From: Octadecabacter algicola
Lineage (GTDB): Bacteria > Pseudomonadota > Alphaproteobacteria > Rhodobacterales > Rhodobacteraceae
Direction: 5' to 3'
NCBI RefSeq assembly: GCF_021532625.1
Contig: NZ_JAKGAR010000004.1
Span: 186,001-250,000, forward strand
DNA: 64,000 bases
The translations under genes and the position numbers were made by a program. Positions within the stretch are counted from its first letter, which is position 1; each line of letters begins with the position of its first letter. The notes under the pieces are model-generated. The model ran no database searches and was not told the DNA's origin. It worked only from the letters and a program-made list of their open reading frames with translations. Positions 1 through 64,000 of this stretch are shown here, piece by piece.

Positions 1-508
1 CAGCGTTGAACTCGTCCCAAGTCGTCGGCATCTCGATACCGTTAGCGGCAAGGATTTCTGTGTTTGCCCAGATCCAGTCAACACGGTGAACGTTTACAGG
101 AGCCGCACACCAAGTGCCTTCGCACTGCATGTGTGCTGCGATGGATGCTGGCAGCAAGTTTGCCCAATCTTCAGTTTCCGCAACGGCAGAGATATCAGCC
201 AGAACGCCCTCTTGGAACCATTCCTGAATGGCTGGGCCTTTGATTTGCGCTGCTGTCGGTGCGTTGCCAGCCAGAACACGTGCACGCAGCGCTGTACCAG
301 CCGCGTCACCGCCGCCGCCAGCGACTGGCATGTCAGTCCAAGTGCCACCGTTGGCCGCAAATTCTTCTTGTAGAACGGCAACGGACTTAGCTTCGCCGCC
401 AGATGTCCAGTAGTGCAGAACTTCAGCTTCCGCGTGACCGTCAGCAAAAGCTGGGCCAGCGGCACAAACTGCAATCGCGGATGCGGTGCTCAATACGTAA
501 GATTTCAT
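1..508 (-). CDS. ABC transporter sugar-binding protein, GtsA-like (partial)
   Basis: The C-terminal part lies beyond the left edge; 169 codons are visible. The N-terminus is a Sec signal peptide ending near AFADGHA, followed by LHYWTSGGEAK and an AGGGGDAA stretch. This is the pattern of periplasmic sugar-binding proteins of the glucose/mannose (GtsA) type. It would deliver a hexose to an ABC importer whose permease genes should lie further left. The start at 508 is set by a GAGGA ribosome site just upstream. It is divergent from a response regulator/histidine kinase pair, as glucose transport genes often are from GltR/GtrS in pseudomonads, so control by that pair is likely. The substrate is inferred only. 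Confidence 0.85.
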   Translation of the reverse strand, partial: MKSYVLSTASAIAVCAAGPAFADGHAEAEVLHYWTSGGEAKSVAVLQEEFAANGGTWTDMPVAGGGGDAAGTALRARVLAGNAPTAAQIKGPAIQEWFQEGVLADISAVAETEDWANLLPASIAAHMQCEGTWCAAPVNVHRVDWIWANTEILAANGIEMPTTWDEFNA

Positions 509-632
509 TTTGGTTTCCTCCCAAAGAAATGCCCATCACGGGCAGAGTGCCGTGACCTTGGTGCCCCAGCTTCAGCCATGCAACGGCTGGGATGCGGCCT
601 TTCACACTGATCATGCAATTATTCGGCAGGTT

Positions 633-680
633 CGTTACACAACGTTACGAAGGCGTGGATTCTGTTGCACGATGTTACAT
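633..680. promoter_or_regulatory. Array of four GTTAC half-sites, likely response-regulator operator
   Basis: Between the divergent sugar-binding protein and response regulator genes, GTTAC or GTTGC occurs at 634, 644, 664 and 674, that is with 10, 20 and 10 base steps. The two 18-base units (633-650 and 663-680) match at about two thirds of positions. Paired direct half-sites one helical turn apart are typical of OmpR/PhoB-family binding sites. The array lies 27 bases upstream of the regulator start, so autoregulation and control of the transporter are both plausible. Confidence 0.55.
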
Positions 681-706
681 AGAACTAGATCAGAAAGGGG
701 CAATGC

Positions 707-1444
707 ATGGCAATTCCACGAATCCTAGTTGTTGATGATGACATGGACATGCGTCAGATGATGACGCAGTTCCTACGCCAAAATGGAACAATAGCATTGC
801 CGGCCGCCAACGAGGCAGAAGTGCGAACCCATATCGATGGAGGGCGCGTTGACCTCGTGTTGCTTGACGTAATGCTCGGCGATGAAAACGGGTTGGAAAT
901 CTGCCGCCAATTGCGCGCAGAACAGGATGTGCCGATCATCATGGTTTCCGCCCTATCCGCGGACAGCCAACGTATGGAAGGCTACGCCGTTGGCGCGGAC
1001 GACTACATTGCCAAACCCTTTAACCCAGAGTTGTTGTTGGCGAGGGTAAAGGCCGTGTTGTCACGCACGCGCCGCTCCGCATCCCTTGTTCACCGCCGCA
1101 ACACCAACTCATTCCGTTTCAGCGGCTGGCTATATGACGCCAAATCGGGCGAGGTCCTGTCACCCGCACATATCCAGATCACCCTGTCGCGCCGTGAAAC
1201 CGCCTTGCTGCAAGTGCTCCTCGCCAATCCACATATCCCCCTGACACGCGAAGAAATCGCGACGTCACTGGATGTCACTGGAGAAACCCAGACCGCAAAC
1301 GAAGCTTCCGGCCGGGCGATTGATGTGCTTGTTGGCCGTTTACGCAACAAGATCGAAACCAACCCCAAGGATCCTCAGATTCTTAAGACGGAGCGGGGCG
1401 TCGGGTATGTTTTTGCTGTGGACGTCGAGGTCTCTGAAACATGA
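707..1444 (+). CDS. OmpR-family response regulator
   Basis: 245 residues with an N-terminal receiver domain and a C-terminal winged-helix DNA-binding domain. The acidic pocket is VDDD near residue 9, the phosphoacceptor is D54 in LLDVMLGDENG, and the conserved lysine is K103 in DDYIAKPF. The C-terminal half ends in the usual LRNKIE...RGVGYVF pattern. A GAAAGGGG ribosome site precedes the ATG. It overlaps the downstream kinase gene by four bases (ATGA), so the two are cotranslated. It probably controls the divergent sugar transporter through the half-site array just upstream. Confidence 0.93.
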   Translation: MAIPRILVVDDDMDMRQMMTQFLRQNGTIALPAANEAEVRTHIDGGRVDLVLLDVMLGDENGLEICRQLRAEQDVPIIMVSALSADSQRMEGYAVGADDYIAKPFNPELLLARVKAVLSRTRRSASLVHRRNTNSFRFSGWLYDAKSGEVLSPAHIQITLSRRETALLQVLLANPHIPLTREEIATSLDVTGETQTANEASGRAIDVLVGRLRNKIETNPKDPQILKTERGVGYVFAVDVEVSET

Positions 1445-2892
1445 GCGTCAGGTTCAACAGCCTGCGCGTGATTGGCCCTACGCTGGTGCTGGCCGCCCTT
1501 GTTATCGGTGCGGGCACCCTTTGGACGTGGACGAAATCCTCCGCCAGTTGGCGCGCCCACAGCGCCAGTGCCTACGCTGCCGGTGTGACACTGTATTACG
1601 CTATGCAAAATGGCACGGCACCACCGGAGGGGGTATCGATGCGCGCCTTACCCGACGTCGATCAAATCCATGCAAACGCTGGGACATTTCGCCAAATCCA
1701 TGGCACTCCTAAGGCGCCGCTAATCACCATCGTTCCAATCTTGCCCGATGCCGCCAATCAGACAACCGGGGCCGCCGTGACAATGGCCATCCTATCCCCG
1801 AGCCTCACCTATGGCCTTGCGGATCTGCCTCATCGCGACGGCCAGACCGCCGCTGAAACCATGGGAGAGATCACCCGTAAGCTGGCAGTTTTTTGCAGCG
1901 ACCCGTTTGTGGTGGCCCGCATGGGCGATGGCGCTTGGGTCCACTTTGATGGCCAAAGGATATGGGGCTGTGCCGCTTTGCCGCCCGATCGACGCATTCT
2001 GGCGGGGTTGGTAGCCGTCATCGGGACTGGTATTCTTATGACGGTGGCGCTGAACCTCCCCTCCAGTTTCTCAGCTTTCGCGGGGCAATTGCGAAACCGC
2101 CGTCGCGTCGGTGGACCCACCCGATATGAAGCCGAAGGCCCGCAGGAACTGCAGGAAATCGTTGGCGCGGTAAACAGTTACCTTGAAATTGAACGCGAGC
2201 AATTGGCGGGTCGAGCCGCGGTTCTGTCGGGTGTCAGCCACGATCTTGGCACTCCGGCCACTCGGCTTCGCCTGCGTGCAGCTTTGGTTCAAGATCAAAA
2301 ACTGCGGCGCAAATTCGAAGCAGACCTCGATAGCATGACGGGCATCATCGAAAGTGTGCTAACCTACACGCATGTTGAAATGGGCGCTGAGAAACCACGC
2401 AACCTGTCGCTGACGTCACTCTTGGATGCGGTTGTTGCAAACTACCAAGACGTCGGCAGGCCTGTTACATTCCGAATTGTCAAAGACGTCATCATGCCAG
2501 GCGCGAAATCGATTTTCATGTCCCGCCAAGGATACGGAGTGTTGTCCAACGATCGCGATGTTGTCGTCTCGGGACGGCCTGTTTCCCTCGAACGGGCCAT
2601 AACCAATCTGATAGACAATGCACTTAAATATGGGCGCCGCGCCACTGTATCGTTGGAAACGGACGCGCGCACTGTCACCATTTTGGTTGAGGATGAGGGG
2701 TCTCAAAGCACTGCTGCCGACATCGAAAACCTGTTAGCACCGTTTCAGCGTGGCGAGAACACGGCGACGATCGATGGTCACGGCTTGGGCCTGACGATTG
2801 TAGCGACGATAGCTAAGCTACATGGTGGCTCCCTCTCATTTGAGGACACGGCAACCGGCATAGCGGCCCGCTTCGTTATTCAGCGTGATTGA
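1441..2892 (+). CDS. Sensor histidine kinase with atypical ATP-binding G1 box
   Basis: 483 residues. A first membrane segment lies at about residues 8-28, a periplasmic sensor region follows to about 183, a second membrane segment at about 185-207, then a linker and the kinase core. The phosphoacceptor is H267 in SHDLGTPATRLR, the N-box is NLIDNALKYG (389-398) and the G2 box is GHGLGLTIV (446-454). The G1 box reads VEDEGSQS (417-423), lacking the second glycine of the usual DxGxG. The partner is the regulator directly upstream (four-base overlap). The sensor domain is not recognised; glucose or a related sugar is the contextual guess for the signal. Confidence 0.9.
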   Translation: MSVRFNSLRVIGPTLVLAALVIGAGTLWTWTKSSASWRAHSASAYAAGVTLYYAMQNGTAPPEGVSMRALPDVDQIHANAGTFRQIHGTPKAPLITIVPILPDAANQTTGAAVTMAILSPSLTYGLADLPHRDGQTAAETMGEITRKLAVFCSDPFVVARMGDGAWVHFDGQRIWGCAALPPDRRILAGLVAVIGTGILMTVALNLPSSFSAFAGQLRNRRRVGGPTRYEAEGPQELQEIVGAVNSYLEIEREQLAGRAAVLSGVSHDLGTPATRLRLRAALVQDQKLRRKFEADLDSMTGIIESVLTYTHVEMGAEKPRNLSLTSLLDAVVANYQDVGRPVTFRIVKDVIMPGAKSIFMSRQGYGVLSNDRDVVVSGRPVSLERAITNLIDNALKYGRRATVSLETDARTVTILVEDEGSQSTAADIENLLAPFQRGENTATIDGHGLGLTIVATIAKLHGGSLSFEDTATGIAARFVIQRD

Positions 2893-2984
2893 CTCGCGAA
2901 CTGATCTAGTGAACCGGATGCGCCGTTAGGTGCGATGCCAAGACCAAATCGGTCAAGGGAATCTCTATCAGGGTAACTCACTAA

Positions 2985-3200
2985 ATGGCAGCTTTCGCGC
3001 CCCTCCCAGGAATACTGCGCGGCCGCAGCGAATGACCGCTTCCCGCCCCTAGTGTCGAATGACGTGAACGGCCCAAAGCTGCCGCTCGCGATGGGGCGCC
3101 ACGCTGCAGCGAAGCTTTCCCTAAGCGGTCATTGCAGTGGGAGCGCAGCAATTTCGGGGTGCGATGACCGCAATGCGGACAAAGCAGACTTTCGATCAGA
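2985..3200. repeat. Dispersed intergenic repeat, copy A, in a 394-base gene-free stretch
   Basis: The gap between the kinase gene (ends 2892) and the Rieske gene (ends 3287) holds no convincing gene; an 88-codon frame at 3052-3318 runs into the Rieske gene and has no family features. Bases 3066-3133 align without gaps to 11557-11624 (46 of 68 positions identical by hand count, with blocks GAACGGCCC.AAGCTGCCG, GCAGCG.AGCTT and CGGTCATT). Bases 3027-3065 align to 16719-16757 (31 of 39 identical). So three gaps in this window hold members of one degenerate intergenic repeat family. Similar intergenic sequence is, from memory, common in Rhodobacteraceae. Confidence 0.6.
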
Positions 3201-3286
3201 TTTATTTAACGGCCGGTCTTCACACATTGCGTTCCTCCGGATGTTGTTCAGAGCCCATGAACTTGGCAGCCTAATCTCAAACAAAC

Positions 3287-3853
3287 TCAACCAAGCTCCA
3301 GTATACTTTGGGATGTGAACTTAGCTGTCGGAACAAGAAGATTTTGTGGAGCAGGCCCTTTGCGAATGCGCCCAGCGGAATCATAATGTGACCCGTGGCA
3401 TGGGCAGAACCAACCACCGAAATCGCCGGAATCGGCAAGCGGAACACATCCCAGATGTGTGCAGACTCCGATCATGACGAGCCATTCTCCGCTTTCGTCC
3501 AATGCGCGGTTCTCATCAGTTGCAGGCAGTCCGGGCTTGTTTTGGTTTCTATCAATCGGGTCGGGTAATGCGTCAACGTCGACGCTCTGGGCTTCTTGGA
3601 TATCTTCTTCCGTACGCCGCCGGATGAACACTGGCTTCCCACCCCAAATCACGGTGAGCTGCGTCCCCAGTTCGATCTCTGACAGATCGACACGGATCTT
3701 TGAGAGTGCCTGCACATCTGCGGAAGGGTTCATACTATTAATTAGCGGCCAAACAGCAGCGCCAGTTGCAACAGTACCTGCGCCAGCGGTCGCGTAATAT
3801 AGGAAGTCACGCCGGGTTTCAGTGGCCGCATCATCTTCTGGAAGGTTAGTCAT
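3287..3853 (-). CDS. Stand-alone Rieske iron-sulfur protein (PetA-like)
   Basis: 188 residues. A twin-arginine membrane anchor ([14 protein letters not shown]) at residues 13-38 is followed by a Rieske domain with CTHLGC (131-136) and [13 protein letters not shown] (150-162). The 2Fe-2S ligands would be C131, H133, C150 and H153, with C136-C152 as the disulfide. These are the features of the ubiquinol-cytochrome c reductase iron-sulfur subunit. Length and the cluster motifs are normal, but no cytochrome b or c1 gene is adjacent, so this is probably a second, isolated copy. It may replace the main subunit under some condition; that is inference. It lies at the end of a stress-type minus-strand block. 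Confidence 0.9.
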
Positions 3854-3911
3854 TTCTAAATTCGCCTTTGCGTACTGGATGGCCGTTATTGTTGCTCAAC
3901 ATGCAGCGAGA

Positions 3912-4172
3912 TCAATCCGTTGAATAATTGAGGTCTTCCAGCCATTCTCGCAAAGAGTACTCTAAATCGGACACATGATTTCCTAACGCATCCTCATGTT
4001 CAACGTCTTCGTCGACACGAGATTTAATGTCGTGATACCGCTTTGACAGCTCTGCATTCGTTGCTGTGTGGCCATCATGCCAGCGGTTCTTTGCATGCTT
4101 TGAGGCTGTTACTTCCTTGAGTTTTGCAGAAAGCGCGTCCAGTCGTTCGCGCAGCACATTTGATCCAGTCAT
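3912..4172 (-). CDS. Small helical hypothetical protein
   Basis: 86 residues, not recognised. It is hydrophilic and rich in charged residues, with long predicted helices (RLDALSAKLKEV near the start, DLEYSLREWLEDL near the end), suggesting a small soluble helical or coiled-coil protein. There is no signal peptide, membrane segment or cysteine. An AAGGA ribosome site lies at proper distance upstream of the ATG at 4172. It lies between a DegP-type protease gene and the Rieske gene, all on the minus strand, separated from the protease gene by a hairpin. A stress-related role is only suggested by the neighbours. Confidence 0.6.
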   Translation of the reverse strand: MTGSNVLRERLDALSAKLKEVTASKHAKNRWHDGHTATNAELSKRYHDIKSRVDEDVEHEDALGNHVSDLEYSLREWLEDLNYSTD

Positions 4173-4190
4173 TCTAAGTTCCTTTGATTA

Positions 4191-4221
4191 TTCCGGGTGA
4201 GAGAAAACCTCACACCCGGAA
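4191..4221 (-). terminator. Hairpin downstream of the DegP-type protease gene
   Basis: Arms 4191-4203 and 4209-4221 pair over 13 bases with one mismatch (TTCCGGGTG core) around the loop AAAAC. It lies 40 bases after the protease stop codon on the minus strand. No clear U-run follows, so it may be an attenuator or an RNA end-protecting structure rather than a full terminator. Confidence 0.5.
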
Positions 4222-4261
4222 GTGTCGTAGATTTGGGCCGTTCGTCATCGGGCTATTGGCC

Positions 4262-5368
4262 TTAAGCTTCCTTGTCTTCACGAGTTTCCAGAGTGACCTC
4301 GAGCGCAAATTGCTCGCCACCGCGGAACACTTCGATTTCGGCAACTGACCCAGATGCTTCGTTTGCGACGCCCCGCGTCAGATCACGCAGTTCAACAATG
4401 TCCTGTCCTGCGAACCGCAAGATCACGTCGCCATTCTCAATACCTGCGGCTTCCGCAGGGCTATCGGCCACAACGTCTTCGACCATCACGCCTTCGCCAG
4501 CCTTTAGCCCAAGCACATGCGCGACGTCTTCGCTCACGGGTTTGATTTGAACGCCTAGCCAACTGCGCTCAATCTCACCATCATCCTTTAGGTCTGCCAC
4601 GATGTTTGTGACTAGATCGGCTGGAACTGAGAAGCCGATCCCAACCGAACCGCCGTCTGGTGAATAGATCGCTGTGTTCACGCCAACAACTTCACCGTCC
4701 ATGTTGAACAGAGGGCCACCTGAGTTTCCACGATTGATAGCAGCATCGGTTTGAATATAGTCATCGAACGGGCCCGCGTTGATATTGCGGGATTTGGCAG
4801 AGATGATGCCAGACGTCACCGTCCCACCAAGGCCAAAGGGGCTGCCGACTGCGATCACTTCTTCGCCAACGCGCAGTTCGTCAGATGAGCCAAATGAAAC
4901 TGTCGGAAAATCATCGCCTTCGATATCTAACAGAGCAATATCTGTCAGCGGGTCAGAGCCGATTATGGTCGCATCATATTCTTCACCGTCGGCCATCTTG
5001 ATCGTGACTTGTGCCGCGCCATCAATGACGTGGTGGTTGGTCACGATCAGGCCGTCATCAGAAATGATAAAGCCGGAACCGACGCCCTGTTGAGGGGTGC
5101 TGCGGCCTTGTTGAGGTATCTCACCGCCAAATCGTTTCATGAATTCTTCGAAGCGAGGGTCGTCCATAGGGCTTGCTTCAGCACCCGCCAATTGAACACT
5201 GGCCGTAACTTCTACGAACACCACGGCGGGGCTTACATCCTCGACAAGTTCTACATAACCGTTGCCGCCGTTTGCAGCGGCCATAGCGGAAGTCGACACC
5301 ATCGCGCCAAGGGTTGCTATGACGCTGAGGGCACCAATTGAACGGTGTTGAGTTTTGATTCTTTGCAT
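4262..5368 (-). CDS. Periplasmic serine protease, Do/DegP family
   Basis: About 368 residues from the chosen start. An ATG 18 bases further upstream exists, but GGAG sits 7 bases before the ATG at 5368, and the protein then begins with a clean signal peptide (MQRIKTQHRS to STSAMA). Catalytic residues, counted from this start, are H113 in VTNHHV, D143 in LTDIALL and S216 in GNSGGP. One PDZ domain follows, starting near SWLGVQIKPVSE; classical DegP has two, so this is the shorter DegS/HhoB-like layout. It would degrade or sense misfolded envelope proteins. Neighbours (permease, cardiolipin synthase, MarC) also point to the envelope. Confidence 0.9.
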   Translation of the reverse strand: MQRIKTQHRSIGALSVIATLGAMVSTSAMAAANGGNGYVELVEDVSPAVVFVEVTASVQLAGAEASPMDDPRFEEFMKRFGGEIPQQGRSTPQQGVGSGFIISDDGLIVTNHHVIDGAAQVTIKMADGEEYDATIIGSDPLTDIALLDIEGDDFPTVSFGSSDELRVGEEVIAVGSPFGLGGTVTSGIISAKSRNINAGPFDDYIQTDAAINRGNSGGPLFNMDGEVVGVNTAIYSPDGGSVGIGFSVPADLVTNIVADLKDDGEIERSWLGVQIKPVSEDVAHVLGLKAGEGVMVEDVVADSPAEAAGIENGDVILRFAGQDIVELRDLTRGVANEASGSVAEIEVFRGGEQFALEVTLETREDKEA

Positions 5369-5451
5369 TTTCGTCTCCATTTGCATTTGCTACAAAGACG
5401 TAAGGACCTGTCCTCAATTTGACCTGTTCCGAAGTTTAATTCTTTTTGAAG

Positions 5452-6666
5452 TTAGCCACTGGCCGGAATCCCCAGAACCGCTATGGCAAATGCAACAAGT
5501 GCCAGGAAACCAAACCACTTCTCTTTGCCACTATCGCCTTTGTGACGCGCGACGAGAACGGCAACCACGCATTGCAATGCATAAAACAGTGCAAACGCTC
5601 GCGAGGCGAGAGTAACGATGGACACCACATCGGTTGACCAAATAACGCAAATCGCAACGGCACCGATAACAAGGTAGGCGTGTTTCGGGGTAATGTGCCC
5701 TTTGGTTGTCGTGCTAACCAATCCGCTTGCGCCAATCGAATCTGCTACGGAGGCACTAAACTGGCTGGCGATTGCACCCGCAGTGACAACATAGGGCAAC
5801 CAAGGCGATACGCGCCCAATCACATCAATAAATCCGGCAACATCCGCTGTGGACGTGAAGTAAGGGAACAGTGGGATCATCAGAATGAAAAAACAAACGT
5901 AAACCAATGAAGAAACGATCTGTGCACGTTTCATTGCGGATATGCGAACCTTTCCGCTATACATCTGCCCCATGAAACGTGTTGTCTCAAAGCCTTGTAC
6001 GATAATCAAAAGCCCCATCAGGAACCGAAGGGTGTCCCAATCAAATTCGTGAGTCTGTTTCGAGGCCGCTGTCCAACTATAAGTTTCTGGCAGCGTGAAT
6101 CCAAAAATGACCAAAGACACCAGCAGTGCAGCAATGGCCGCAAGGTTAGCACTGACAGTGAATTTCTCTGCACGCTCGACGCCCTCCAACCCTTTGGTTG
6201 CACCAACGAAACAAATTGCCGAGATCATTGCTGTCGCCACGGCCTTTCCTAAAAACGGGTCATTCCAGCCGATCAATTTTAGGCCAAATGCAGACAACAA
6301 TACGAGGTAGTACGCAACTGAGATAAAGTACGCACCTATCAGAACCAGATGCGAAAGTGTCTCAATCGACTTTATCGGGTGGCCAACTTCAGCCGCGTCA
6401 AAGATAGGTTCGCCCTTCGCAATGTTGTAGCGAATGGCACCGCCAATCAAGAAGGCCAAGAATGTCAAACCAACAACGGCGGCCACGGCCCAAATGCCAA
6501 TCGCACTGGCCAAGAGAGGCACCGACACCAAGAAGCCACTACCAATGATCGATGCTAAAGGTGTGACCGTCGCCGACCACCCTTTGTTGTTTCGTACTGG
6601 TCCGCTGACCAATATGAAAAAGGCGATCACCAACCCTGCGATCATTGTAATATCGAGCATTGTCAT
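5452..6666 (-). CDS. Multi-pass inner-membrane permease, APC-like
   Basis: About 404 residues with some eleven hydrophobic segments spread evenly along the chain. The start at 6666 is preferred over one at 6696: AAGGA lies just upstream, and the later start removes an overlap with the cardiolipin synthase gene. The pattern (SIIGSGFLVSVPLLAS in an early helix, unwound glycine-rich stretches, long hydrophobic helices) resembles the amino acid-polyamine-cation superfamily fold. I do not recognise a specific family or substrate. It directly follows the cardiolipin synthase gene (13 bases) on the minus strand and is probably cotranscribed with it. Confidence 0.65.
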   Translation of the reverse strand: MTMLDITMIAGLVIAFFILVSGPVRNNKGWSATVTPLASIIGSGFLVSVPLLASAIGIWAVAAVVGLTFLAFLIGGAIRYNIAKGEPIFDAAEVGHPIKSIETLSHLVLIGAYFISVAYYLVLLSAFGLKLIGWNDPFLGKAVATAMISAICFVGATKGLEGVERAEKFTVSANLAAIAALLVSLVIFGFTLPETYSWTAASKQTHEFDWDTLRFLMGLLIIVQGFETTRFMGQMYSGKVRISAMKRAQIVSSLVYVCFFILMIPLFPYFTSTADVAGFIDVIGRVSPWLPYVVTAGAIASQFSASVADSIGASGLVSTTTKGHITPKHAYLVIGAVAICVIWSTDVVSIVTLASRAFALFYALQCVVAVLVARHKGDSGKEKWFGFLALVAFAIAVLGIPASG

Positions 6667-6679
6667 AAGGACTATCCTT

Positions 6680-8113
6680 TCAAAGTACCGGACCAATGGT
6701 GGCTATGACGTTGTTCCAGATGCGTCGATGCGCGCGCCAAGCGATGACATCCGACAGCGCGACCCGGTCTGATTGAATAATGTACTCACCCTGGCGTTTT
6801 CGGATTGCCGCAGTTGTTTCATTGTCCTGCAACAGGATGTTGTTTTCGTAGTTCAAATCAAAGCTGCGCAAGTCGAGGTTTGAGGAACCAATCAAAGAAA
6901 CCTTACCATCAATCGTGAGCGTCTTGGCGTGGAGCAGCCCGCCCTTGAATTCATGTATCTCGCACCCAGCCGACAGAAGTTTGCGATAGTAGCTTCGACT
7001 TGCGGCAGCCACGATCCAGCTGTCGTTGGTTTGTGGGAAGATCAAAGTAACGATGACACCACGATGCGCGGCCGCACAAAGCGCCTCCAGCACGGTAGCA
7101 TCCGGCACGAAATAGGGCGTTGAAAGTGTCAAAGTGTCTTGCGCACATGCTATGAGGCTCGCGAACAGCTGCGGGGTGGCCCCTTTGCGTTCAGTTGGCC
7201 CGTCGCCCATGACTTGGGCCGCGAACCCGCCCTGCTTTGCGGCGGCGGTTAATTCGAACTCATCAAGGTTTTCATCTGTTGCCTGTATCCAGTCACTGAG
7301 AAACAGCAATTCATTCTGCGCAACGATGGGGCCCTCAAACCGCAGCATGATGTCGACCCATGGGGCGTATTTCGCTTTAACCAGAAACTCGGGATCAGCG
7401 GAGTTCCGGCTTCCACAATAGGTTATCTTGCTATCGATGACGGTTATTTTGCGGTGATTTCGAAGATCAAACCGGCTCGTCAGAAGTGTGCGGATCAAGT
7501 TGTTCAACGGCAAAGCCGCTGCCATGTGGACACCGGCATCCTTCATGTCTTGCCACAGAGGCGATTTGATCAAGGCCCGCGACCCCAAACCGTCCGCCAT
7601 GGCGCGGCAGATAACGCCCCTGCGCGCGGCACGGATCAAGGCGTGCGCAACGTCTGTGCCGGTTTGGTCGCCCAGCCAAATATAGTACAGGACATGGACA
7701 TGGCTTTGCGCGGCATCGATGTCAGCAATCAGGCGCGCATTGGTCGCAGCCGCATTCGCCATCAACTCGGCCCTATTTCCTTCGACTGTATGGAATCCGT
7801 TGATCGAACCCGCATACTGAAACGCGGACCTGTAAAGGGGATCGATCAGGCGGTTTGCCTCCTCCTTGCTTCCCATAAGATGAGTCGCTTTAGCTCGGAT
7901 TTGATCGAAGATTTCTGTATGGCGTTTATTGGCCTTATTCCCAAGATCGATTTCCCCAAACAGAAAGTAGATAACGCTACCGACAAAAGGCAGCACCATC
8001 AGGACAATGAACCATGCCAGTCGTGCGGGTGGTGAAAGATCATCTCGCAACAAGATACGAACGGTAAACCCGACTACGATAAGTAGATGTAGAGTGAGCA
8101 GAAATTCAGTCAT
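6680..8113 (-). CDS. cls: Cardiolipin synthase (phospholipase D superfamily)
   Basis: 477 residues. Two N-terminal membrane segments (about residues 4-22 and 32-52) precede two phospholipase D domains. The two HxKxxxxD motifs are complete: H220-K222-D227 (NHRKITVID) and H395-K397-D402 (LHAKTLTID), each followed by the usual GS-N motif (GSRN, GSSNLD). This is the normal length and architecture of bacterial cardiolipin synthase, which joins two phosphatidylglycerols into cardiolipin at the inner membrane. It sits in a minus-strand envelope cluster, upstream of the permease and downstream of the YrhK-like gene. Confidence 0.93.
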   Translation of the reverse strand: MTEFLLTLHLLIVVGFTVRILLRDDLSPPARLAWFIVLMVLPFVGSVIYFLFGEIDLGNKANKRHTEIFDQIRAKATHLMGSKEEANRLIDPLYRSAFQYAGSINGFHTVEGNRAELMANAAATNARLIADIDAAQSHVHVLYYIWLGDQTGTDVAHALIRAARRGVICRAMADGLGSRALIKSPLWQDMKDAGVHMAAALPLNNLIRTLLTSRFDLRNHRKITVIDSKITYCGSRNSADPEFLVKAKYAPWVDIMLRFEGPIVAQNELLFLSDWIQATDENLDEFELTAAAKQGGFAAQVMGDGPTERKGATPQLFASLIACAQDTLTLSTPYFVPDATVLEALCAAAHRGVIVTLIFPQTNDSWIVAAASRSYYRKLLSAGCEIHEFKGGLLHAKTLTIDGKVSLIGSSNLDLRSFDLNYENNILLQDNETTAAIRKRQGEYIIQSDRVALSDVIAWRAHRRIWNNVIATIGPVL

Positions 8114-8249
8114 TGGATTTACTCCGTGTAATCTAGCTCATTCGCCGTTGAATTGAAGCGACTGGTCCGAAGTGCATGGCTGTAGATCCGCACCCCGCCT
8201 CGTCAGGAGGGCAATCATAGGCGTTGAAGTACCAACCGACCTGCACGTT

Positions 8250-8522
8250 TCATCCTTTGGCGATATCGTCGTAATCACCAAGCCTAAGGTATCCGATCTC
8301 ACGATAAAGCTTAATTGTGGGGCGCAACCCAAACAGCACGGACCCGACGACAAAAAGCCATGTTCCGAAGTAGGTTGTACTTTCATTGAAGAACAGAAAA
8401 CTTCCGATGACGAACAGTGCTGCTGCAGAGAAATCAACCACTGTGTAGGCCATTTCGCACAAAGCGTAGAGCCGCTTATGATCTTCGGATTTGGTGTGGT
8501 TGTCTGGATTAAACAGTTTCAT
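8250..8522 (-). CDS. YrhK-like small membrane protein
   Basis: 90 residues. A hydrophilic N-terminus is followed by two membrane segments (about residues 27-45 and 50-66), and FNESTTYFGTWLFVVGSVLF with a following RPTIKLYRE is the signature of YrhK-domain proteins. Function of the family is unknown. A GGGGACG ribosome site precedes the ATG. It begins 10 bases after the MarC-family gene on the same strand, so the two form an operon. A 136-base gap without a gene separates it from cls. Confidence 0.75.
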   Translation of the reverse strand: MKLFNPDNHTKSEDHKRLYALCEMAYTVVDFSAAALFVIGSFLFFNESTTYFGTWLFVVGSVLFGLRPTIKLYREIGYLRLGDYDDIAKG

Positions 8523-8532
8523 TTTCGTCCCC

Positions 8533-9165
8533 TTATGCCAGCCCCGGAAGAACAGCTTTTATACCCGCAACGATCATCTCAACTGCGATTGCCAATAATA
8601 TCATACCCATCAGACGTGTCATGATAACGCGCATCGTATCTGTAAGAACCTTGCCAAAGAACGAGGCAAAGAACAGCACAACAAACAGCATCGCAAGAAT
8701 CACCCCCACGACGCCACCAACGGCGATCAGTCCAGTCATCCCTTTGGCATGTCCGGCATAGATTATCAGCGTTGCGATTGTGCCGGGTCCGACGATCATC
8801 GGGAAGGTAATTGGGTAGAACGCAAGACCGGACAGATCTTGCATGTGATCTTGTTCTTTGTCGGTGCCGTGGTGCGATGTAATACTACTTCCGTTCAGCA
8901 TGGACCACGCAATATGGGCCAATACAACACCACCGGCGATCCGAAACTGATCAACGGTAATGCCAAAGAAACCGATGATTTTTTGGCCTGCGAACAAGAT
9001 GATTACGCACATAATTGCTGAGAATATCGTGATCTTCAGCGCCAGTGTCCGTTGTTGCGCGATCGTGAAACCCGCAGTCAGCGCCAGAAAGATCGGCAAG
9101 TTCACAAATGGGTTCATAATCGCAAAAAATGCCCCAAATGCTTTGGTGAGTTCGGCGTAGTCCAT
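8533..9165 (-). CDS. MarC-family integral membrane protein
   Basis: 210 residues with six hydrophobic segments. The N-terminal FGAFFAIMNPFVNLPIFLALT, the central FPMIVGPGTIATLI and the C-terminal RLMGMILLAIAVEMIVAGIK are characteristic of the MarC/UPF0056 family. Its function is not firmly known; the old link to multiple antibiotic resistance was withdrawn. An AGAGGGA ribosome site lies upstream of the ATG. It is first in a minus-strand group with the YrhK-like gene. The 169-base upstream spacer contains a run of nine G at 9264-9272. Confidence 0.88.
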   Translation of the reverse strand: MDYAELTKAFGAFFAIMNPFVNLPIFLALTAGFTIAQQRTLALKITIFSAIMCVIILFAGQKIIGFFGITVDQFRIAGGVVLAHIAWSMLNGSSITSHHGTDKEQDHMQDLSGLAFYPITFPMIVGPGTIATLIIYAGHAKGMTGLIAVGGVVGVILAMLFVVLFFASFFGKVLTDTMRVIMTRLMGMILLAIAVEMIVAGIKAVLPGLA

Positions 9166-9334
9166 TTTAGTCCCTCTTGTTTTTCATAATCCTACGCCAA
9201 ACATTTTAGATGGCAAAGCGCGCCCTCCGTGAGTGACCGTTCTGCCTTGTACGGAGCCCGTTCGGGGGGGGGCACGCCAGTCAGAACTGACTAAGCTGTT
9301 AATTGTGTTAGATTGCGTGAACCTGTCGCGAACT

Positions 9335-10696
9335 TCAGGAATTTTTGAGGATAGGAAAACGTAGCGAGACTTCGAACCCCGTAGATGTGTTGTCGAGGGA
9401 GATTTGGGCATCGTGCAATTCAGAAATCGCCCTAACAATCGCTAACCCCAAGCCATGACCCGGCGTCCCACGATCGGACGCGCCGCGCGCAAACGGCTCA
9501 AGGATGGTTTCTTTGCTGACCTCTAAAATGCCCGGCCCTGTATCCTTAATGATCAGTGAAACGGCGTCAGTATCGGATGCAATCACAGCATCAATTGAAG
9601 CCCCTGTTCCCGCATGAACAACTGCGTTTTGAACAAGATTGATCACCGCCTGCTGGATCATGTCAGGGTCTGCGTCTATCTGCGCTTCGACCCCGCAGAG
9701 CTTCAGTGTCTGGCCGTTTTCCTCCGCCATTGGCGCCAAGAAGCTAATGGCATTGTCGGTAACATCCCAAAGTGAGACATTGCAAAAATTCCTACGATCC
9801 TTTGCGTTTTGAATGCTCGACAGACGAAGGATCGTCTCAAATAGAGTGTTGAGCCTATCAGTTTCAGCAAGCGCGTCCGCAATCTTGCTGCTGGCCAACT
9901 CATTGGCCGTGACGGCATCTGCGGCTTGGTGCATTGCGATCTGCGCGTGGGAAAGCGGTGTCTTAAGGTCGTGCGCGATGGCTGAAGCAGTAGTTTTCAC
10001 ACTCGATACAAGTCGCTCAAGTTGCGCTAAATTTGCGTTCATGCGCGCCGATACACGGTCAAACTGATCATTCTTGGATCCAACAGGCAGCCGCCTGTCT
10101 AATTGACCCGTCGATATGTCGCGAAGTGCAGCCTCCATGTCATTCAAACGAACCTGTGACCGCCGCGCCGCCCAGAGCCCTAAAGTCAACGTGGCCGCAC
10201 CCAAAAGTATGCCAAAACTGACAAGCCCGAACAGGAGACGTTTTCGGGCATGCGCGATCATATCGCCATTGCGACCAACTATAACCGTGAGCGCATCAAA
10301 ATGATCCACCTGCAGAACGAACAGGCCGGCAATTCGACCGCCGGTCAGAACACTGAGATCGCGTGTTCCAAATCCGATAAAATCTGGTTGAGCAGAAATC
10401 GGTCCTGTGAGGTTGAGATTGCGTTCATCAAAGAGGCCGTAGACGCGGTCAGTGCTGCGGCTTTGCTTCCCTAATGTGTCTATCGCACTAACCAGCCCTG
10501 TCGTTCCTTCATCGCGATAGATCTGTTTCAACAGTTCCGTTTCAACACGAATGAGAGCCTGTAGGTCCTCACGCAAGGTTGTCTCAACCGATTTAATGAG
10601 CGCCCAAGATGCGATTGAATACAAAACCAGAAAGACGCAGAGCACCCGAAAGGTAGCTTTAAACGGCTCACTGCGGATTAGGCTATCTAGGCGCAC
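9335..10696 (-). CDS. Sensor histidine kinase
   Basis: 453 residues, GTG start at 10696, overlapping the end of the regulator gene by 14 bases. Membrane segments lie at about residues 16-35 and 154-175, enclosing a periplasmic sensor domain of about 118 residues. A HAMP domain follows, then H242 in AIAHDLKTPLS, N-box NLVQNAVVH, G1 box DTGPGI and G2 box GHGLGLAIV. All catalytic motifs are intact, in contrast to the kinase at 1441-2892. It pairs with the OmpR-type regulator upstream. The signal is unknown; an envelope cue is suggested by the adjacent marC, cls and protease genes. Confidence 0.93.
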   Translation of the reverse strand: MRLDSLIRSEPFKATFRVLCVFLVLYSIASWALIKSVETTLREDLQALIRVETELLKQIYRDEGTTGLVSAIDTLGKQSRSTDRVYGLFDERNLNLTGPISAQPDFIGFGTRDLSVLTGGRIAGLFVLQVDHFDALTVIVGRNGDMIAHARKRLLFGLVSFGILLGAATLTLGLWAARRSQVRLNDMEAALRDISTGQLDRRLPVGSKNDQFDRVSARMNANLAQLERLVSSVKTTASAIAHDLKTPLSHAQIAMHQAADAVTANELASSKIADALAETDRLNTLFETILRLSSIQNAKDRRNFCNVSLWDVTDNAISFLAPMAEENGQTLKLCGVEAQIDADPDMIQQAVINLVQNAVVHAGTGASIDAVIASDTDAVSLIIKDTGPGILEVSKETILEPFARGASDRGTPGHGLGLAIVRAISELHDAQISLDNTSTGFEVSLRFPILKNS

Positions 10697-11360
10697 GGAT
10701 CGTGTATCCCATCCCGCGCATGGTATGCAGCAACGTCACATCAAAAGGCTTGTCGATCTTCTGGCGTAGCTTGCTAATATGCGTTTCAACAACTGTCGTC
10801 CCTGGATCGAAGTTGAAATCCCAAACCCTCTCTAGGATCATCGTGCGGCTAATCACGCGTCCCGCGTTTTCCATCAAAAGTTGAAGTAGGGAATACTCCT
10901 TGTTGTGCAGTTCGATTGTTTGGCTTTGCCGGTTTGCCGTGCGCTCCAACAGATCAAGGGTGAGATCATGCACTGTAAGTTTCGTTCGCTGCTCAGTCTC
11001 CTTGGGGCGCCTGGATAACGCCGTGATCCGTGCCAATAGTTCCGAAAAATGGAATGGCTTGACCATGTAATCGTCGCCCCCCGCCATCAATCCATCGACA
11101 CGGTCCTCTACATCGGACAAGGCCGTTAGAAAAATAACTGGAAGCTCAACCTTAGCCGAGCGCAACGACTTCACAAGCGACAACCCATCCATCCCCGGCA
11201 TCATTCGGTCAGCTATTAGGAGGTCGACTTCGTTATAAAGGCAATGGGTTAATGCCTCCCGACCGTCCGTCACCCAATCGACTACAAAGCCCTGCTCAAC
11301 TAAACCTTTTTGAACGTATTCGGCAGACGTTTCATCGTCTTCTGCAAGCAAGATTTTCAT
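10683..11360 (-). CDS. OmpR-family response regulator
   Basis: 225 residues: receiver domain with D51 (LLIADRMMPGMDG) as phosphoacceptor and K101 (DDYMVKPF), then a winged-helix domain ending in RQKIDKPF...RGMGYTIRAP. The length and motifs resemble the QseB/CopR/PmrA group. The gene is first of the regulator-kinase operon and overlaps the kinase gene. Its targets may include the co-oriented envelope genes that follow, but no binding-site array like the one at 633-680 was recognised upstream. Confidence 0.93.
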   Translation of the reverse strand: MKILLAEDDETSAEYVQKGLVEQGFVVDWVTDGREALTHCLYNEVDLLIADRMMPGMDGLSLVKSLRSAKVELPVIFLTALSDVEDRVDGLMAGGDDYMVKPFHFSELLARITALSRRPKETEQRTKLTVHDLTLDLLERTANRQSQTIELHNKEYSLLQLLMENAGRVISRTMILERVWDFNFDPGTTVVETHISKLRQKIDKPFDVTLLHTMRGMGYTIRAPR

Positions 11361-11400
11361 AAGATAAAATACTACCTGAACTTCCGTGTTCTACAATGTG

Positions 11401-11660
11401 CCTTTTCTGCGCCGCGGTGTCGACTTTCAAAGTCCAAGGTCCGGAATGTGTGATCTTCAGTCATTCGGGCATACTGCAGCATCGTTCAAAGTGGGCTCAT
11501 AGCGGCCATTCTCCGCTTTGCAGCATCATAGGTTATTAACCGAGAACTCACGACACGAACGGCCCTAAGCTGCCGTTTATCCCATTGCGTTGTGCCGCAG
11601 CGCAGCTTCACCGGACCGGTCATTCGCTGCCAATGCGGTTTTCTGAAGTGACTAGGGGTA
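11401..11660. repeat. Dispersed intergenic repeat, copy B, left of the defence island
   Basis: The 329-base gap 11361-11689 between the response regulator and the HNH gene holds no gene. Bases 11557-11624 align without gaps to copy A at 3066-3133. The surrounding sequence, read on the minus strand, contains a GTGTCGTGAG stretch that also occurs in copy C at 16744-16753. It marks the left border of the island of defence-type genes. No target-site duplication or integrase remnant was found in it. Confidence 0.55.
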
Positions 11661-11689
11661 GACGTGCGGAGCTTATTCGAAGCTTCGGA

Positions 11690-12337
11690 TTAGTCTGCTG
11701 GTTTTTGCGCTCGTGCCTTCACATAAGCACTATACAACTCGATTGCGGTTGCCTTGTCCGCCTGTGTTGCCTGTGGGTCCACCATAGTTCCTATCATCCC
11801 ATCCACCTGCGCGTTCGGGGGGGCGACTTCTAAGCCCGCCTTTGTGCAACCAAAACGTAAGAGATCGCACATGATTATCAGAGCTTTACCCTTCGGTGTA
11901 AGCGCTCGCACCACCTCACCATACCAACGGATGTGATCATTGTAGTTGTCGAAATGAGGGTGAACGATAACGTAGTTCTGTGACTGGTCGGGAAAGCTCT
12001 TACGCTTGGGGTTCGCCCGCACTTCATCCTCATGTTTCGCTATATTGCAGTCTTTGCATGATGCAGCCAAGTTGCGCGGTTCGAACATGAACTGCGGGGC
12101 GAGGTTCTTTGCAATTATGTGCTCGCCATCCCAAACCGCTTTGTTGCCGGTAGGATACTTACGACCGCAGTAGCAGCACTGGCGTCCTTGCTCAGCAATG
12201 TAGTGGTCCTTTATTTCCGCACGCACTGAGTTAACTTCATCGTCATTCCAGTACTTCGGGTCCTTCTCATCAGGCTGACGGGCTTCAAATGCATCAACCA
12301 GTGTCTTATTGGGCGCGCTGTATTGGACGGGATTCAT
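11690..12337 (-). CDS. HNH endonuclease, Septu PtuB-like
   Basis: 215 residues. The zinc pairs are C54-C57 (CCYCG) and C94-C97 (CKDC); the HNH core runs from GEHIIAKNL (H73) through PRNLAASCKDCNIAKH (N89, H102). This is a McrA-type HNH nuclease fold with both structural cysteine pairs present. The start overlaps the stop of the upstream ATPase gene by four bases (ATGA), so the two are translated together. An ATPase followed by an HNH nuclease is the layout of the anti-phage Septu system (PtuA-PtuB). The gene has a run of seven C (minus strand) at 11817-11823. Confidence 0.8.
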   Translation of the reverse strand: MNPVQYSAPNKTLVDAFEARQPDEKDPKYWNDDEVNSVRAEIKDHYIAEQGRQCCYCGRKYPTGNKAVWDGEHIIAKNLAPQFMFEPRNLAASCKDCNIAKHEDEVRANPKRKSFPDQSQNYVIVHPHFDNYNDHIRWYGEVVRALTPKGKALIIMCDLLRFGCTKAGLEVAPPNAQVDGMIGTMVDPQATQADKATAIELYSAYVKARAQKPAD

Positions 12338-13845
12338 GGTTGAGCTTCTGTCCCAGCGTCCCGCGCAGCATTTTCAACATTTTTGATCAGCTCAACTGCC
12401 GGATCAGTGGGTTCCAACTCAATGGCAAATTTGCGTAGGTCCGCGAGAGTCTCCGAAAATGCCGCAGAATTTACATCCCCGTTGGCTATCATGCGCAAAG
12501 CGCTGACTATGCGGTCCCGTACATGGAGATTATTTGGTGTCGGCGTACCGAAGATTTCAGCAAGGAGATAGTCTGCCGACTGCCCTTGAAGTTCTTTTTT
12601 CGAAGGAAGCTTTTCTTGATCCAAAGAAATGACTTCAGCATGCTCTGGCAGCTCTGAGATCACCATTGGCGAGTGCGTCGCCACCACAAAGTGACAGCCC
12701 TTGTATCGCGCGAACGTGCGCAGAAGAAGATCGACGTACTTGACCTGCCATTCTGGATGCAGGCTGAGCTCTGGTTCATCAATCAGCACTAGGCTGCCAT
12801 TCTCGATAACCGATGCAAGCGCGATAAGTGCAGACACCATGCTCAGCTGACCGGAACTCGCCTGAAGCAAGTCCGTAGGCCCACCATCGATGAGCTCAAC
12901 ACCAACACCAGAGAGACTAAGAAAGCCCGCACGGCGCAATGGTTGCAATTCGAGAAAAAGTGGATCTTGGAACCCCGATTGGAGATCCGCGTGTGTCTCG
13001 ATTTGACTACGCTCAGCTTTATTCAGCGCGAGATTGGCCAACTCCCTCAAATTTGCAGTTGTAAGTTCACTTCGCATGATGTCGTCAAGTAACCTTCTCC
13101 TCGAGTATGGTTCATTGTTGGACACAGAAGGGTCGAGCCCGTTTGCAAACTCACGCAGTAGTGACTTTTCCCGGAGCCGGTAGACCGCTGTGACCATGGG
13201 AACCATGCCGAGAAAATCGAAAACTGCGCCAATGTTACTACGGCGCAGTGCGCTGTTATCGGAACTATCGAACAGGCTGCTTAGAGAGCGAAAGAGCAGT
13301 GTCCGGATCGAAGCTTTCCCGAAATTGTCTCGTAGCCCCAGGTAGCGATACATTGGTGACGCAACTTCCAATGGCGCCACTGACCTTGGAATCGTTCGCG
13401 GCACCGGAAACTTGTCGAAGGGACTGATCGTCAGCGCAACGATGCGTCTAGGCAGCGGGAGCTCTTCTGGTGCCACTTCGCGACCATCAACGTGCGCAGT
13501 AATTGTACGATCTTTTCTTTGAGTGATCGTGCAATTGTGACCATCAACCTGGTAGACTAACAAGTCTAACGGCAGGACGCCCCTAATCTGTTTTCGCTTA
13601 CCTCTTTGTAATTCCTCAACGCGCAAGAAAGTCTGAATAATTGCACTTAGAAGATGCGATTTACCCGTTCCATTTTTGCCTATGATGGCGGTGAGTTGCT
13701 CGTGCTGCTCGCCGTTTGGATGGGCAATTCGACTAAAAAATGCGTGAGGGTTGATGTACGGAATACCTTTCCGTCGCCAGGGTATTTCTACGGGCACATC
13801 TGCAGTGCGCGCTTCTAGCAACTGAAAATCATCTCCAGCGTACAT
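12334..13845 (-). CDS. AAA/ABC-type ATPase, Septu PtuA-like
   Basis: 503 residues. Walker A is GKNGTGKS (56-63); the signature region is LQASSGQLSMVSAL (327-340); Walker B with D-loop is LVLIDEPELSLHPEW (352-366); the H-switch is VVATHSP (387-393). This is the OLD/RecF-like ATPase layout without a TOPRIM nuclease domain, as in PtuA. The last about 100 residues are helical. GGAG lies close before the ATG. The cotranslated HNH gene would supply the nuclease. Exact subtype needs a profile search; a retron-linked PtuAB is unlikely because no reverse transcriptase is nearby. Confidence 0.82.
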   Translation of the reverse strand: MYAGDDFQLLEARTADVPVEIPWRRKGIPYINPHAFFSRIAHPNGEQHEQLTAIIGKNGTGKSHLLSAIIQTFLRVEELQRGKRKQIRGVLPLDLLVYQVDGHNCTITQRKDRTITAHVDGREVAPEELPLPRRIVALTISPFDKFPVPRTIPRSVAPLEVASPMYRYLGLRDNFGKASIRTLLFRSLSSLFDSSDNSALRRSNIGAVFDFLGMVPMVTAVYRLREKSLLREFANGLDPSVSNNEPYSRRRLLDDIMRSELTTANLRELANLALNKAERSQIETHADLQSGFQDPLFLELQPLRRAGFLSLSGVGVELIDGGPTDLLQASSGQLSMVSALIALASVIENGSLVLIDEPELSLHPEWQVKYVDLLLRTFARYKGCHFVVATHSPMVISELPEHAEVISLDQEKLPSKKELQGQSADYLLAEIFGTPTPNNLHVRDRIVSALRMIANGDVNSAAFSETLADLRKFAIELEPTDPAVELIKNVENAARDAGTEAQP

Positions 13846-14007
13846 ACGTTCTCCAAAACTATTTGCTTCTGCAACTCTTGATTGTTTTCTGCGGGATGTC
13901 GAGCAAGATCACTAGAGGTGGAGACTATAAGTAAGGCTGACGATTGCCGCTTCCTGAAATGCGCCGCTCAACCTATAGTTAATTGGATTAAGCAGAAACG
14001 GTGAAAT
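13846..14007. promoter_or_regulatory. Divergent promoter region between two defence-type modules
   Basis: These 162 bases separate the minus-strand ATPase/HNH pair from the plus-strand small-protein/SMC-like pair, so they must carry both promoters. TATAGT at 13974-13979 is a possible -10 for the plus-strand genes, with only a weak -35 (TTCCTG) 17 bases before it. No LexA-type or clear palindromic operator was recognised. Confidence 0.3.
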
Positions 14008-14184
14008 ATGGCGTCGCTTCAAGAAGCAGTTGTAAGAAAGTTCCTCCAGACCCTGGACGAAAATGAGACATTCGATCAATCGAAGACCGCAAAGCTTGAA
14101 GCGCTCCTAAAGGCAGACGGGAAGATCAAACCGGACGATCTTGCCGCGATCTTCGCCCTCCCGGACGGTGGAGAGATCCTATGA
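14008..14184 (+). CDS. 58-residue protein coupled to the SMC-like ATPase
   Basis: A short gene of 58 codons plus stop. It begins MASLQEAVVRKFLQ, is acidic and probably all helical, with two lysine-bearing stretches (SKTAKLEALLKADGKI and KPDDLAAIF). No known domain is recognised. Its stop codon overlaps the start of the large ATPase gene (ATGA at 14181-14184), which argues that it is translated and that the two products work together in a fixed ratio. Codon use and frame are consistent with a real gene. It could be a regulatory or inhibitory subunit of the ATPase, or an antitoxin-like partner. Confidence 0.7.
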   Translation: MASLQEAVVRKFLQTLDENETFDQSKTAKLEALLKADGKIKPDDLAAIFALPDGGEIL

Positions 14185-16643
14185 TCAAGATTGCTTCGGC
14201 GCATATCGAGGAGTTTCGCGGCATTCGGAAGCTGGACATCGACTTTGCCGAAAAATCCTTCGCAGTATCTGGCCCGAATGGCTCGGGAAAAAGCGGGGTC
14301 ATCGATGCAATTGAATTTGCACTCACAGGTCAGATTGGTCGTCTGACCGGACCGGGAACCAAAGGGTTGTCGCTCGGAGATCATGGTCCGCACGTTGACC
14401 GTATCAAATTCCCAGATGCGGCATTCGTAGAGCTCGAAGTATCGTTTCCGACGCTGGGCAAGAATGCCAAGCTGACCCGTAAGATTTCTGCCCCCAAAAA
14501 TCAAATGATTGAGCCAAGCGATCCGGACATCGTGGCGATATTGGATGAGGTTGCTCAGCATCCCGAAATCACTTTGGCGAGACGGGAAATTTTGAAGTTC
14601 ATCCTGGTCGAACCAACAAAACGCTCTGCGCAAATTCAAGAGATTTTGAAGATCGATGAACTGGGCCAGACTCGTTCGGCATTGAACACTGCTTCTGGCA
14701 AACTCAATCGGGCTGCGATCGCAGCTGAAAAGGATACGCTAAACAAGAAAAACACCTTGATGCAGCACTTGGAGATTGCCTCATTGTCTGCAGCCGAGAT
14801 GCTGGGAGCCGTGAATGCAAAGCGCGAGCTGCTCGGCCTCGCGGTCCATCATGCCATTACGGCCGAGACCGTCATCGACCAAGGCTTGGCAGAGCCTAGC
14901 CAAGAAAAATCACTCAACAAGCCTGCCGCACTGATTGAACTAGACAAGCTGACTAGGGCGATAGCGGGGTTTGGCCAGGCAAATTCGCCAGACGCGCAGG
15001 CGCTTGTTGTTCAGATCGAGCAACTTGAAAATGACGCGCAGCTCCTTGTTTCGCTGCAGCAACGTGAGTTGGTAGAACGCGGATTGAAATTGGTCGATGG
15101 CCCCGCATGTCCGATGTGCGACCATGAATGGCCAGATGAAGCACACCTACTTTCGCATCTGCATGCAAAGCAGCAGAAATCGAACGCTGCTGGGGAACTT
15201 AAGCAGCAACTTTTGGATCATGCGTCGGCGCTCTCAACGGAGGTTGGAGCCCTGAAGGCGCTCTTGATCGAAACGCATCGTATTGCGAAGCTTGAAAACG
15301 CGACCGAGATTTTGGCTAGCGTGACGGCTTGGGGCAAAAACCTCGCCTCACTACAGGAACGGCTAAAGTCATTTACGGAGATATTGGAGCTCAGGGATTG
15401 GCTAACTTCCGGATGGCCGGACATTCCGGAAGACTTCGAAGCAAAGCTTGCGGCTTTTGTTGACGCGATACGTGCGAAGCCCGACCAGTCAGCGACCTTG
15501 GCCGCACAGAGTTTTCTAATCAACGCAGAACAAAGGTTTAAGGACTACAAAGCAGCTCGGCAGGCTGAGAAAAAGGCACAAAAGGCTCGTGACGCCGGGA
15601 AAGTTGCTTACGACGCATGGTGCGCGGCAATGGAGTCTGAGCTCGACGAGCTATATGAGGCTGTGGAGGATGACTTCAGCAACTTCTACCGCATCTTGAA
15701 TGATGGCGACGAGCAGAAGTTCGTCGCCCGATTTAAGGCCACTGAAGGGCGTCTCGATTTCGATGTGAACTTTTATGAGCGGGGCCTTTTCCCGCCAGGG
15801 GCTTTCCATAGCGAAGGACATCAGGACGGAATGGGGGTCTGTCTCTACCTTGCTTTGATGAAGCGGCTACTCGGCGATAGCTTTACGGTCGCGCTGCTTG
15901 ATGACGTAGTCATGTCAGTCGATGCAGACCATAGATACCAGTTCTGCAAGCTGTTGATGTCGGAATTTCCAGACACGCAATTCATAATAGCAACGCACGA
16001 CAAAGTTTGGGCAGAGCAGATGCGCTCATCGAAGTTGGTGTCGCGAAAGACGTCAATGATATTTGACAGTTGGTCAGTGGAGACTGGTCCTTTGGTGGAG
16101 TCCAACCCGGAGATTTGGGTAGAGATTGATGCAGCCTTGGCGAAGGGCAAGGTCGAAGTTGCTGCACCGATATTGCGGCGTCACATGGAGTTTGTCGCTC
16201 GATTGCTAGCGGATCAACTGGGAGCACAAACTGTCTTTCGAGCTGACAACAGCTACGATCTTGGAGGGCTCTTACCAAGTGCTATGTCCAGGCTGTCAGA
16301 CCTTTTAGGTAAGGCCATCGACTCGGCGCAATCTTGGGGTAACGAAGACCAAAAATCCGAGGCACTCGCGCGTAGACAGCGGCTAAAGCAGGCAAACACC
16401 CATAAGGGTGAGGAAGATTGGACGATCAACAAGGCAATACACTTCAATGAGTGGGCCAACTTTAGTCCGAATGACTTCAAGCCGGTTGTTCAAGCGTTCA
16501 AAGATCTTTTGGCGTGCGCGCAATGCGATGACTGCGGTTCTTGGCTGTACATCACGCCCAAAGGTACTTCGCCCGACGGGCTTCGGTGTTCGTGCAATGC
16601 TGCAAATTTCAATCTGAAGAACAAGCCAAAGCAACTACCTTGA
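14181..16643 (+). CDS. Rad50/SMC-like ATPase with zinc hook and C-terminal zinc ribbon
   Basis: 820 residues. Walker A GPNGSGKS (31-38) follows the EFRGIRKLDIDF N-terminus typical of RecF/Rad50-type ATPases. Two helical arms flank a CPMC hook (310-313), like the zinc hook of Rad50. The C-terminal head has the signature SEGHQDG (544-550, in place of LSGGQ), Walker B VALLDDVV (570-577) and H-loop IIATHD (602-607). Unlike Rad50, about 200 residues follow the head: a helical region (about 650-775) and a zinc ribbon with C782, C785, C803 and C805. It would be a DNA-end or DNA-structure sensing ATPase. No nuclease domain is visible in it. The partner is the 58-residue protein upstream. Confidence 0.85.
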   Translation: MIKIASAHIEEFRGIRKLDIDFAEKSFAVSGPNGSGKSGVIDAIEFALTGQIGRLTGPGTKGLSLGDHGPHVDRIKFPDAAFVELEVSFPTLGKNAKLTRKISAPKNQMIEPSDPDIVAILDEVAQHPEITLARREILKFILVEPTKRSAQIQEILKIDELGQTRSALNTASGKLNRAAIAAEKDTLNKKNTLMQHLEIASLSAAEMLGAVNAKRELLGLAVHHAITAETVIDQGLAEPSQEKSLNKPAALIELDKLTRAIAGFGQANSPDAQALVVQIEQLENDAQLLVSLQQRELVERGLKLVDGPACPMCDHEWPDEAHLLSHLHAKQQKSNAAGELKQQLLDHASALSTEVGALKALLIETHRIAKLENATEILASVTAWGKNLASLQERLKSFTEILELRDWLTSGWPDIPEDFEAKLAAFVDAIRAKPDQSATLAAQSFLINAEQRFKDYKAARQAEKKAQKARDAGKVAYDAWCAAMESELDELYEAVEDDFSNFYRILNDGDEQKFVARFKATEGRLDFDVNFYERGLFPPGAFHSEGHQDGMGVCLYLALMKRLLGDSFTVALLDDVVMSVDADHRYQFCKLLMSEFPDTQFIIATHDKVWAEQMRSSKLVSRKTSMIFDSWSVETGPLVESNPEIWVEIDAALAKGKVEVAAPILRRHMEFVARLLADQLGAQTVFRADNSYDLGGLLPSAMSRLSDLLGKAIDSAQSWGNEDQKSEALARRQRLKQANTHKGEEDWTINKAIHFNEWANFSPNDFKPVVQAFKDLLACAQCDDCGSWLYITPKGTSPDGLRCSCNAANFNLKNKPKQLP

Positions 16644-16760
16644 ACGCCATTCGTTGTGAACTCGCTGGAGCAGCCAACGTCTGCTTTGGATGGCTGCGCA
16701 TTTACAATTTGCGAGCATAGCGAAAGTCAGCTTTCCGCCCTTAGTGTCGTGAGACGTCAT
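16644..16760. repeat. Dispersed intergenic repeat, copy C, right of the defence island
   Basis: Part of the 388-base gene-free stretch 16644-17031. Bases 16719-16757 (GCTTTCCGCCC.TAGTGTCG block) align to copy A at 3027-3065 with 31 of 39 positions identical. In copy A this segment directly precedes the segment matched by copy B, so copies B and C resemble different halves of A. The rest of the gap (16761-16970) is AT-rich with no gene seen, and a hairpin lies at 16971-17001. Confidence 0.5.
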
Positions 16761-16970
16761 ACCACTTTGGTGAAAAATCCATCAATAAACACGGTTTGAC
16801 ACATAGCCGTCTCTAGTTTTTTAGCCGCAACGAATAAGCACACATCAAGCATGATTGAAATTGAAGCCGTTACAGAAAATCAAAATGCCCGCTACTAGGG
16901 CCGAGTTCTATCACCTTAATGTTTTCAGACACTTAGACATCAGTGGAAGAATTAGACCTGATTAGTGGAA

Positions 16971-17001
16971 GGCAATTCAGCCAAAGTGGCGCTGAATTGC
17001 C
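16971..17001. terminator. Perfect hairpin downstream of nrdJ
   Basis: GGCAATTCAGC at 16971-16981 pairs perfectly with GCTGAATTGCC at 16991-17001 around a nine-base loop. It lies 31 bases after the nrdJ stop on the minus strand. No U-run follows on either strand, so it is a likely but not classical transcription end. Confidence 0.45.
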
Positions 17002-17031
17002 TGTCGTTTCACAAGTTCCTAAACGTTTGGC

Positions 17032-19293
17032 TCAGCCACATTTTGAATGCCCGCAGTCGGAGCACGTCATACAGCCCTCGACCATACGTAGCGTGTATTG
17101 GCCGCAGCTCGGGCAAGCGTTGCCTTTGGGTGTCATCGGAACGACGTCCGCATGCGGGTCTGATTTCAGCCCCATTCCCTCGCCCGCCAAAAAGCCCGTC
17201 GAAACCATGTGCTTTTCAATGACTCCGCCGATCGCGGCAAGAATGGACGGCACATACTTACCCTGCATCCATGCGCCACCACGCGGGTCGAAAACGGCTT
17301 TCAGTTCTTCAACAACAAAGCTCACGTCGCCGCCACGGCGGAACACGGCTGAAATCATCCGCGTTAACGCGACGGTCCACGCAAAGTGTTCCATGTTCTT
17401 GGAATTGATGAACACCTCGAACGGGCGGCTTTGGCCCTGATGCTGGATGTCGTTTACTGTGATATAAATCGCGTGCTCACTATCGGGCCATTTTAGCTTA
17501 TAGGTCTGCCCCGTCAGTTCACCTGGGCGGTCCAGCGGTTCGGTCATGTAGATTACGTCACCGACGTTCTGATCCGCGATCACTTCCGGTTTTGGATCTT
17601 CCGCGACCGACAAAACCGACCCTGTAACCTCATTCGGACGATAAGTCGTACAGCCCTTGCAGCCACTGTCCCATGCTTCCATGTAGACGTCTTTGAAAGA
17701 CTGGAAATCTATGTCTTCTGGTACGTTGATGGTCTTGGAGATTGAGCTGTCGACCCATTTCTGAGCCGCCGCTTGCATGCGGACATGCTCCAGTGCCGGC
17801 AACGTCTGCGCATTGACAAAATAGTCGGGCAATTCGACATCGCCGTGCAGATCACGCCACATCTTGACTGCATAATCCACGACTTCTTCCTCGGTGCGAC
17901 TGCCGTCCTTTTGCAAGACCTTGCGAGTATAAGCATAAGCAAATACCGGCTCGATCCCGCTGGACACATTCCCTGCATAAAGCGAAATCGTCCCAGTTGG
18001 CGCAACGGACGTCAGCAAAGCGTTGCGAATGCCATGTTCGCGAATGGCATCACGCACATCATCATCCATCTGTTTCATATTGCCCGACGCCAAATATTGG
18101 TCCGCATCGAACAACGGGAACGCGCCCTTCTCCTTAGCCAAGTCAACCGACGCCAGATACGCGGCGCGTGCGATCGCTTTCATCCAGACTTCCGTCTGAC
18201 GCGCCGCTTCTTCCGATCCATAGCGCAAGCCCACCATCAGCAAAGCATCCGCAAGACCCGTAACGCCAAGCCCGATCCGTCGCTTTGCAGCGGCTTCTTT
18301 TGCCTGCGCCTCGAGCGGGAACTTTGACGCATCAACCACGTTATCCATCATGCGAACGGCTGTTGCGACCAACTCTGTCAGCTCGTCTTCTTTGACCTGT
18401 GCGGCCTCTTCGAACGGGAAATGCACCAATCGTGCAAGGTTGATCGATCCCAGCAAGCACGCCCCATAAGGTGGCAAAGGCTGTTCACCACAAGGGTTCG
18501 TCGCGGCGATGGTCTCTACATAGTTGAGGTTGTTCATCTCGTTGATACGGTCGATGAAAATAACTCCCGGTTCGGCGTGGCTGTAGGTGGACGACATGAT
18601 GCTGTCCCACAATTCACGCGCTTGAACCGTGCGCACAGTCGCACCGTCCCAGACCAGATCCCAAGGCTGATCGGCCTTTACAGCCTCCATGAACGGGTCC
18701 GTTACAAGGACGGACATATTGAACATCCGCAGTCGTGCCGCATCCGATTTGGCAGTAATAAAATCTTCTACGTCAGGGTGGTCACAGCGCATCGTTGCCA
18801 TCATCGCGCCACGACGCGATCCGGCGGACATGATCGTGCGGCACATCGCGTCCCACACATCCATGAAAGACAGCGGACCAGACGCATCCGCGGCAACACC
18901 TTTAACGACAGCACCTTTGGGGCGAATGGTCGAGAAATCATACCCGATCCCGCCACCCTGCTGCATCGTCAACGCCGCCTCGCGCAGGTTGTCGAAAATG
19001 CCTGACATGGTGTCAGGAATCGTGCCCATGACAAAACAGTTGAACAAGGTGACGGCACGGTCCGTCCCTGCCCCAGCTGTGATACGCCCAGCAGGCAGAT
19101 AACGGAAATCCTCGAGCGCTTTGTAGAACTTCGGCTCCCATTCGCTTGGCTTTTTTTCAACGCTGGCCAAGGATTTTGCGACCCGCGCCCACGTGTCTTC
19201 GACTGTGGCATCAATCGGTGTACCATCACCCTCTTTCAGGCGGTATTTCATGTCCCAGATTTGTTCGGCAATAGGGGCAGCAAAGCGGGTCAT
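17032..19293 (-). CDS. nrdJ: Adenosylcobalamin-dependent ribonucleotide reductase, class II
   Basis: 753 residues. The active-site motif NPCGEQPLPPYGACLLGSINL carries the N-x-C-x-E triad, LTMQQGGGIGYDFS and TGTISLYAGNVSSGIEP are conserved barrel elements, and the C-terminus has a cysteine-rich ribbon (CPSCGQYTLR to CSDCGHSKCG). These identify the B12-dependent reductase that converts ribonucleoside diphosphates to deoxy forms in the cytoplasm without needing oxygen. The gene is monocistronic. A NrdR-like palindrome lies 45 bases upstream. cobU in this window (56.3 kb) fits a B12-dependent lifestyle. Confidence 0.96.
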   Translation of the reverse strand: MTRFAAPIAEQIWDMKYRLKEGDGTPIDATVEDTWARVAKSLASVEKKPSEWEPKFYKALEDFRYLPAGRITAGAGTDRAVTLFNCFVMGTIPDTMSGIFDNLREAALTMQQGGGIGYDFSTIRPKGAVVKGVAADASGPLSFMDVWDAMCRTIMSAGSRRGAMMATMRCDHPDVEDFITAKSDAARLRMFNMSVLVTDPFMEAVKADQPWDLVWDGATVRTVQARELWDSIMSSTYSHAEPGVIFIDRINEMNNLNYVETIAATNPCGEQPLPPYGACLLGSINLARLVHFPFEEAAQVKEDELTELVATAVRMMDNVVDASKFPLEAQAKEAAAKRRIGLGVTGLADALLMVGLRYGSEEAARQTEVWMKAIARAAYLASVDLAKEKGAFPLFDADQYLASGNMKQMDDDVRDAIREHGIRNALLTSVAPTGTISLYAGNVSSGIEPVFAYAYTRKVLQKDGSRTEEEVVDYAVKMWRDLHGDVELPDYFVNAQTLPALEHVRMQAAAQKWVDSSISKTINVPEDIDFQSFKDVYMEAWDSGCKGCTTYRPNEVTGSVLSVAEDPKPEVIADQNVGDVIYMTEPLDRPGELTGQTYKLKWPDSEHAIYITVNDIQHQGQSRPFEVFINSKNMEHFAWTVALTRMISAVFRRGGDVSFVVEELKAVFDPRGGAWMQGKYVPSILAAIGGVIEKHMVSTGFLAGEGMGLKSDPHADVVPMTPKGNACPSCGQYTLRMVEGCMTCSDCGHSKCG

Positions 19294-19337
19294 GGCGGGT
19301 CCTTTGGGATGGTAGCAGAATCATTAAGAAGGTCTTA

Positions 19338-19354
19338 CCCTACCATATGTAGGG
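19338..19354. promoter_or_regulatory. Palindrome between nrdJ and DUF1489 gene, possible NrdR box
   Basis: CCCTAC-CATAT-GTAGGG lies in the 68-base gap between the divergent nrdJ and DUF1489 genes. The form resembles alphaproteobacterial NrdR boxes upstream of nrd genes, but it is a base longer than the usual spacing and only one copy is visible, where NrdR normally uses two. Its right arm merges with the ribosome site (AGGGGGA) of the TTG-started DUF1489 gene. Confidence 0.4.
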
Positions 19355-19361
19355 GGAACTT

Positions 19362-19793
19362 TTGAAGAACATACTTCATTTACAAAAGCTGTCCGTTGGC
19401 ACGGAAAATGTCTCAGATCTCACTCTGTGGCAAGACGAGAAACGTGCCCAAACGGCAGATGGGCTACCACGTCACGTAACCCGAATGTGGCCAAAACGCG
19501 AGACTGAAATCCTTGAAGGTGGGTCAATTTATTGGGTCATAAAAGGGCAGCTTGCCTGCCGCCAAAAAGTGCTGCGCCTTGATGAAGTCATCGGCGCGGA
19601 TGGCATCCGGCGTTGTGCAATTGTACTGGACCCCGAACTCATTCGTGTTGTCCCGACTCTAAAGCGCCCGTTTCAGGGTTGGCGGTACCTTAAACCCGAA
19701 GACGCCCCGATGGATTTACCGCAGGGCCGCGAAGCTGAAGAAGCATTGCCCGAAACGTTGAGCGCGGCGCTTGCGGAGATTGGCGTTCTATAG
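19362..19793 (+). CDS. DUF1489 family protein
   Basis: 143 residues, starting at TTG five bases after an AGGGGGA ribosome site; no ATG start preserves the conserved N-terminus. The motifs HVTRMWPKR, GGSIYWVIKGQ, RQKVLRLDEV, LDPELIRV and PFQGWRYLKPEDAP are the hallmark of DUF1489, a conserved alphaproteobacterial family of unknown function. It is probably cytoplasmic. It is divergent from nrdJ and converges on hisG, with which it shares a hairpin. Confidence 0.9.
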   Translation: MKNILHLQKLSVGTENVSDLTLWQDEKRAQTADGLPRHVTRMWPKRETEILEGGSIYWVIKGQLACRQKVLRLDEVIGADGIRRCAIVLDPELIRVVPTLKRPFQGWRYLKPEDAPMDLPQGREAEEALPETLSAALAEIGVL

Positions 19794-19806
19794 CGTCGCC
19801 ATCGCA

Positions 19807-19836
19807 ACCGGCCGCGCTGAAATAGCGCTAGCCGGT
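19807..19836. terminator. Hairpin shared by DUF1489 gene and hisG
   Basis: ACCGGCCGCGCT at 19807-19818 pairs with AGCGCTAGCCGGT at 19824-19836 apart from a one-base bulge and a mismatch. It lies between the two converging genes and overlaps the last codons of hisG. No strong U-run is seen. Confidence 0.4.
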
Positions 19837-20520
19837 CAGCTTTTCGTCCAACGCCTTAAGCGTATTGCGTTGCTCTTGTGACCACCCATGGCGACGACCG
19901 CGAAACAGCGTCGCTTGGCTCGAGTGGATCATCCCATCGCTGAGAATTTTCAACCCGTTTGCACGCAGGGTCTCTCCGGTCGAGGTAATGTCAGCAACTG
20001 CTTCGGCTGTTTCATTGCGAATGGTGCCTTCAGTGGCGCCTTGGCTGTCGATCAGTTGGTAATCGGCCACCCCGTTTTCGCGCAGAAAATCCCGAACCAG
20101 ACGGTGGTATTTTGTGGCAATCCGCAGGCGGAACCCGTGGTTGGCGCGAAACGCCGCCGCAACGGCATCTAAATCATCCAAGGTATCCACGTCGATCCAA
20201 GCATTCGGCACTGCGATAATCAAATCCGCGCCGCCAAACCCCATCTTCGCAATCTCGACCACACGTTGGTCCCAGCCGGACAGTTTTTCGCGCACAAGGT
20301 CCGATCCCGTCACGCCAAGATGAATGCGTCCAGCATCCAGCTCACGCGGAATTTCACCAGCTGATAGCAATACCAGTTCGATGCCGTCGATTCCTTCGAC
20401 TGCACCGGCATATTCGCGGTCTGATCCGGACTTGCGAAGGATCACACCTCGCGCAGCAAACCAGTCAAAGGTCTTGTCCATTAGCCGCCCCTTAGACGGC
20501 ACACCCAATTTCAACGTCAT
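19828..20520 (-). CDS. hisG: ATP phosphoribosyltransferase, short form
   Basis: 230 residues, the length of short-form HisG, which lacks the C-terminal regulatory domain and needs HisZ. LKLGVPSKGRLMDKTFDWF, the phosphate-binding STGETLRANGLKIL, and the IHLGVTGSDLV segment are typical. It catalyses the first step of histidine synthesis, joining ATP and PRPP. It overlaps hisZ by four bases and is last in hisS-hisZ-hisG, so the catalytic and regulatory subunits are cotranslated. Confidence 0.96.
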   Translation of the reverse strand: MTLKLGVPSKGRLMDKTFDWFAARGVILRKSGSDREYAGAVEGIDGIELVLLSAGEIPRELDAGRIHLGVTGSDLVREKLSGWDQRVVEIAKMGFGGADLIIAVPNAWIDVDTLDDLDAVAAAFRANHGFRLRIATKYHRLVRDFLRENGVADYQLIDSQGATEGTIRNETAEAVADITSTGETLRANGLKILSDGMIHSSQATLFRGRRHGWSQEQRNTLKALDEKLTG

Positions 20521-21605
20521 TGCGCGCCCTCCGCGATGGCCACAAGATCAGGACGGATCACACCGCCAACGGCAGGAACGCCTGTTCCACCGCCAAGCAC
20601 AGTGGTCAGCGCATCATACCGGCCGCCCGTTGCGATAGGTGGTAGGTTTAATTCGGCATCCGCAGCAAAGCCAAAAACGAAACCATCGTAGTATTCCATC
20701 GACGTACGTCCATAAGAGGTCTCAAACGGCAAGGCGTCCACATCAATGCCACGCGCCGCCAATGCGTCCAACCTTTTGGCCAAACCATCAACTGCGACGC
20801 CAATCGACGGCAGATCAACAGAAATATCACGCAAAGCAGTCAAAGCATTCGGCGCGGTTTCCCGCACCTTCAGCAAGGCATCCATCAAATCGCGTTCGAC
20901 GTTTGAAATGGGGTCAGAGGATGCATCATCGCGCAAAGCGTCAATCCGCAGCGCGATTTCAGATTCCGTCCGCAATCCCAGTAGCGGCGGCATTCCAGCC
21001 ATCGGATCCGCCTGTTCCAAAAGTGCTGTGCGGCTTGCAGGAATCGGCATTCGCCCGCCAAAACGGTCCAACAAAGCCTTGAAACGACGCGGCCGCCAAA
21101 GATGACGCATCAACGCCGCACGTCGGCGTTCCGTTGTCGCAAGGCCCTGAACTGCAGCTCGCAAAATTCCAATATCACCAGTCGACGCAGTGACCGGAAG
21201 GTCGCTCAATAGTTCTGAAATCGCCGCGAACACTTCGGCATCTGCGGCGGCAGGATCGGCACCGTCAAAGACTTCATAACCAACCTGCACATACTCGGTA
21301 GGACGGCTTTCATCTTGTTCCTGTTGACGGAACACTTTGCCGACGTAGGTATATCGGGCCGGTTCTGCACCAACTGCCATATGTTGCTGCACAATCGGCA
21401 CGGTAAAGTCTGGCCGCATCATCAGCTCACCGCGCAACGCATCGTGCGTGGTAAAGGCGCGCGCACGGATGTCCTCGCCGTAGAGGTCCAGCAAAGTACC
21501 CGCAGGCTGTAAAACGTCGGCATCCGTTACAACAGCCCCAAGGGCTGCGAACTTATCTTGGTAGGCCCGCGCACGGGTCCATAAGGCTTGGCTGTTTGTG
21601 CTCAC
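20517..21605 (-). CDS. hisZ: ATP phosphoribosyltransferase regulatory subunit
   Basis: 362 residues with a class II aminoacyl-tRNA synthetase-like core ([47 protein letters not shown]) but without an anticodon-binding domain. This is HisZ, the paralogue of HisRS that activates short-form HisG and carries histidine feedback sensitivity. It overlaps hisS upstream and hisG downstream by four bases each. Confidence 0.94.
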
Positions 21606-23089
21606 TGGCTTTGCTCTTCCAAGAGCGCCTTGATCCGGTCAACCAGATCGGCGCGTGGAATTTCGAACTGTTGCGGACGCTCGCTCCATTCTTCCTGCGA
21701 CGCGGTCTCTGCAATCTTCGCCCCTAGGATCAGATCTTTTACCTGCAACGTCCCTGCCTCCAACTCATCGCCGCCTTGGATGATGGCGATTGGGCTGTTG
21801 CGTTGGTCCGCATATTTCAACTGATTGCCAAAGCTTTTTGGATTACCGAGGTAGACTTCGGCCCGAATGCCCGCATTGCGCAGTTCAGAAACAATCGCCT
21901 GATAATCTGCCATGCGGTGCTTATCCATAACCGTGACCACAACAGGCCCAGTGGTGTCCGTGTCCAGACGACCCTTCATGTGCAAGGCTGCAAGAAGGCG
22001 GTCAACGCCAATAGAAACACCCGTCGCTGGGACTTCTTGGCCGGTGAAGCGTTTCACGAGGTCGTCGTAACGACCACCACCAGCGACAGAACCAAAGGAA
22101 CGCGGACGGCCCTTCTCGTCTTTGATCTCGAACGTCAGTTCCGCTTCGAACACGGGGCCCGTGTAGTAGCCAAGGCCACGCACAACTGATGGATCGATCA
22201 CGATCCGATCAGCACCATAGCCGCCAGCAGCCAAGAGATCGGCCATCTGTCGAAGTTCATCAAGACCTTGCGCTCCGACTACGCTGTTCCGAATTGCATT
22301 TCCCAACATTCCCAAAGTTGACTCTGTATCTACCCCTTTTGCGGTCAGAAACATCAATACAGGTTCCGCCTGAGCGTCGCTCAGGCCCACACCGTCAATG
22401 TAAGCACCAGACGCATCCAGACGCCCCTTGCCCAGCAATTCACGCACGCCACTTTCGCCGACCTTATCAAACTTGTCGATAGTGCGCAGGACGTTGGCTT
22501 TTTGGTCGTCATCAGACAGACCCATGACCTCAAGCACACCGTTCAAAACCTTACGGTTGTTGATGCGCACGACATAGTCACCGCGTTCAATACCAACGGC
22601 CTCAAGCGTATCAGCCAGCATCGCGCAAATCTCTGCATCTGCGGCGACATTGCCAGACCCGACTGTATCGGCATCGCACTGATAGAATTGACGGAACCGA
22701 CCCGGTCCCGGCTTTTCATTGCGCCACACCGGACCCATCGCAAAGCGGCGATAAGGGGTTGGCAAATCATTGCGGTGCTGCGCGAAAACACGGGCCAGTG
22801 GCGCCGTCAGATCATAGCGCAATGCCAGCCAATCGCCGTTGTCATTCTCATCCTCTTCCTGCCACGCGAACACGCCTTCATTCGGGCGGTCCACATCCGG
22901 AAGGAACTTGCCTAGCGCCTCTACGGTTTCAACGGCAGCCGACTCAAGCGCTTCGAACCCGTAGCGATGATAAACCCCAGCGATCACGCGCAACATTTCT
23001 GTACGCTGTGCAACCTCTGCTCCGAAATAATCGCGGAAACCCTTTGGGGTTTGCGCCTTTGGACGTTGGGGTTTTTTCTGCTTGGCCAT
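21602..23089 (-). CDS. hisS: Histidyl-tRNA synthetase
   Basis: 495 residues. Motif 2 [15 protein letters not shown], the histidine-specific [15 protein letters not shown] and motif 3 [15 protein letters not shown] are present, followed by an anticodon-binding domain ending near [15 protein letters not shown]. It charges tRNA-His with histidine. The N-terminus starts [23 protein letters not shown], the usual short basic extension. It is the first gene of hisS-hisZ-hisG, an order typical of Rhodobacterales. Confidence 0.96.
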
Positions 23090-23197
23090 GACAGGCTCCG
23101 CTCGTTGAATAATATCCCCCGCGCTTTACCCCGCCCGCTGCCCCCACGCAACAGCGGGGCCAAGAAAGCGGTTGGCAAATTACCCCAACGCCCCTTA

Positions 23198-23410
23198 ATG
23201 AGCAGTATGAGCGATCAAACACACCTAGAAGAACAACTGGCCCACCTGAACCGCACTGTCGACGATCTGTCAGATATTGTGGCGCGGCAGGAAACGGAAA
23301 TCAGCAAGCTGACGCACCGCGTCAAAATGTTGATGGAGCGCGAAGCCAGCCGCGAGATGGACACGGGCAGTTCCGTGCCCTTGGCCGATCAGCGACCACC
23401 GCACTACTAA
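23198..23410 (+). CDS. slyX: SlyX family protein
   Basis: 70 residues from the ATG at 23198; a second ATG at 23207 gives 67. Heptad-like leucines and isoleucines (LEEQLAHLNRTVDDLSDIV, ISKLTHRVKMLM) form a coiled coil, and the C-terminal PLADQRPPHY is typical of SlyX. Function is unknown. A much longer frame starting at 22967 lies mostly antisense to hisS and is not used. The gene is divergent from hisS and converges on the next lipoprotein gene, six bases apart. Confidence 0.82.
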   Translation: MSSMSDQTHLEEQLAHLNRTVDDLSDIVARQETEISKLTHRVKMLMEREASREMDTGSSVPLADQRPPHY

Positions 23411-23416
23411 ACGGCG

Positions 23417-24298
23417 TTATTCACCGCTCTTGATCGACATCGCGAGCACTTCGCCGTCATGAACCAAGATTTGCGCCCATTGCGTCGGGACAGCACTAAA
23501 CGTGCCACCAAAGAAATTGTAGACGGTGATGAACTGCGTGTTGCGATCCAGACGCGTGCGGCGTTCACCACAAGGCTGACCGCGACCAACCCGACATTCG
23601 CTGGCCTTTAGGGCCTCATAGGCGTTGTCGGTGGTTGTATAGGCGATCCGTTCGTTGCTGGGGCGGTAGCGGACGAATTCGTGGGTTTCGACATCGCCCG
23701 TGACAACAACAGCACCCGTGAACGTACGAACGCAGTCGTCTTTAAAGCCAGTGATATAAAACGGACGCAACCCCGTTGACCCCGGTGACGTGTCGTAAAT
23801 GCGATACCCTGCTGCGGCATCAACCTGACCGCCAAGTTCACGGGGCGGAATTCCGCAAACGCGGGCGATTTGTCCAAATGGAAGGACGGTGCCTGCGTCA
23901 ACATCAGACGCATCAGGGCCCGTGCGTGGGGCCGCGCGATCGGGCGATCTGCGGAAAAGGCCACCAAGGCCTCGTCGCGGTTGTTCTAATTCTGGTTCCG
24001 GCGCTACGGAGACCTCAATCACCTCGGCGTCTTCGGCTCCAACACCTCCAGCGGCGGGTGTGATTTCTGCGTCCTGAAGGGCGGCTTCGACGGCTGCATT
24101 CGTCGGATCATCAGGTTGGCGGTTCAAAAGACGGCCAAACAAGCCGCCGCCTGTGTTGCCTGCCTCAGAGGGGACCTGCGCGACGGATGCCGAACGTTCA
24201 GAAACGGTCACATCGTTCAGCCGCGCTATATCGCGCAGCGGATCACCACATCCCGCCAAGGTGGCGACGACCCCAAAACCCAATAAAATACGGCGCAT
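23417..24298 (-). CDS. Lipoprotein of unknown function
   Basis: 293 residues. A lipoprotein signal with lipobox LAGC (C17) is followed by a low-complexity region rich in A, E, G and P (about residues 30-135), then a more ordered C-terminal domain with cysteines at C148, C192, C242 and C251 that could form disulfides. I recognise it only as a type of hypothetical lipoprotein found in Rhodobacteraceae. It is monocistronic. A CtrA-like TTAA-N7-TTAA site lies 10 bases upstream of the start. Confidence 0.75.
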   Translation of the reverse strand: MRRILLGFGVVATLAGCGDPLRDIARLNDVTVSERSASVAQVPSEAGNTGGGLFGRLLNRQPDDPTNAAVEAALQDAEITPAAGGVGAEDAEVIEVSVAPEPELEQPRRGLGGLFRRSPDRAAPRTGPDASDVDAGTVLPFGQIARVCGIPPRELGGQVDAAAGYRIYDTSPGSTGLRPFYITGFKDDCVRTFTGAVVVTGDVETHEFVRYRPSNERIAYTTTDNAYEALKASECRVGRGQPCGERRTRLDRNTQFITVYNFFGGTFSAVPTQWAQILVHDGEVLAMSIKSGE

Positions 24299-24308
24299 TC
24301 AGCGTCCT

Positions 24309-24323
24309 TTAACCTGTTATTAA
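24309..24323 (-). promoter_or_regulatory. CtrA-like TTAA-N7-TTAA site
   Basis: TTAACCTGTTATTAA at 24309-24323 has the spacing of the alphaproteobacterial CtrA consensus, and another half-site (TTAAC) occurs at 24331. It lies just upstream of the lipoprotein start at 24298, close enough to overlap its promoter. Confidence 0.4.
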
Positions 24324-24496
24324 AGCGTTCTTAACGGATCGCCCTGCATGCGTCTAGATAACCCTCATGGCAGGCAAGGTTTCGCCACTACGCGCTCCGC
24401 CCTCACACAACGCGATCACATTTACGCGCAATGGGTTCCCTTGGCGGCCCAACGCCCTAGTCTTAGGTCAATCGCAGTGCAAACAGTGTGAGAGCC

Positions 24497-24997
24497 ATGA
24501 CACATCTAAAACAGACCCGCCGACGATTCATAGCAAGCGGGACCAGCCTGACAGGTGCTGCTGCCCTAACCGGAACCTTTGGCGTGATGACACCAGCCCA
24601 TGCGCAGACCTTAGCCCCCACTCCTTCAATGCGAGGCGGAGCCAATAACTATCGCCCCGATGCACCCATCGTTGAAAAAATCGGCGGTGGTGGATTTTGG
24701 ATGACAGGGAGCGTGCGCCGAGTAGGTGATGGCGCCCCACTAGAAGGTATTCGTATTCAGGTCTGGGCGCACACCACCGAAGGCCATGAACGAGACCCCC
24801 ACAGCCACGGCGCGACATTGACACAGGCCGACGGGACATTCCGCCTTGAGATGCCGCAGATCGTCCCTGCCTTCGGACAGGCTCATGGCCATCTCGCTTA
24901 TGACAGCGACGAATTCGAGACCGTTTTCCTGCGCCCCATTCTCGAGCGCTCCTCTGACACATCCCTGAACGTGGGTTTCGTTCTCACTCCTGCATGA
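24497..24997 (+). CDS. Tat-exported intradiol dioxygenase-like protein
   Basis: 166 residues. A twin-arginine signal (TRRRFIASGTSLTGAAAL) to about residue 37 is followed by a small beta-rich domain: GSVRRVGDGAPLEGIRIQVWAHTTEGH, TQADGTFRLEMP. This is the core of the intradiol ring-cleavage (protocatechuate/catechol) dioxygenase fold. The usual iron ligands (two Tyr, two His) cannot be placed with confidence, and the protein is short, so it may not be a true ring-cleaving enzyme. The ATG at 24497 is preferred to a GTG at 24488. It overlaps the haem membrane protein gene by four bases, suggesting a shared extracytoplasmic redox role. Confidence 0.7.
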   Translation: MTHLKQTRRRFIASGTSLTGAAALTGTFGVMTPAHAQTLAPTPSMRGGANNYRPDAPIVEKIGGGGFWMTGSVRRVGDGAPLEGIRIQVWAHTTEGHERDPHSHGATLTQADGTFRLEMPQIVPAFGQAHGHLAYDSDEFETVFLRPILERSSDTSLNVGFVLTPA

Positions 24998-25587
24998 CGG
25001 ACCGCAATTCTGCCCGTGTCTGGATTTGGATCGCCCTGATTTCGGTATCGGTTTGGTCCCTGATAGACGCGGCCTCAAGCCCGCTGCTGGCCTACCGCGA
25101 TCCGATCTACATCGCAGCGGGGATCGCAGGCGTTGTCGCTATGATCCTTTTGCTAGCTCAGCCACTTCTCGTCGGGGAGGCTTTGGCGGGGATAAATGGC
25201 CGACCCGCGCGCCGCGTGCACCGCATTTGCGGTGGTGCGTTGATTGCGTCGGTCGTTTTGCACATCGTCGCGCTTTGGCTCACCAGCCCGCCCGATGTGG
25301 TCGACGCGCTCACTTTTAGTTCGCCCACTCCGTTTTCCCTTTGGGGTGTTCTCGCGATGTGGCTATTGATCGCGACGGGCTTTTTTGCGTTTTTGCGTCT
25401 TTGGTGGCGTATCCCGCCTCGTCTGTGGCGGCGGGTACATGGGGCGACAGGGCTGCTGATCGTCTCCTTTAGCGTGGCCCATGCCGTCCTGATTGACGGA
25501 ACCATGGGCACCGCATCTAAGATCACCCTTTGCGCTTTTACGTTGCTGGCGACAGTGATCACTCTGCGCAAACGGCGGATTTTCTAG
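24994..25587 (+). CDS. Ferric reductase-like transmembrane protein
   Basis: 197 residues with about six membrane segments. Histidines suited to bind two b-type haems lie in RRVHRICGG and SVVLHIVAL and in RRVHGATGLL and SVAHAVLI, in the pattern of ferric reductase-like transmembrane domains (as in MsrQ/YedZ). It would pass electrons across the inner membrane. The upstream Tat-exported protein overlaps it by four bases and may be its electron acceptor, by analogy with MsrP-MsrQ; that link is inference. It converges on dnaE with a four-base gap. Confidence 0.82.
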   Translation: MTDRNSARVWIWIALISVSVWSLIDAASSPLLAYRDPIYIAAGIAGVVAMILLLAQPLLVGEALAGINGRPARRVHRICGGALIASVVLHIVALWLTSPPDVVDALTFSSPTPFSLWGVLAMWLLIATGFFAFLRLWWRIPPRLWRRVHGATGLLIVSFSVAHAVLIDGTMGTASKITLCAFTLLATVITLRKRRIF

Positions 25588-25591
25588 GCGC

Positions 25592-28500
25592 TTAGATTTC
25601 AAGAACCTCGATCACCCCACCTAGGCTGCGCAAGGCCCCCTTGATTTGCGGGTTCACTGGGAAATCAGTGTCGAGTTCGACATCGATTTCACCTAATTCG
25701 GCATCATCAATGGTAAACGTAATCGGACCACGCCCGCCTTTGACACCGTCACGGATCGCGTTTTGCAAGATACCGTTCACGGTCTCAATCGCACCAACGT
25801 CACCAACAAAAACCCGCAAGCCTGACGACCCAGCGTTCGCCACGGCCATATCGGCAGGCGTGACCGAACGGCCCAACAGTTTAAGCTGTTCGGATTCCAT
25901 CGTGGCCTCAACCCCGATGACGACCTGATTGCCGGTCTCAAGGTGCTCGCGCGCCACTTCCAATGTATCGCTGAACATTGTGACTTCGTATTGGCCGGTA
26001 GGGTCTGACAACTGAACAAAGGCAAATCGGTTGCCCCGCGCAGATTTACGTTCCTGCCGTCCGGCCACGGTTCCGGCCATCTTGGCGACGAACGCACCGC
26101 CTGCTGCCTTCGCAGTGACCTCATCCAAGGTCAGCACTTTTTCGGATCGTTTCAACGCTGCCATGTAATCATCCAACGGGTGACCGGACAGGTAGAATCC
26201 GACAGCTTTGAATTCTTCCGCCAAGCGATGCGCTGGCAACCAATCCTCAACCGGAGACAAGCGCGGTTCCGGCAGATCATCGCCAGCTTCGCCAAAAAGG
26301 CTAACTTGATTAGAGTTCTTCTGGTCGTGGATTGCGGCGGAATAGCCCACCAAGGCATCCAAACTGTCAAACACGCGGCGACGGTTCGGATCGAGCACAT
26401 CAAACGCCCCCGCCCGTGTCAGCATCTCCATCGGGCGTTTACCCACGCGTTTGAGGTCGACACGACGGGCCAGATCGAACAACGTTGCAAACGGTTTGCC
26501 CCCGTCCGCTGTTCGCCCTTCGACGATTAGACCCATGGCATCCACGCCAACGTTCTTAAGCGCGCCAAGCCCGTAAACCAACGTGCCGTCCTGTACATCA
26601 AACGTAGCAAGTGACGTGTTCACACATGGCGGTGACCATGGCAGCTCAAGTCCCTTTTTCACTTCTTGGAAATAAACGGCGAGCTTATCCGTCAGGTGAA
26701 TATCGCAGTTCATCACGCCGGCCATAAATTCGACCGGATGGTTCGCCTTTAACCAGGCCGTTTGGTAGCTCACCACCGCGTAGGCCGCAGCGTGGGATTT
26801 GTTGAACCCGTAGTTGGCAAACTTGTCCAACAGGTCCCAAACCTCCTGCGCCTTCTTCTTATCGACGTTGTTTTCAGCCGCACCTGCAATAAACTTCGGT
26901 TTCTCGGCGTCCATCGCTTCTTGCAGCTTTTTACCCATCGCGCGGCGCAGCAAATCGGCACCGCCGAGGCTGTAGCCCGCCATCTCTTGGGCGATCTGCA
27001 TAACCTGTTCTTGGTAAACAATGATGCCCTGCGTCTCGTCCAAGATATGGTCGATCGACGGGTGCAGCGTGTCGCGATCCGAGGTTCCGTTTTTCACTTC
27101 GCAGAACTTCGGGATATTCTCCATCGGGCCGGGGCGATACAGCGCCACAAGCGCGATGATGTCTTCGATACAGTCCGGTTTCATACGCCGCAACGCATCC
27201 ATCATGCCGCTGGATTCCACCTGGAACACCGCAACTGTCTTCGCCGCCGCATAAAGCTTGTATGACGCGTCATCATCCAAGGGGATCGCGTTGATCTCGT
27301 TTACCGCGCCCTCGGCGGGTTCATACAATTCCGTACCATCCGCAGCGATGTGAATATCGCGGCCAGATTTGCGGATCAGATCGATTGCGTTCTGGATGAC
27401 CGTCAGTGTCTTCAGGCCCAAGAAGTCAAACTTTACCAGACCCGCTTGCTCGACCCATTTCATATTGAATTGGGTTGCGGGCATGTCGGATCGTGGATCC
27501 TGATAAAGCGGCACCAGTTCATCAAGCGAACGGTCCCCGATTACAACACCCGCCGCGTGGGTCGACGCATTCCTGAGCAACCCTTCGATCTGTTGGCCAT
27601 AGGTCAACAAGCGGTCCACGACCTCTTCGGCATTCGCGGCCTCGCGAAGGCGTGGCTCATCGGCCAGCGCCTTAACAATGCTGACAGGTTTGACGCCCTC
27701 AACAGGGATCATCTTGGACAGTTTATCGACCTGCCCATAGGGCAGCTGCAACACGCGGCCAACGTCACGCACGGCGGCTTTACTCAGCAACGCACCAAAT
27801 GTGATGATCTGGCCGACCTTGTCGCGACCATATTTTTCCTGAACGTAGCGAATGACTTCTTCGCGGCGGTCCATGCAAAAGTCGATATCGAAATCTGGCA
27901 TGGACACACGTTCGGGGTTCAAGAAACGTTCGAACAGCAGCGAATAGCGCAGTGGGTCCAAGTCCGTGATCAACAGCGCATAGGCCACCAAAGACCCCGC
28001 ACCAGACCCACGGCCCGGCCCAACGGGAATGTTGTGGTCCTTGGACCATTTGATGAAGTCCGCAACGATCAGAAAGTAACCAGGGAATCCCATTCCTTCG
28101 ATGATGCCCAACTCGAATTCCAACCGCGCTTCGTATTCCGCCACATCCGCCGCATGGGGAATAATCGCCAAACGGTTCTTTAGCCCCTGTTCGGCCTGAC
28201 GACGCAATTCAGCGACCTCATCATCGGCAAATTTCGGGAGAATCGGATCGCGCTTATAAACCTTGAACGCGCAGCGTTTTGCGATCTCAACAGTATTCGC
28301 GATCGCTTCGGGAAGATCCGCGAACAGCGTGACCATTTCTTCTTGCGACTTAAAATAATGCTGCGGCGTCAGACGGCGGCGCGGTTCATTCTGATCGACG
28401 TAGGCGCCCTCGGAAATGCAGATCAGGGCATCATGGGCCTCATAGATTGCAGCCTTCGGGAAATAGACGTCATTGGTGGCGACCAGCGGTAGGTCCAATG

Positions 28501-29098
28501 CATAGGCCATCTCGACATGGCCTTGTTCAGACAACGCCTCGGCCTCGGGCAAACCGCCATCCACGGGATGGCGCTGCAATTCCACATATAAGCGATCGGG
28601 AAACGACGAGGCCAATTTCATCATCATCGCTTCGGCTGCGGGGCGTTGCCCAGCGCGCAACAGACGGCCAATCGGTCCGTCGGGGCCGCCAGACAAACAT
28701 ATCAACCCGTCTGAGTGACGCTCAAGATCCTCCAATGAAACCTGCGGCAGTTCCCCGTTCGCGTCGATATAGGCGCAGGAGTTCAGCTTCATCAGGTTCA
28801 TGTAGCCAGCTTCGGTTTGCGCCAACAAAACGATCGGCGCGGGCGGTGTGGGGCGGCCTCTTGGGTCGCCGCCTTCCATGCTCACATCGACCTGACACCC
28901 AATAATTGGCTGCACGCCTGCCTTTGCGGCGTATTCGGAAAACTCCAGCGCGCAGAACATGTTATTTGTATCAGTTACGGCAACCGCAGGCATGCCCGCG
29001 CCCTCGGCTAAGCCGCTAAGTTTTTTAACAGGAACCGCTCCCTCAAGAAGCGAATATTCCGTATGCGTGCGCAGGTGAATGAATTTTGGATCAGCCAT
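25592..29098 (-). CDS. dnaE: DNA polymerase III alpha subunit
   Basis: About 1168 residues from the ATG at 29098 (MADPKFIHLRTHTEYSLLEG), the standard DnaE N-terminus; the open frame extends 37 codons upstream but those are not conserved. Domain order: PHP (residues about 5-250), polymerase catalytic core with PDFDIDFCMDRR acidic residues, helix-hairpin-helix region, and an OB fold (VAGTVAGRQERKSARGNRFAFV) near residue 1000. It is the replicative polymerase. Length and motifs are normal. It is transcribed alone, divergent from the ArsR-type gene. Confidence 0.97.
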   Translation of the reverse strand: MADPKFIHLRTHTEYSLLEGAVPVKKLSGLAEGAGMPAVAVTDTNNMFCALEFSEYAAKAGVQPIIGCQVDVSMEGGDPRGRPTPPAPIVLLAQTEAGYMNLMKLNSCAYIDANGELPQVSLEDLERHSDGLICLSGGPDGPIGRLLRAGQRPAAEAMMMKLASSFPDRLYVELQRHPVDGGLPEAEALSEQGHVEMAYALDLPLVATNDVYFPKAAIYEAHDALICISEGAYVDQNEPRRRLTPQHYFKSQEEMVTLFADLPEAIANTVEIAKRCAFKVYKRDPILPKFADDEVAELRRQAEQGLKNRLAIIPHAADVAEYEARLEFELGIIEGMGFPGYFLIVADFIKWSKDHNIPVGPGRGSGAGSLVAYALLITDLDPLRYSLLFERFLNPERVSMPDFDIDFCMDRREEVIRYVQEKYGRDKVGQIITFGALLSKAAVRDVGRVLQLPYGQVDKLSKMIPVEGVKPVSIVKALADEPRLREAANAEEVVDRLLTYGQQIEGLLRNASTHAAGVVIGDRSLDELVPLYQDPRSDMPATQFNMKWVEQAGLVKFDFLGLKTLTVIQNAIDLIRKSGRDIHIAADGTELYEPAEGAVNEINAIPLDDDASYKLYAAAKTVAVFQVESSGMMDALRRMKPDCIEDIIALVALYRPGPMENIPKFCEVKNGTSDRDTLHPSIDHILDETQGIIVYQEQVMQIAQEMAGYSLGGADLLRRAMGKKLQEAMDAEKPKFIAGAAENNVDKKKAQEVWDLLDKFANYGFNKSHAAAYAVVSYQTAWLKANHPVEFMAGVMNCDIHLTDKLAVYFQEVKKGLELPWSPPCVNTSLATFDVQDGTLVYGLGALKNVGVDAMGLIVEGRTADGGKPFATLFDLARRVDLKRVGKRPMEMLTRAGAFDVLDPNRRRVFDSLDALVGYSAAIHDQKNSNQVSLFGEAGDDLPEPRLSPVEDWLPAHRLAEEFKAVGFYLSGHPLDDYMAALKRSEKVLTLDEVTAKAAGGAFVAKMAGTVAGRQERKSARGNRFAFVQLSDPTGQYEVTMFSDTLEVAREHLETGNQVVIGVEATMESEQLKLLGRSVTPADMAVANAGSSGLRVFVGDVGAIETVNGILQNAIRDGVKGGRGPITFTIDDAELGEIDVELDTDFPVNPQIKGALRSLGGVIEVLEI

Positions 29099-29210
29099 GA
29101 AGACCAGTCTACCTGCCCGCGCCAACAGCCAAAAGACCCGATTGTAACGACAGCCGATACGCGACCGTAACCCCCTGTAAACCCGCGTGATTAACTTCTG
29201 ATCGCGCAAT

Positions 29211-29230
29211 ACTTAGCTATTTAGCTAAGT
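29211..29230. promoter_or_regulatory. Perfect palindrome, likely ArsR-family operator
   Basis: ACTTAGCTA-TT-TAGCTAAGT is a perfect inverted repeat with 9-base arms. It ends 3 bases before the -35 element of the ArsR-type gene. The AT-rich 9-2-9 form is typical of ArsR-family operators, so autorepression is likely. Confidence 0.65.
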
Positions 29231-29233
29231 ATC

Positions 29234-29262
29234 TTGACAGCTGCGATTTCGCCCCCAATACT
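29234..29262 (+). promoter_or_regulatory. Sigma-70 promoter of the ArsR-SRPBCC operon
   Basis: TTGACA at 29234-29239 and AATACT at 29257-29262 are 17 bases apart. The predicted transcription start is about 29268-29270, at or next to the ATG at 29270, so the mRNA may be leaderless. No ribosome site is visible before that ATG, which agrees. Confidence 0.55.
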
Positions 29263-29269
29263 GCACCCC

Positions 29270-29599
29270 ATGCAAAGCCAACTCGACTCATCCTTTTCTG
29301 CCCTCTCTGATCCAACCCGCCGCGCTGTAATCGAGCGGTTGGTCAATGGCCCGGCCTCTGTGTCTGACCTTGCCAGCCCGCACGACATGGCCTTGCCAAC
29401 CTTCATGCGCCACCTAAAAGTGCTCGAAGACAGTGGCCTCGTGCGCAGCGTAAAGAAGGGCCGCGTGCGGACCTGCCACATAGAAGCCGCGCCTCTGATG
29501 GAATTGCAGGGTTGGCTCGAATGGCAACGCCGCGTCTGGGATCAGCGCCTTGACCGCCTGTCTACCCTCGCCGAAAAAATCAACAGGAACACATCATGA
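29270..29599 (+). CDS. ArsR-family transcriptional regulator
   Basis: 109 residues from the ATG at 29270 (MQSQLDSSFSALSDPTRRAVIERL). An in-frame TTG at 29234 lies inside the promoter -35 and is rejected. The winged-helix domain has LSDPTRRAVI, a recognition helix around ALPTFMRHLKVLEDSGLV, and a wing KKGRVRTCH. There is no metal-binding cysteine cluster in the usual place, as in the SdpR-like group that pairs with SRPBCC proteins. It overlaps the next gene by four bases and probably represses the pair through the adjacent palindrome. Confidence 0.9.
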   Translation: MQSQLDSSFSALSDPTRRAVIERLVNGPASVSDLASPHDMALPTFMRHLKVLEDSGLVRSVKKGRVRTCHIEAAPLMELQGWLEWQRRVWDQRLDRLSTLAEKINRNTS

Positions 29600-30054
29600 C
29601 CGACAACAGCACCGACACGTTCACGTTCACCCGTGACCTCGCCCTGAACCCTACCCGCATATGGCCACTTCTCACGCAGCCGGACATGCGCGCGACATGG
29701 GGCGCGCCGGGCGAAGGCATGGTTCTCGAAACCCTGTCCTCAGACGTTCGTGTCGGCGGCACTGACCACCAAAGATGTGGCCCTGCCGATGCTCCTGAGT
29801 TTGAATCACACACCCGCTGGTATCACCTCGAAGACGCCACCCGCGCCGTTTACACAGAAGTCATCGAAGCAGGTGGCATGGCACTTGGCGCAAGTCTGGT
29901 AACACTTGAACTGGTCGCAAAAGGCGCCGGATCATCCCTGTCTGTCACCGTCGCCGTTTCATCTTTCGTAGGCCCCGAAATGATCGCCGAATTCCAAAGT
30001 GGTTGGACCGGCAGCATGGAAAACCTCGACCGTTTGGTTGCGGCCCAAGACTGA
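29596..30054 (+). CDS. SRPBCC (AHSA1-like) domain protein
   Basis: 152 residues spanning one START/Bet v1-type hydrophobic-ligand-binding domain of the AHSA1 group: FTRDLALNPTRIWPLLTQPDMRATW at the start, and SGWTGSMENLDRL in the C-terminal helix. It is cotranslated with the ArsR-type regulator (ATGA overlap), a very common pairing in bacteria. The ligand is unknown. No catalytic residues can be assigned. Confidence 0.88.
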   Translation: MTDNSTDTFTFTRDLALNPTRIWPLLTQPDMRATWGAPGEGMVLETLSSDVRVGGTDHQRCGPADAPEFESHTRWYHLEDATRAVYTEVIEAGGMALGASLVTLELVAKGAGSSLSVTVAVSSFVGPEMIAEFQSGWTGSMENLDRLVAAQD

Positions 30055-30177
30055 TTGATCTGGGCAAAGGGCTTGCCAATCCCAGCCTGAACGGCTTTGA
30101 TCCGTTCCAGCGCTGGGGTCTACGCCGCATCGACCTTGCGCCCATACGGCACATTAGTACCGCGGCAGAGCATTCAT

Positions 30178-31551
30178 ATGATCGTGACGTTTCTTCTCAA
30201 CGGGGAAATCGTGGAGGTGGACACCCCACCGACGCAAACGCTGCTGGATTACCTGCGCGAGACCCGCGACCTTAAAGGCACCAAAGAAGGCTGCAATGAA
30301 GGCGACTGCGGGGCCTGTTCGATCATGGTCACAGACGCGACCGGTGCCCGCAGCCTTAACGCATGCATTCTTTTCCTACCGCAGTTGCACGGTAAGGCCG
30401 TTCGCACCGTCGAAGGACTTGCGGCGCCGGACGGTACTTTGCACCCCGTGCAACAAGCGATGATCGATCATCACGGCAGTCAATGCGGGTTCTGCACACC
30501 AGGTTTTGTCATGTCGATGGCAACGGCCCACCTGAATGGCCGCACAGATCACAACGAAGCGTTGGCGGGCAATCTGTGCCGCTGCACAGGCTACGCTCCC
30601 ATCATCCGCGCCGCCAAATCGGCTGAGGACGCGCCCATCCCAGATCACGTGCGCGACACGCCTCTTGAACTTCCAAATGAAACGCAAATCCCCGCACCCG
30701 AAACCAGCGATGCTCTTGCACAGTGGTGCCTCGCCCATCCCGAAGGCACGCTTATCGCGGGCGCCACAGACGTTGGGCTCTGGGTGACCAAAAATTTCGC
30801 GGATCGTGATGGAAAGCTCGACGAGGTAGCGTTCCTGAACCGCTGCACCGACCTGCAAAAGATCGACGATCAAGGCGATGCCCTACGCATCGGCGCCGGT
30901 GTTACCATGACCGATGTTTTGGCCGCTGTAGGCGATCTGCATCCGTCCTATGCTGAAATGATCCGCCGTTATGGGTCCCTTCAGGTGCGCAACGCCGCGA
31001 CCATCGGCGGAAATATCGCCAACGGATCACCCATTGGGGACAACCCGCCGGCCTTGATCGCCCTCGGAGCAATTTTGCACCTGCGCCAAGGCGATACCCG
31101 CCGTGACCTCCCGATTGAGGACTACTTCATCGACTATGGCAAACAAGACCGCAAACCAGGTGAGTTTGTCGAAGCCGTTACCATCCCGAAATCGGCCGCC
31201 GCACTTCGGTGCTACAAACTGTCCAAACGCTTTGACCAAGACATCTCTGCTGTCTGCGGCGCATTCAACATCACGGTAATAGACGAACAAATAACGGACG
31301 CCCGCATCGCATTCGGCGGCATGGCGGGCACGCCAAAACGCGCCCCATTGAGCGAGGCCGCCCTGATCGGAAAACCTTGGTCGCTCGAAACCATTTCAAA
31401 CGCGGCAGCCGGCCTGCGCAAAGACTTCCAACCGATGTCCGACATGCGCGCCTCAGCCGACTACCGGATGGAGGCCGCTATCGGCCAGTTGCACCGCTAT
31501 TTCGATGACATGAACGGCAATGAGACCGACGTGTTGGAGGTCCGCGCATGA
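30178..31551 (+). CDS. xdhA: Xanthine dehydrogenase small subunit
   Basis: 457 residues from the ATG at 30178 ([10 protein letters not shown]); the open frame extends 27 codons upstream without conserved sequence. The first 2Fe-2S cluster uses C39, C44, C47 and C63 ([11 protein letters not shown]), the second C103, C106, C134 and C136 (CGFC, CRC). An FAD-binding domain follows ([13 protein letters not shown]). It passes electrons from the molybdenum subunit to NAD. First gene of the xdhABC-transporter operon; it overlaps xdhB by four bases. Confidence 0.95.
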
Positions 31552-33902
31552 GTGTTTCAAAACCCCTCCCCCATGACGCGGCCCGCCTACATGTAACAGG
31601 CACTGCGCGCTATGTTGACGATGTACCATTGCCCAGCGGCACGCTGCACCTTGCCTTTGGCACCAGCACGATTGCGCGCGGCACCATCACGACGATGACC
31701 CTCGATCGCGTAAGAAATGTGCCAGGTGTGATCCACGTCCTAACGGCAGATGATTTGCCGTTTGAAAACGATGTCTCGCCCTCTATCCACGACGAACCCT
31801 TACTGTCGGACAGTAGTGTTCACTATCTTGGCCAGCCGCTGTTTTTAGTGGTGGCCGACAGCCACCTCAACGCCCGCAACGCAGCCCGGCTGGGCGATGT
31901 TACTTACTCCGAAGACACCCCGATCCTATCAATCGAAGACGCGCTCGCTGCGGATTCACGCTTTGAAGACGGCCCGCGAATTTACGCCAAAGGCGACGTC
32001 GATATAGCGCTAGCCGCCGCGCCCAACCGCCTAACGGGGTCCTTTGACATGGGCGGGCAGGAACACTTCTACCTTGAAGGGCAAGCCGCCTTAGCCCTAC
32101 CGCAAGAAGGCGGTGACATGGTGGTGCACTCATCGACCCAGCACCCGACCGAAATCCAGCATAAAGTCGCGGATGCCTTGGGCGTGCCAATGCACAGCGT
32201 GCGCGTCGAAATCCGCCGCATGGGTGGCGGGTTTGGCGGCAAAGAAAGCCAAGGCAACGCTTTGGCTGTTAGCTGCGCCATCGCGGCATCCCTTACGGGC
32301 AAGCCCTGCAAGATGCGCTATGACCGCGACGACGATATGATGATCACCGGCAAGCGCCACGATTTCCGCATTGAATACGACGTGGGGTTCGATGCGACGG
32401 GCCGCATCCACGGGATCGACTTTACGCAATACACACGCTGTGGCTGGGCGCAGGACCTGTCCCTGCCCGTTGCCGATCGCGCCATGTTGCATGCGGACAA
32501 CGCCTATCTGCTGCCCGCAGCGCGCATCACGTCGCACCGTCTAAAAACCAATATGCAAAGCGCAACCGCCTATCGCGGCTTTGGCGGACCACAGGGGATG
32601 ATCGGTATTGAGCGGGCGATGGATCACATTGCCCACACTTTGAACCTTGATGCAGCCGACGTGCGTCGCACCAATTACTACGCAGCCGCGGATGACACGC
32701 CGTCAGGTCAGACTGGTGCTGGCACAGGAAAACGGTTCGGCGGCGCGCATTCCCCGAACGCCACACCTAAAGACAACACCACGCCTTATGCGATGGAAGT
32801 CACGGATTTCATCTTGCACGAGATGACGGACAGCTTGCTGAGCGGTGCAGACTATCGGGCCCGAAAGGCCGCCGTTGCAGATTGGAACGCCAGCCATGCA
32901 ACGCTCAAGAAAGGCCTCGCCTTTAACCCCGTCAAATTCGGTATTTCCTTTACGCTCACACACCTGAACCAGGCGGGGGCCTTGGTACACGTCTATCAGG
33001 ACGGATCGATCCACCTGAACCATGGCGGCACCGAAATGGGCCAAGGCTTGTTCCAGAAAGTCGCGCAAGTCGCCGCAAAACGGTTCGGCGTGGACATTGG
33101 CGCAGTCAAGATCACCGCGACGGACACTGGCAAAGTCCCAAACACATCTGCAACGGCGGCCTCGTCGGGAACCGACCTCAACGGGATGGCCGTCCAAAAT
33201 GCCTGCGATACGATCCGTGACCGGATTGCGGCATGCATGGCAGAACTTCATGACACCTCACCAGAAACCGTCACTTTCCACGATGGGCAGGTTCATGTTG
33301 CTGACAAAACGCTGTCCTTTTCTGACGCCGCAAAGCTCTCTTATGAAAACCGTGTCTCGCTCAGCGCGACGGGGTTTTACAAAACACCCGACGTGGCGTG
33401 GGATCGTATCGCAGGCAAAGGACGCCCGTTCTTTTACTTTGCTTACGGCGCCGCCCTGACCGAAGTCGTGATCGACACCAACACCGGCGAAAACCGCATC
33501 CTTCGCACAGACATCCTGCACGATGCAGGCGCATCTCTGAACCCTGCCCTTGATATCGGGCAGATTGAAGGAGGCTACGTTCAAGGCGCAGGATGGCTGA
33601 CCACCGAAGAACTGGTTTGGGATGACGCTGGGCGACTGCGCACCCATGCGCCCAGCACCTACAAAATCCCCGCCTGCAGCGACCGCCCCGAAGTCTTTAA
33701 CGTCACTCTTTGGGACGGCGAAAACCGCGCCGAAACGGTTTATCGTTCCAAGGCAGTGGGTGAACCGCCGTTCATGCTTGGAATCTCGGCTCATCTTGCA
33801 TTAGCAGACGCCTGCGCAGCCTGCGGACCAACCTACCCTGACCTTCAGGCGCCCGCGACAGCCGAGGAAGTTCTGCAGGCAGTGAAACGGGCCCGCGGAT
33901 GA
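31548..33902 (+). CDS. xdhB: Xanthine dehydrogenase molybdopterin-binding subunit
   Basis: 784 residues. [14 protein letters not shown] (169-182), GGGFGGKES (226-234), [10 protein letters not shown] and the C-terminal [11 protein letters not shown], whose glutamate is the catalytic base, mark the molybdenum-cofactor subunit. It hydroxylates hypoxanthine and xanthine to uric acid in the cytoplasm. Length is normal for the split bacterial form. Four-base overlaps with xdhA and xdhC show tight translational coupling. Confidence 0.95.
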
Positions 33903-34651
33903 ACGATTTTATCACGGTCACAGTCCAAAACACCCGAGGGTCAGCGCCGCGTGATGCAGGAACAACCATGCGCGTTTGGGCGGATCGTCAAAGCGGCACC
34001 ATTGGCGGCGGCGCTTTGGAATGGGACGCCGCCCGCATTGCGCGCGACATGCTGACATCAGGCGGCCAAGACACAACACGCACTATCCCGCTGGGCCCTG
34101 ATCTGGGGCAATGCTGCGGCGGGTCTGTCACCCTAGCGTTTACCCGCACAGCGTCTGAGCCGACTTTTACGGAACCGCCGCTTTGGATTTGGGGCGCAGG
34201 CCATGTCGGACGGTCCATCGCAAATGTCCTTGCCCCGCTAGAAGACCGTGACATCACGCTGATCGACACAACGCACGAACGGATGCCCGAGACGCTTGCA
34301 GCGACTGTTTCACCACTCGTCGCAGCAAAGCCTGTGCTTGCAGTGCCGCATGCCCCGATAAACGCGGATCATCTGATCCTTACCTATTCACACGACATCG
34401 ACCTCGCCTTGTGCGATGCCCTTCTGCGACATGACTTCGCTAGCGTCGGGTTGATTGGTTCTACAACCAAATGGGCGCGCTTCCGGTCTCGGCTCGCCTC
34501 TATGGGGCATGAGCCTGCCCAAATTACGCGCATTGCCTGTCCAATAGGCGATCCTTCCCTTGGAAAGCACCCGCAGGCCATTGCGGTTGGCGTTGCGGCG
34601 GCGTTAATCTCTGCGTCGGCACGAATGGCCGCAAAGGACCGAACTGGATGA
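33899..34651 (+). CDS. xdhC: Xanthine dehydrogenase accessory protein
   Basis: 250 residues: an N-terminal XdhC/CoxI domain (TVQNTRGSAPRDAGTTM, GTIGGGALEW, QCCGGSVTL) and a C-terminal Rossmann domain (IWGAGHVGRSIA, SVGLIGSTTKWARF). XdhC binds the molybdenum cofactor, helps its sulfuration and inserts it into XdhB. It overlaps xdhB upstream and the ABC ATPase gene downstream by four bases each, tying enzyme maturation and transport into one transcript. Confidence 0.95.
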   Translation: MNDFITVTVQNTRGSAPRDAGTTMRVWADRQSGTIGGGALEWDAARIARDMLTSGGQDTTRTIPLGPDLGQCCGGSVTLAFTRTASEPTFTEPPLWIWGAGHVGRSIANVLAPLEDRDITLIDTTHERMPETLAATVSPLVAAKPVLAVPHAPINADHLILTYSHDIDLALCDALLRHDFASVGLIGSTTKWARFRSRLASMGHEPAQITRIACPIGDPSLGKHPQAIAVGVAAALISASARMAAKDRTG

Positions 34652-36171
34652 ACGACCCTCTCCTGAAACTATCAGGCCTCACCAAGGCGTATCCCGGAGT
34701 CGTTGCCAACAACGATGTGTCTTTCAATATCCGCGCCGGTGAAGTGCACGCGTTGTTGGGGGAAAACGGGGCTGGAAAATCCACATTGGTCAAAACCATT
34801 TACGGGTTGGTCAAACCCGACAGCGGCACCATGACGCTTGAGGGTGCGCCATTCACCCCTGCAGAACCCCGTGTGGCGCGTGCCGCTGGTATCGCGATGG
34901 TCTTCCAGCACTTTTCCCTATTCGAAGCCTTAGACGTCGCGGAAAACGTCGCCTTAGGCATGGAAAACCCACCGCCCATGCGCGACCTCGCCGCGCGCAT
35001 CAAGGAGGTATCGGAAACCTACGGCCTGCCGCTTGATCCATCGCGTATCGTCGGCGACCTTAGCGCAGGTGAACGCCAACGGGTCGAAATTATCCGCTGT
35101 CTTTTGCAAGACCCCAAAGTGCTGATCATGGATGAACCGACCTCGGTCCTGACCCCGCAAGAGGTTGAAATCCTGTTTGAAACCCTGCGCAAATTGCAGT
35201 CCGAAGGCACCGCAATATTATACATTTCCCACAAGCTCGAAGAAATTCGCGCGTTGTGTGATGAAGCCACAGTCCTACGCCTTGGCGAGGTCGTAGGAAC
35301 CTGTGATCCACGCACGAGCAGTGCCCGCGAAATGGCGGAGCTGATGGTCGGCGGCACACTGCACGTGCCCGAACGCGAAATCGGGGAGTCCGGCGAAACG
35401 CTTATGAAGATCAAAGGCTTGTCCGTGGCCTCGCCCGCTGAATTTGGCACGTCTTTGAAAGGCATCAATCTGGATATCCGCGCGGGCGACGTCATTGGTA
35501 TCGGTGGCGTTGCGGGCAATGGTCAGGATGAACTTCTGGCGGCGCTGTCTGGTGAAATTCGAACCCCAGCGGGTAACATCTTCTTTCACGATCAAGACAT
35601 CGGCCACCATGCGCCGGATTTGCGCCGCAGTCTCGGCATTTGTGCCGCCCCAGAAGAACGTATGGGCCACGCCGCCGCACCCGACATGTCCCTAACCGAG
35701 AACGCCGCCTTGACGGGCCGTAAGCGGAAAAACCTCACCAAGAACGGCTTTATCGATTGGGCAAGTGCACGCACCTTCGCAGAAGAAATAATCGAACGCT
35801 TTGACGTTCGCACGCCAGGAACTGCCAACGCTGCGCGGTCCCTATCCGGCGGGAACCTGCAGAAATTCGTTATCGGGCGGGAAATCTTGCAAGACCCTCA
35901 AGTCTTGATCGTGAACCAACCGACATGGGGCGTGGATGCGTCTGCCGCCGCCGCGATCCGGCAAGCCTTACTTGACCTCGCGGCCAAGGGGGCCGCGGTC
36001 ATCGTGATCAGCCAAGACCTTGATGAACTCATGGAAATCTCTGACTATTTCGCCGCGCTGAACGAAGGACGGCTATCGCCACTCCGCCCAGCGCAAGGGC
36101 TTACGGTCGACGAAGTCGGGCTCATGCTTGGTGGTGCCCACGATATGGAGGTCGCCCATGTTGACGCTTGA
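34648..36171 (+). CDS. Purine/nucleoside-type ABC importer, ATP-binding protein
   Basis: 507 residues with two fused ABC domains. The first has Walker A GENGAGKST and signature LSAGERQRVEI with Walker B VLIMDEPTSVL. The second has a degenerate P-loop GVAGNGQDE and signature LSGGNLQKFVIGRE. This is the layout of ATPases serving BMP-family (nucleoside, purine) importers such as YufO/NupO. It follows xdhC with a four-base overlap, so the imported substrate is probably a purine base or nucleoside fed to xanthine dehydrogenase. Confidence 0.92.
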   Translation: MNDPLLKLSGLTKAYPGVVANNDVSFNIRAGEVHALLGENGAGKSTLVKTIYGLVKPDSGTMTLEGAPFTPAEPRVARAAGIAMVFQHFSLFEALDVAENVALGMENPPPMRDLAARIKEVSETYGLPLDPSRIVGDLSAGERQRVEIIRCLLQDPKVLIMDEPTSVLTPQEVEILFETLRKLQSEGTAILYISHKLEEIRALCDEATVLRLGEVVGTCDPRTSSAREMAELMVGGTLHVPEREIGESGETLMKIKGLSVASPAEFGTSLKGINLDIRAGDVIGIGGVAGNGQDELLAALSGEIRTPAGNIFFHDQDIGHHAPDLRRSLGICAAPEERMGHAAAPDMSLTENAALTGRKRKNLTKNGFIDWASARTFAEEIIERFDVRTPGTANAARSLSGGNLQKFVIGREILQDPQVLIVNQPTWGVDASAAAAIRQALLDLAAKGAAVIVISQDLDELMEISDYFAALNEGRLSPLRPAQGLTVDEVGLMLGGAHDMEVAHVDA

Positions 36172-37240
36172 AAAACGCCCCCAGCCCTCGCAATTTTGGT
36201 CCTACGCGGCGCCATTGGTGGCTGTTGTCCTGACAATGATTGCAGGTGCGGCCCTATTTGCATCCCTCGGCACGCCGCCCATCGAAGCGCTTTCGAAAAT
36301 CTTTTGGGAACCGCTGTTTGGCGAATTCAACTTTTTCTATCTGCCGCAACTTTTGGTGAAGGGCGCACCTTTGGTCGCGATCGCTTTAGGTCTGTCGCTT
36401 GGGTTCAAGGCAGGCATCTGGAACATTGGGGCCGAAGGGCAATACATCATCGGTGCACTGTGCGGTGCGGCGGTCGGCCTAGCGTTTTACCCCATGGAAT
36501 CCCGCTGGCTTATCTTTCCACTAATGCTGATTGCTGGGGCCTTGGGCGGGTTTGCATGGGCCATGATCCCCGGAATCTTGCGGGTAAAATTTAACACGAA
36601 CGAAATCCTTGTTTCGTTAATGCTCGTCTATGTGGCTGAACAATTGCTGGCCTCAATGGCGCTTGGCCTCATGAAGAACCCCGAAGGTATGGGCTTTCCG
36701 GGGTCGCGCAACTTGTCGCAATACGCCTCATCAAGCAGTTGGATCGACCAAGGCTACGGCATGCACTGGGGCGTCGTTATCGCCCTGATCGCCGTGATCT
36801 TCGCCTATATCCTGTTCTCAAAACACATTCTCGGGTTCCAAATCAAACTGGCAGGCCAAGCCCCACGCGCGGCGGCATTTTCGGGCGTTAACCCCGCGCG
36901 ATTGGTGCTGTTTTGCCTTGGCACATCGGGCGCACTGGCGGGACTTGCGGGCCTTACGGAGGTTTCGGGCCCCGCCGGACTGGTCAGTATCGATTTCAAT
37001 GTGGGCTACGGGTTCACCGCGATCATCGTCGCCTTCTTGGGGCGCCTGAACCCAATCGGTATCCTTTTCGCAGGGGCGCTGATGGCGCTGACCTATATCG
37101 GCGGTGACGTGGCGCAGTCGTCCCTCGGCCTTCCGGGTGCAGCGATCCAAGTTTTCCAAGGCATGCTGTTGTTCTTCCTTTTGGCCGTGGATGTGCTGAC
37201 GAATTACCGCGTACGGATCAAACAGGGGGCGGTGGCATGA
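36158..37240 (+). CDS. Purine/nucleoside-type ABC importer, permease 1
   Basis: 360 residues from the ATG at 36158 (MLTLEKRPQPS), overlapping the ATPase gene by 14 bases; an upstream in-frame start at 36128 would overlap more and adds no conserved sequence. About nine membrane segments are present, with GLSLGFKAGIWNIGAEGQYIIGAL and NTNEILVSLMLVYVA typical of the BPD_transp_2 family, YufP/NupP type. It forms the membrane channel with permease 2. Confidence 0.9.
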   Translation: MLTLEKRPQPSQFWSYAAPLVAVVLTMIAGAALFASLGTPPIEALSKIFWEPLFGEFNFFYLPQLLVKGAPLVAIALGLSLGFKAGIWNIGAEGQYIIGALCGAAVGLAFYPMESRWLIFPLMLIAGALGGFAWAMIPGILRVKFNTNEILVSLMLVYVAEQLLASMALGLMKNPEGMGFPGSRNLSQYASSSSWIDQGYGMHWGVVIALIAVIFAYILFSKHILGFQIKLAGQAPRAAAFSGVNPARLVLFCLGTSGALAGLAGLTEVSGPAGLVSIDFNVGYGFTAIIVAFLGRLNPIGILFAGALMALTYIGGDVAQSSLGLPGAAIQVFQGMLLFFLLAVDVLTNYRVRIKQGAVA

Positions 37241-37542
37241 TCAAGCCGGTGATGATGGGTGCCCTGATGGGCCTGATGATGATTTGGATGCTGCACGGCC
37301 TGATAACTGGTGATTCACAGCTCAGCGGCAGCGCACAGACTGTATTTATCGGCGCGCATGTGGTGCTAGTCTTGGTCGCACTAAGTGCCGCACTGTTCTC
37401 AACGCGTCTATCACCTCGCCTGCGTGGCTGGATGGATCGCTTACATCGTCCATCTTTGCATCATTTCGCAGCCATGCTGGGCGGTGCCGCGATGGTCGTG
37501 GGGGCCATCCACTTGAGTATTCACGGACTGGGAGGCGTTTGA
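37237..37542 (+). CDS. Small membrane protein inside the purine importer operon
   Basis: 101 residues with three hydrophobic segments (about residues 4-24, 34-54 and 77-98), methionine-rich at the start and histidine-bearing near RLHRPSLHHF. No family is recognised. It overlaps permease 1 by four bases and ends one base before permease 2 begins, so it is translated as part of the transporter operon. It might be an accessory membrane subunit; a standard importer of this family needs only two permeases. Confidence 0.7.
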   Translation: MIKPVMMGALMGLMMIWMLHGLITGDSQLSGSAQTVFIGAHVVLVLVALSAALFSTRLSPRLRGWMDRLHRPSLHHFAAMLGGAAMVVGAIHLSIHGLGGV

Positions 37543-37543
37543 G

Positions 37544-38623
37544 ATGAACCTAGGCTCAATCGACCCGATCCTCCTTCTTGCGTCTTTAATGGTTGCAGCG
37601 ACGCCAATCTTGCTGGCCGCCATTGGTGAGCTGGTTGTTGAACGCTCTGGCGTTCTCAATCTCGGTGTTGAGGGCATGATGATTTCCGGCTCTGTGCTCG
37701 GCTTTGTCGCGGCAATTGCGACTGGCAACGCCTGGGTCGGCTTCTTTGTCGCGGCGCTTGGCGGCGCAGGCATGGCCTTGATATTTGGCATCTTGACGCA
37801 GTTCTTCTTATCCAATCAGGTAGCCACGGGTCTTGCGTTGACCCTGTTCGGCCTCGGGCTCGCATCGCTTCTCGGGCAAGGGTATCTCGGCGTGAAAGCA
37901 CCTAGCTTTCCCGATTGGCACATCCCGCTGCTCGGTGACATCCCGGTGATTGGCCCCATAGTGTTTCAGCACGATCCAATGGTTTATGTGGGACTTATAA
38001 TCGTCGCTGGTGTCTGGTGGTTCCTGAATAAGTCCCGTGCAGGATTGGTCTTGCGCGCCGTGGGTGAAAACCACGAAGCGGCCCACGCTTTGGGTTATCA
38101 CGTTGTGCGGACACGACTTCTGGCGATCATGTTTGGCGGGGCCTGTGCGGGTCTTGGTGGCGCGTATCTATCTATCGTGCGGGTACCGACTTATGCAGAC
38201 GGGCTTACAGCAGGTGCCGGTTGGATCGCGCTGGCAATTGTCGTCTTCGCCAGCTGGAAACCACTGCGACTTTTGCTTGGGGCTTATTTGTTCGGCGGCG
38301 TGACCGTTTTGCAGTTGAATTTGCAGGCGGCAATGCTGTCGTTACTCGATATCCTAAGTGCAATCTTGTTCATCTCGGCAGTGCTCGTCATTCTGATCGG
38401 AGCCATCAAGCTCCGGACGGTGACGAAAAAGATGATGCTCTGGGCTTTGGGGCTTCTGATCGCCGCGGTCCTGATCTATTTCTACGCCGCGATGGGTTGG
38501 CCATTTAACGAAACACTATGGCTTTCCTCATCACCTTATATTGCCACCATCTTCGTTCTGGTCATTATGGCCAGCGGCGGAGCGCCAGGGTCACTTGGCA
38601 AGACGTTCCATGCCTCTCGATAG
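37544..38623 (+). CDS. Purine/nucleoside-type ABC importer, permease 2
   Basis: 359 residues, about nine membrane segments. IGELVVERSGVLNLGVEGMMISGSV near the start and LRAVGENHEAAHALGYHV in a cytoplasmic loop are conserved in the second permease of BMP-family importers (YufQ/NupQ type). A short extra hydrophobic tail (MMLWALGLLIAAVLIYFY and beyond) follows the core. It works with permease 1, the fused ATPase and the binding protein 40 bases downstream. Confidence 0.92.
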   Translation: MNLGSIDPILLLASLMVAATPILLAAIGELVVERSGVLNLGVEGMMISGSVLGFVAAIATGNAWVGFFVAALGGAGMALIFGILTQFFLSNQVATGLALTLFGLGLASLLGQGYLGVKAPSFPDWHIPLLGDIPVIGPIVFQHDPMVYVGLIIVAGVWWFLNKSRAGLVLRAVGENHEAAHALGYHVVRTRLLAIMFGGACAGLGGAYLSIVRVPTYADGLTAGAGWIALAIVVFASWKPLRLLLGAYLFGGVTVLQLNLQAAMLSLLDILSAILFISAVLVILIGAIKLRTVTKKMMLWALGLLIAAVLIYFYAAMGWPFNETLWLSSSPYIATIFVLVIMASGGAPGSLGKTFHASR

Positions 38624-38663
38624 GGGCGCTTAATAACCGAAGAAATCCACAGGGGGATTACAC

Positions 38664-39764
38664 ATGCTTAGAAGAACACTTTTGGCGAGCGCAGCAGCAA
38701 CTGCCATGTTGGGCGGTATCGCGGCAGCAGATGGCCACGAGCCAGTAAAAGTAGGTTTCGTTTACGTTGGCCCAGTTGGCGACGGTGGCTGGACCTACGA
38801 ACATAACCAAGGTCGTTTGGCCGTAGAGGAAGCATTCGGTGACGCGGTTGAAACCGTGTTTGTTGAAAACGTGCCAGAAGGCCCAGACGCTGAGCGTGTG
38901 ATGACACAGATGGCGCTTGAGGGTGCTGACCTGATCTTCACCACATCCTTTGGCTACATGGACCCGACGATCAACGTTGCGGCACAGTTCCCAGATGTGA
39001 TGTTCGAACACGCAACCGGCTACAAACAAGCCGACAACGTGTCCGTTTACTCTGCGCGTTTCTACGAAGGCCGTGCCGTTCAAGGCCACATTGCAGGTCA
39101 GATCACTGAATCCAACGTGATCGGCTACATCGCGTCCTTCCCGATCCCAGAAGTAATTCGCGGCATCAACTCCGCATACCTTCACGCGCTTGAAGTGAAC
39201 CCTGATGTCGAGTTCAAAATCATCTGGGCTTACACATGGTTCGACCCTGCAAAAGAAGCAGAAGCCGCTTCCGTTCTGATCGAACAAGGCGCTGACGTGA
39301 TCTTGCAACACACTGACTCCACAGCACCACAGGCTGCCGCGCAAGCTGCCAACGAAGCAGGCGCAACTGTCTATACCTTCGGTCAGGCGTCTGACATGGC
39401 TGAATTTGGCCCAATGCCACGCGTATCTTCCATCATTGATGACTGGGGCCCATACTACGTCGCACGGACCCAAGCTGTCATGGATGGCACATGGGAATCC
39501 GTATCCACATGGGATGGCATCGGCGCTGGCATGGTCGGCATCGGTGAAATCTCTGATGCGATCCCTGCCGAAGTAAAAGCAAGCGCAGAAGCCATGGTCG
39601 CAGAATTGGCGTCTGGTGAATACCACGCCTTTACTGGCCCGATTAACAAGCAAGACGGCACACCTTGGTTGGCCGAGGGCGAAACCGCCGCTGACTTTGG
39701 TGATGACGGCCTTGCTGGCATGGCGTTCTACGTCGAAGGCCTGACTGCTGAAATTCCGCAGTAA
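38664..39764 (+). CDS. BMP-family ABC transporter substrate-binding protein
   Basis: 366 residues with a Sec signal peptide (MLRRTLLASAAATAMLGGIAAADG) and the BMP/PnrA-type fold: VGFVYVGPVGDGGWTYEHNQG, DLIFTTSFGYMD, GHIAGQITESN. It binds a purine or nucleoside in the periplasm. GGGGGA lies before the ATG. A long open frame on the opposite strand spans the entire gene and is a by-product of its codon bias. A strong terminator follows 18 bases after the stop. Last gene of the xdh-transporter operon. Confidence 0.92.
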   Translation: MLRRTLLASAAATAMLGGIAAADGHEPVKVGFVYVGPVGDGGWTYEHNQGRLAVEEAFGDAVETVFVENVPEGPDAERVMTQMALEGADLIFTTSFGYMDPTINVAAQFPDVMFEHATGYKQADNVSVYSARFYEGRAVQGHIAGQITESNVIGYIASFPIPEVIRGINSAYLHALEVNPDVEFKIIWAYTWFDPAKEAEAASVLIEQGADVILQHTDSTAPQAAAQAANEAGATVYTFGQASDMAEFGPMPRVSSIIDDWGPYYVARTQAVMDGTWESVSTWDGIGAGMVGIGEISDAIPAEVKASAEAMVAELASGEYHAFTGPINKQDGTPWLAEGETAADFGDDGLAGMAFYVEGLTAEIPQ

Positions 39765-39782
39765 GCTCTTTAAAGCAAATGC

Positions 39783-39813
39783 AGAAAGGCCCGCCAATCT
39801 GGCGGGCCTTTCT
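39783..39813 (+). terminator. Strong terminator closing the xdh-transporter operon
   Basis: AGAAAGGCCCGCC (39783-39795) pairs perfectly over 13 bases with GGCGGGCCTTTCT (39801-39813) around the loop AATCT, and T-rich sequence follows. The A-run before the stem lets it also work on the opposite strand, for the converging YHYH gene. Confidence 0.85.
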
Positions 39814-39847
39814 CGTTCTTGGGGAGTGGTGGTCTTGCTCGTTCGTA

Positions 39848-40975
39848 TTAGGGGCGTTGTGGCAAAGCGGCGCGCAAGGCGGCTTCGTCTATGCCAAGGC
39901 TGGAGGCTACTGCGGCCAAATCTGCATTTGGGCCACCTGCGTCTTGCATCGCTTGCATCAACAACTGCGCATCAATGCCCAGATCCGAAGCGATGGCCTC
40001 AAAATCAGGGCGTCCCCCACCGTCGGGGCCACCTTGGCCGCCACCGGGGCCACCGGCTGAACCAATGCCAGCCGCAGCCGTGGTGCTGAAATTATCCTCG
40101 GCCTGAAGCCCGACAAGACATGTCGGCAAGTTGGGGAATTCACCGGTTGAATGGTAGTGATATGTATTACCGTCCATATGGCCGCCACACTCATCTAAGT
40201 CGCGCGGAACGCTGCCATCATGTTCAAGGCTGCCCATGATCGCGTAGCCGTCAAAGGCATAGCCAAACTGCGCTTTGGAATCTTGGATTGCATTCGCACA
40301 GGACCCATCGACATCATTGTGCTCATAAACGGTGTCCAGATCGCTTGCGGTGCCGTGGTAATGATACCATCCCCCCGGATCAACGTGACCCGCGCAAACA
40401 TCCAGCGCTGGCATGTGACCGGTGTCTAGAACGCTCGGCGCATCCGCGAAAATCGGCACACCGCTGAGCGACACACCCACCTTTGCGACGGTCCCCAAGG
40501 ACACCGGAGCATCCGCCATCTGCGGTGTGGTCGGGATCAGCATGGTCATTTCAACGGCCTCATCGACGGACCCGCTGATACATTCGTTTGCCTCAGTCGG
40601 CCCTTCAACGCGGATATCAAAGACATGGACCGTGCCGTCTTCGTCGTAAAAATGATATCCCATGTCATCGAGCATCTTCAGGAATTCACCATCAATACGG
40701 TACAAACCGGCCTCATCGCCGTCCCAGTCCCAAATACCACCTTCGTCTTCGATCGTCGTCGGGCAAAACGGCCCGATCTCTAGGTCGTCAGGTTGATACT
40801 TAACTGTAATCTCAAGGCAGGACGCGGCGCTTCCGTCTGTCAGAGTGCATTCCACCACCGTTGGATCAGACACAAGCGCGTCAGAAGATATCTGCCCGCC
40901 GTCAATCTGAGCCTGTGCCGCAAACGGCGCGAGGGTGATTAAGGCTGCTGCCGAGGTGAGCCGAAAATGTGTCAT
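39848..40975 (-). CDS. YHYH domain protein with C-terminal helical repeat
   Basis: 375 residues from the ATG at 40975 with a signal peptide (MTHFRLTSAAALITLAPFAAQA). The YHYH motifs are GGWYHYHGTASD and GNTYHYHSTGEF, probably metal binding, in a secreted beta domain. A glycine-rich linker (GGPGGGQGGPDGGG) then leads to two copies of a short helical motif, ASDLGIDAQLLMQAM and ASSLGIDEAALRAAL. The open frame extends 22 codons upstream without signal-peptide character. The function of YHYH proteins is not well established; secretion or periplasmic location is clear. Confidence 0.82.
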   Translation of the reverse strand: MTHFRLTSAAALITLAPFAAQAQIDGGQISSDALVSDPTVVECTLTDGSAASCLEITVKYQPDDLEIGPFCPTTIEDEGGIWDWDGDEAGLYRIDGEFLKMLDDMGYHFYDEDGTVHVFDIRVEGPTEANECISGSVDEAVEMTMLIPTTPQMADAPVSLGTVAKVGVSLSGVPIFADAPSVLDTGHMPALDVCAGHVDPGGWYHYHGTASDLDTVYEHNDVDGSCANAIQDSKAQFGYAFDGYAIMGSLEHDGSVPRDLDECGGHMDGNTYHYHSTGEFPNLPTCLVGLQAEDNFSTTAAAGIGSAGGPGGGQGGPDGGGRPDFEAIASDLGIDAQLLMQAMQDAGGPNADLAAVASSLGIDEAALRAALPQRP

Positions 40976-41107
40976 ACGATTAGCCTTTAACAATTGATCT
41001 ATGCATTCTACGCAGCGGTTCCGAAGATTTGTCGCTGTCACACGAATTTTCTAGAACTTTTTGCAATGGGCCTTCAATGTGTCTGCAACAACAAGTGGAG
41101 TTTCAGT

Positions 41108-41503
41108 ATGCCATATCGGGGCGCAGGCGGAACACGGGGCGGCGAAGGATCGTTCCTTTTAGGGATCATCATGATGATTGCGGGGGGCTATCTTCTCTTG
41201 CGGGGGATCATGGTGCGGCCCCAGTTTGGGCTGGGCAATCAAATGTATTCGATTGGCGGCTTTCCGGTCACGACAGGTCTGGTTCTGGTTCCCTTCGCCT
41301 TTGGCGTCGGCATGATCTTTTACAACAGCCGCAACTGGTTGGGCTGGCTGCTGTCGGGCGGATCGGTCATCGCGCTGGTTGTAGGTGTGATCGCCAGCAT
41401 CAACTTCACTCTTGTACGGATGAGCGCCTTTGACTTGTTAATGATCCTTATCCTCTTAGTCGGGGGAATCGGGTTGTTTTTGCGTTCTCTTTGGTCGCGG
41501 TAG
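41108..41503 (+). CDS. Small membrane protein of unknown function
   Basis: 131 residues from the ATG at 41108 (MPYRGAGGTRGGEG), with GGAG seven bases upstream; the longer frame from 40994 has no ribosome site. Four hydrophobic segments (about residues 16-34, 52-74, 79-97 and 105-126) follow a glycine-rich, positively charged start. No family is recognised. It lies two bases before the FAD oxidoreductase gene and probably shares its transcript. Confidence 0.7.
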   Translation: MPYRGAGGTRGGEGSFLLGIIMMIAGGYLLLRGIMVRPQFGLGNQMYSIGGFPVTTGLVLVPFAFGVGMIFYNSRNWLGWLLSGGSVIALVVGVIASINFTLVRMSAFDLLMILILLVGGIGLFLRSLWSR

Positions 41504-41505
41504 AC

Positions 41506-42582
41506 ATGATCGATTTCCTCGTTGTCGGTGGCGGTATTGCTGGGGTGTCTGTGGGCGCGCGGTTGGCGCAGCTTGGGTCAGTAACGGTGCTTGAGCGCGA
41601 AAGCGCACTGGCCTACCACGCCTCGGGCCGCTCGGCTGCGATGTTCGAAGAATGCTACGGCTCACCCTCAACCGTCGCGCTGAATACCGCCAGCAAACAA
41701 CACCATTTCGAAGCCCACGGCGGCGTCACCAGCCCACGTGGCATCCTGCTTATCGGAACCAAGGACGATGACGCAGAGTTCGAGGCTGACCTCAAATCAA
41801 TGAACCTGCACGACATATCTTTGTCTGATGCCCGCGCGATGATGCCGATCCTCAACGAGACCGTTACGCGGGTCGGATATCACGCCGAAGCATGGGATTT
41901 AGACACCGACCGCATGGTGCAAAACTTTGCCAGCGACATCCGCGCGAATGGCGGCACAGTACGCACCTCTGCCGAAGTCACTGGCATAACCCGCACGGGG
42001 AATGGCTGGGAGGTCACCGTCGGCGATGACGTCTTAAGCGCCAAAACCCTTGTGAATGCCGCAGGTGCGTGGGTTGACGTTGTGGCCCAAATGGCAGGGA
42101 TCGCGCCGATTGGCATCACGCCCCTGCGCCGCTCCATGGCACGTATCCCCGCGCCGGGTGGGCTGGATGTGTCCAGTTGGCCGATGATGTTCGGAACAGG
42201 GGAAAACTGGTATTGCAAGCCCGACGCAGGCGCTCTGATCGTCTCCCCCGCCGAAGAAGCCCCGATGCCGCCGATGGATGCGTGGGCGGATGATATGGTG
42301 CTCGCCGAAGGCCTTGCGCGATACGAGGCACATGTCACTGAACCCGTCACCCGACTTTTATCCAACTGGGCTGGCCTGCGTAGCTTCTCACCTGACCGCA
42401 ACCTTGTGCTTGGGTCAGACCCGCATGATCCGTCATTCATCTGGATGGCAGGCCAAGGCGGCTACGGTTTCCAAACTGCCCCCGCCGCCAGCCAATTGGT
42501 CGCCGATTTGACTGCAGGCCGACAACCCGAATTGCCGGCAGATATTATTGCAAAGCTTTCGCCTGAACGTTACCTAACGTAG
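41506..42582 (+). CDS. FAD-dependent oxidoreductase, DAO family
   Basis: 358 residues. FLVVGGGIAGVSVGARLAQ at the N-terminus is the FAD dinucleotide-binding motif, and LVNAAGAWVDVVAQMAG and WMAGQGGYGFQTAPAASQLVA are typical of the D-amino-acid/glycine oxidase superfamily. It would oxidise an amine or amino acid; the substrate is unknown. The ATG at 41506 is preferred over an upstream TTG that would overlap the previous gene. It is part of a small operon with the membrane protein before it and the exported protein after it. Confidence 0.88.
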   Translation: MIDFLVVGGGIAGVSVGARLAQLGSVTVLERESALAYHASGRSAAMFEECYGSPSTVALNTASKQHHFEAHGGVTSPRGILLIGTKDDDAEFEADLKSMNLHDISLSDARAMMPILNETVTRVGYHAEAWDLDTDRMVQNFASDIRANGGTVRTSAEVTGITRTGNGWEVTVGDDVLSAKTLVNAAGAWVDVVAQMAGIAPIGITPLRRSMARIPAPGGLDVSSWPMMFGTGENWYCKPDAGALIVSPAEEAPMPPMDAWADDMVLAEGLARYEAHVTEPVTRLLSNWAGLRSFSPDRNLVLGSDPHDPSFIWMAGQGGYGFQTAPAASQLVADLTAGRQPELPADIIAKLSPERYLT

Positions 42583-42584
42583 CC

Positions 42585-42962
42585 ATGAAAGCTCTTTGTT
42601 TTGGATTCGCATTTACCCTCTTCGCCAGCACCGCACAGGCGGATATGTTATCGCGTTGGGAGACCTCAGAAGAAGCGATCCGCGAACAGGTTTTAGTCCT
42701 TCACGGCAGCGGAGCACGCTATCGGGATTGGACCGCCGCCGATCGCAACGGCAAGGCCTGCCTTTTGTCTGCAATGGTTCAAGAATTCGGCAGACCAGCT
42801 GTCGAAAGCTTTATCCAAGAACTGGAAAGCACTGCGGCGCGCCGGATGTCCTATTCGGACCCGTTTGCCCTTAGCGTCGATTGGGCGCGCGCAGCACCTC
42901 TCAACCGTATTCAATATGATGATGTGGCCCCTTTAGCGCAGGCCTGTAACTCAACTTTCTGA
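42585..42962 (+). CDS. Exported protein of unknown function
   Basis: 125 residues with a Sec signal peptide (MKALCFGFAFTLFASTAQA). The mature part is mostly helical, with cysteines in GKACLLSAMV and AQACNSTF that could form one disulfide. No family is recognised. It starts two bases after the FAD oxidoreductase gene and is probably cotranscribed. Confidence 0.65.
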   Translation: MKALCFGFAFTLFASTAQADMLSRWETSEEAIREQVLVLHGSGARYRDWTAADRNGKACLLSAMVQEFGRPAVESFIQELESTAARRMSYSDPFALSVDWARAAPLNRIQYDDVAPLAQACNSTF

Positions 42963-42971
42963 AGTTCGTCG

Positions 42972-43514
42972 CTAGGCTACTGCTGCCATCAGTTCCCATG
43001 AACGTAATGTCATGTAACCAAGATCACATGCGCCATCATGAATAATCGTTTCTACGGGCACGCCTTCTGCAAAGATGATGCCTTGTTTCGCGACCGAAAT
43101 TTGAATGAAACTGGTGGGGGTTTTTGCATCCTGAACGCTCACGCGGTCATGGCTCACGGCGAGGGATTTCGCCCGCACCAATACGGCCTCTGCCCCAAAC
43201 ATTAACGGAACGCGGATGTGTTCAAACAGCACCCGATGTTGTGGTCCAAGTTGCAAGTCTGCGCGCGGCAATCCAAACCCAAGTGCACCTTGGGCGATGC
43301 GTACGGGGAAATGGTTGCGCTCGGACGGAGCGGCAAGAGCCTCACGAAGGCCCGTGATCGGCTGCGGCCCGTAATCGCGAGTGTTAATCAGATCCCCAAC
43401 CGCCAAATCAGCGGCCAGACGTTCACCTTCAGGCGTCGCAATACGTGTATCAGGCGTCACGCCAAAGGCGGATACCCAAGGGGACAGGGCTTGTAGTTCC
43501 GGCTGATATCTCAT
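42972..43514 (-). CDS. Hint-domain protein lacking the nucleophilic cysteine
   Basis: 180 residues from the ATG at 43514 with a GAGGAGG ribosome site; an upstream in-frame start is unneeded. TPDTRIATPEGERLAADLAVGD, GPQPI and LQLGPQHRVLFE are the signature of Hint-type (Hint_2) domains, frequent in Rhodobacteraceae. The residue aligned with the splicing or autoprocessing cysteine (CFTPGT in active members) is glycine here (GVTPDT), so autoprocessing is unlikely. No other domain is attached. Role unknown. Confidence 0.8.
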   Translation of the reverse strand: MRYQPELQALSPWVSAFGVTPDTRIATPEGERLAADLAVGDLINTRDYGPQPITGLREALAAPSERNHFPVRIAQGALGFGLPRADLQLGPQHRVLFEHIRVPLMFGAEAVLVRAKSLAVSHDRVSVQDAKTPTSFIQISVAKQGIIFAEGVPVETIIHDGACDLGYMTLRSWELMAAVA

Positions 43515-43701
43515 GTGCGGCCTCCTCACTTGGCTAACACTACACATGAATTAGCCGTCCAACCCGTCCATGTGGTGACCCAATTGTGGCGAAAACGGAC
43601 AACTTAGCCTGTATTTTAGGATAGGTTTTGGCGTTCAGGCGAACAATCCAACGGATTACCAAGCGTTTGACCCTAGCCCCGCTACACGCAACACTAGGCC
43701 C

Positions 43702-44667
43702 ATGACAATTGGCTCCCCTCTTATCGACTCTCGCGTGAATGCAATGATCCGCGAATTTGCCGCCCATAAAGGGTTCACTGGCATGCCCGATCACCGGCTG
43801 ATCTATAAGGCCCTTTCCTATCCGAACACCCGCCAAGTCTGGCGGGTCGAACTTGGGCCCGAAGTCTATGCACTGAAACTGGACTATGAGGCCGACAGCG
43901 ATGGCCGCTTGGCAAAGGAATTTGCCGAGTTGCAGACCCTCAGCTCGCATTTCGCGAAATATGAAAAACTCGGCATTGCGACCCCTGTCTATTTGTCCCC
44001 GACAGGGCAATTCTGCGTGACAGAATTCCTCGACCACCTGACCGCTGGTGAGCGCTTACAAACCGTCGGCAACGAACAAACCCGCCGTCAGGTCTTCCGC
44101 CGTGCGGGACTGTGGCTTCATGCGATGCACGAATATGAGCCTATCAAAAAGAACAAGTTCTGGGGCAACTGGATGACCAAGGAATTGGATGTCTTGCTCG
44201 AAGCGAACGAGATGCAAGCGCCCCGCGCAGATATCCAACTGATGCGTGCGATGCTGCGTGAACAGCTTAAGAAGGTAAACGACACCGACGATCTTCACGC
44301 GACTTCTCATGGCGACTTTCATAGTGAAAACATGATGCTTGGGCCGGGGATGACCTATGGTTTCGATTTCACAGAAGCGCGCCGAAAAATGGCCGTATAC
44401 GACATCGTGGATTTCCTGAAATGCGACATCCACCGTGAAACCCCGCTAGAAGAGGTCGACAGCGCTGGCATCACCAAAGCGCACCGCGAAATGTTCTTCA
44501 AAGGCTACAAACACAAAATAAACCAAGACGTCCTAGATGTCGCTATCCGTGGTCGCCTGTTGATCGACTGGGCAACCATCACCCGCAAAGGGCATACCGT
44601 TCACCCCGTCCAACGGATTGAGTTTCGCAAGCTCAAACCCCGCTTGGATATCGCGTTCAGGCTTTAA
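43702..44667 (+). CDS. APH-like phosphotransferase
   Basis: 321 residues of a kinase-like fold. The catalytic loop HGDFHSENMM supplies the base aspartate and an asparagine, and GFDFTEAR carries the metal-binding aspartate, as in aminoglycoside/choline phosphotransferases. VYALKLDYEAD is the ATP-binding lysine strand. The substrate is not apparent; choline, sugar or a lipid precursor are possible. It is a single gene, converging on the DUF6636-like gene with a four-base overlap. Confidence 0.82.
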   Translation: MTIGSPLIDSRVNAMIREFAAHKGFTGMPDHRLIYKALSYPNTRQVWRVELGPEVYALKLDYEADSDGRLAKEFAELQTLSSHFAKYEKLGIATPVYLSPTGQFCVTEFLDHLTAGERLQTVGNEQTRRQVFRRAGLWLHAMHEYEPIKKNKFWGNWMTKELDVLLEANEMQAPRADIQLMRAMLREQLKKVNDTDDLHATSHGDFHSENMMLGPGMTYGFDFTEARRKMAVYDIVDFLKCDIHRETPLEEVDSAGITKAHREMFFKGYKHKINQDVLDVAIRGRLLIDWATITRKGHTVHPVQRIEFRKLKPRLDIAFRL

Positions 44668-45131
44668 TCGAGGCTGACGCTGCCACGGTTCAGAACAAAC
44701 CCGCCATCGCCGCTGTTCGAACACCGCACGCCATTGCGTTGCATTTCACATTCGAAGTTGAACAGGAACCACTGCGATCCATAGCTGATCGTGCCAAGGG
44801 GTTCCGGCCAAAACACATCGCCATGGCAAATCCATTGCGCCCGTGAGGTGCCGACAGCCGGCAGGATGATCTGGCGCGTTTGGTCGAGATCACATTCAGG
44901 GAAGTTTTCGTTGGCAGGTAGGTCCCAGTCTGCCTCAAAGATCAGGCACACAAGCGGCGCATCAGAAATCGGCTGCCCAGTGTAGAGATTAACGTAACAG
45001 CGTATATTGCCGCTAGGGCTGCCAAAACCGTTTGCCTGCACCGTTGAACCGGCACAGGCGAAAACGAGGCTCGCGACGAACGTCTTAAGCGTTGTCAGCG
45101 TTCTTGCGAATAGTTTCGTTTTTCGGGTCAT
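44664..45131 (-). CDS. Secreted DUF6636-like protein
   Basis: 155 residues from the ATG at 45131 with GAGGA upstream. The signal peptide (MTRKTKLFARTLTTLK to GSTVQA) is followed by FGSPSGNIRCYVN and repeated cysteine-bearing strands (PLVCLIF, PECDLD, WICHGD, FECEMQRNGVRCSN), the pattern of DUF6636 proteins. Six cysteines could form three disulfides in the periplasm. The start lies 47 bases inside the end of the upstream dehydrogenase gene; no later start keeps the signal peptide, so the overlap is probably real. Confidence 0.7.
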   Translation of the reverse strand: MTRKTKLFARTLTTLKTFVASLVFACAGSTVQANGFGSPSGNIRCYVNLYTGQPISDAPLVCLIFEADWDLPANENFPECDLDQTRQIILPAVGTSRAQWICHGDVFWPEPLGTISYGSQWFLFNFECEMQRNGVRCSNSGDGGFVLNRGSVSLD

Positions 45132-47595
45132 AGGGACTGTCCTCAACAACGGTTGCGTCCCACAACTCACGGAACATGCGCACTTTAACGCGGGTCCCTA
45201 CTTCGCACAATTCGGGCGGCAGATACCCCATACCGATAGATTTCCCGAAGGCCACCGAATAGCCACCCGACGTCAAACGCCCAACCTTTTGACCGTCATG
45301 GATCAGCGCCTCACGACCCCATGGGTCCGCGTCTGATGGGCCATCGATTAGCAGGGTCACACATTTAGAGCGGATGCCGATTTTTTCCATCGCTTCTTTG
45401 CCATGGAATTCCTTTTCCAAGTCCACAAAGCGCGGCAAATCAGCCTCAAGAGGTGTCGCATCGCGGCCCAGCTCAGTGCCGAAAGCGCGGTAGGATTTTT
45501 CCTGCCGCAGCCAGTTCTGCGCTCGCGCGCCGACCAGTTTCATACCGTGCGGTTCGCCTGCTTTTTCTAACAAATCAAACAAGTAATTTTGCATCTCCAT
45601 CGGGTGGTGCAATTCCCAGCCTAGTTCACCGGTATAGGCAACACGGATCGCATTCACGGGGCACATGCCAAGCTCGATTTGTTTTGCTGACAACCACGGG
45701 AACCGTTTGTTGGTCAGTGCCGTCTCTGGATTGGGGTCATTGATAACCGCGTTCAAAACATCACGAGACTTCGGCCCAGCAATCGCGAACACACCCCACT
45801 GGGTCGTCACGTTCTGGCACTCGATACGGCCAAACTCAGGTTCTTTGTCTTCAATTGCCTTGCGCAGGAAATCGGCATCATAGTCTGTCCACGCACCCGC
45901 GCTGACGAGATAGAACTCGTCTTCAGACAAACGCACGATCGTGTATTCCGTACGGGTCGTCCCGTGTGACGTCAGCGCATAGGTCAGGTTGATGCGGCCA
46001 ACGCGGGGCAGTTTATTGGTCGTGAACCAATCCAGAAACGCAGCAGCACCCGCCCCTTTGACGATATGTTTGGTAAAGGCCGTAGCGTCGATCAGGCCGA
46101 CCCCTTCGCGGATCGCCTTTGCCTCATCCACGGCGTGTTGCCACCACGCGCCACGGCGGAAACTGCGGCTGTCGTGGTCGAAATTGTCCGGCGCATCTAG
46201 CGGCCCGAAATAGTTCGGACGTTCCCAACCGTTCACAAACCCGAACTGCGCACCACGGGCCGCTTGGCGATCATAGGCAGGCGATGTGCGCAAAGGACGG
46301 CAAGCAGGGCGTTCTTCGTCAGGGTGGTGAAGAATATAGACGTGGTCGTAGCATTCCTCGTTCTTGCGGGCGGCAAATTCGGTCGTCATCCAATCGCCGT
46401 AGCGCTTGGGATCAAGCGACGCCATGTCGATCTCGGCCTCACCATCCACCATCATCTGCGCGAGGTAGTAACCTGTGCCACCAGCAGCCGTAATACCGAA
46501 TGAGAACCCTTCGGCCAGCCACATATTGCGCAGCCCCGGTGCAGGTCCGACGAGCGGGTTGCCGTCAGGGGTGTAACAAATCGGACCGTTGAAGTCGTCC
46601 TTCAACCCGCTTTCTTCGCAGGATGGAACACGGTGGATCATCGCCATGTATTGTTCTTCGATCCGTTCCAGATCAAGCTGGAACAGATCAGCACGGAAAC
46701 TGTCTGGAACGCCATGTTCAAACACCGCAGGCGCGCCTTTTTCATAGACACCCAAGATCCAGCCGCCACGTTCTTCACGTACATAAGACTGCGCATCGGC
46801 ATCGCGCACGACAGGGTGTTCTGAATTGCCCTCAGCACGGTATTTCACCAGATCCGCATCCTGATCCATCACAATGAACTGGTGCTCAACAGGGATCGCG
46901 GGCATCTTGATGCCCAGCATCTTGGCGGTGCGCTGGGCGTGGTTGCCCGACGCCGTGACGACATGTTCCGCGGTAATGACGATCTGCTCGTCGCTGGGCA
47001 CCAGATTGCCGCCCTTTTCGACCATCTTGGTGCAGGTCACTTCCCATGCGTCGCCATTCCAGTTAAACGCATCCGCCTGCCACTTACGTTCAATCATCAC
47101 GCCACGTTGGCGCGCGCCCTTGGCCATCGCCATAGTGACATCGGCAGGGTTAATGTAACCGTCCTCGGTATGGTAAATCGCGCCCTCGAGGTCCTCGCAA
47201 TTGATCAGTGGCCAGCGTTTCTTGATCTCATCCGCTGTGAGCCATTCAAAAGGCACATCGCAAGTTTCAGCTGTGGACGCATAAAGCATGTATTCTTCCA
47301 TGCGTTCCTTGGTCTGGGCCATGCGCAGATTACCCACCACCGCAAAGCCTGCGTTCAACCCTGTCTCTTCCTCCAGCGTTTTGTAGAAATCGACCGAGTA
47401 CTTGTGAATGTGGGTTGTCGCATAGGACATGTTAAACAAAGGGAGTAGCCCAGCAGCATGCCAAGTGGACCCAGACGTCAATTCATCACGTTCCAACAAC
47501 ATGACATCATCCCATCCAGCCTTCGCGAGATGGTATGCAATTGATGTTCCGACGGCACCGCCGCCTACGACCAAAGCTTTGACAGTTGTTTTCAT
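45085..47595 (-). CDS. FAD-dependent oxidoreductase-GcvT fusion (dimethylglycine/sarcosine dehydrogenase-like)
   Basis: 836 residues from the ATG at 47595 (MKTTVKALVVGGGAVGTSIA), the FAD-binding start; the frame extends 48 codons upstream without conservation. The N-terminal half is a DAO-type oxidoreductase with GSTWHAAGLLP, whose histidine is the covalent FAD site in dimethylglycine dehydrogenases. The C-terminal half is a GcvT-like tetrahydrofolate-binding domain (GYSVAFGKSIGMGYLPP near the end). It would demethylate an N-methylated glycine derivative and transfer the one-carbon unit to folate. Two 11-base direct repeats lie upstream. Confidence 0.9.
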   Translation of the reverse strand: MKTTVKALVVGGGAVGTSIAYHLAKAGWDDVMLLERDELTSGSTWHAAGLLPLFNMSYATTHIHKYSVDFYKTLEEETGLNAGFAVVGNLRMAQTKERMEEYMLYASTAETCDVPFEWLTADEIKKRWPLINCEDLEGAIYHTEDGYINPADVTMAMAKGARQRGVMIERKWQADAFNWNGDAWEVTCTKMVEKGGNLVPSDEQIVITAEHVVTASGNHAQRTAKMLGIKMPAIPVEHQFIVMDQDADLVKYRAEGNSEHPVVRDADAQSYVREERGGWILGVYEKGAPAVFEHGVPDSFRADLFQLDLERIEEQYMAMIHRVPSCEESGLKDDFNGPICYTPDGNPLVGPAPGLRNMWLAEGFSFGITAAGGTGYYLAQMMVDGEAEIDMASLDPKRYGDWMTTEFAARKNEECYDHVYILHHPDEERPACRPLRTSPAYDRQAARGAQFGFVNGWERPNYFGPLDAPDNFDHDSRSFRRGAWWQHAVDEAKAIREGVGLIDATAFTKHIVKGAGAAAFLDWFTTNKLPRVGRINLTYALTSHGTTRTEYTIVRLSEDEFYLVSAGAWTDYDADFLRKAIEDKEPEFGRIECQNVTTQWGVFAIAGPKSRDVLNAVINDPNPETALTNKRFPWLSAKQIELGMCPVNAIRVAYTGELGWELHHPMEMQNYLFDLLEKAGEPHGMKLVGARAQNWLRQEKSYRAFGTELGRDATPLEADLPRFVDLEKEFHGKEAMEKIGIRSKCVTLLIDGPSDADPWGREALIHDGQKVGRLTSGGYSVAFGKSIGMGYLPPELCEVGTRVKVRMFRELWDATVVEDSPYDPKNETIRKNADNA

Positions 47596-47955
47596 TGACC
47601 TGATTCCCTGACGTGTTCCTGCGTAATTTGCCCTAATCATACGCGCCCCGCGAAACCGACCCGACGCGAAACGCATCAAAACCGACCCGCGCTTCCAATA
47701 AATTATATTTGTGTCGCCTGATCCGGTTTGTCCGCCCACTCAATCAGGCTCAAAACCCAAAGATGTCCTTACGTCACCCAAAAACAACCAATGCGTGAAA
47801 GTCATTTTTTACCAAAGGATTAGCTATGATGCACAATTGATACATGCCGACCCACCTACGCAAATTTAATTGGCAAAATGGCCCGAAACTCACTAAGTTG
47901 ACGCCAGAGTAACGTGAGAGAGCCGTATATAAGCGGCCCCGCGAGGAGAGCAGGT
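47596..47955. promoter_or_regulatory. 360-base divergent gap with 11-base direct repeats
   Basis: This stretch separates the dehydrogenase and a small lipoprotein gene and holds no gene. AAACCGACCCG occurs at 47653-47663 and again at 47679-47689, 26 bases apart, 58 bases upstream of the dehydrogenase start. Such a direct repeat could bind a regulator of the dehydrogenase gene. An AT-rich TAAATTATATT follows at about 47701 and could contain a -10. For the lipoprotein, TATATAAG lies about 25 bases before its start. Confidence 0.4.
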
Positions 47956-48156
47956 ATGACACGTAATTGTTTAACAGCGCTTAGCGCTGCGTTGTTGTTG
48001 GGCGCATGTACACCGCCTGAGATCACATCCCGTCTGGATACAAGCGACACGCTGTATTCTGGCTTTGAGCCGGCGAACAGCTACACACCCGCCCCTGTAG
48101 GCGCACGTGCTGAGAATGATTTCATGCGGTTCTCAACTATGTCGATGCCGCACTAA
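47956..48156 (+). CDS. Small lipoprotein
   Basis: 66 residues from the ATG at 47956, after an AGGAGAGCAGG ribosome site. MTRNCLTALSAALLLGAC is a lipoprotein signal with lipobox LGAC (C18). The remaining 48 residues are polar, with ENDFMRFSTMSMPH at the end, and no family is recognised. The in-frame start at 47914 would destroy the signal peptide and is rejected. It is transcribed alone. Confidence 0.75.
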   Translation: MTRNCLTALSAALLLGACTPPEITSRLDTSDTLYSGFEPANSYTPAPVGARAENDFMRFSTMSMPH

Positions 48157-48321
48157 GCATATCCAAAATGCCCCATTCACGCGGGATTTGGCTGTATGAT
48201 CCCGCCTGTCAGCTCGACGGCATCTAAATCAACACCTCTCATTGCATTGGGTGCGGGAAACCCCACTCGACTTATCCTTCCTTTCGATTGACCCTAGGGC
48301 AATCGATTGGGGAGCAAAGAC

Positions 48322-48957
48322 ATGCGAAATATGGATTTGATGACTGCCGCACGTTTGGTGGACAACAGCTATTCGGGGCGTTCGCACTTGCCCCCTATTC
48401 GGCTCACCGTGAATGAAGGCCACGTCCAAGCCTACCTTTTGGCCGACAACACGCTGGTCATTCCGGGCAGCAATGAGCTGGTTGATTACACCAAGTCCAA
48501 CTTAGTGACTGGGAAAGCCAAAATCGGTTGGGACAAGATGGGCAAGGCTGCGGGCAATGCTATTTGGCACAAAGGATTTGCCAATCACGCATCGGTCATC
48601 GCCAATAAGGTCGGATCGGGCAAACCGTCTTTCATCATCGGGCATAGCCTCGGCGCTGCTGCAGCCCAGATCTTGGGCTGCATCTACGGCGTTCCTGCCA
48701 TTGGGTTTGCATCCCCTATGCCACGCCGCGGTCGCGCGCGCCTGACCCACGAAGGTCTTGTTCTGAATGTTGTGCGCAACGACGACACCGTGTGCCGCAT
48801 GCCGCCCAAACACTTCGGGTTCCGCCGCGTGGGCAACACCGAAGTCATGCACCCAATCGCCAATAACCCTGGCGAGGACCATTCCATGAAGCAGTACATC
48901 AGCTTGATGGACATCGAACGCCGTCAGGGCAAAATTGTCAAAAGCTGGCCGCGCTGA
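48322..48957 (+). CDS. Lipase class 3-like serine hydrolase
   Basis: 211 residues from the ATG at 48322 with GGGGAGC upstream. IIGHSLGAAAAQILG carries the nucleophile serine in GHSLG, and VVRNDDTVCRMP, with an aspartate in the position of the triad acid, plus a histidine near EDHSMKQY complete a plausible alpha/beta-hydrolase triad. VIPGSNELVDY is typical of lipase_3 proteins. There is no signal peptide, so it is probably cytoplasmic or released by another route. Substrate unknown. Confidence 0.75.
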   Translation: MRNMDLMTAARLVDNSYSGRSHLPPIRLTVNEGHVQAYLLADNTLVIPGSNELVDYTKSNLVTGKAKIGWDKMGKAAGNAIWHKGFANHASVIANKVGSGKPSFIIGHSLGAAAAQILGCIYGVPAIGFASPMPRRGRARLTHEGLVLNVVRNDDTVCRMPPKHFGFRRVGNTEVMHPIANNPGEDHSMKQYISLMDIERRQGKIVKSWPR

Positions 48958-48985
48958 TAACAGTCGCGCGCACCTGAGTCAGTGA

Positions 48986-49972
48986 CTATAGCATTGCCGG
49001 AACGACCAAATCCGGTGGGCGATGGCCGTCATCGAAGGTCTTGATATTCAACAAAACCTTCTCGCCCATTTCAACGCGACCTTCGACGGTTGCCGACCCC
49101 ATATGGGGCAGCAACACGACGTTCTTTAGCTCGCGCATGCGTGGATTAATGTCGTTGCCGTGCTCATAAACATCCAGTCCCGCACCTGCGATTTCGCCAG
49201 CTCGCAACATGCGCGTCAGCGCGTTTTCGTCGATCACTTCACCGCGGGCGGTATTCACGATCACCGCATCGGGCTTCATCAGTTTCAGCCGCCGCGCATT
49301 CATCAAATGGAACGTCGCAGGCGTGTGAGGGCAATTGATCGAGATGATATCCATCCGCGCCACCATCTGATCCAGACTGTCCCACCATGTCGCGTCAAGC
49401 TGGTCTTCCACTTCGGGGCGCAGGCGACGACGATTGTTATAGTGAATTTGCATCCCGAACGCGCTGGCGCGTTTGGCGACGGCCTGACCAATGCGGCCCA
49501 TCCCCAAAATACCCAAGCGGCGCCCCGCAATACGGCCACCCATAAGCGCGGTGGGCGCCCATCCATCCCAGTCGCCCGATTGCATCAACGCCAGCCCTTC
49601 TGGGATACGCCGCGTCACGGCCAAAATCAGGGCCATGGTCATATCCGCTGTATCGTCAGTCACAACACCCGGCGTATTGGACACCAAAACGCCACGCTGG
49701 CGTGCCGTCTGAACGTCAATATGATCAACCCCAGCGCCGTAATTTGCGATTAGTTTCAACCGCTCACCGGCTTGGCCGATTACTTTTGCGTTGATCTCGT
49801 CTGTTACGGTCGGAACCAACACATCACAGGTCTGCATGGCCGCAACCAATTCGGCCGGCGTCATCGAAGTATCATCCTCACGCAGGGTGACATCGAACAA
49901 TTCCCGCATCCGAGTCTCGACAGCGTCGGGCAACCGTCGCGTGACGGTAACACTTAGGCGTTTGCTTGGCAT
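48986..49972 (-). CDS. D-2-hydroxyacid dehydrogenase (glyoxylate/hydroxypyruvate reductase-like)
   Basis: 328 residues from the ATG at 49972, with AAGGAGA upstream. NAD(P)-binding GILGMGRIGQAVAKR, the substrate arginine in NTARGEVID, and the catalytic histidine in LLPHMGSAT identify the D-isomer-specific 2-hydroxyacid dehydrogenase family. VSNTPGVVTDDTADMTMAL points to the glyoxylate/hydroxypyruvate reductase (GyaR) branch. It would reduce glyoxylate or hydroxypyruvate. The open frame upstream of the chosen ATG lacks conservation. Confidence 0.9.
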   Translation of the reverse strand: MPSKRLSVTVTRRLPDAVETRMRELFDVTLREDDTSMTPAELVAAMQTCDVLVPTVTDEINAKVIGQAGERLKLIANYGAGVDHIDVQTARQRGVLVSNTPGVVTDDTADMTMALILAVTRRIPEGLALMQSGDWDGWAPTALMGGRIAGRRLGILGMGRIGQAVAKRASAFGMQIHYNNRRRLRPEVEDQLDATWWDSLDQMVARMDIISINCPHTPATFHLMNARRLKLMKPDAVIVNTARGEVIDENALTRMLRAGEIAGAGLDVYEHGNDINPRMRELKNVVLLPHMGSATVEGRVEMGEKVLLNIKTFDDGHRPPDLVVPAML

Positions 49973-50080
49973 GAATTGTTCTCCTTGCTTGCCCGAGCGG
50001 GCCACTCCTGACAAATTGCCTGCAAAGGTCCGGTGGCACAAGAACCACCATAATAATTCAGACCGACCGAGGGCAGTAAA

Positions 50081-50620
50081 ATGAAGTTAGCACGCATCTT
50101 GTGGGTCGCTATGGCCGTGGTAATCGCCGCACCTATCGCCGCGCAACAAACTCAAGAAGCCGTCGTCACGCCGATCACCGCCGTTCAAGCGGAACGTGGG
50201 CCCGTAACGAACTTGCCAATGCCGCGCTATGTTTCATTGAAAGCCAACGAAGCGAATATTCGTCGTGGCCCATCCCTCTCTCACCGCATCGATTGGGTTT
50301 TTCAACGTCGTGACATGCCTCTGCGTGTCGTCGGTGAATATGGCCACTGGCGCCGCGTCGTTGACCGCGAAGGCATGGGGGGATGGGTTCACTACTCCCT
50401 GATCTCCGGCAATCGCACTGTGATCATCGACAGTGACCTTTTGGTGCTGCGCAGCCAGCCTTTGCCCAACGCCACAGAAGTCGCGATGCTTGAGCTTGGC
50501 GTGATTGCCGACCTTGGTGAATGCGGCGCCGAATGGTGCCGCCTCAGCGCGGGCGGTTATCGGGGCTGGGCTCCGAAAACCGCCTTGTTTGGTGTCGGTG
50601 CAGACGAGCTGCGCGACTAA
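50081..50620 (+). CDS. SH3-domain exported protein
   Basis: 179 residues with a signal peptide (MKLARILWVAMAVVIAAPIAAQ). Two bacterial SH3-like units follow: YVSLKANEANIRRGPSLSHRIDWVFQRR with GGWVHYSLISG, and a second half ending GYRGWAPKTALFGV. Such domains bind peptidoglycan or proteins in the periplasm. It converges on the M3 peptidase gene with a four-base overlap. Confidence 0.85.
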   Translation: MKLARILWVAMAVVIAAPIAAQQTQEAVVTPITAVQAERGPVTNLPMPRYVSLKANEANIRRGPSLSHRIDWVFQRRDMPLRVVGEYGHWRRVVDREGMGGWVHYSLISGNRTVIIDSDLLVLRSQPLPNATEVAMLELGVIADLGECGAEWCRLSAGGYRGWAPKTALFGVGADELRD

Positions 50621-52629
50621 GCCGCCAGCCCGCGTCCTTTCAGCAAAGCCGTTGCATCCGGCATTGAACCACGGAACTTTTTGTACAGCACCGCCGCGTC
50701 TTCTGATCCGCCAGCGGACAGAATGAAGGTCTCCAGCTTTTCCGCCATGTCAGGGTCAAACGGGCCGCCATTGTCCTCAAATGCTTGGAACGCATCCGCA
50801 TCCATCACTTCGGACCACATGTAGCTGTAATAGCCTGACGAATACCCGTCGCCAGCAAACACATGGGCAAAATGCGGGGTGGCGTGGCGCATGCGGATCG
50901 CGCTTGGCATGCCCATCTCCTCAAGGACCTCGGCTTGTTTCTGCATCGGATCGGCAGGGGGCGGGCCGTCGTGGAACGCCAGATCAACCATGGCAGATGC
51001 GACATATTCAACCGTGCTAAAGCCCATGTCATAGGTCGCAGCACCTAGCATCCGATCCAGCAGGTCACGCGGCATCGCCTCTCCAGTATCAGCGTGGGTT
51101 GCGAATTCTTCTAACACTTCGGGCACTTCAAGCCAGTGTTCGTAAAGCTGGCTGGGAAGTTCCACAAAATCACGCGCCACGGATGTACCCGAAATGCTTT
51201 CATAGCTTACGTCAGACAACATCTGATGCAGCGCATGACCAAACTCATGGAACAACGTGCGCGCATCATCGTATGACAACAACGCAGGCTCACCCGCTGG
51301 TGGCTTTGCGAAATTGCAGACGTTGATCACATGCGGACGGATATCCCCCGCCAGTTTCTGTTGGCTACGCATGGCAGAACACCACGCGCCCGATCGTTTG
51401 GACCCACGGGCAAAGTAATCGCCAATAAAGACGGCCATATGTTTGCCATCGCGGGTTACCTCCCACGCGCGGCAATCCTCATGGTAAAGCGGCGCATCGA
51501 TGGGCGAGAACTCTAGCCCGAACAATCGGTTCGAACATGCGAACGCCGCTTCGATCATGCGGTCCAACTGCAAATAGGGTTTCAGCTCTGCTTCATTCAA
51601 ATCATGCTCCGCGGCGCGGCGTTTTTCACTGTAGTAGCGCCAGTCCCAAGGCTGCAAAGGTGCAATCTGACCATCAGCTACCAGCATGTCTTCCAATACT
51701 TTCGCGTCGGCCTCAGCACTTGCTTTCGCAGGCGTCCAAACCTGCATCAACAGATCGCGTACTGCATCTGGCGTGCCCGCCATTTCAGTTTCCAGTTTGT
51801 AGTTCGCGAAATTCTCATAGCCGAGCAATTGTGCCCGCTCATGACGAAGGGCCAAAATTTCTGCGGCAATTGCGCGGTTATCTGTGTCACCACCATTTGC
51901 ACCGCGCGCTGTCCACGCCTCGTAAGCCTTTTCGCGAAGATCACGACGGTCCGAAAACTGCAAGAATGGCACAATCAACGACCGCGAAAGTGTCACCACA
52001 GGCCCGCCCGCGTCCTTTTCTTCGCCAGCAGACTTGGCCGCTGCAATTACGAAATCTGGCAGACCGGACGTGTCCTCAAGCGGCATGAACCAACTGCGTT
52101 CATCGGCCAATAAGTTTTGGGTAAACTCGGTACCCAGCACGCTAAGCCGTTGTTTCACTTCAGCCAAACGATCCGCTTCAGCACCTTTTAACTGCGCGCC
52201 AGAACGCACAAAGCCGCGGTGCAACAACATCAACACCCGCTGCTGTTCATCCGTAAGGTCCAGTGTATCCCGCGCCTCCCAGACGGCCTCAATCCGCGCA
52301 AACAAGTCCGCGTTGGCGGTAATCTCGCTCGAATAAGCGGACAAAAGCGGCGAGAAATCCCGCATCAAGGCTTCTCGCGCGTCATTACTGTCAGCGCCAG
52401 CCATAGCGAAAAACGGAGCGAGCGCCTTTTCCAGCGGCGCGTCCGCCAATGCCAAAGCCTCAACCGTGTTTTCAAACGTAGGCTCAGAGCCATCACAAAT
52501 CGCTGCAATCGAGGCGCGCGCCTCAATCAATGCTTCTTCTAAGGCGGGCGCAAAATGCGCATCCTCAATCAGGGCAAACGGGGGCAGTTCGAACGGGGTG
52601 TCCCAGGGGGCACGCAACGGGTTTGTCAT
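50617..52629 (-). CDS. M3-family oligopeptidase (Dcp/PrlC-like)
   Basis: 670 residues. The zinc motif TLFHEFGHALHQM holds the two histidines and the catalytic glutamate of the M3 metallopeptidase family, and a downstream ISGTSVARDFVELPSQLYEHW supplies the third ligand. Length and N-terminus (WDTPFELPPFALIEDAHFAPALEEAL) match peptidyl-dipeptidase Dcp and oligopeptidase A. There is no signal peptide, so it degrades oligopeptides in the cytoplasm. Transcribed alone. Confidence 0.93.
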   Translation of the reverse strand: MTNPLRAPWDTPFELPPFALIEDAHFAPALEEALIEARASIAAICDGSEPTFENTVEALALADAPLEKALAPFFAMAGADSNDAREALMRDFSPLLSAYSSEITANADLFARIEAVWEARDTLDLTDEQQRVLMLLHRGFVRSGAQLKGAEADRLAEVKQRLSVLGTEFTQNLLADERSWFMPLEDTSGLPDFVIAAAKSAGEEKDAGGPVVTLSRSLIVPFLQFSDRRDLREKAYEAWTARGANGGDTDNRAIAAEILALRHERAQLLGYENFANYKLETEMAGTPDAVRDLLMQVWTPAKASAEADAKVLEDMLVADGQIAPLQPWDWRYYSEKRRAAEHDLNEAELKPYLQLDRMIEAAFACSNRLFGLEFSPIDAPLYHEDCRAWEVTRDGKHMAVFIGDYFARGSKRSGAWCSAMRSQQKLAGDIRPHVINVCNFAKPPAGEPALLSYDDARTLFHEFGHALHQMLSDVSYESISGTSVARDFVELPSQLYEHWLEVPEVLEEFATHADTGEAMPRDLLDRMLGAATYDMGFSTVEYVASAMVDLAFHDGPPPADPMQKQAEVLEEMGMPSAIRMRHATPHFAHVFAGDGYSSGYYSYMWSEVMDADAFQAFEDNGGPFDPDMAEKLETFILSAGGSEDAAVLYKKFRGSMPDATALLKGRGLAA

Positions 52630-52716
52630 GGAAGTTCTCCTTTGAACTTAACCTATGTAGCCAAAGCCAGACCTTCCACCGACAAGTTGATAATTCGCGA
52701 AATTTATCACAGCGGT

Positions 52717-53478
52717 TTATAGTTGCAGATGTATGTGATCATCATGGCGCGCCGCGCGGCAACCCTGAAACCGCAGCTTTGGATCAGCCAACCCCATTGA
52801 CTGCGCCAGGGGTGGCTCAACAAATATCTTCGCTACACGCTGATCCGCCGCAAGAAAACGGATCAACGCCGCCGTGCGCGCGTTGTCCAGTTCATGATCC
52901 GCCCAGATCCCCTGCAACCAACGTAAATCCCAGCGCATGGTGGCCCACGTTGCGGGGCAAGTTTCGTCCACAGCCCCATCGCGCAATGCCTCAAACGCGA
53001 AATACCCCAGCGGGCTTCTGGCCGCGGCGGGCAAGTACCCTGTTTCATCCTGATAATAGAACGCCCGATCCAGTTTCTCTCCGTCGTCATGGGACAGATG
53101 TGGCAGCAGAGGAAATCCATCAAAAAAGGGAAAACTTCCATCCAGAGCCAAGGTCACTGTTCCCGAATAACTCTCTGCCATGTTTTGCGCCGCATCCTGC
53201 GCCACATCGGCAAGCTCCGCCGTTACGAAATTACGCATCAATCCGCAATAAAGTGGCGATTGCATCCGCAATGGCTCCCCAAAGCAAGGCAGCGCGACCC
53301 GCCCGACCAATGGAGCCGCAATCTGAACGCCGCCCCAGACCGCGGCGTAGGCCAGAACGAACGCCAAGACCTTTCGCCGCGTCGCAAGCGCAGCCAAATA
53401 AGCCAGCCCACCAACTTGCGTCAGGACCGTCAAAAGCACGAAGACAAATCCGCGTCCTAGCCAGCGCAAATCGGGCAA
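52717..53478 (-). CDS. Membrane-anchored protein with LAS-peptidase-like motifs
   Basis: 253 residues. Two hydrophobic segments (about residues 10-32 and 37-55) precede a periplasmic domain. LPHLSHDDGEKLD and the C-terminal DDHIHLQL give a His...Asp...His-x-His set as in LAS-type zinc peptidases such as MepA and VanX. The family itself is not recognised by name, so peptidase activity is inferred from the motifs. It overlaps the MoeB/ThiF-like gene by 22 bases and is cotranscribed with it. Confidence 0.7.
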   Translation of the reverse strand: MPDLRWLGRGFVFVLLTVLTQVGGLAYLAALATRRKVLAFVLAYAAVWGGVQIAAPLVGRVALPCFGEPLRMQSPLYCGLMRNFVTAELADVAQDAAQNMAESYSGTVTLALDGSFPFFDGFPLLPHLSHDDGEKLDRAFYYQDETGYLPAAARSPLGYFAFEALRDGAVDETCPATWATMRWDLRWLQGIWADHELDNARTAALIRFLAADQRVAKIFVEPPLAQSMGLADPKLRFQGCRAARHDDHIHLQL

Positions 53479-54503
53479 CCTTCTCGTGGCTTCACCGTAA
53501 TGATGCGGGTCTCGGCGTAGAGCGCATCATAAATCAGCAACCGCCCGCGCAATCCTTCGCCTGCTCCCGTGATCGCCTTCACGGCTTCAACCGCCATCAT
53601 CGACCCGACAACACCAGGCAACGGCCCCAAGACGCCACCCTCGGCACAGCTTGGCACCAAAGAAGGGTCAGGTCGTTCTGGGAAAACACATTGATAACAT
53701 GGCGTTCCGTGTTTTGGATCATAGACGCTAATCTGGCCTTCCCACTGGGTCAGCGCCGCCGCGATCAACGGAACACCTACCTTTGTGCAGACCTCATTCA
53801 CCAAATAACGCGTGTCAAAGTTGTCCGTGCCATCCAGCACCAGATCATAATCGGCCACCAAATCGGTAGCAATTTCAGGCGTCAAACGACGTTGGTACGG
53901 CTGCACAGTGATATCTGGATTAAGCGCCTCAAGCGCACGCTGCGCTGACTGCACCTTGGGCATCCCGATGCGCTCAAATGTATGGATCACTTGGCGCTGC
54001 AGGTTTGAATTGTCGACCTCATCGTCATCAATCACGCCGATGGTACCAACGCCAGCCGCAGCCAAATACTGCAAAGCAGGCGCGCCCAAACCCCCTGCGC
54101 CGATCACCAGAACCCGCGCGTCTTTTAGCGCCTTCTGCCCAGCGCCGCCAATTTCTCGCAACACGATATGCCGCGCATACCGCTGAAGTTCACCGTCACT
54201 AAATGGCCCGACTTGAGGCTCGGCCTCTACTGTTTCACCTTCAGACACCCGCGCCCTGCGGCGCAGCCGTGACAGCAAAAAACCATATCCATATACACAA
54301 AAACTGCCAATAATGAGCGATACCCACAGCGCTGCGCCACCGCCTGTTGCGTCTCTGATTGGATGACCGTCCGGCAATGTTAGCTGCATCACGATCACTG
54401 CCAGCAATAACAAACCAACCAAAACAGCCCGCACAGAGCGTGGCGCACCCAATGCCCAACCGCCGCCCCAGATCAATGCAGCCAATGCCAGCACCAACAT
54501 CAT
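53457..54503 (-). CDS. MoeB/ThiF-family E1-like protein with N-terminal membrane anchor
   Basis: 348 residues. The first about 80 residues contain three hydrophobic segments, then a linker, then an E1-like adenylating domain with GAGGLGAPALQYLAAAGVG, DNSNLQRQVIH, a zinc pair CYQC...CPIC and the cysteine in PSCAEGGVLG. It would adenylate the C-terminus of a small sulfur carrier such as MoaD or ThiS. No rhodanese domain follows. Membrane anchoring is unusual for the family. Its gene overlaps the LAS-like gene and lies four bases after dut. Confidence 0.88.
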   Translation of the reverse strand: MMLVLALAALIWGGGWALGAPRSVRAVLVGLLLLAVIVMQLTLPDGHPIRDATGGGAALWVSLIIGSFCVYGYGFLLSRLRRRARVSEGETVEAEPQVGPFSDGELQRYARHIVLREIGGAGQKALKDARVLVIGAGGLGAPALQYLAAAGVGTIGVIDDDEVDNSNLQRQVIHTFERIGMPKVQSAQRALEALNPDITVQPYQRRLTPEIATDLVADYDLVLDGTDNFDTRYLVNEVCTKVGVPLIAAALTQWEGQISVYDPKHGTPCYQCVFPERPDPSLVPSCAEGGVLGPLPGVVGSMMAVEAVKAITGAGEGLRGRLLIYDALYAETRIITVKPREGCPICAG

Positions 54504-54507
54504 CGCG

Positions 54508-54960
54508 TTAGCCCGTCCCTGTCGACCCGAACCCGCTGGCCCCGCGATCTGTTTCGTCTAAATCCGCAATCACAAAACTGGCCTGCACCACCGGCGCAAT
54601 AACCAGTTGTGCAATCCTCATACCATGAGTGATCTCAAACGGTTCCGATCCGCCATTTTGCACGATGACCCCCAGAGGACCACGGTAATCACTGTCAATC
54701 GTACCGGGGCTGTTCGGCAAAGTAATCCCGTGCTTTAACGCAAGCCCAGATCGAGGCCGAACCTGCATTTCAAACCCGTCTGGTATTGCAACACGCAGCC
54801 CAGTCGGGATCAGGGTCCGCTCACCCGCGCCCAACCTAACAGCTTGACTATTATCAAAATTCGCCCGTACGTCGGCCCCTGCCGCGCCCGCGGTCGCATA
54901 AGCAGGCAGGCCTAGGCTCTGATCCGCGCCCTGTAGCCATTCAAACCGGATTGCGACCAT
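54508..54960 (-). CDS. dut: dUTP diphosphatase
   Basis: 150 residues from the ATG at 54960, which shares its A with the stop of coaBC (TGATG). Motifs [22 protein letters not shown] and the C-terminal [10 protein letters not shown] are the five-motif trimeric dUTPase set. It hydrolyses dUTP to dUMP, preventing uracil in DNA and supplying thymidylate synthesis. The longer in-frame start overlaps coaBC further and is not conserved. coaBC-dut is a common pairing in bacteria. Confidence 0.95.
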
Positions 54961-56156
54961 CAGCTCAAAGCCTCGGCAATCTTTTCCGCCAGCTTTTGGG
55001 ACACTTGATCCTTCCCCATACGTGGCCAATCTTCGGCTCCGTCTGCGGTGATCAATGTCACGTCGTTTTCGGACCCTCCCATGATACCCGTCGCAGGGGA
55101 CACGTCATTGGCTACGATCCAATCGCACCCCTTCCGCTTACGCTTGGCGGTCGCGTTCTCGATCACATTCTGTGTCTCGGCGGCAAAACCGACGACCAAT
55201 TTCGGACGCGTCGAGGAAGCACAAACCTTTGCCAGAATGTCAGGATTTTCCGCAAACTCCAGCACCGGCAACCCGTTGCCGTCTTTCTTGATTTTCTCGT
55301 CCGACGCGCTGGCCACACGCCAATCCGCAACAGCAGCGGCAAATATTCCCGCATCAACGTCTTTCGCGCTTTCTACGGCGGCCAGCATCTCAGCCGCCGT
55401 TTCAACCGCAACCAAATCAACGCCCATCGGCGCAGGTACATCCGCAGGCCCGCTCACAAACGTCACCCGCGCACCAAGCCCCAAAAGGGCCTGTGCAATC
55501 GCGGCACCTTGCGCCCCGGACGAGCGGTTTGCGATGTAGCGAACAGGGTCAATCGGTTCATGGGTCGGGCCAGACGTCACCAAAATGTGCTTGCCCTTAA
55601 GTGGGCCATCATTCACCGCCGCCTCAATCGCACCCACGATCTCCATAGGCTCAGCCATGCGACCGAAACCAAATTCACCACAGGCCATATCGCCCTCATT
55701 AGGGCCGGACGTCAAAATACCATCTTCCAGCAATGTCGCCAAATTGCGCTGCGTCGCAGGATGATCCCACATCCGAACATTCATTGACGGTGCAATCAGA
55801 ACACGCTTATCCGTCGCCATCAGTAGCGTCGATGCAAGATCATTGGCCAATCCAGCAGCCATCTTGCCCATCAAGTCCGCCGTCGCGGGCGCCACAACCA
55901 CCAGATCGGCGGCGCGGCTCAATTCGATATGGCCCATCTCGGCCTCATCATTAAGGTCAAACAAATGCTGATAGACCTTCTCACCGGCCAATGCCGACAC
56001 GCTGAGTGGCGTAACAAATTCTGTCGCAGCCTTTGTCAAAACAGGCGTCACCGTGTGACCGCGTTCTCGAAGACGGCGGATCAAATCCAACGACTTAAAC
56101 GCCGCGATACCACCGCCAATGATAAGCAAAATTTTCTTGCTGTGAGTGTCAGCCAT
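54960..56156 (-). CDS. coaBC: Bifunctional phosphopantothenoylcysteine decarboxylase/synthase
   Basis: 398 residues from the ATG at 56156 with AAGGGCAGG upstream; a TTG at 56171 is not needed. The N-terminal CoaC half has [25 protein letters not shown] and the active-site cysteine region [15 protein letters not shown]. The C-terminal CoaB half starts near [25 protein letters not shown]. It makes 4'-phosphopantetheine for coenzyme A in two steps. First gene of coaBC-dut-moeB-like-LAS-like. Confidence 0.95.
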
Positions 56157-56314
56157 ATGCCTGCCCTTCAATTAACGGTCAAAGATTAGGCTCTGGGTCT
56201 CAAAAGAACCAGCAGAAACGAAGGGTTAGCAGTGCGACTTTCGACAGTTGCCCAACCGGACGACACTTTGCTTTTTCGCGCATTCTGGTTAGCTGTGATC
56301 AAAGCCGCGACCGA

Positions 56315-56854
56315 ATGAAAGCCTTGCCCGTGCCCTTACCCGATATCACATTTGTCTTAGGAGGAGCCGCGTCCGGCAAGTCATCCTTTGCTGAAAGCCT
56401 TTGTTTTCAGTCGAGTAAGCCGAAAACCTACATCGCGACGGCACAGGCCTTTGATGATGAGATGCGGGATAAAATCGAGACCCACCGTGTCCAACGGGGC
56501 GAAAACTGGTTAACAGTCGAGGCGCCCCTCGATCTCGTGGCAGCGTTATCCAAACGCGCGGCAGATGAAATCGTGCTTCTTGACTGTGCTACCCTCTGGC
56601 TGTCGAACGTTCTCTTGGCGGATCAAGACCTCGATGCTGCTATGACCGCGTTGATGGAGGCCCTCACTGCTTGCCCCGCACAAATTGTCGTAGTCTCAAA
56701 CGAAGTCGGCTCCGGCATCGTGCCTGACAATGCGCTCGCACGAAAGTTTCGAAACGCTCAAGGACGGCTTAACCAACAACTTGCTGCACAGGCTGGTCTG
56801 GTCGTGCAGGTGATTGTCGGATTGCCACAGGTTCTTAAGGGAACATTGCCGTGA
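56315..56854 (+). CDS. cobU: Adenosylcobinamide kinase/guanylyltransferase
   Basis: 179 residues. The P-loop GGAASGKSSFAE, the ETHRVQRG segment with the guanylylated histidine region, and VSNEVGSGIVP are diagnostic of CobU/CobP. It phosphorylates adenosylcobinamide and transfers GMP to it, late in cobalamin synthesis. It overlaps the next gene by four bases; that gene is a phosphatase suited to the same pathway. B12 is needed here by nrdJ. Confidence 0.94.
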   Translation: MKALPVPLPDITFVLGGAASGKSSFAESLCFQSSKPKTYIATAQAFDDEMRDKIETHRVQRGENWLTVEAPLDLVAALSKRAADEIVLLDCATLWLSNVLLADQDLDAAMTALMEALTACPAQIVVVSNEVGSGIVPDNALARKFRNAQGRLNQQLAAQAGLVVQVIVGLPQVLKGTLP

Positions 56855-57426
56855 CAGTCATCTATTGGGTCCGTCACGCGCCAACCCATGCCCGCAGTTT
56901 TGTTGGGCACCGCGATATCCCTGCCGACCTGAGCGATACCGCCCAAGTTGCGCGCCTGTCTGCCGCCCTACCAAGTAATGCTTTGCTTGTGTCTTCGGAC
57001 CTTAGCCGTTCAATCGATACGGCAACAGCAATCGAAAACGGTCGCACTCGACTTCCCCATCGCGCCGGGCTGCGCGAATTCGATTTCGGCGATTGGGACG
57101 GAATGCACTTTAGCGAAGTTGCCGAAAACTGGCCTGACCTATCGCGGGCCTATTGGGAAACCCCCGGTGACGTCGCTCCGCCGAATGGTGAAAGCTGGAA
57201 CGCTGCGGCAGACCGTGTCACCCAAGACATACACTCCGTTATTGCCGAGCACCCGCGCCGCGACATCATAGCGGTCGCCCATTTCGGGGCAATTTTGTCC
57301 CAAGTACAACGCGCTGCCGGCATCTCACCCTTTCGCGCTCTGTCCCACCGGATCGACAACTATTCGATAACCGAAATACAGATGCGCCCGACCGCTGGCG
57401 TTGCCCGCATCAATCACGTTCCGTGA
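56851..57426 (+). CDS. Histidine phosphatase, probable alpha-ribazole phosphatase
   Basis: 191 residues, GTG start at 56851 overlapping cobU by four bases. WVRHAPTHARSFVGH carries the RH core of the histidine phosphatase superfamily, LVSSDLSRSIDTA and IAVAHFGAILSQVQ (second histidine) complete it. Coupling to cobU suggests the CobC role, removing the phosphate from alpha-ribazole phosphate or from adenosylcobalamin phosphate. The assignment to CobC rests on context. Confidence 0.8.
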   Translation: MTVIYWVRHAPTHARSFVGHRDIPADLSDTAQVARLSAALPSNALLVSSDLSRSIDTATAIENGRTRLPHRAGLREFDFGDWDGMHFSEVAENWPDLSRAYWETPGDVAPPNGESWNAAADRVTQDIHSVIAEHPRRDIIAVAHFGAILSQVQRAAGISPFRALSHRIDNYSITEIQMRPTAGVARINHVP

Positions 57427-57484
57427 CGCCAAAGCACACAAATAGCAATTTGATCGGCCATTTCAAACCTGACAGACTGCCACC

Positions 57485-58162
57485 ATGACCTATAACCTTT
57501 TGATCGGACAACGTTTATATTCAAGCTGGTCGCTGCGCGGTTGGCTTCCATTTGCGGTCCACGATATTCCTGTCACCGTGCACGACACGTTACTTTACGG
57601 TGATGCCTTCTATGATGATGTCGCAAAATTCGGCGGCAACCGGACCGTTCCAACGGTCAAGACCCCGGAAGGTGGCATCTGGGCAGATAGTCTATCCATC
57701 TGTTGGGGTTTGGCAGATGCTTTCCCTGACCGCGGTCTTTTGCCAACTGATCCAATTGCACGCGCGCAAGCGCAAAGTTTGATCGCAGAAATGCACAGCG
57801 GGTTTACGGCCCTACGCGGAGATTGCCCGATGAACCTTGCCACGGGGTGGCTTGGTTTCGTACCCAGCGAGGCTGTTAAAACGGACCTTTCGCGGATCGA
57901 TGCGGTCTGGAGTTCGGCACTCGACGCATCCAACGGTCCATTTCTATTTGGCGAGTACGGACTCGTGGATGCCTTTTTTGCCCCTGTTGCGATCCGCATC
58001 GCCGGCTATGATCTCCCTGTCTCGGAAACTGCCAAGACCTACGTTACGGCCCAACTGTACCACCCTGCTATGCAGCAATGGCGCAAGGATGGCCTTATGT
58101 TGGATACCGAGCTGTCTCAATACGATATGGCACTGGAACGCTGCCCTTTTCCGATGCCCTAA
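57485..58162 (+). CDS. Glutathione S-transferase family protein
   Basis: 225 residues. The thioredoxin-like N-terminal half begins YNLLIGQRLYSSWSLRGWLPF and includes NRTVPTVKTPEGGIWADSLSI (the glutathione-binding proline and serine region); the C-terminal half is helical, with FGEYGLVDAFFAPVAIRIAGY. It would use the glutathione made by gshB nearby (60.6 kb). Substrate unknown. Transcribed alone, upstream of comM. Confidence 0.9.
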   Translation: MTYNLLIGQRLYSSWSLRGWLPFAVHDIPVTVHDTLLYGDAFYDDVAKFGGNRTVPTVKTPEGGIWADSLSICWGLADAFPDRGLLPTDPIARAQAQSLIAEMHSGFTALRGDCPMNLATGWLGFVPSEAVKTDLSRIDAVWSSALDASNGPFLFGEYGLVDAFFAPVAIRIAGYDLPVSETAKTYVTAQLYHPAMQQWRKDGLMLDTELSQYDMALERCPFPMP

Positions 58163-58171
58163 TTCGCGACG

Positions 58172-58219
58172 TTAACCATTCTTAAACGCCTCACCTGTCA
58201 AACCGTTAACCAAGGTTAA
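58172..58219 (+). promoter_or_regulatory. Two TTAA-N6-TTAA motifs upstream of comM
   Basis: TTAACCATTCTTAA (58172-58185) and TTAACCAAGGTTAA (58206-58219) lie just before comM. They are one base shorter than the CtrA consensus TTAA-N7-TTAA. CtrA is known to control competence genes including comM in some Rhodobacteraceae, so variant CtrA sites are possible. Confidence 0.3.
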
Positions 58220-58232
58220 GGAGACGGCAAAC

Positions 58233-59744
58233 ATGGTGGCACGTGCGTATACGGTCGCGTTCGAAGGCGTGGATGCGCGGCTGGTCGAAGTGCAATGCGC
58301 CACCTCTCCAGGAATGCCGGCATTTTCGATTGTCGGCCTGCCCGACAAAGCCGTAAGCGAGGCCCGCGACCGTGTGCGAGCAGCCCTTTCGGCCCTCTCC
58401 ATCGCCCTGCCGAGCAAGAAAATCACAATCAATCTGTCGCCTGCCGACCTGCCCAAAGAAGGGTCTCATTTCGATCTACCGATCGCTCTGGCATTGCTGG
58501 CCGCTTTAGACGTCATTCCCCACGATAAAGTATCCGAAACTGTCGCCTTGGGTGAGCTATCGCTCGACGGAACATTGGTCCCTGTATTAGGGGCGTTGCC
58601 CGCCGCAATGACCGCCGCAACCGAAGGCAAAGCTCTGTTTTGCCCCCGCATTTGTGGTCCGGAAGCCGCATGGGTTGATGCCGCAGCCGTCTACGCCCCG
58701 CGTTCCTTGGCCGAAGCATTGCGACACTTCACAGGACAATCCCCCCTCCCCCCAGCCGAACCGGGGGAAGTCTTGCCCGACACAGGCCCGCGAAATTTCG
58801 CAGATGTTAAGGGGCAAGAAAAAGCCAAACGCGCCTTGGAAATCGCGGCGACAGGACGCCATCATGTTTTGATGGTCGGCACACCGGGGTCAGGGAAATC
58901 CATGCTGGCTGCACGGCTGTCCAGCATTCTGCCGCCCCTAAGCCCTGCCGAGGCATTGGAAACCTCAATGGTGCATTCATTGGCTGGGTTGTTAAGCGAA
59001 GGCGGCATCAACCGCGCGCGTCCCTTTCGCGAACCTCATCATACGGCCTCGATGGCGGCGATCGTCGGCGGTGGGCGCGGCGCTAAGCCGGGGGAAATCT
59101 CGTTGGCGCACAACGGCGTGTTGTTTATGGATGAGTTCCCCGAATACCCACGCGCTGTTCTTGAGACCCTGCGCCAACCCATCGAGTCCGGAGAAGTCGT
59201 CGTCGCGCGCGCGAATGCCCACGTTAGATACCCTTGCCGCTTTATGCTGATCGCTGCCGCAAACCCTTGTAAATGCGGGTATTTGCCGGACCCTAACCGC
59301 GCCTGCGCCCGTGTTCCGGTTTGCGGTGAAGAATACATGTCGCGCATTTCCGGCCCGCTGATGGACCGTTTTGACCTTCGAATTGAAGTACCGCCTGTCG
59401 CCTTGTCCGACCTCGACCTCGCTCAAACAGGCGACCGGTCTGAGGTGATAGCCGCCCGCGTGTCCGCCGGCCGCGCTGTGCAAACCAGACGATTTGAAGG
59501 GACTTCCATGCGGGTGAATGCCGACCTTGAAGGCAGCGCATTAGAGGAGGTCGCAACACCTGACGCCGAAGGTAAAGAGCTGCTGTTGAAAGTCGCCGAC
59601 CGGTTTGGCCTTAGCGCACGCGGCTATCATCGCGTGCTACGCGTGGCCCGAACAATTGCTGATCTGGATGGCGCGGCGGACGTGCGAAAACATCATGTTG
59701 CCGAAGCCGTGGGCTATCGCTTGGCGCTTTCAAAAGAAGTCTGA
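58233..59744 (+). CDS. comM: YifB/ComM-type Mg-chelatase-like ATPase
   Basis: 503 residues. The N-terminal Lon-like domain (GMPAFSIVGLPDKAVSEARDRV, LSPADLPKEGSHFDLPIAL) is followed by an AAA+ core with Walker A GTPGSGKSMLA and Walker B VLFMDEFPEY, then a Mg-chelatase-like C-terminal domain with RGYHRVLRVARTIADL. In competent bacteria ComM is a helicase that speeds branch migration during uptake of DNA. An AAGGAGA ribosome site precedes the ATG. It converges on the esterase gene with a 31-base overlap. Confidence 0.93.
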   Translation: MVARAYTVAFEGVDARLVEVQCATSPGMPAFSIVGLPDKAVSEARDRVRAALSALSIALPSKKITINLSPADLPKEGSHFDLPIALALLAALDVIPHDKVSETVALGELSLDGTLVPVLGALPAAMTAATEGKALFCPRICGPEAAWVDAAAVYAPRSLAEALRHFTGQSPLPPAEPGEVLPDTGPRNFADVKGQEKAKRALEIAATGRHHVLMVGTPGSGKSMLAARLSSILPPLSPAEALETSMVHSLAGLLSEGGINRARPFREPHHTASMAAIVGGGRGAKPGEISLAHNGVLFMDEFPEYPRAVLETLRQPIESGEVVVARANAHVRYPCRFMLIAAANPCKCGYLPDPNRACARVPVCGEEYMSRISGPLMDRFDLRIEVPPVALSDLDLAQTGDRSEVIAARVSAGRAVQTRRFEGTSMRVNADLEGSALEEVATPDAEGKELLLKVADRFGLSARGYHRVLRVARTIADLDGAADVRKHHVAEAVGYRLALSKEV

Positions 59745-60601
59745 ATGAACGCCGCCGCCTTACGCATTGCGGCATTGGCTTCGGGGAGTCGTCCACCAAA
59801 TATCTGCCAGACATGAGGCACATCCGGCAAGACATCCAATGTGGCCCCTGTCAGTTCGGCGAGCCTCTCGGAATCGCTCAATAAAACTTCATCTGCACCC
59901 ACTTGAATAAGAACGGGGGGCGGGTTTGTGTAATCGGCAAACACTGGACTTGCTCGGACATCACGGGCGTCTGAGCCGTTTAGATAAAGTTCGACCACTT
60001 CACGCATGCGGCTCACTGGCACCAATGGGTCTGCTTTGGCATTCGTGGTGATCGTATCGCCCGACAGCGTCAGATCGCCCCAAGGCGAGAACGCGACGAC
60101 TCCAGCTGGCCGTTGCTCGCGCGTTAAAAGTCGTGCCAACAAACCAAATAACAGATTGCCACCCGCACTATCCCCCGCGATGACGATCTGATGCGGGCGC
60201 CACCCTTGCTTTATCAAATGATCCCACGCCGCCAGAACCGCATCTGGTGCTGCTGGGAAAGTCGCTTCCTGTAGCTTTGGGTAGTCCGCCAAATACACCA
60301 CCACCCCCGTCCGCTTCGCCAAACGCCCAGCAAGCGCGACGTAACTGCGCCGCGATCCGGTCATAAAAGCACCGCCATGGAGGTAAAGAATGGCGCGATC
60401 TGGTGCGGGTTCGCCGACTGTTACCCGCAAGCACGGACCGATGTCCTGAGAAACCAACCCCTTAGGCTTACTAAACAAAAAAGGCGCAGCGCGTTCAAAA
60501 TCGCGGTTCGCCCGTTCCGGCGTTCCAGTTCGGCGCAGCTTCGGTTTAACCAGCCACCGCATCCCGAACTTCAGTACGCGCAGCCGCCATGACGGGGTCA
60601 T
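59714..60601 (-). CDS. Alpha/beta hydrolase, HSL-type esterase
   Basis: 295 residues. [13 protein letters not shown] is the oxyanion-hole HGG motif of the hormone-sensitive lipase family and [14 protein letters not shown] contains the nucleophile serine. [15 protein letters not shown] and PHVWQIF supply the acid and histidine. There is no clear signal peptide. It would hydrolyse short-chain esters. It overlaps gshB by four bases at its start, so it is translated after gshB. Confidence 0.9.
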
Positions 60602-61542
60602 GGGAGTTTAGCCTCAATCGCCTCCCAGATCTTTTCAGCGATATTCACGCCGTCAAACCGTTCAAGTTCTTGAATGCCAGTTGGCGAGGTAACGTTGATC
60701 TCGGTCAGGTAGTCACCGATTACGTCGATCCCCACAAAAACTTGACCCTTTTCGCGCAACAACGGCCCGATCCGCGCGCAGATTTCAAGATCACGCTCTG
60801 TCAGTCCGACTTTTTCGGGGCGTCCACCAACATGCATGTTGGATCGCGTCTCACCTTTGGCAGGAACACGATTGATCGCACCAACCGGTTCCCCATCAAC
60901 AAGGATCACACGCTTGTCGCCCGCACTTACGTCAGGCAAGAACTTCTGCATGATCAAAGGTTCGCGGTTGATACCGCTAAATAGCTCATGGAGGGACGCG
61001 AGGTTGCTGTCCTGTGCAGTCAACTTGAAAACACCCGCGCCGCCATTCCCGTATAGCGGCTTTAGGATCACCTCTTCGTGGCGTGAACGAAAGGCTTTGA
61101 GCGTATCAAGGTCGCGCGCAATCGCTGTTGGCGGGGTCAAATCAGGAAAATCCAACACAAGTAGTTTTTCCGGATAGTTGCGGACCCAAAACGGATCATT
61201 CACCACCAAAGTATCAGGGTGAACACGATCAAGGATATGCGTGGTGGTAATATAGCCCATGTCAAATGGTGGGTCTTGGCGCAGCCATACTACATCAAGT
61301 TCGGACAAGTCCTGTTCGCGCATCTCACCGACGTCAAAATGATTGCCTACCTCACGGCGTACGACCAAGTCTTGCCCACGCGCCATGACGCGGCCTTCTT
61401 GATAACTTAGCTGATCAGGCGTGTAGTAAAATAAGGAATGCCCACGAGCTTGGGCTTCTTCTGCCAAACGAAACGAGCTGTCCGCATTGATATCGATCGC
61501 ATCGATCGGATCCATCTGGAAGGCAATTTTGAGGGGGTGCAT
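60598..61542 (-). CDS. gshB: Glutathione synthase
   Basis: 314 residues. The N-terminal [28 protein letters not shown], the ATP-grasp core ([31 protein letters not shown]) and [25 protein letters not shown] are the GshB signature. It joins gamma-glutamylcysteine and glycine. GGAGAACG lies before the ATG. The gene is followed by the esterase gene. The gshB-yraN-rsmI order is common in Rhodobacteraceae. Confidence 0.96.
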
Positions 61543-61603
61543 AAGGCGTTCTCCGTAAAGTTACCCTAACACATGAACGTCGCCTTTCGGAATCGCAATG
61601 GGA

Positions 61604-61975
61604 TCATGCATCCATGAACGCATTTTCGATCACATCTACCTGACCCTGCCCATCAACCAACGCCACATCAAAGCGTACTTCGGTCAATTGCCCGCGCGGT
61701 TGCGTTGCAAGAAATTCGGACCCCGCTCCAAAAATCCGGTCCATTTGGCGCCGTGTTAAACGTGCCGCGGCCTGTGCGTGACTGCGGCTTTTCTTAACTT
61801 CGATAAAGATAATGCCGTCACCGTCCTGCGCGACCAAATCAATTTCGCCAGCAGATCCACGCCAACGTCTTGCCAAGACTGAATATCCTGCACGCGTATA
61901 TCGTTTTGCAACAATATCTTCGGCAGCGAGGCCAGCATGATAGGATGTCGCGCCGCGTTCTTGGTTTGCCCGCAT
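61604..61975 (-). CDS. yraN: YraN family (UPF0102) protein
   Basis: 123 residues. AGEIDLVAQDGDGIIFIEVKKSRSH contains the E-x-D...E-x-K residues of the Holliday-junction-resolvase-like nuclease fold of UPF0102. Function is not established. Its ATG shares an A with the stop codon of rsmI (TAATG), a very common and tightly coupled pair. A 61-base gap separates it from gshB. Confidence 0.93.
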   Translation of the reverse strand: MRANQERGATSYHAGLAAEDIVAKRYTRAGYSVLARRWRGSAGEIDLVAQDGDGIIFIEVKKSRSHAQAAARLTRRQMDRIFGAGSEFLATQPRGQLTEVRFDVALVDGQGQVDVIENAFMDA

Positions 61976-62838
61976 TATCTTTCGTCATCCTTCATTGACA
62001 ATGCCAACTGATAGACATCGCGCCGCGCCATGCCAGTTGCCCCAGCGACAGCTGTGGCCGCATCTTTGATTCTCATCGTCTTCAGTGCTGTCTTTAGGGC
62101 CTCTGCCACGTCATCTTCGCTCAGTTGCGTAGCACCACCGCGTTCAATCAAGACGACAACTTCACCCTTCAGATTGCGGCCTTCAAGTTCGCCGATCAGT
62201 TCTTCCGCTGACCCGCGCAACACTTCCTCAAACTTTTTCGTCAACTCCCGACAGATCACCACCTGCCGATCGCCCCCTAGTGTTTGAACCAAATCACCTA
62301 ATAAACCACTAACGCGGCGCGGTGATTCATAAAGCACTAGCGTTGCCTGCACATCGCGCAGGCCTTCCAATGCGGTGCAACGGGCTGTGGTCGTGCTTGG
62401 TAAAAATCCTACAAAATAGAAGGCATCGCTTGGGAGGCCCGATACAGTAAGCGCCGTCAAAACAGCAGATGCACCTGGTGCAGCAGTCAGCGGTAGCTCG
62501 GCTTCGCGGAATGCAGCCGTCAGTTTATAACCTGGATCGGCAACCAATGGCGTACCGGCCTCTGAAACATAAGCAACCGATTTACCGTCCTTCACGGCCC
62601 CCATGATCCGGTCACGGACCTTTTGATCAGAGTGATCATGATAGGCCACCATTGGCCGATCACCGATGCTAATCCCGTGAATTTCCATCAACTTACGCGC
62701 TGTCCGCGTGTCCTCTGCGGCGATAACGTCAGCGCTGGCGAGGATATCCAAAGTGCGCAAAGTGACGTCCCGCGCATTGCCGATCGGAACTGCACACAGG
62801 TAAAGACCTGCCGACAGGGGAATAATGCGATGATTCAT
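61975..62838 (-). CDS. rsmI: 16S rRNA (cytidine-1402-2'-O)-methyltransferase
   Basis: 287 residues. GLYLCAVPIGNARDVTLRTLDIL at the start, SADVIAAEDTRTARKLM, YVSEAGTPLVADPG and ALTVSGLPSDAFYFVGFLP are the tetrapyrrole methylase-fold motifs of RsmI. It methylates the ribose of C1402 in 16S rRNA, helping decoding fidelity. Divergent from the LpoA-like gene, the usual arrangement. Confidence 0.96.
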   Translation of the reverse strand: MNHRIIPLSAGLYLCAVPIGNARDVTLRTLDILASADVIAAEDTRTARKLMEIHGISIGDRPMVAYHDHSDQKVRDRIMGAVKDGKSVAYVSEAGTPLVADPGYKLTAAFREAELPLTAAPGASAVLTALTVSGLPSDAFYFVGFLPSTTTARCTALEGLRDVQATLVLYESPRRVSGLLGDLVQTLGGDRQVVICRELTKKFEEVLRGSAEELIGELEGRNLKGEVVVLIERGGATQLSEDDVAEALKTALKTMRIKDAATAVAGATGMARRDVYQLALSMKDDER

Positions 62839-62923
62839 ACCTAGACCCTCCGCGAGAGGGCTTTATGATGCGCCCCAAGATGTCGCAGGACACACCTGCA
62901 ACCAGAAAGAAGTGAGATAATCC

Positions 62924-64000
62924 ATGTTTGCCCGTTTGCCCAGCCTACCCACACCTTTGCGCCTCATGGATCCCCGCAAAATTGCTGCTCGAATCTTTGC
63001 GCTGACCTCACTGGCGTTTTTGGCGGCGTGTGATCTGGCACTCCCGGGTGCTGGCGGCAACTCCGGTCAGCAAATCGATCCAAGCGCCCCTGTTCAGGTC
63101 GCACTTCTGGTGCCCGGAGGCACTGGCTCCGCTGAGGCCAGCGCAATTGCGGCCAGCCTCGAGAATGCAGCCCGCATGGCGATTGCTGACCTCAACGGTG
63201 TGGAGATTGACCTGCGCGTCTACAACACCGCACGCGACCCGGGCCAAGCCAGTCAAATGGCCGCTGCTGCTGTCGCGGATGGTGCGAAAATCATCCTCGG
63301 CCCGCTTGATGCAACCAGCGCCAACGCTGTTGGCGTCACCGTAAGCCCTGCCAACGTGAATGTTTTGGCATTTTCTAACAACCCGGCAATCGCGGGCGGC
63401 AACGTCTTTGTCTTGGGCAACACATTCGGCAACATCTCTGACCGTTTGGTCAGCTACGCCGGAAGCCAAGGCATGAACCGTTTCATGATCGTCCATCAGG
63501 ATGATCTGGCCGGTGCCGTTGGCCGCGACGCGATTGCCACTTCAATCAATAGCGCTGGGGCCAACTTGGTCGCTGTCGAATCCTACCCATTCAGCCAAGA
63601 AGGCATCTTTGCCCGTGCGCCATCCATTGCGGCTGCGGCCAACAGCAACGGCACACAAGCTATTTTCGTCACCGACAACGTTGCGGGTGGCTTGCCAATC
63701 CTTGCGACGTCACTTGACGATCAAGGTCTGACACCAACATCCACGCCGTTGGTCGGCATCACACGCTGGGACGCGGCACCACAGAGCGCAACGCTTCCGG
63801 GCTTGCAGGGTGGTCTTTTTGCAATGGCAGACGCGGGCCGCGAAGCTGCCTTCCGCAACCGCTATGAGAGCACATACGGCGCAGCCCCGCACCCACTGGC
63901 GAGCATCGCATATGATGGCATTGCAGCCATCGGTGCGCTGGCTGCGACTGGTGACCGCGATGCTTTGACTGTTGGCTCCCTCACACGTTCGTCCGGTTTT
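62924..64000 (+). CDS. Penicillin-binding protein activator, LpoA-like lipoprotein (partial)
   Basis: The gene runs off the right edge; 359 codons are visible with no stop. After a basic N-terminus, FALTSLAFLAAC is a lipoprotein signal (lipobox LAAC). The mature part is a type I periplasmic-binding fold (VQVALLVPGGTGSAEASAIAASLENAARMAIADLNGVEIDLRVY cannot be quoted in full; key stretch LLVPGGTGSAEA) as in LpoA and the LivJ family. LpoA-type proteins activate peptidoglycan synthases from the outer membrane. The ATG at 62924 is chosen; one at 62967 is also possible. Confidence 0.85.
   Translation, partial: MFARLPSLPTPLRLMDPRKIAARIFALTSLAFLAACDLALPGAGGNSGQQIDPSAPVQVALLVPGGTGSAEASAIAASLENAARMAIADLNGVEIDLRVYNTARDPGQASQMAAAAVADGAKIILGPLDATSANAVGVTVSPANVNVLAFSNNPAIAGGNVFVLGNTFGNISDRLVSYAGSQGMNRFMIVHQDDLAGAVGRDAIATSINSAGANLVAVESYPFSQEGIFARAPSIAAAANSNGTQAIFVTDNVAGGLPILATSLDDQGLTPTSTPLVGITRWDAAPQSATLPGLQGGLFAMADAGREAAFRNRYESTYGAAPHPLASIAYDGIAAIGALAATGDRDALTVGSLTRSSGF

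Follow-up and report, generated by a model that had tools for sequence, protein, structure and literature searches.

Do a 58-residue protein and the zinc-hook SMC-like ATPase encoded directly after it form a defence module of their own, or do they belong to a system that already has a name? The question is raised by a locus in a stretch of 64,000 nucleotides of Octadecabacter algicola DNA (the window), in which a sequence-only reading had described a 58-codon gene overlapping the start of an ATPase gene as ATGA. Both open reading frames are present (P0001 and P0002, Table 1), and the overlap suggests that their translation may be coupled. The pair lies in an accessory segment, in keeping with the small island proposed by that reading, and the Septu-like genes said to stand back to back with it are a PtuA ATPase and a PtuB HNH nuclease: the divergent neighbours match PADLOC PtuA (12334-13845, 5.3e-95) and PtuB (11690-12337, 2e-60).

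Table 1 The gene pair and the features of its products, in window coordinates
Feature	Coordinates	Strand	Remark
P0001, 58-aa acidic partner gene, first of the pair	14008..14184	+	ORF read in sequence
P0002, 820-aa ABC ATPase of SMC/Rad50 type; zinc hook; HEPN-like region and zinc ribbon at the C-terminus	14181..16643	+	
ATGA start/stop overlap of P0001 and P0002	14181..14184	+	read in sequence
Walker A GPNGSGKS, residues 31-38	14271..14294	+	G31, N33, G34, G36, K37 and S38 invariant in 19 A2 sequences
Coiled-coil insert, residues ~159-510	14655..15710	+	long helices in model
Zinc hook CPMC, residues 310-313	15108..15119	+	both cysteines in 49/50 aligned homologues; only L133 lacks them
ABC signature SEGHQDG, residues 544-550	15810..15830	+	SEG 40/50, SES 7/50, SQS 3/50
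Walker B LLDDV, residues 572-576	15894..15908	+	DD in 50/50
C-terminal domain of helices, residues ~640-780, resembling HEPN only in its motif	16098..16520	+	model helices
R666-x3-E670	16176..16190	+	E in 47/47, R in 40/47
N750-x3-H754 (NKAIH)	16428..16442	+	H in 47/47, N in 45/47
Zinc ribbon C782, C785, C803, C805	16524..16595	+	all four Cys in 42/47

The two genes travel together. In 48 of the 49 loci judged, a homologous ORF occupies the same place directly upstream of the ATPase gene, mostly with a 4-nt overlap, and such pairs are found in several bacterial phyla and in Halobacteria. An upstream ORF of 50-85 aa overlapping by 4 nt was present at 16 of 18 family loci, versus a 4-nt overlap for 15 of 153 other ORFs of at least 250 aa at these loci when the identical permissive rule is applied; because of this difference, and because conservation of the small ORF extends across phyla, the pairing goes beyond chance. 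The small gene did not appear alone either: all three clear matches in 385 genomes and all five matches to plasmids (tblastn) lie beside the ATPase. Homologues of the small gene thus keep to the ATPase as anticipated, and ATPase homologues that mostly lack it, the pattern that would have spoken against a module, were not what we found among the judged loci. No third gene recurs within 7 kb, and no neighbour family (blastp) is shared by more than 3 of the 34 loci compared. Tight linkage without a recurring third gene bears out the original description of a two-gene system, and the Septu pair falls outside the unit because no neighbour family recurs more widely. In the window, L013, L014 and L018 the flanking genes on both sides are on the opposite strand (in the window, ptuA and a ribonucleotide reductase gene), and the two-gene unit therefore stands alone.

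The genome sample comprised 34 loci, of which 20 are full-length relatives, all counted; the other 14 are short-stretch or weak matches, including L042, a remnant of ~60 residues. Seven more of these 14 comprised three that read as SbcC-type ATPases and four that gave no ATPase call. The pair count also covers 21 of 32 matching plasmid records and 8 loci from a further genome search, and leaves out L003-L007 (weak partial matches), L062 and L068 (contig ends) and L066, L069 and L071 (broken copy). Near-duplicates among the counted loci are L022/L023, L008/L009/window and L014/L015/L034.

By its predicted model the ATPase is Rad50/SMC-like: a structure search with the full model gave a strong Rad50/SMC match for the head. 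The CPMC hook and the SEGHQDG signature noted from sequence were both located in P0002, and in its Walker B motif an aspartate replaces the usual catalytic glutamate. P0001 had no match in PADLOC and nothing above cut-off in NCBIfam or Pfam, no model in these three collections names the pair, and the ATPases of six relatives with three of their small proteins likewise gave no named pair in PADLOC or Pfam. A match of both genes to a named system, which the sequence-only reading had allowed for, was thus not found in these collections. We recognized no description of the pair in the portions of the open PMC literature covered, which is weak evidence, the 2020 ABC-ATPase classification (Krishnan et al.) lying outside this scope. 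Plasmid records mostly annotate the pair as an AAA family ATPase and a hypothetical protein.

Profile matches do raise the alternative of a compact branch of Lamassu/ABC-3C (LmuABC, DdmABC), with an LmuB-like ATPase, the small gene in the place of LmuC, and the LmuA effector fused to the ATPase or absent. In both designs a small gene precedes that of a zinc-hook SMC-like ATPase; the PADLOC profile that P0002 matches best is LmuB (PDLC03859, 2e-24), and archaeal relatives match LmuB over nearly the whole profile (L016, 2.5e-30; L017, 6.4e-32). In the parts of the Lamassu study consulted, LmuC is a small middle component that is missing in some systems, and a zinc hook is found in many LmuB proteins (PMC10586767). 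However, P0002 covers only positions 164-593 of the 611 in the LmuB profile, mad3 of MADS is marginally better than LmuB on L017 (5.1e-32), and neither the 58-aa P0001 nor the small proteins of L067, L065 and L020 have a PADLOC match. The invariant Walker B aspartates also differ from the general Glu to Gln change of LmuB, and LmuB, at ~650 aa, is without a C-terminal domain of the P0002 type, again according to the same parts of that study (PMC10586767). The window operon holds no LmuA, because both flanks are on the opposite strand, and this agrees with the earlier statement that the locus does not match the Lamassu layout; nor does any neighbour family recur widely, although diverse LmuA proteins could escape blastp. 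We consider a Lamassu branch unlikely.

The ATPase occurs in 7 of 385 genomes of the class and 6 of 398 of the phylum (E 1e-20, own genome included), and occurrence of the pair is sporadic. Several copies lie beside restriction (RM), BREX-5, AbiE or other defence-like genes, and several among transfer or metabolic genes. Phage records gave no match; one IMG/VR contig encodes a small protein identical to the one at the Gemmobacter locus L030. At several loci the gene upstream is large (type IIG RM, PIN-TPR, SMC-like ATPase, ribonucleotide reductase), and L016 is situated between pglX and pglZ. A BREX component was considered on these grounds and rejected, because the large upstream genes of different loci are unrelated to each other.

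This distribution also bears on whether the ATPase could be a DNA repair factor of the Rad50/SbcC type that resides on accessory DNA, with the small protein as a structural cofactor. The strong Rad50/SMC head match would fit such a role, as would the copies among transfer and metabolic genes and that of L130, which adjoins a gene annotated as a DNA repair exonuclease. We nevertheless give a repair factor very little credence, given the few genomes with the ATPase, the loci with RM, BREX-5 and AbiE, and the lack of a recurrent nuclease gene. Sporadic distribution, the C-terminal domain and the missing nuclease gene likewise set the pair apart from Rad50-Mre11/SbcCD, and the window, where the flanking genes are ptuA and ribonucleotide reductase on the other strand, upholds the earlier observation that no Mre11-type nuclease partner is present.

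The reading of the C-terminus as a 200-residue extension with a zinc ribbon was correct in part. The four cysteines are there, and do not vary across alignment A2 (19 sequences), but the extension begins at ~640, spans ~180 residues and is mostly helical (644-654, 658-680, 694-718, 722-744, 755-760 and 763-778 in the model), with the ribbon at its end only. This domain may be the effector, a point that the first reading missed. The arginine of the canonical HEPN motif is absent from the window's clade: the window has INKAIH in place of Rx4-6H, in a segment where model pLDDT is <50 (residues 744-754, around N750/H754). RNx4H is present in sister clades, 9 of 47 relatives carry RNx2-4H, and the Streptomyces sequence LRNAVGAHYNEW aligns with INKAIHFNEW of the window. 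The 7 of 47 relatives without arginine at R666 have it in RNx4H instead, and an arginine at R666 and/or in RNx2-4H is found in 47 of 47. The putative catalytic arginine may have moved between two helices of the candidate effector during evolution; since the swap and the loss of the C-terminal domain follow clade lines, each may be one event.

Profile comparison joins the C-terminal domain of the window's clade to that of clade B (98.2% probability) and clade C (97.8%), and B to C with 61.7% only; the clade C profile is built from L063, L068 and L020, with L067 contributing last residues only. The profile had no significant match to RloC-like C-termini (2.8%; reversed control, 0.1%) and no match to six DUF4145 domains (4.8%), so HEPN homology was not confirmed at the level of sequence profiles. 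Pfam listed no HEPN family among 23 for 19 C-termini, and no HEPN structure was among the 50 full-model matches listed, all but two of which fall within residues 1-643.

Natural truncations indicate which part of the ATPase the small protein may serve. The archaeal L019 and L129 retain the small gene although they are without the C-terminal domain, of which ~900 nt of following sequence shows no remnant; in L133, the domain with RNx4H is present, the hook and coiled coil are missing, and no small gene was found. From this pattern it is probable that the small protein works for the coiled-coil ATPase rather than as an antitoxin, with the association between hook loss and small-gene loss resting on one locus, as L133 is the only version without hook and coiled coil. 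A search of 197 genomes from the class to which G780 belongs gave no further hook-less relatives of L133, a negative result of little weight, and the plasmid matches of L133 are records already in the 32-record set. The earlier proposal of a short protein docked on the ATPase agrees with these truncations; docking itself we infer. Most of the small proteins are acidic: net charge averages -5.8 across 35 of them, three being positive, and P0001 has 7 K/R versus 11 D/E and pI 4.5. A DndE-like DNA-binding role was set aside for this reason. Least probable is a toxin-antitoxin pair in which the RNase-like domain at the C-terminus would be held in check by the small protein: the small first gene, the overlap, the HEPN-like motifs and the HEPN toxins RNase LS and LsoA, kept inactive by a partner gene product in the portion of PMC3710099 consulted, would suit it, but L019 and L129 retain the small gene despite domain loss and L133 has the domain with no small gene found.

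We think it possible, at a little under an even chance, that the pair is a self-contained two-gene anti-invader module, an RloC-like sensor-effector with a dedicated small subunit. The ATPase would dimerise by way of both its ABC heads and its zinc hook, and would sense DNA, perhaps the ends of invading DNA or its topology. The small protein, which is acidic and is made immediately ahead of the ATPase, may bind the coiled-coil/head part of the ATPase and be needed for its assembly or licensing, given that it follows the coiled-coil ATPase and not the C-terminal domain. ATP-dependent engagement would then release the HEPN-like domain, whose R666, E670, N750 and H754 may, judging from the motifs, cut RNA, perhaps tRNA, and so stop growth of the infected cell. 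The persistence of L019 and L129 without the C-terminal domain points against an RloC-like module. More tentatively, this may be an unnamed two-gene immune module of bacteria and archaea, in which a zinc-hook SMC-like ATPase brings an RNase-type effector of its own and relies on a very small dedicated subunit attached to the coiled coil. For this candidate module RNase activity and defence, like docking, are what we infer.

If this holds, the pair would be a minimal, easily cloned addition to the SMC/Rad50-like immune ATPases, would bridge two known designs, single-chain RloC and multi-gene Lamassu, and would give a function to an orphan family mostly annotated without one. The effector-less and hook-less natural versions are ready-made tests of DNA sensing and effector firing by such ATPases.

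The comparison extends to other ATPase systems. Where Wadjet has JetA, JetB and JetD, no third gene recurs at the pair loci, as judged by comparing neighbours as families. The mad3 (MAD3 ATPase) profile of MADS matches P0002 (9.6e-16) as it does L017, but NCBIfam MAD3 scores P0002 at 15.2 bits versus a cut-off of 420. Compared with DndE, a two-RHH protein, the partner here is small. DndE and the DndD/CxC ABC ATPase are described as an obligate pair in defence loci in the consulted part of PMC10853773, a pairing of coiled-coil ABC ATPase and small partner much like ours, but the hook here is CxxC, not CxC, and the partner is mostly acidic. Against AAA_13, the family of PrrC and RloC, P0002 scores 8.9 bits, below the cut-off of 36, and of six further ATPases compared with this family four exceed its gathering score. 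None of seven RloC-like (AAA_13) alphaproteobacterial genes has an upstream small ORF (45-110 aa, with its end between -30 and +60 nt relative to the earliest possible start), and RloC is a single-gene system, whereas the small gene accompanies nearly all judged loci here. In the sections of PMC2610378 covered, RloC is an ABC ATPase of 658-897 aa split by a coiled coil with a CxxC hook, and RloC and PrrC share a C-terminal triad, R-x3-E-x36-52-H. P0002 has the same split ABC ATPase and CxxC hook, falls within this size range, and has a C-terminal R-x3-E...H set resembling the anticodon-nuclease triad, but with E670 and H754 spaced by 83, a zinc ribbon and a small partner, and with C-termini that have no significant profile match to those of RloC. 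By analogy of design, RloC is the closest working analogue of the pair.

The 58-residue protein gene and the 820-residue ATPase gene are joined at an ATGA, in which the stop codon of the small gene overlaps the start of the ATPase. The sequence-only reading had named a CPMC hook at ATPase residues 310-313, a SEGHQDG signature and ribbon cysteines at 782, 785, 803 and 805, and we found all of these to be right, with the signature at 544-550. It had also described a Septu-like pair back to back with the two-gene unit, and PADLOC identified PtuA and PtuB in divergent orientation to the pair.

Genes of the pair and of the adjacent Septu system in the window
Feature	Position	Strand	Basis
58-residue protein gene	14008-14184	+	reading frame in sequence
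820-residue ATPase gene	14181-16643	+	reading frame in sequence
PtuA (Septu)	12334-13845	-	PADLOC, 5.3e-95
PtuB (Septu)	11690-12337	-	PADLOC, 2e-60

The two-gene pair is real and old. A one-genome-per-species scan queried with an 11-sequence alignment gave 34 loci, 20 of which (L022-L041) encode full-length relatives (31-57% identity), including ones from Alphaproteobacteria, Anaeromyxobacter, Verrucomicrobia, Gordonia, Paeniglutamicibacter and Arthrobacter, and also from Nitrospirota, Mucilaginibacter, Chloroflexi MAGs and Methanophagales. A small ORF ends at the ATPase start in all 20, with a 4-nt overlap in 17 and junctions of -3, 7 and 14 nt in the remaining three. The small gene was also present in 20 of the 21 plasmid records examined out of 32 with a match (including Halorhabdus, Halobacterium, Halorientalis, Natrinema, Haloarcula and Halomontanus) and in eight further judged genome loci, giving 48 of 49 judged loci, some of them near-duplicates; the sole exception was a Streptomyces locus (L133). 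The small proteins have 53-81 residues, varying with the start codon picked. Overlap with the ATPase is not chance; a 4-nt overlap occurs in 16 of 18 family loci versus 15 of 153 other large ORFs of the same loci. Furthermore, small-protein distances track ATPase distances (Mantel r 0.79 across 29 loci; none of 2000 permutations reached this value), as expected from joint inheritance. Across 385 genomes, a profile of the small proteins gave three clear matches, all adjoining the ATPase, and two marginal matches inside 505- and 512-residue reading frames. No orphan small gene was seen in these genomes by this profile, whose sensitivity is limited (one true small gene, in genome G340, was missed).

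Natural truncations bear on what the small protein serves. Two ATPases without the C-terminal domain (L019, Natrinema, 654 aa; L129, Halomontanus, 657 aa) stop at a near-identical point after the head, with no remnant of the domain found in about 900 nt downstream, and both retain the small gene with its 4-nt overlap. Since the two are related, the loss may be one event. Conversely, the 573-aa ATPase of L133 lacks the hook, carries a short insert and retains the C-terminal domain with the HEPN motif RNx4H, and a small ORF looked for beside it was not found. Because the small gene is kept without the C-terminal domain and is missing without the hook, these three loci speak against the small protein being an antitoxin of that domain. 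Joint loss of hook and small gene was seen at one locus (L133), with no further hook-less relatives of this kind in 197 genomes searched. Read most simply, the truncations suggest a small protein that would serve the coiled-coil ATPase, not the C-terminal domain.

In the structure model, the C-terminal region forms six helices after the head, followed by the ribbon. R666-x3-E670 sits on helix 658-680, and N750-x3-H754 comes after helix 722-744, where model pLDDT is below 50. E670 and H754 are kept in all 47 homologues possessing the domain. R666 is present in 40, and the other seven have G at 666 and an R directly before the N, yielding RNx4H; two related archaeal sequences have both arginines, and none of the 47 has neither. 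This swap runs along clade lines and thus probably reflects one or two events. The L133 sequence LRNAVGAHYNEW aligns with INKAIHFNEW of the window ATPase, which ties the window motif to the canonical HEPN motif. As described in excerpts of PMC2610378, RloC and PrrC have R-x3-E-x36-52-H in common, often with Ser preceding the His; in RloC, tRNA cleavage in vivo was lost on changing any one of R, E or H and was enhanced by mutating the hook. We found R-x3-E with a later His in six of seven RloC-like proteins. Excerpts of PMC3710099 assign RloC/PrrC-type domains to the HEPN superfamily and state that some motif-less HEPN domains are probably non-cleaving RNA binders. Comparing C-terminal profiles gave no significant match to seven RloC-like proteins (2.8%, against 0.1% for the reversed control) or to six DUF4145 domains (4.8%), and the Pfam families listed for the 19 members of the C-terminal alignment include none of HEPN type; the HEPN assignment is thus based on motifs. 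Between clades, the C-terminal profile of the window's clade matched sister clades B and C at 98.2% and 97.8%, while B versus C reached just 61.7%. In an Arthrobacter copy (L041 8001-10010), the ATPase frame is interrupted close to the C-terminal domain, whose sequence resumes in another frame. A Sphingobium remnant (L042 2143-2322) preserves only about the first 60 residues of the ATPase, and the open frame running in from upstream is probably an insertion element.

Among ORFs of at least 60 aa within 7 kb in 34 loci compared for their neighbours, a few of which are truncated by contig ends, no recurrent third gene was found; the largest family common to loci occurs in 3 of 34. In the window, L013, L014 and L018, opposite-strand genes flank the pair on either side, indicating that the unit is exactly these two genes. 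Neighbours vary between loci, and several resemble defence genes: upstream type IIG restriction enzymes (L024, L010), AbiEii-type and abortive infection genes (L014), DarT-family, TIR and RES genes (L013), a BPTD_3080 family restriction endonuclease on one side (L130), a nearby patatin/ThiF set that we read as CBASS-like (L020) and adjoining large TPR-PIN (PIN-TPR-GreABC) proteins (L012 10511-14233, L029 1896-5786). A Halorhabdus plasmid (L016 4024-12667) carries the pair as an insertion between BREX-5 pglX and pglZ, with all of these genes on one strand. Other copies are surrounded by transfer or metabolic genes. L012 and L029 come from unrelated organisms; the PIN-TPR-GreABC gene follows the pair in one of them and precedes it in the other. 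L130 also has an annotated DNA repair exonuclease gene (252-1244, -), divergent from the pair on the side opposite the endonuclease, and in Sphingobium the gene immediately upstream of the pair encodes another large SMC-like ATPase (AAA_27; L033 4195-7767).

At a threshold of E 1e-20, the ATPase profile matched 7 of 385 class genomes and 6 of 398 phylum genomes, own genome included and some only via more distant clades. Within the genus, one of 18 other genomes has a pair (G006, locus L002), of a distant clade with a SESHLN signature. Window positions from about 2956 to 17019 form an accessory segment bounded by genus-conserved blocks on both sides. The left block ends near 2956, and from there to 11400 matches are only scattered; the right border, the 3' end of a ribonucleotide reductase gene, is sharp, alignment to seven congeners starting at 17019-17034. 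The two flanks are on separate contigs in genome G001. Another ribonucleotide-reductase-like match (54-58% identity) occurs at G000:C7:75754-77451 and at comparable positions in congeners; of the 15 places listed, 13 have a TGA within the aligned stretch.

The best PADLOC match of the window ATPase is LmuB (2e-24), and the L017 ATPase matched LmuB at 6.4e-32, with mad3 marginally better. Unlike Lamassu, however, the window operon cannot hold LmuA, and its ATPase Walker B differs from the Glu-to-Gln change that excerpts of PMC10586767 give as usual for LmuB. RloC has the same architecture as the window ATPase, but an overlapping small ORF was found in none of seven RloC-like genes. DndD/CxC-DndE likewise couples an ATPase to a small partner (PMC10853773), with a hook and a partner that differ from those of the pair. 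Based on these comparisons, we file the pair outside RloC and outside Lamassu, as a candidate of the coiled-coil ABC-ATPase defence kind that would work most like RloC.
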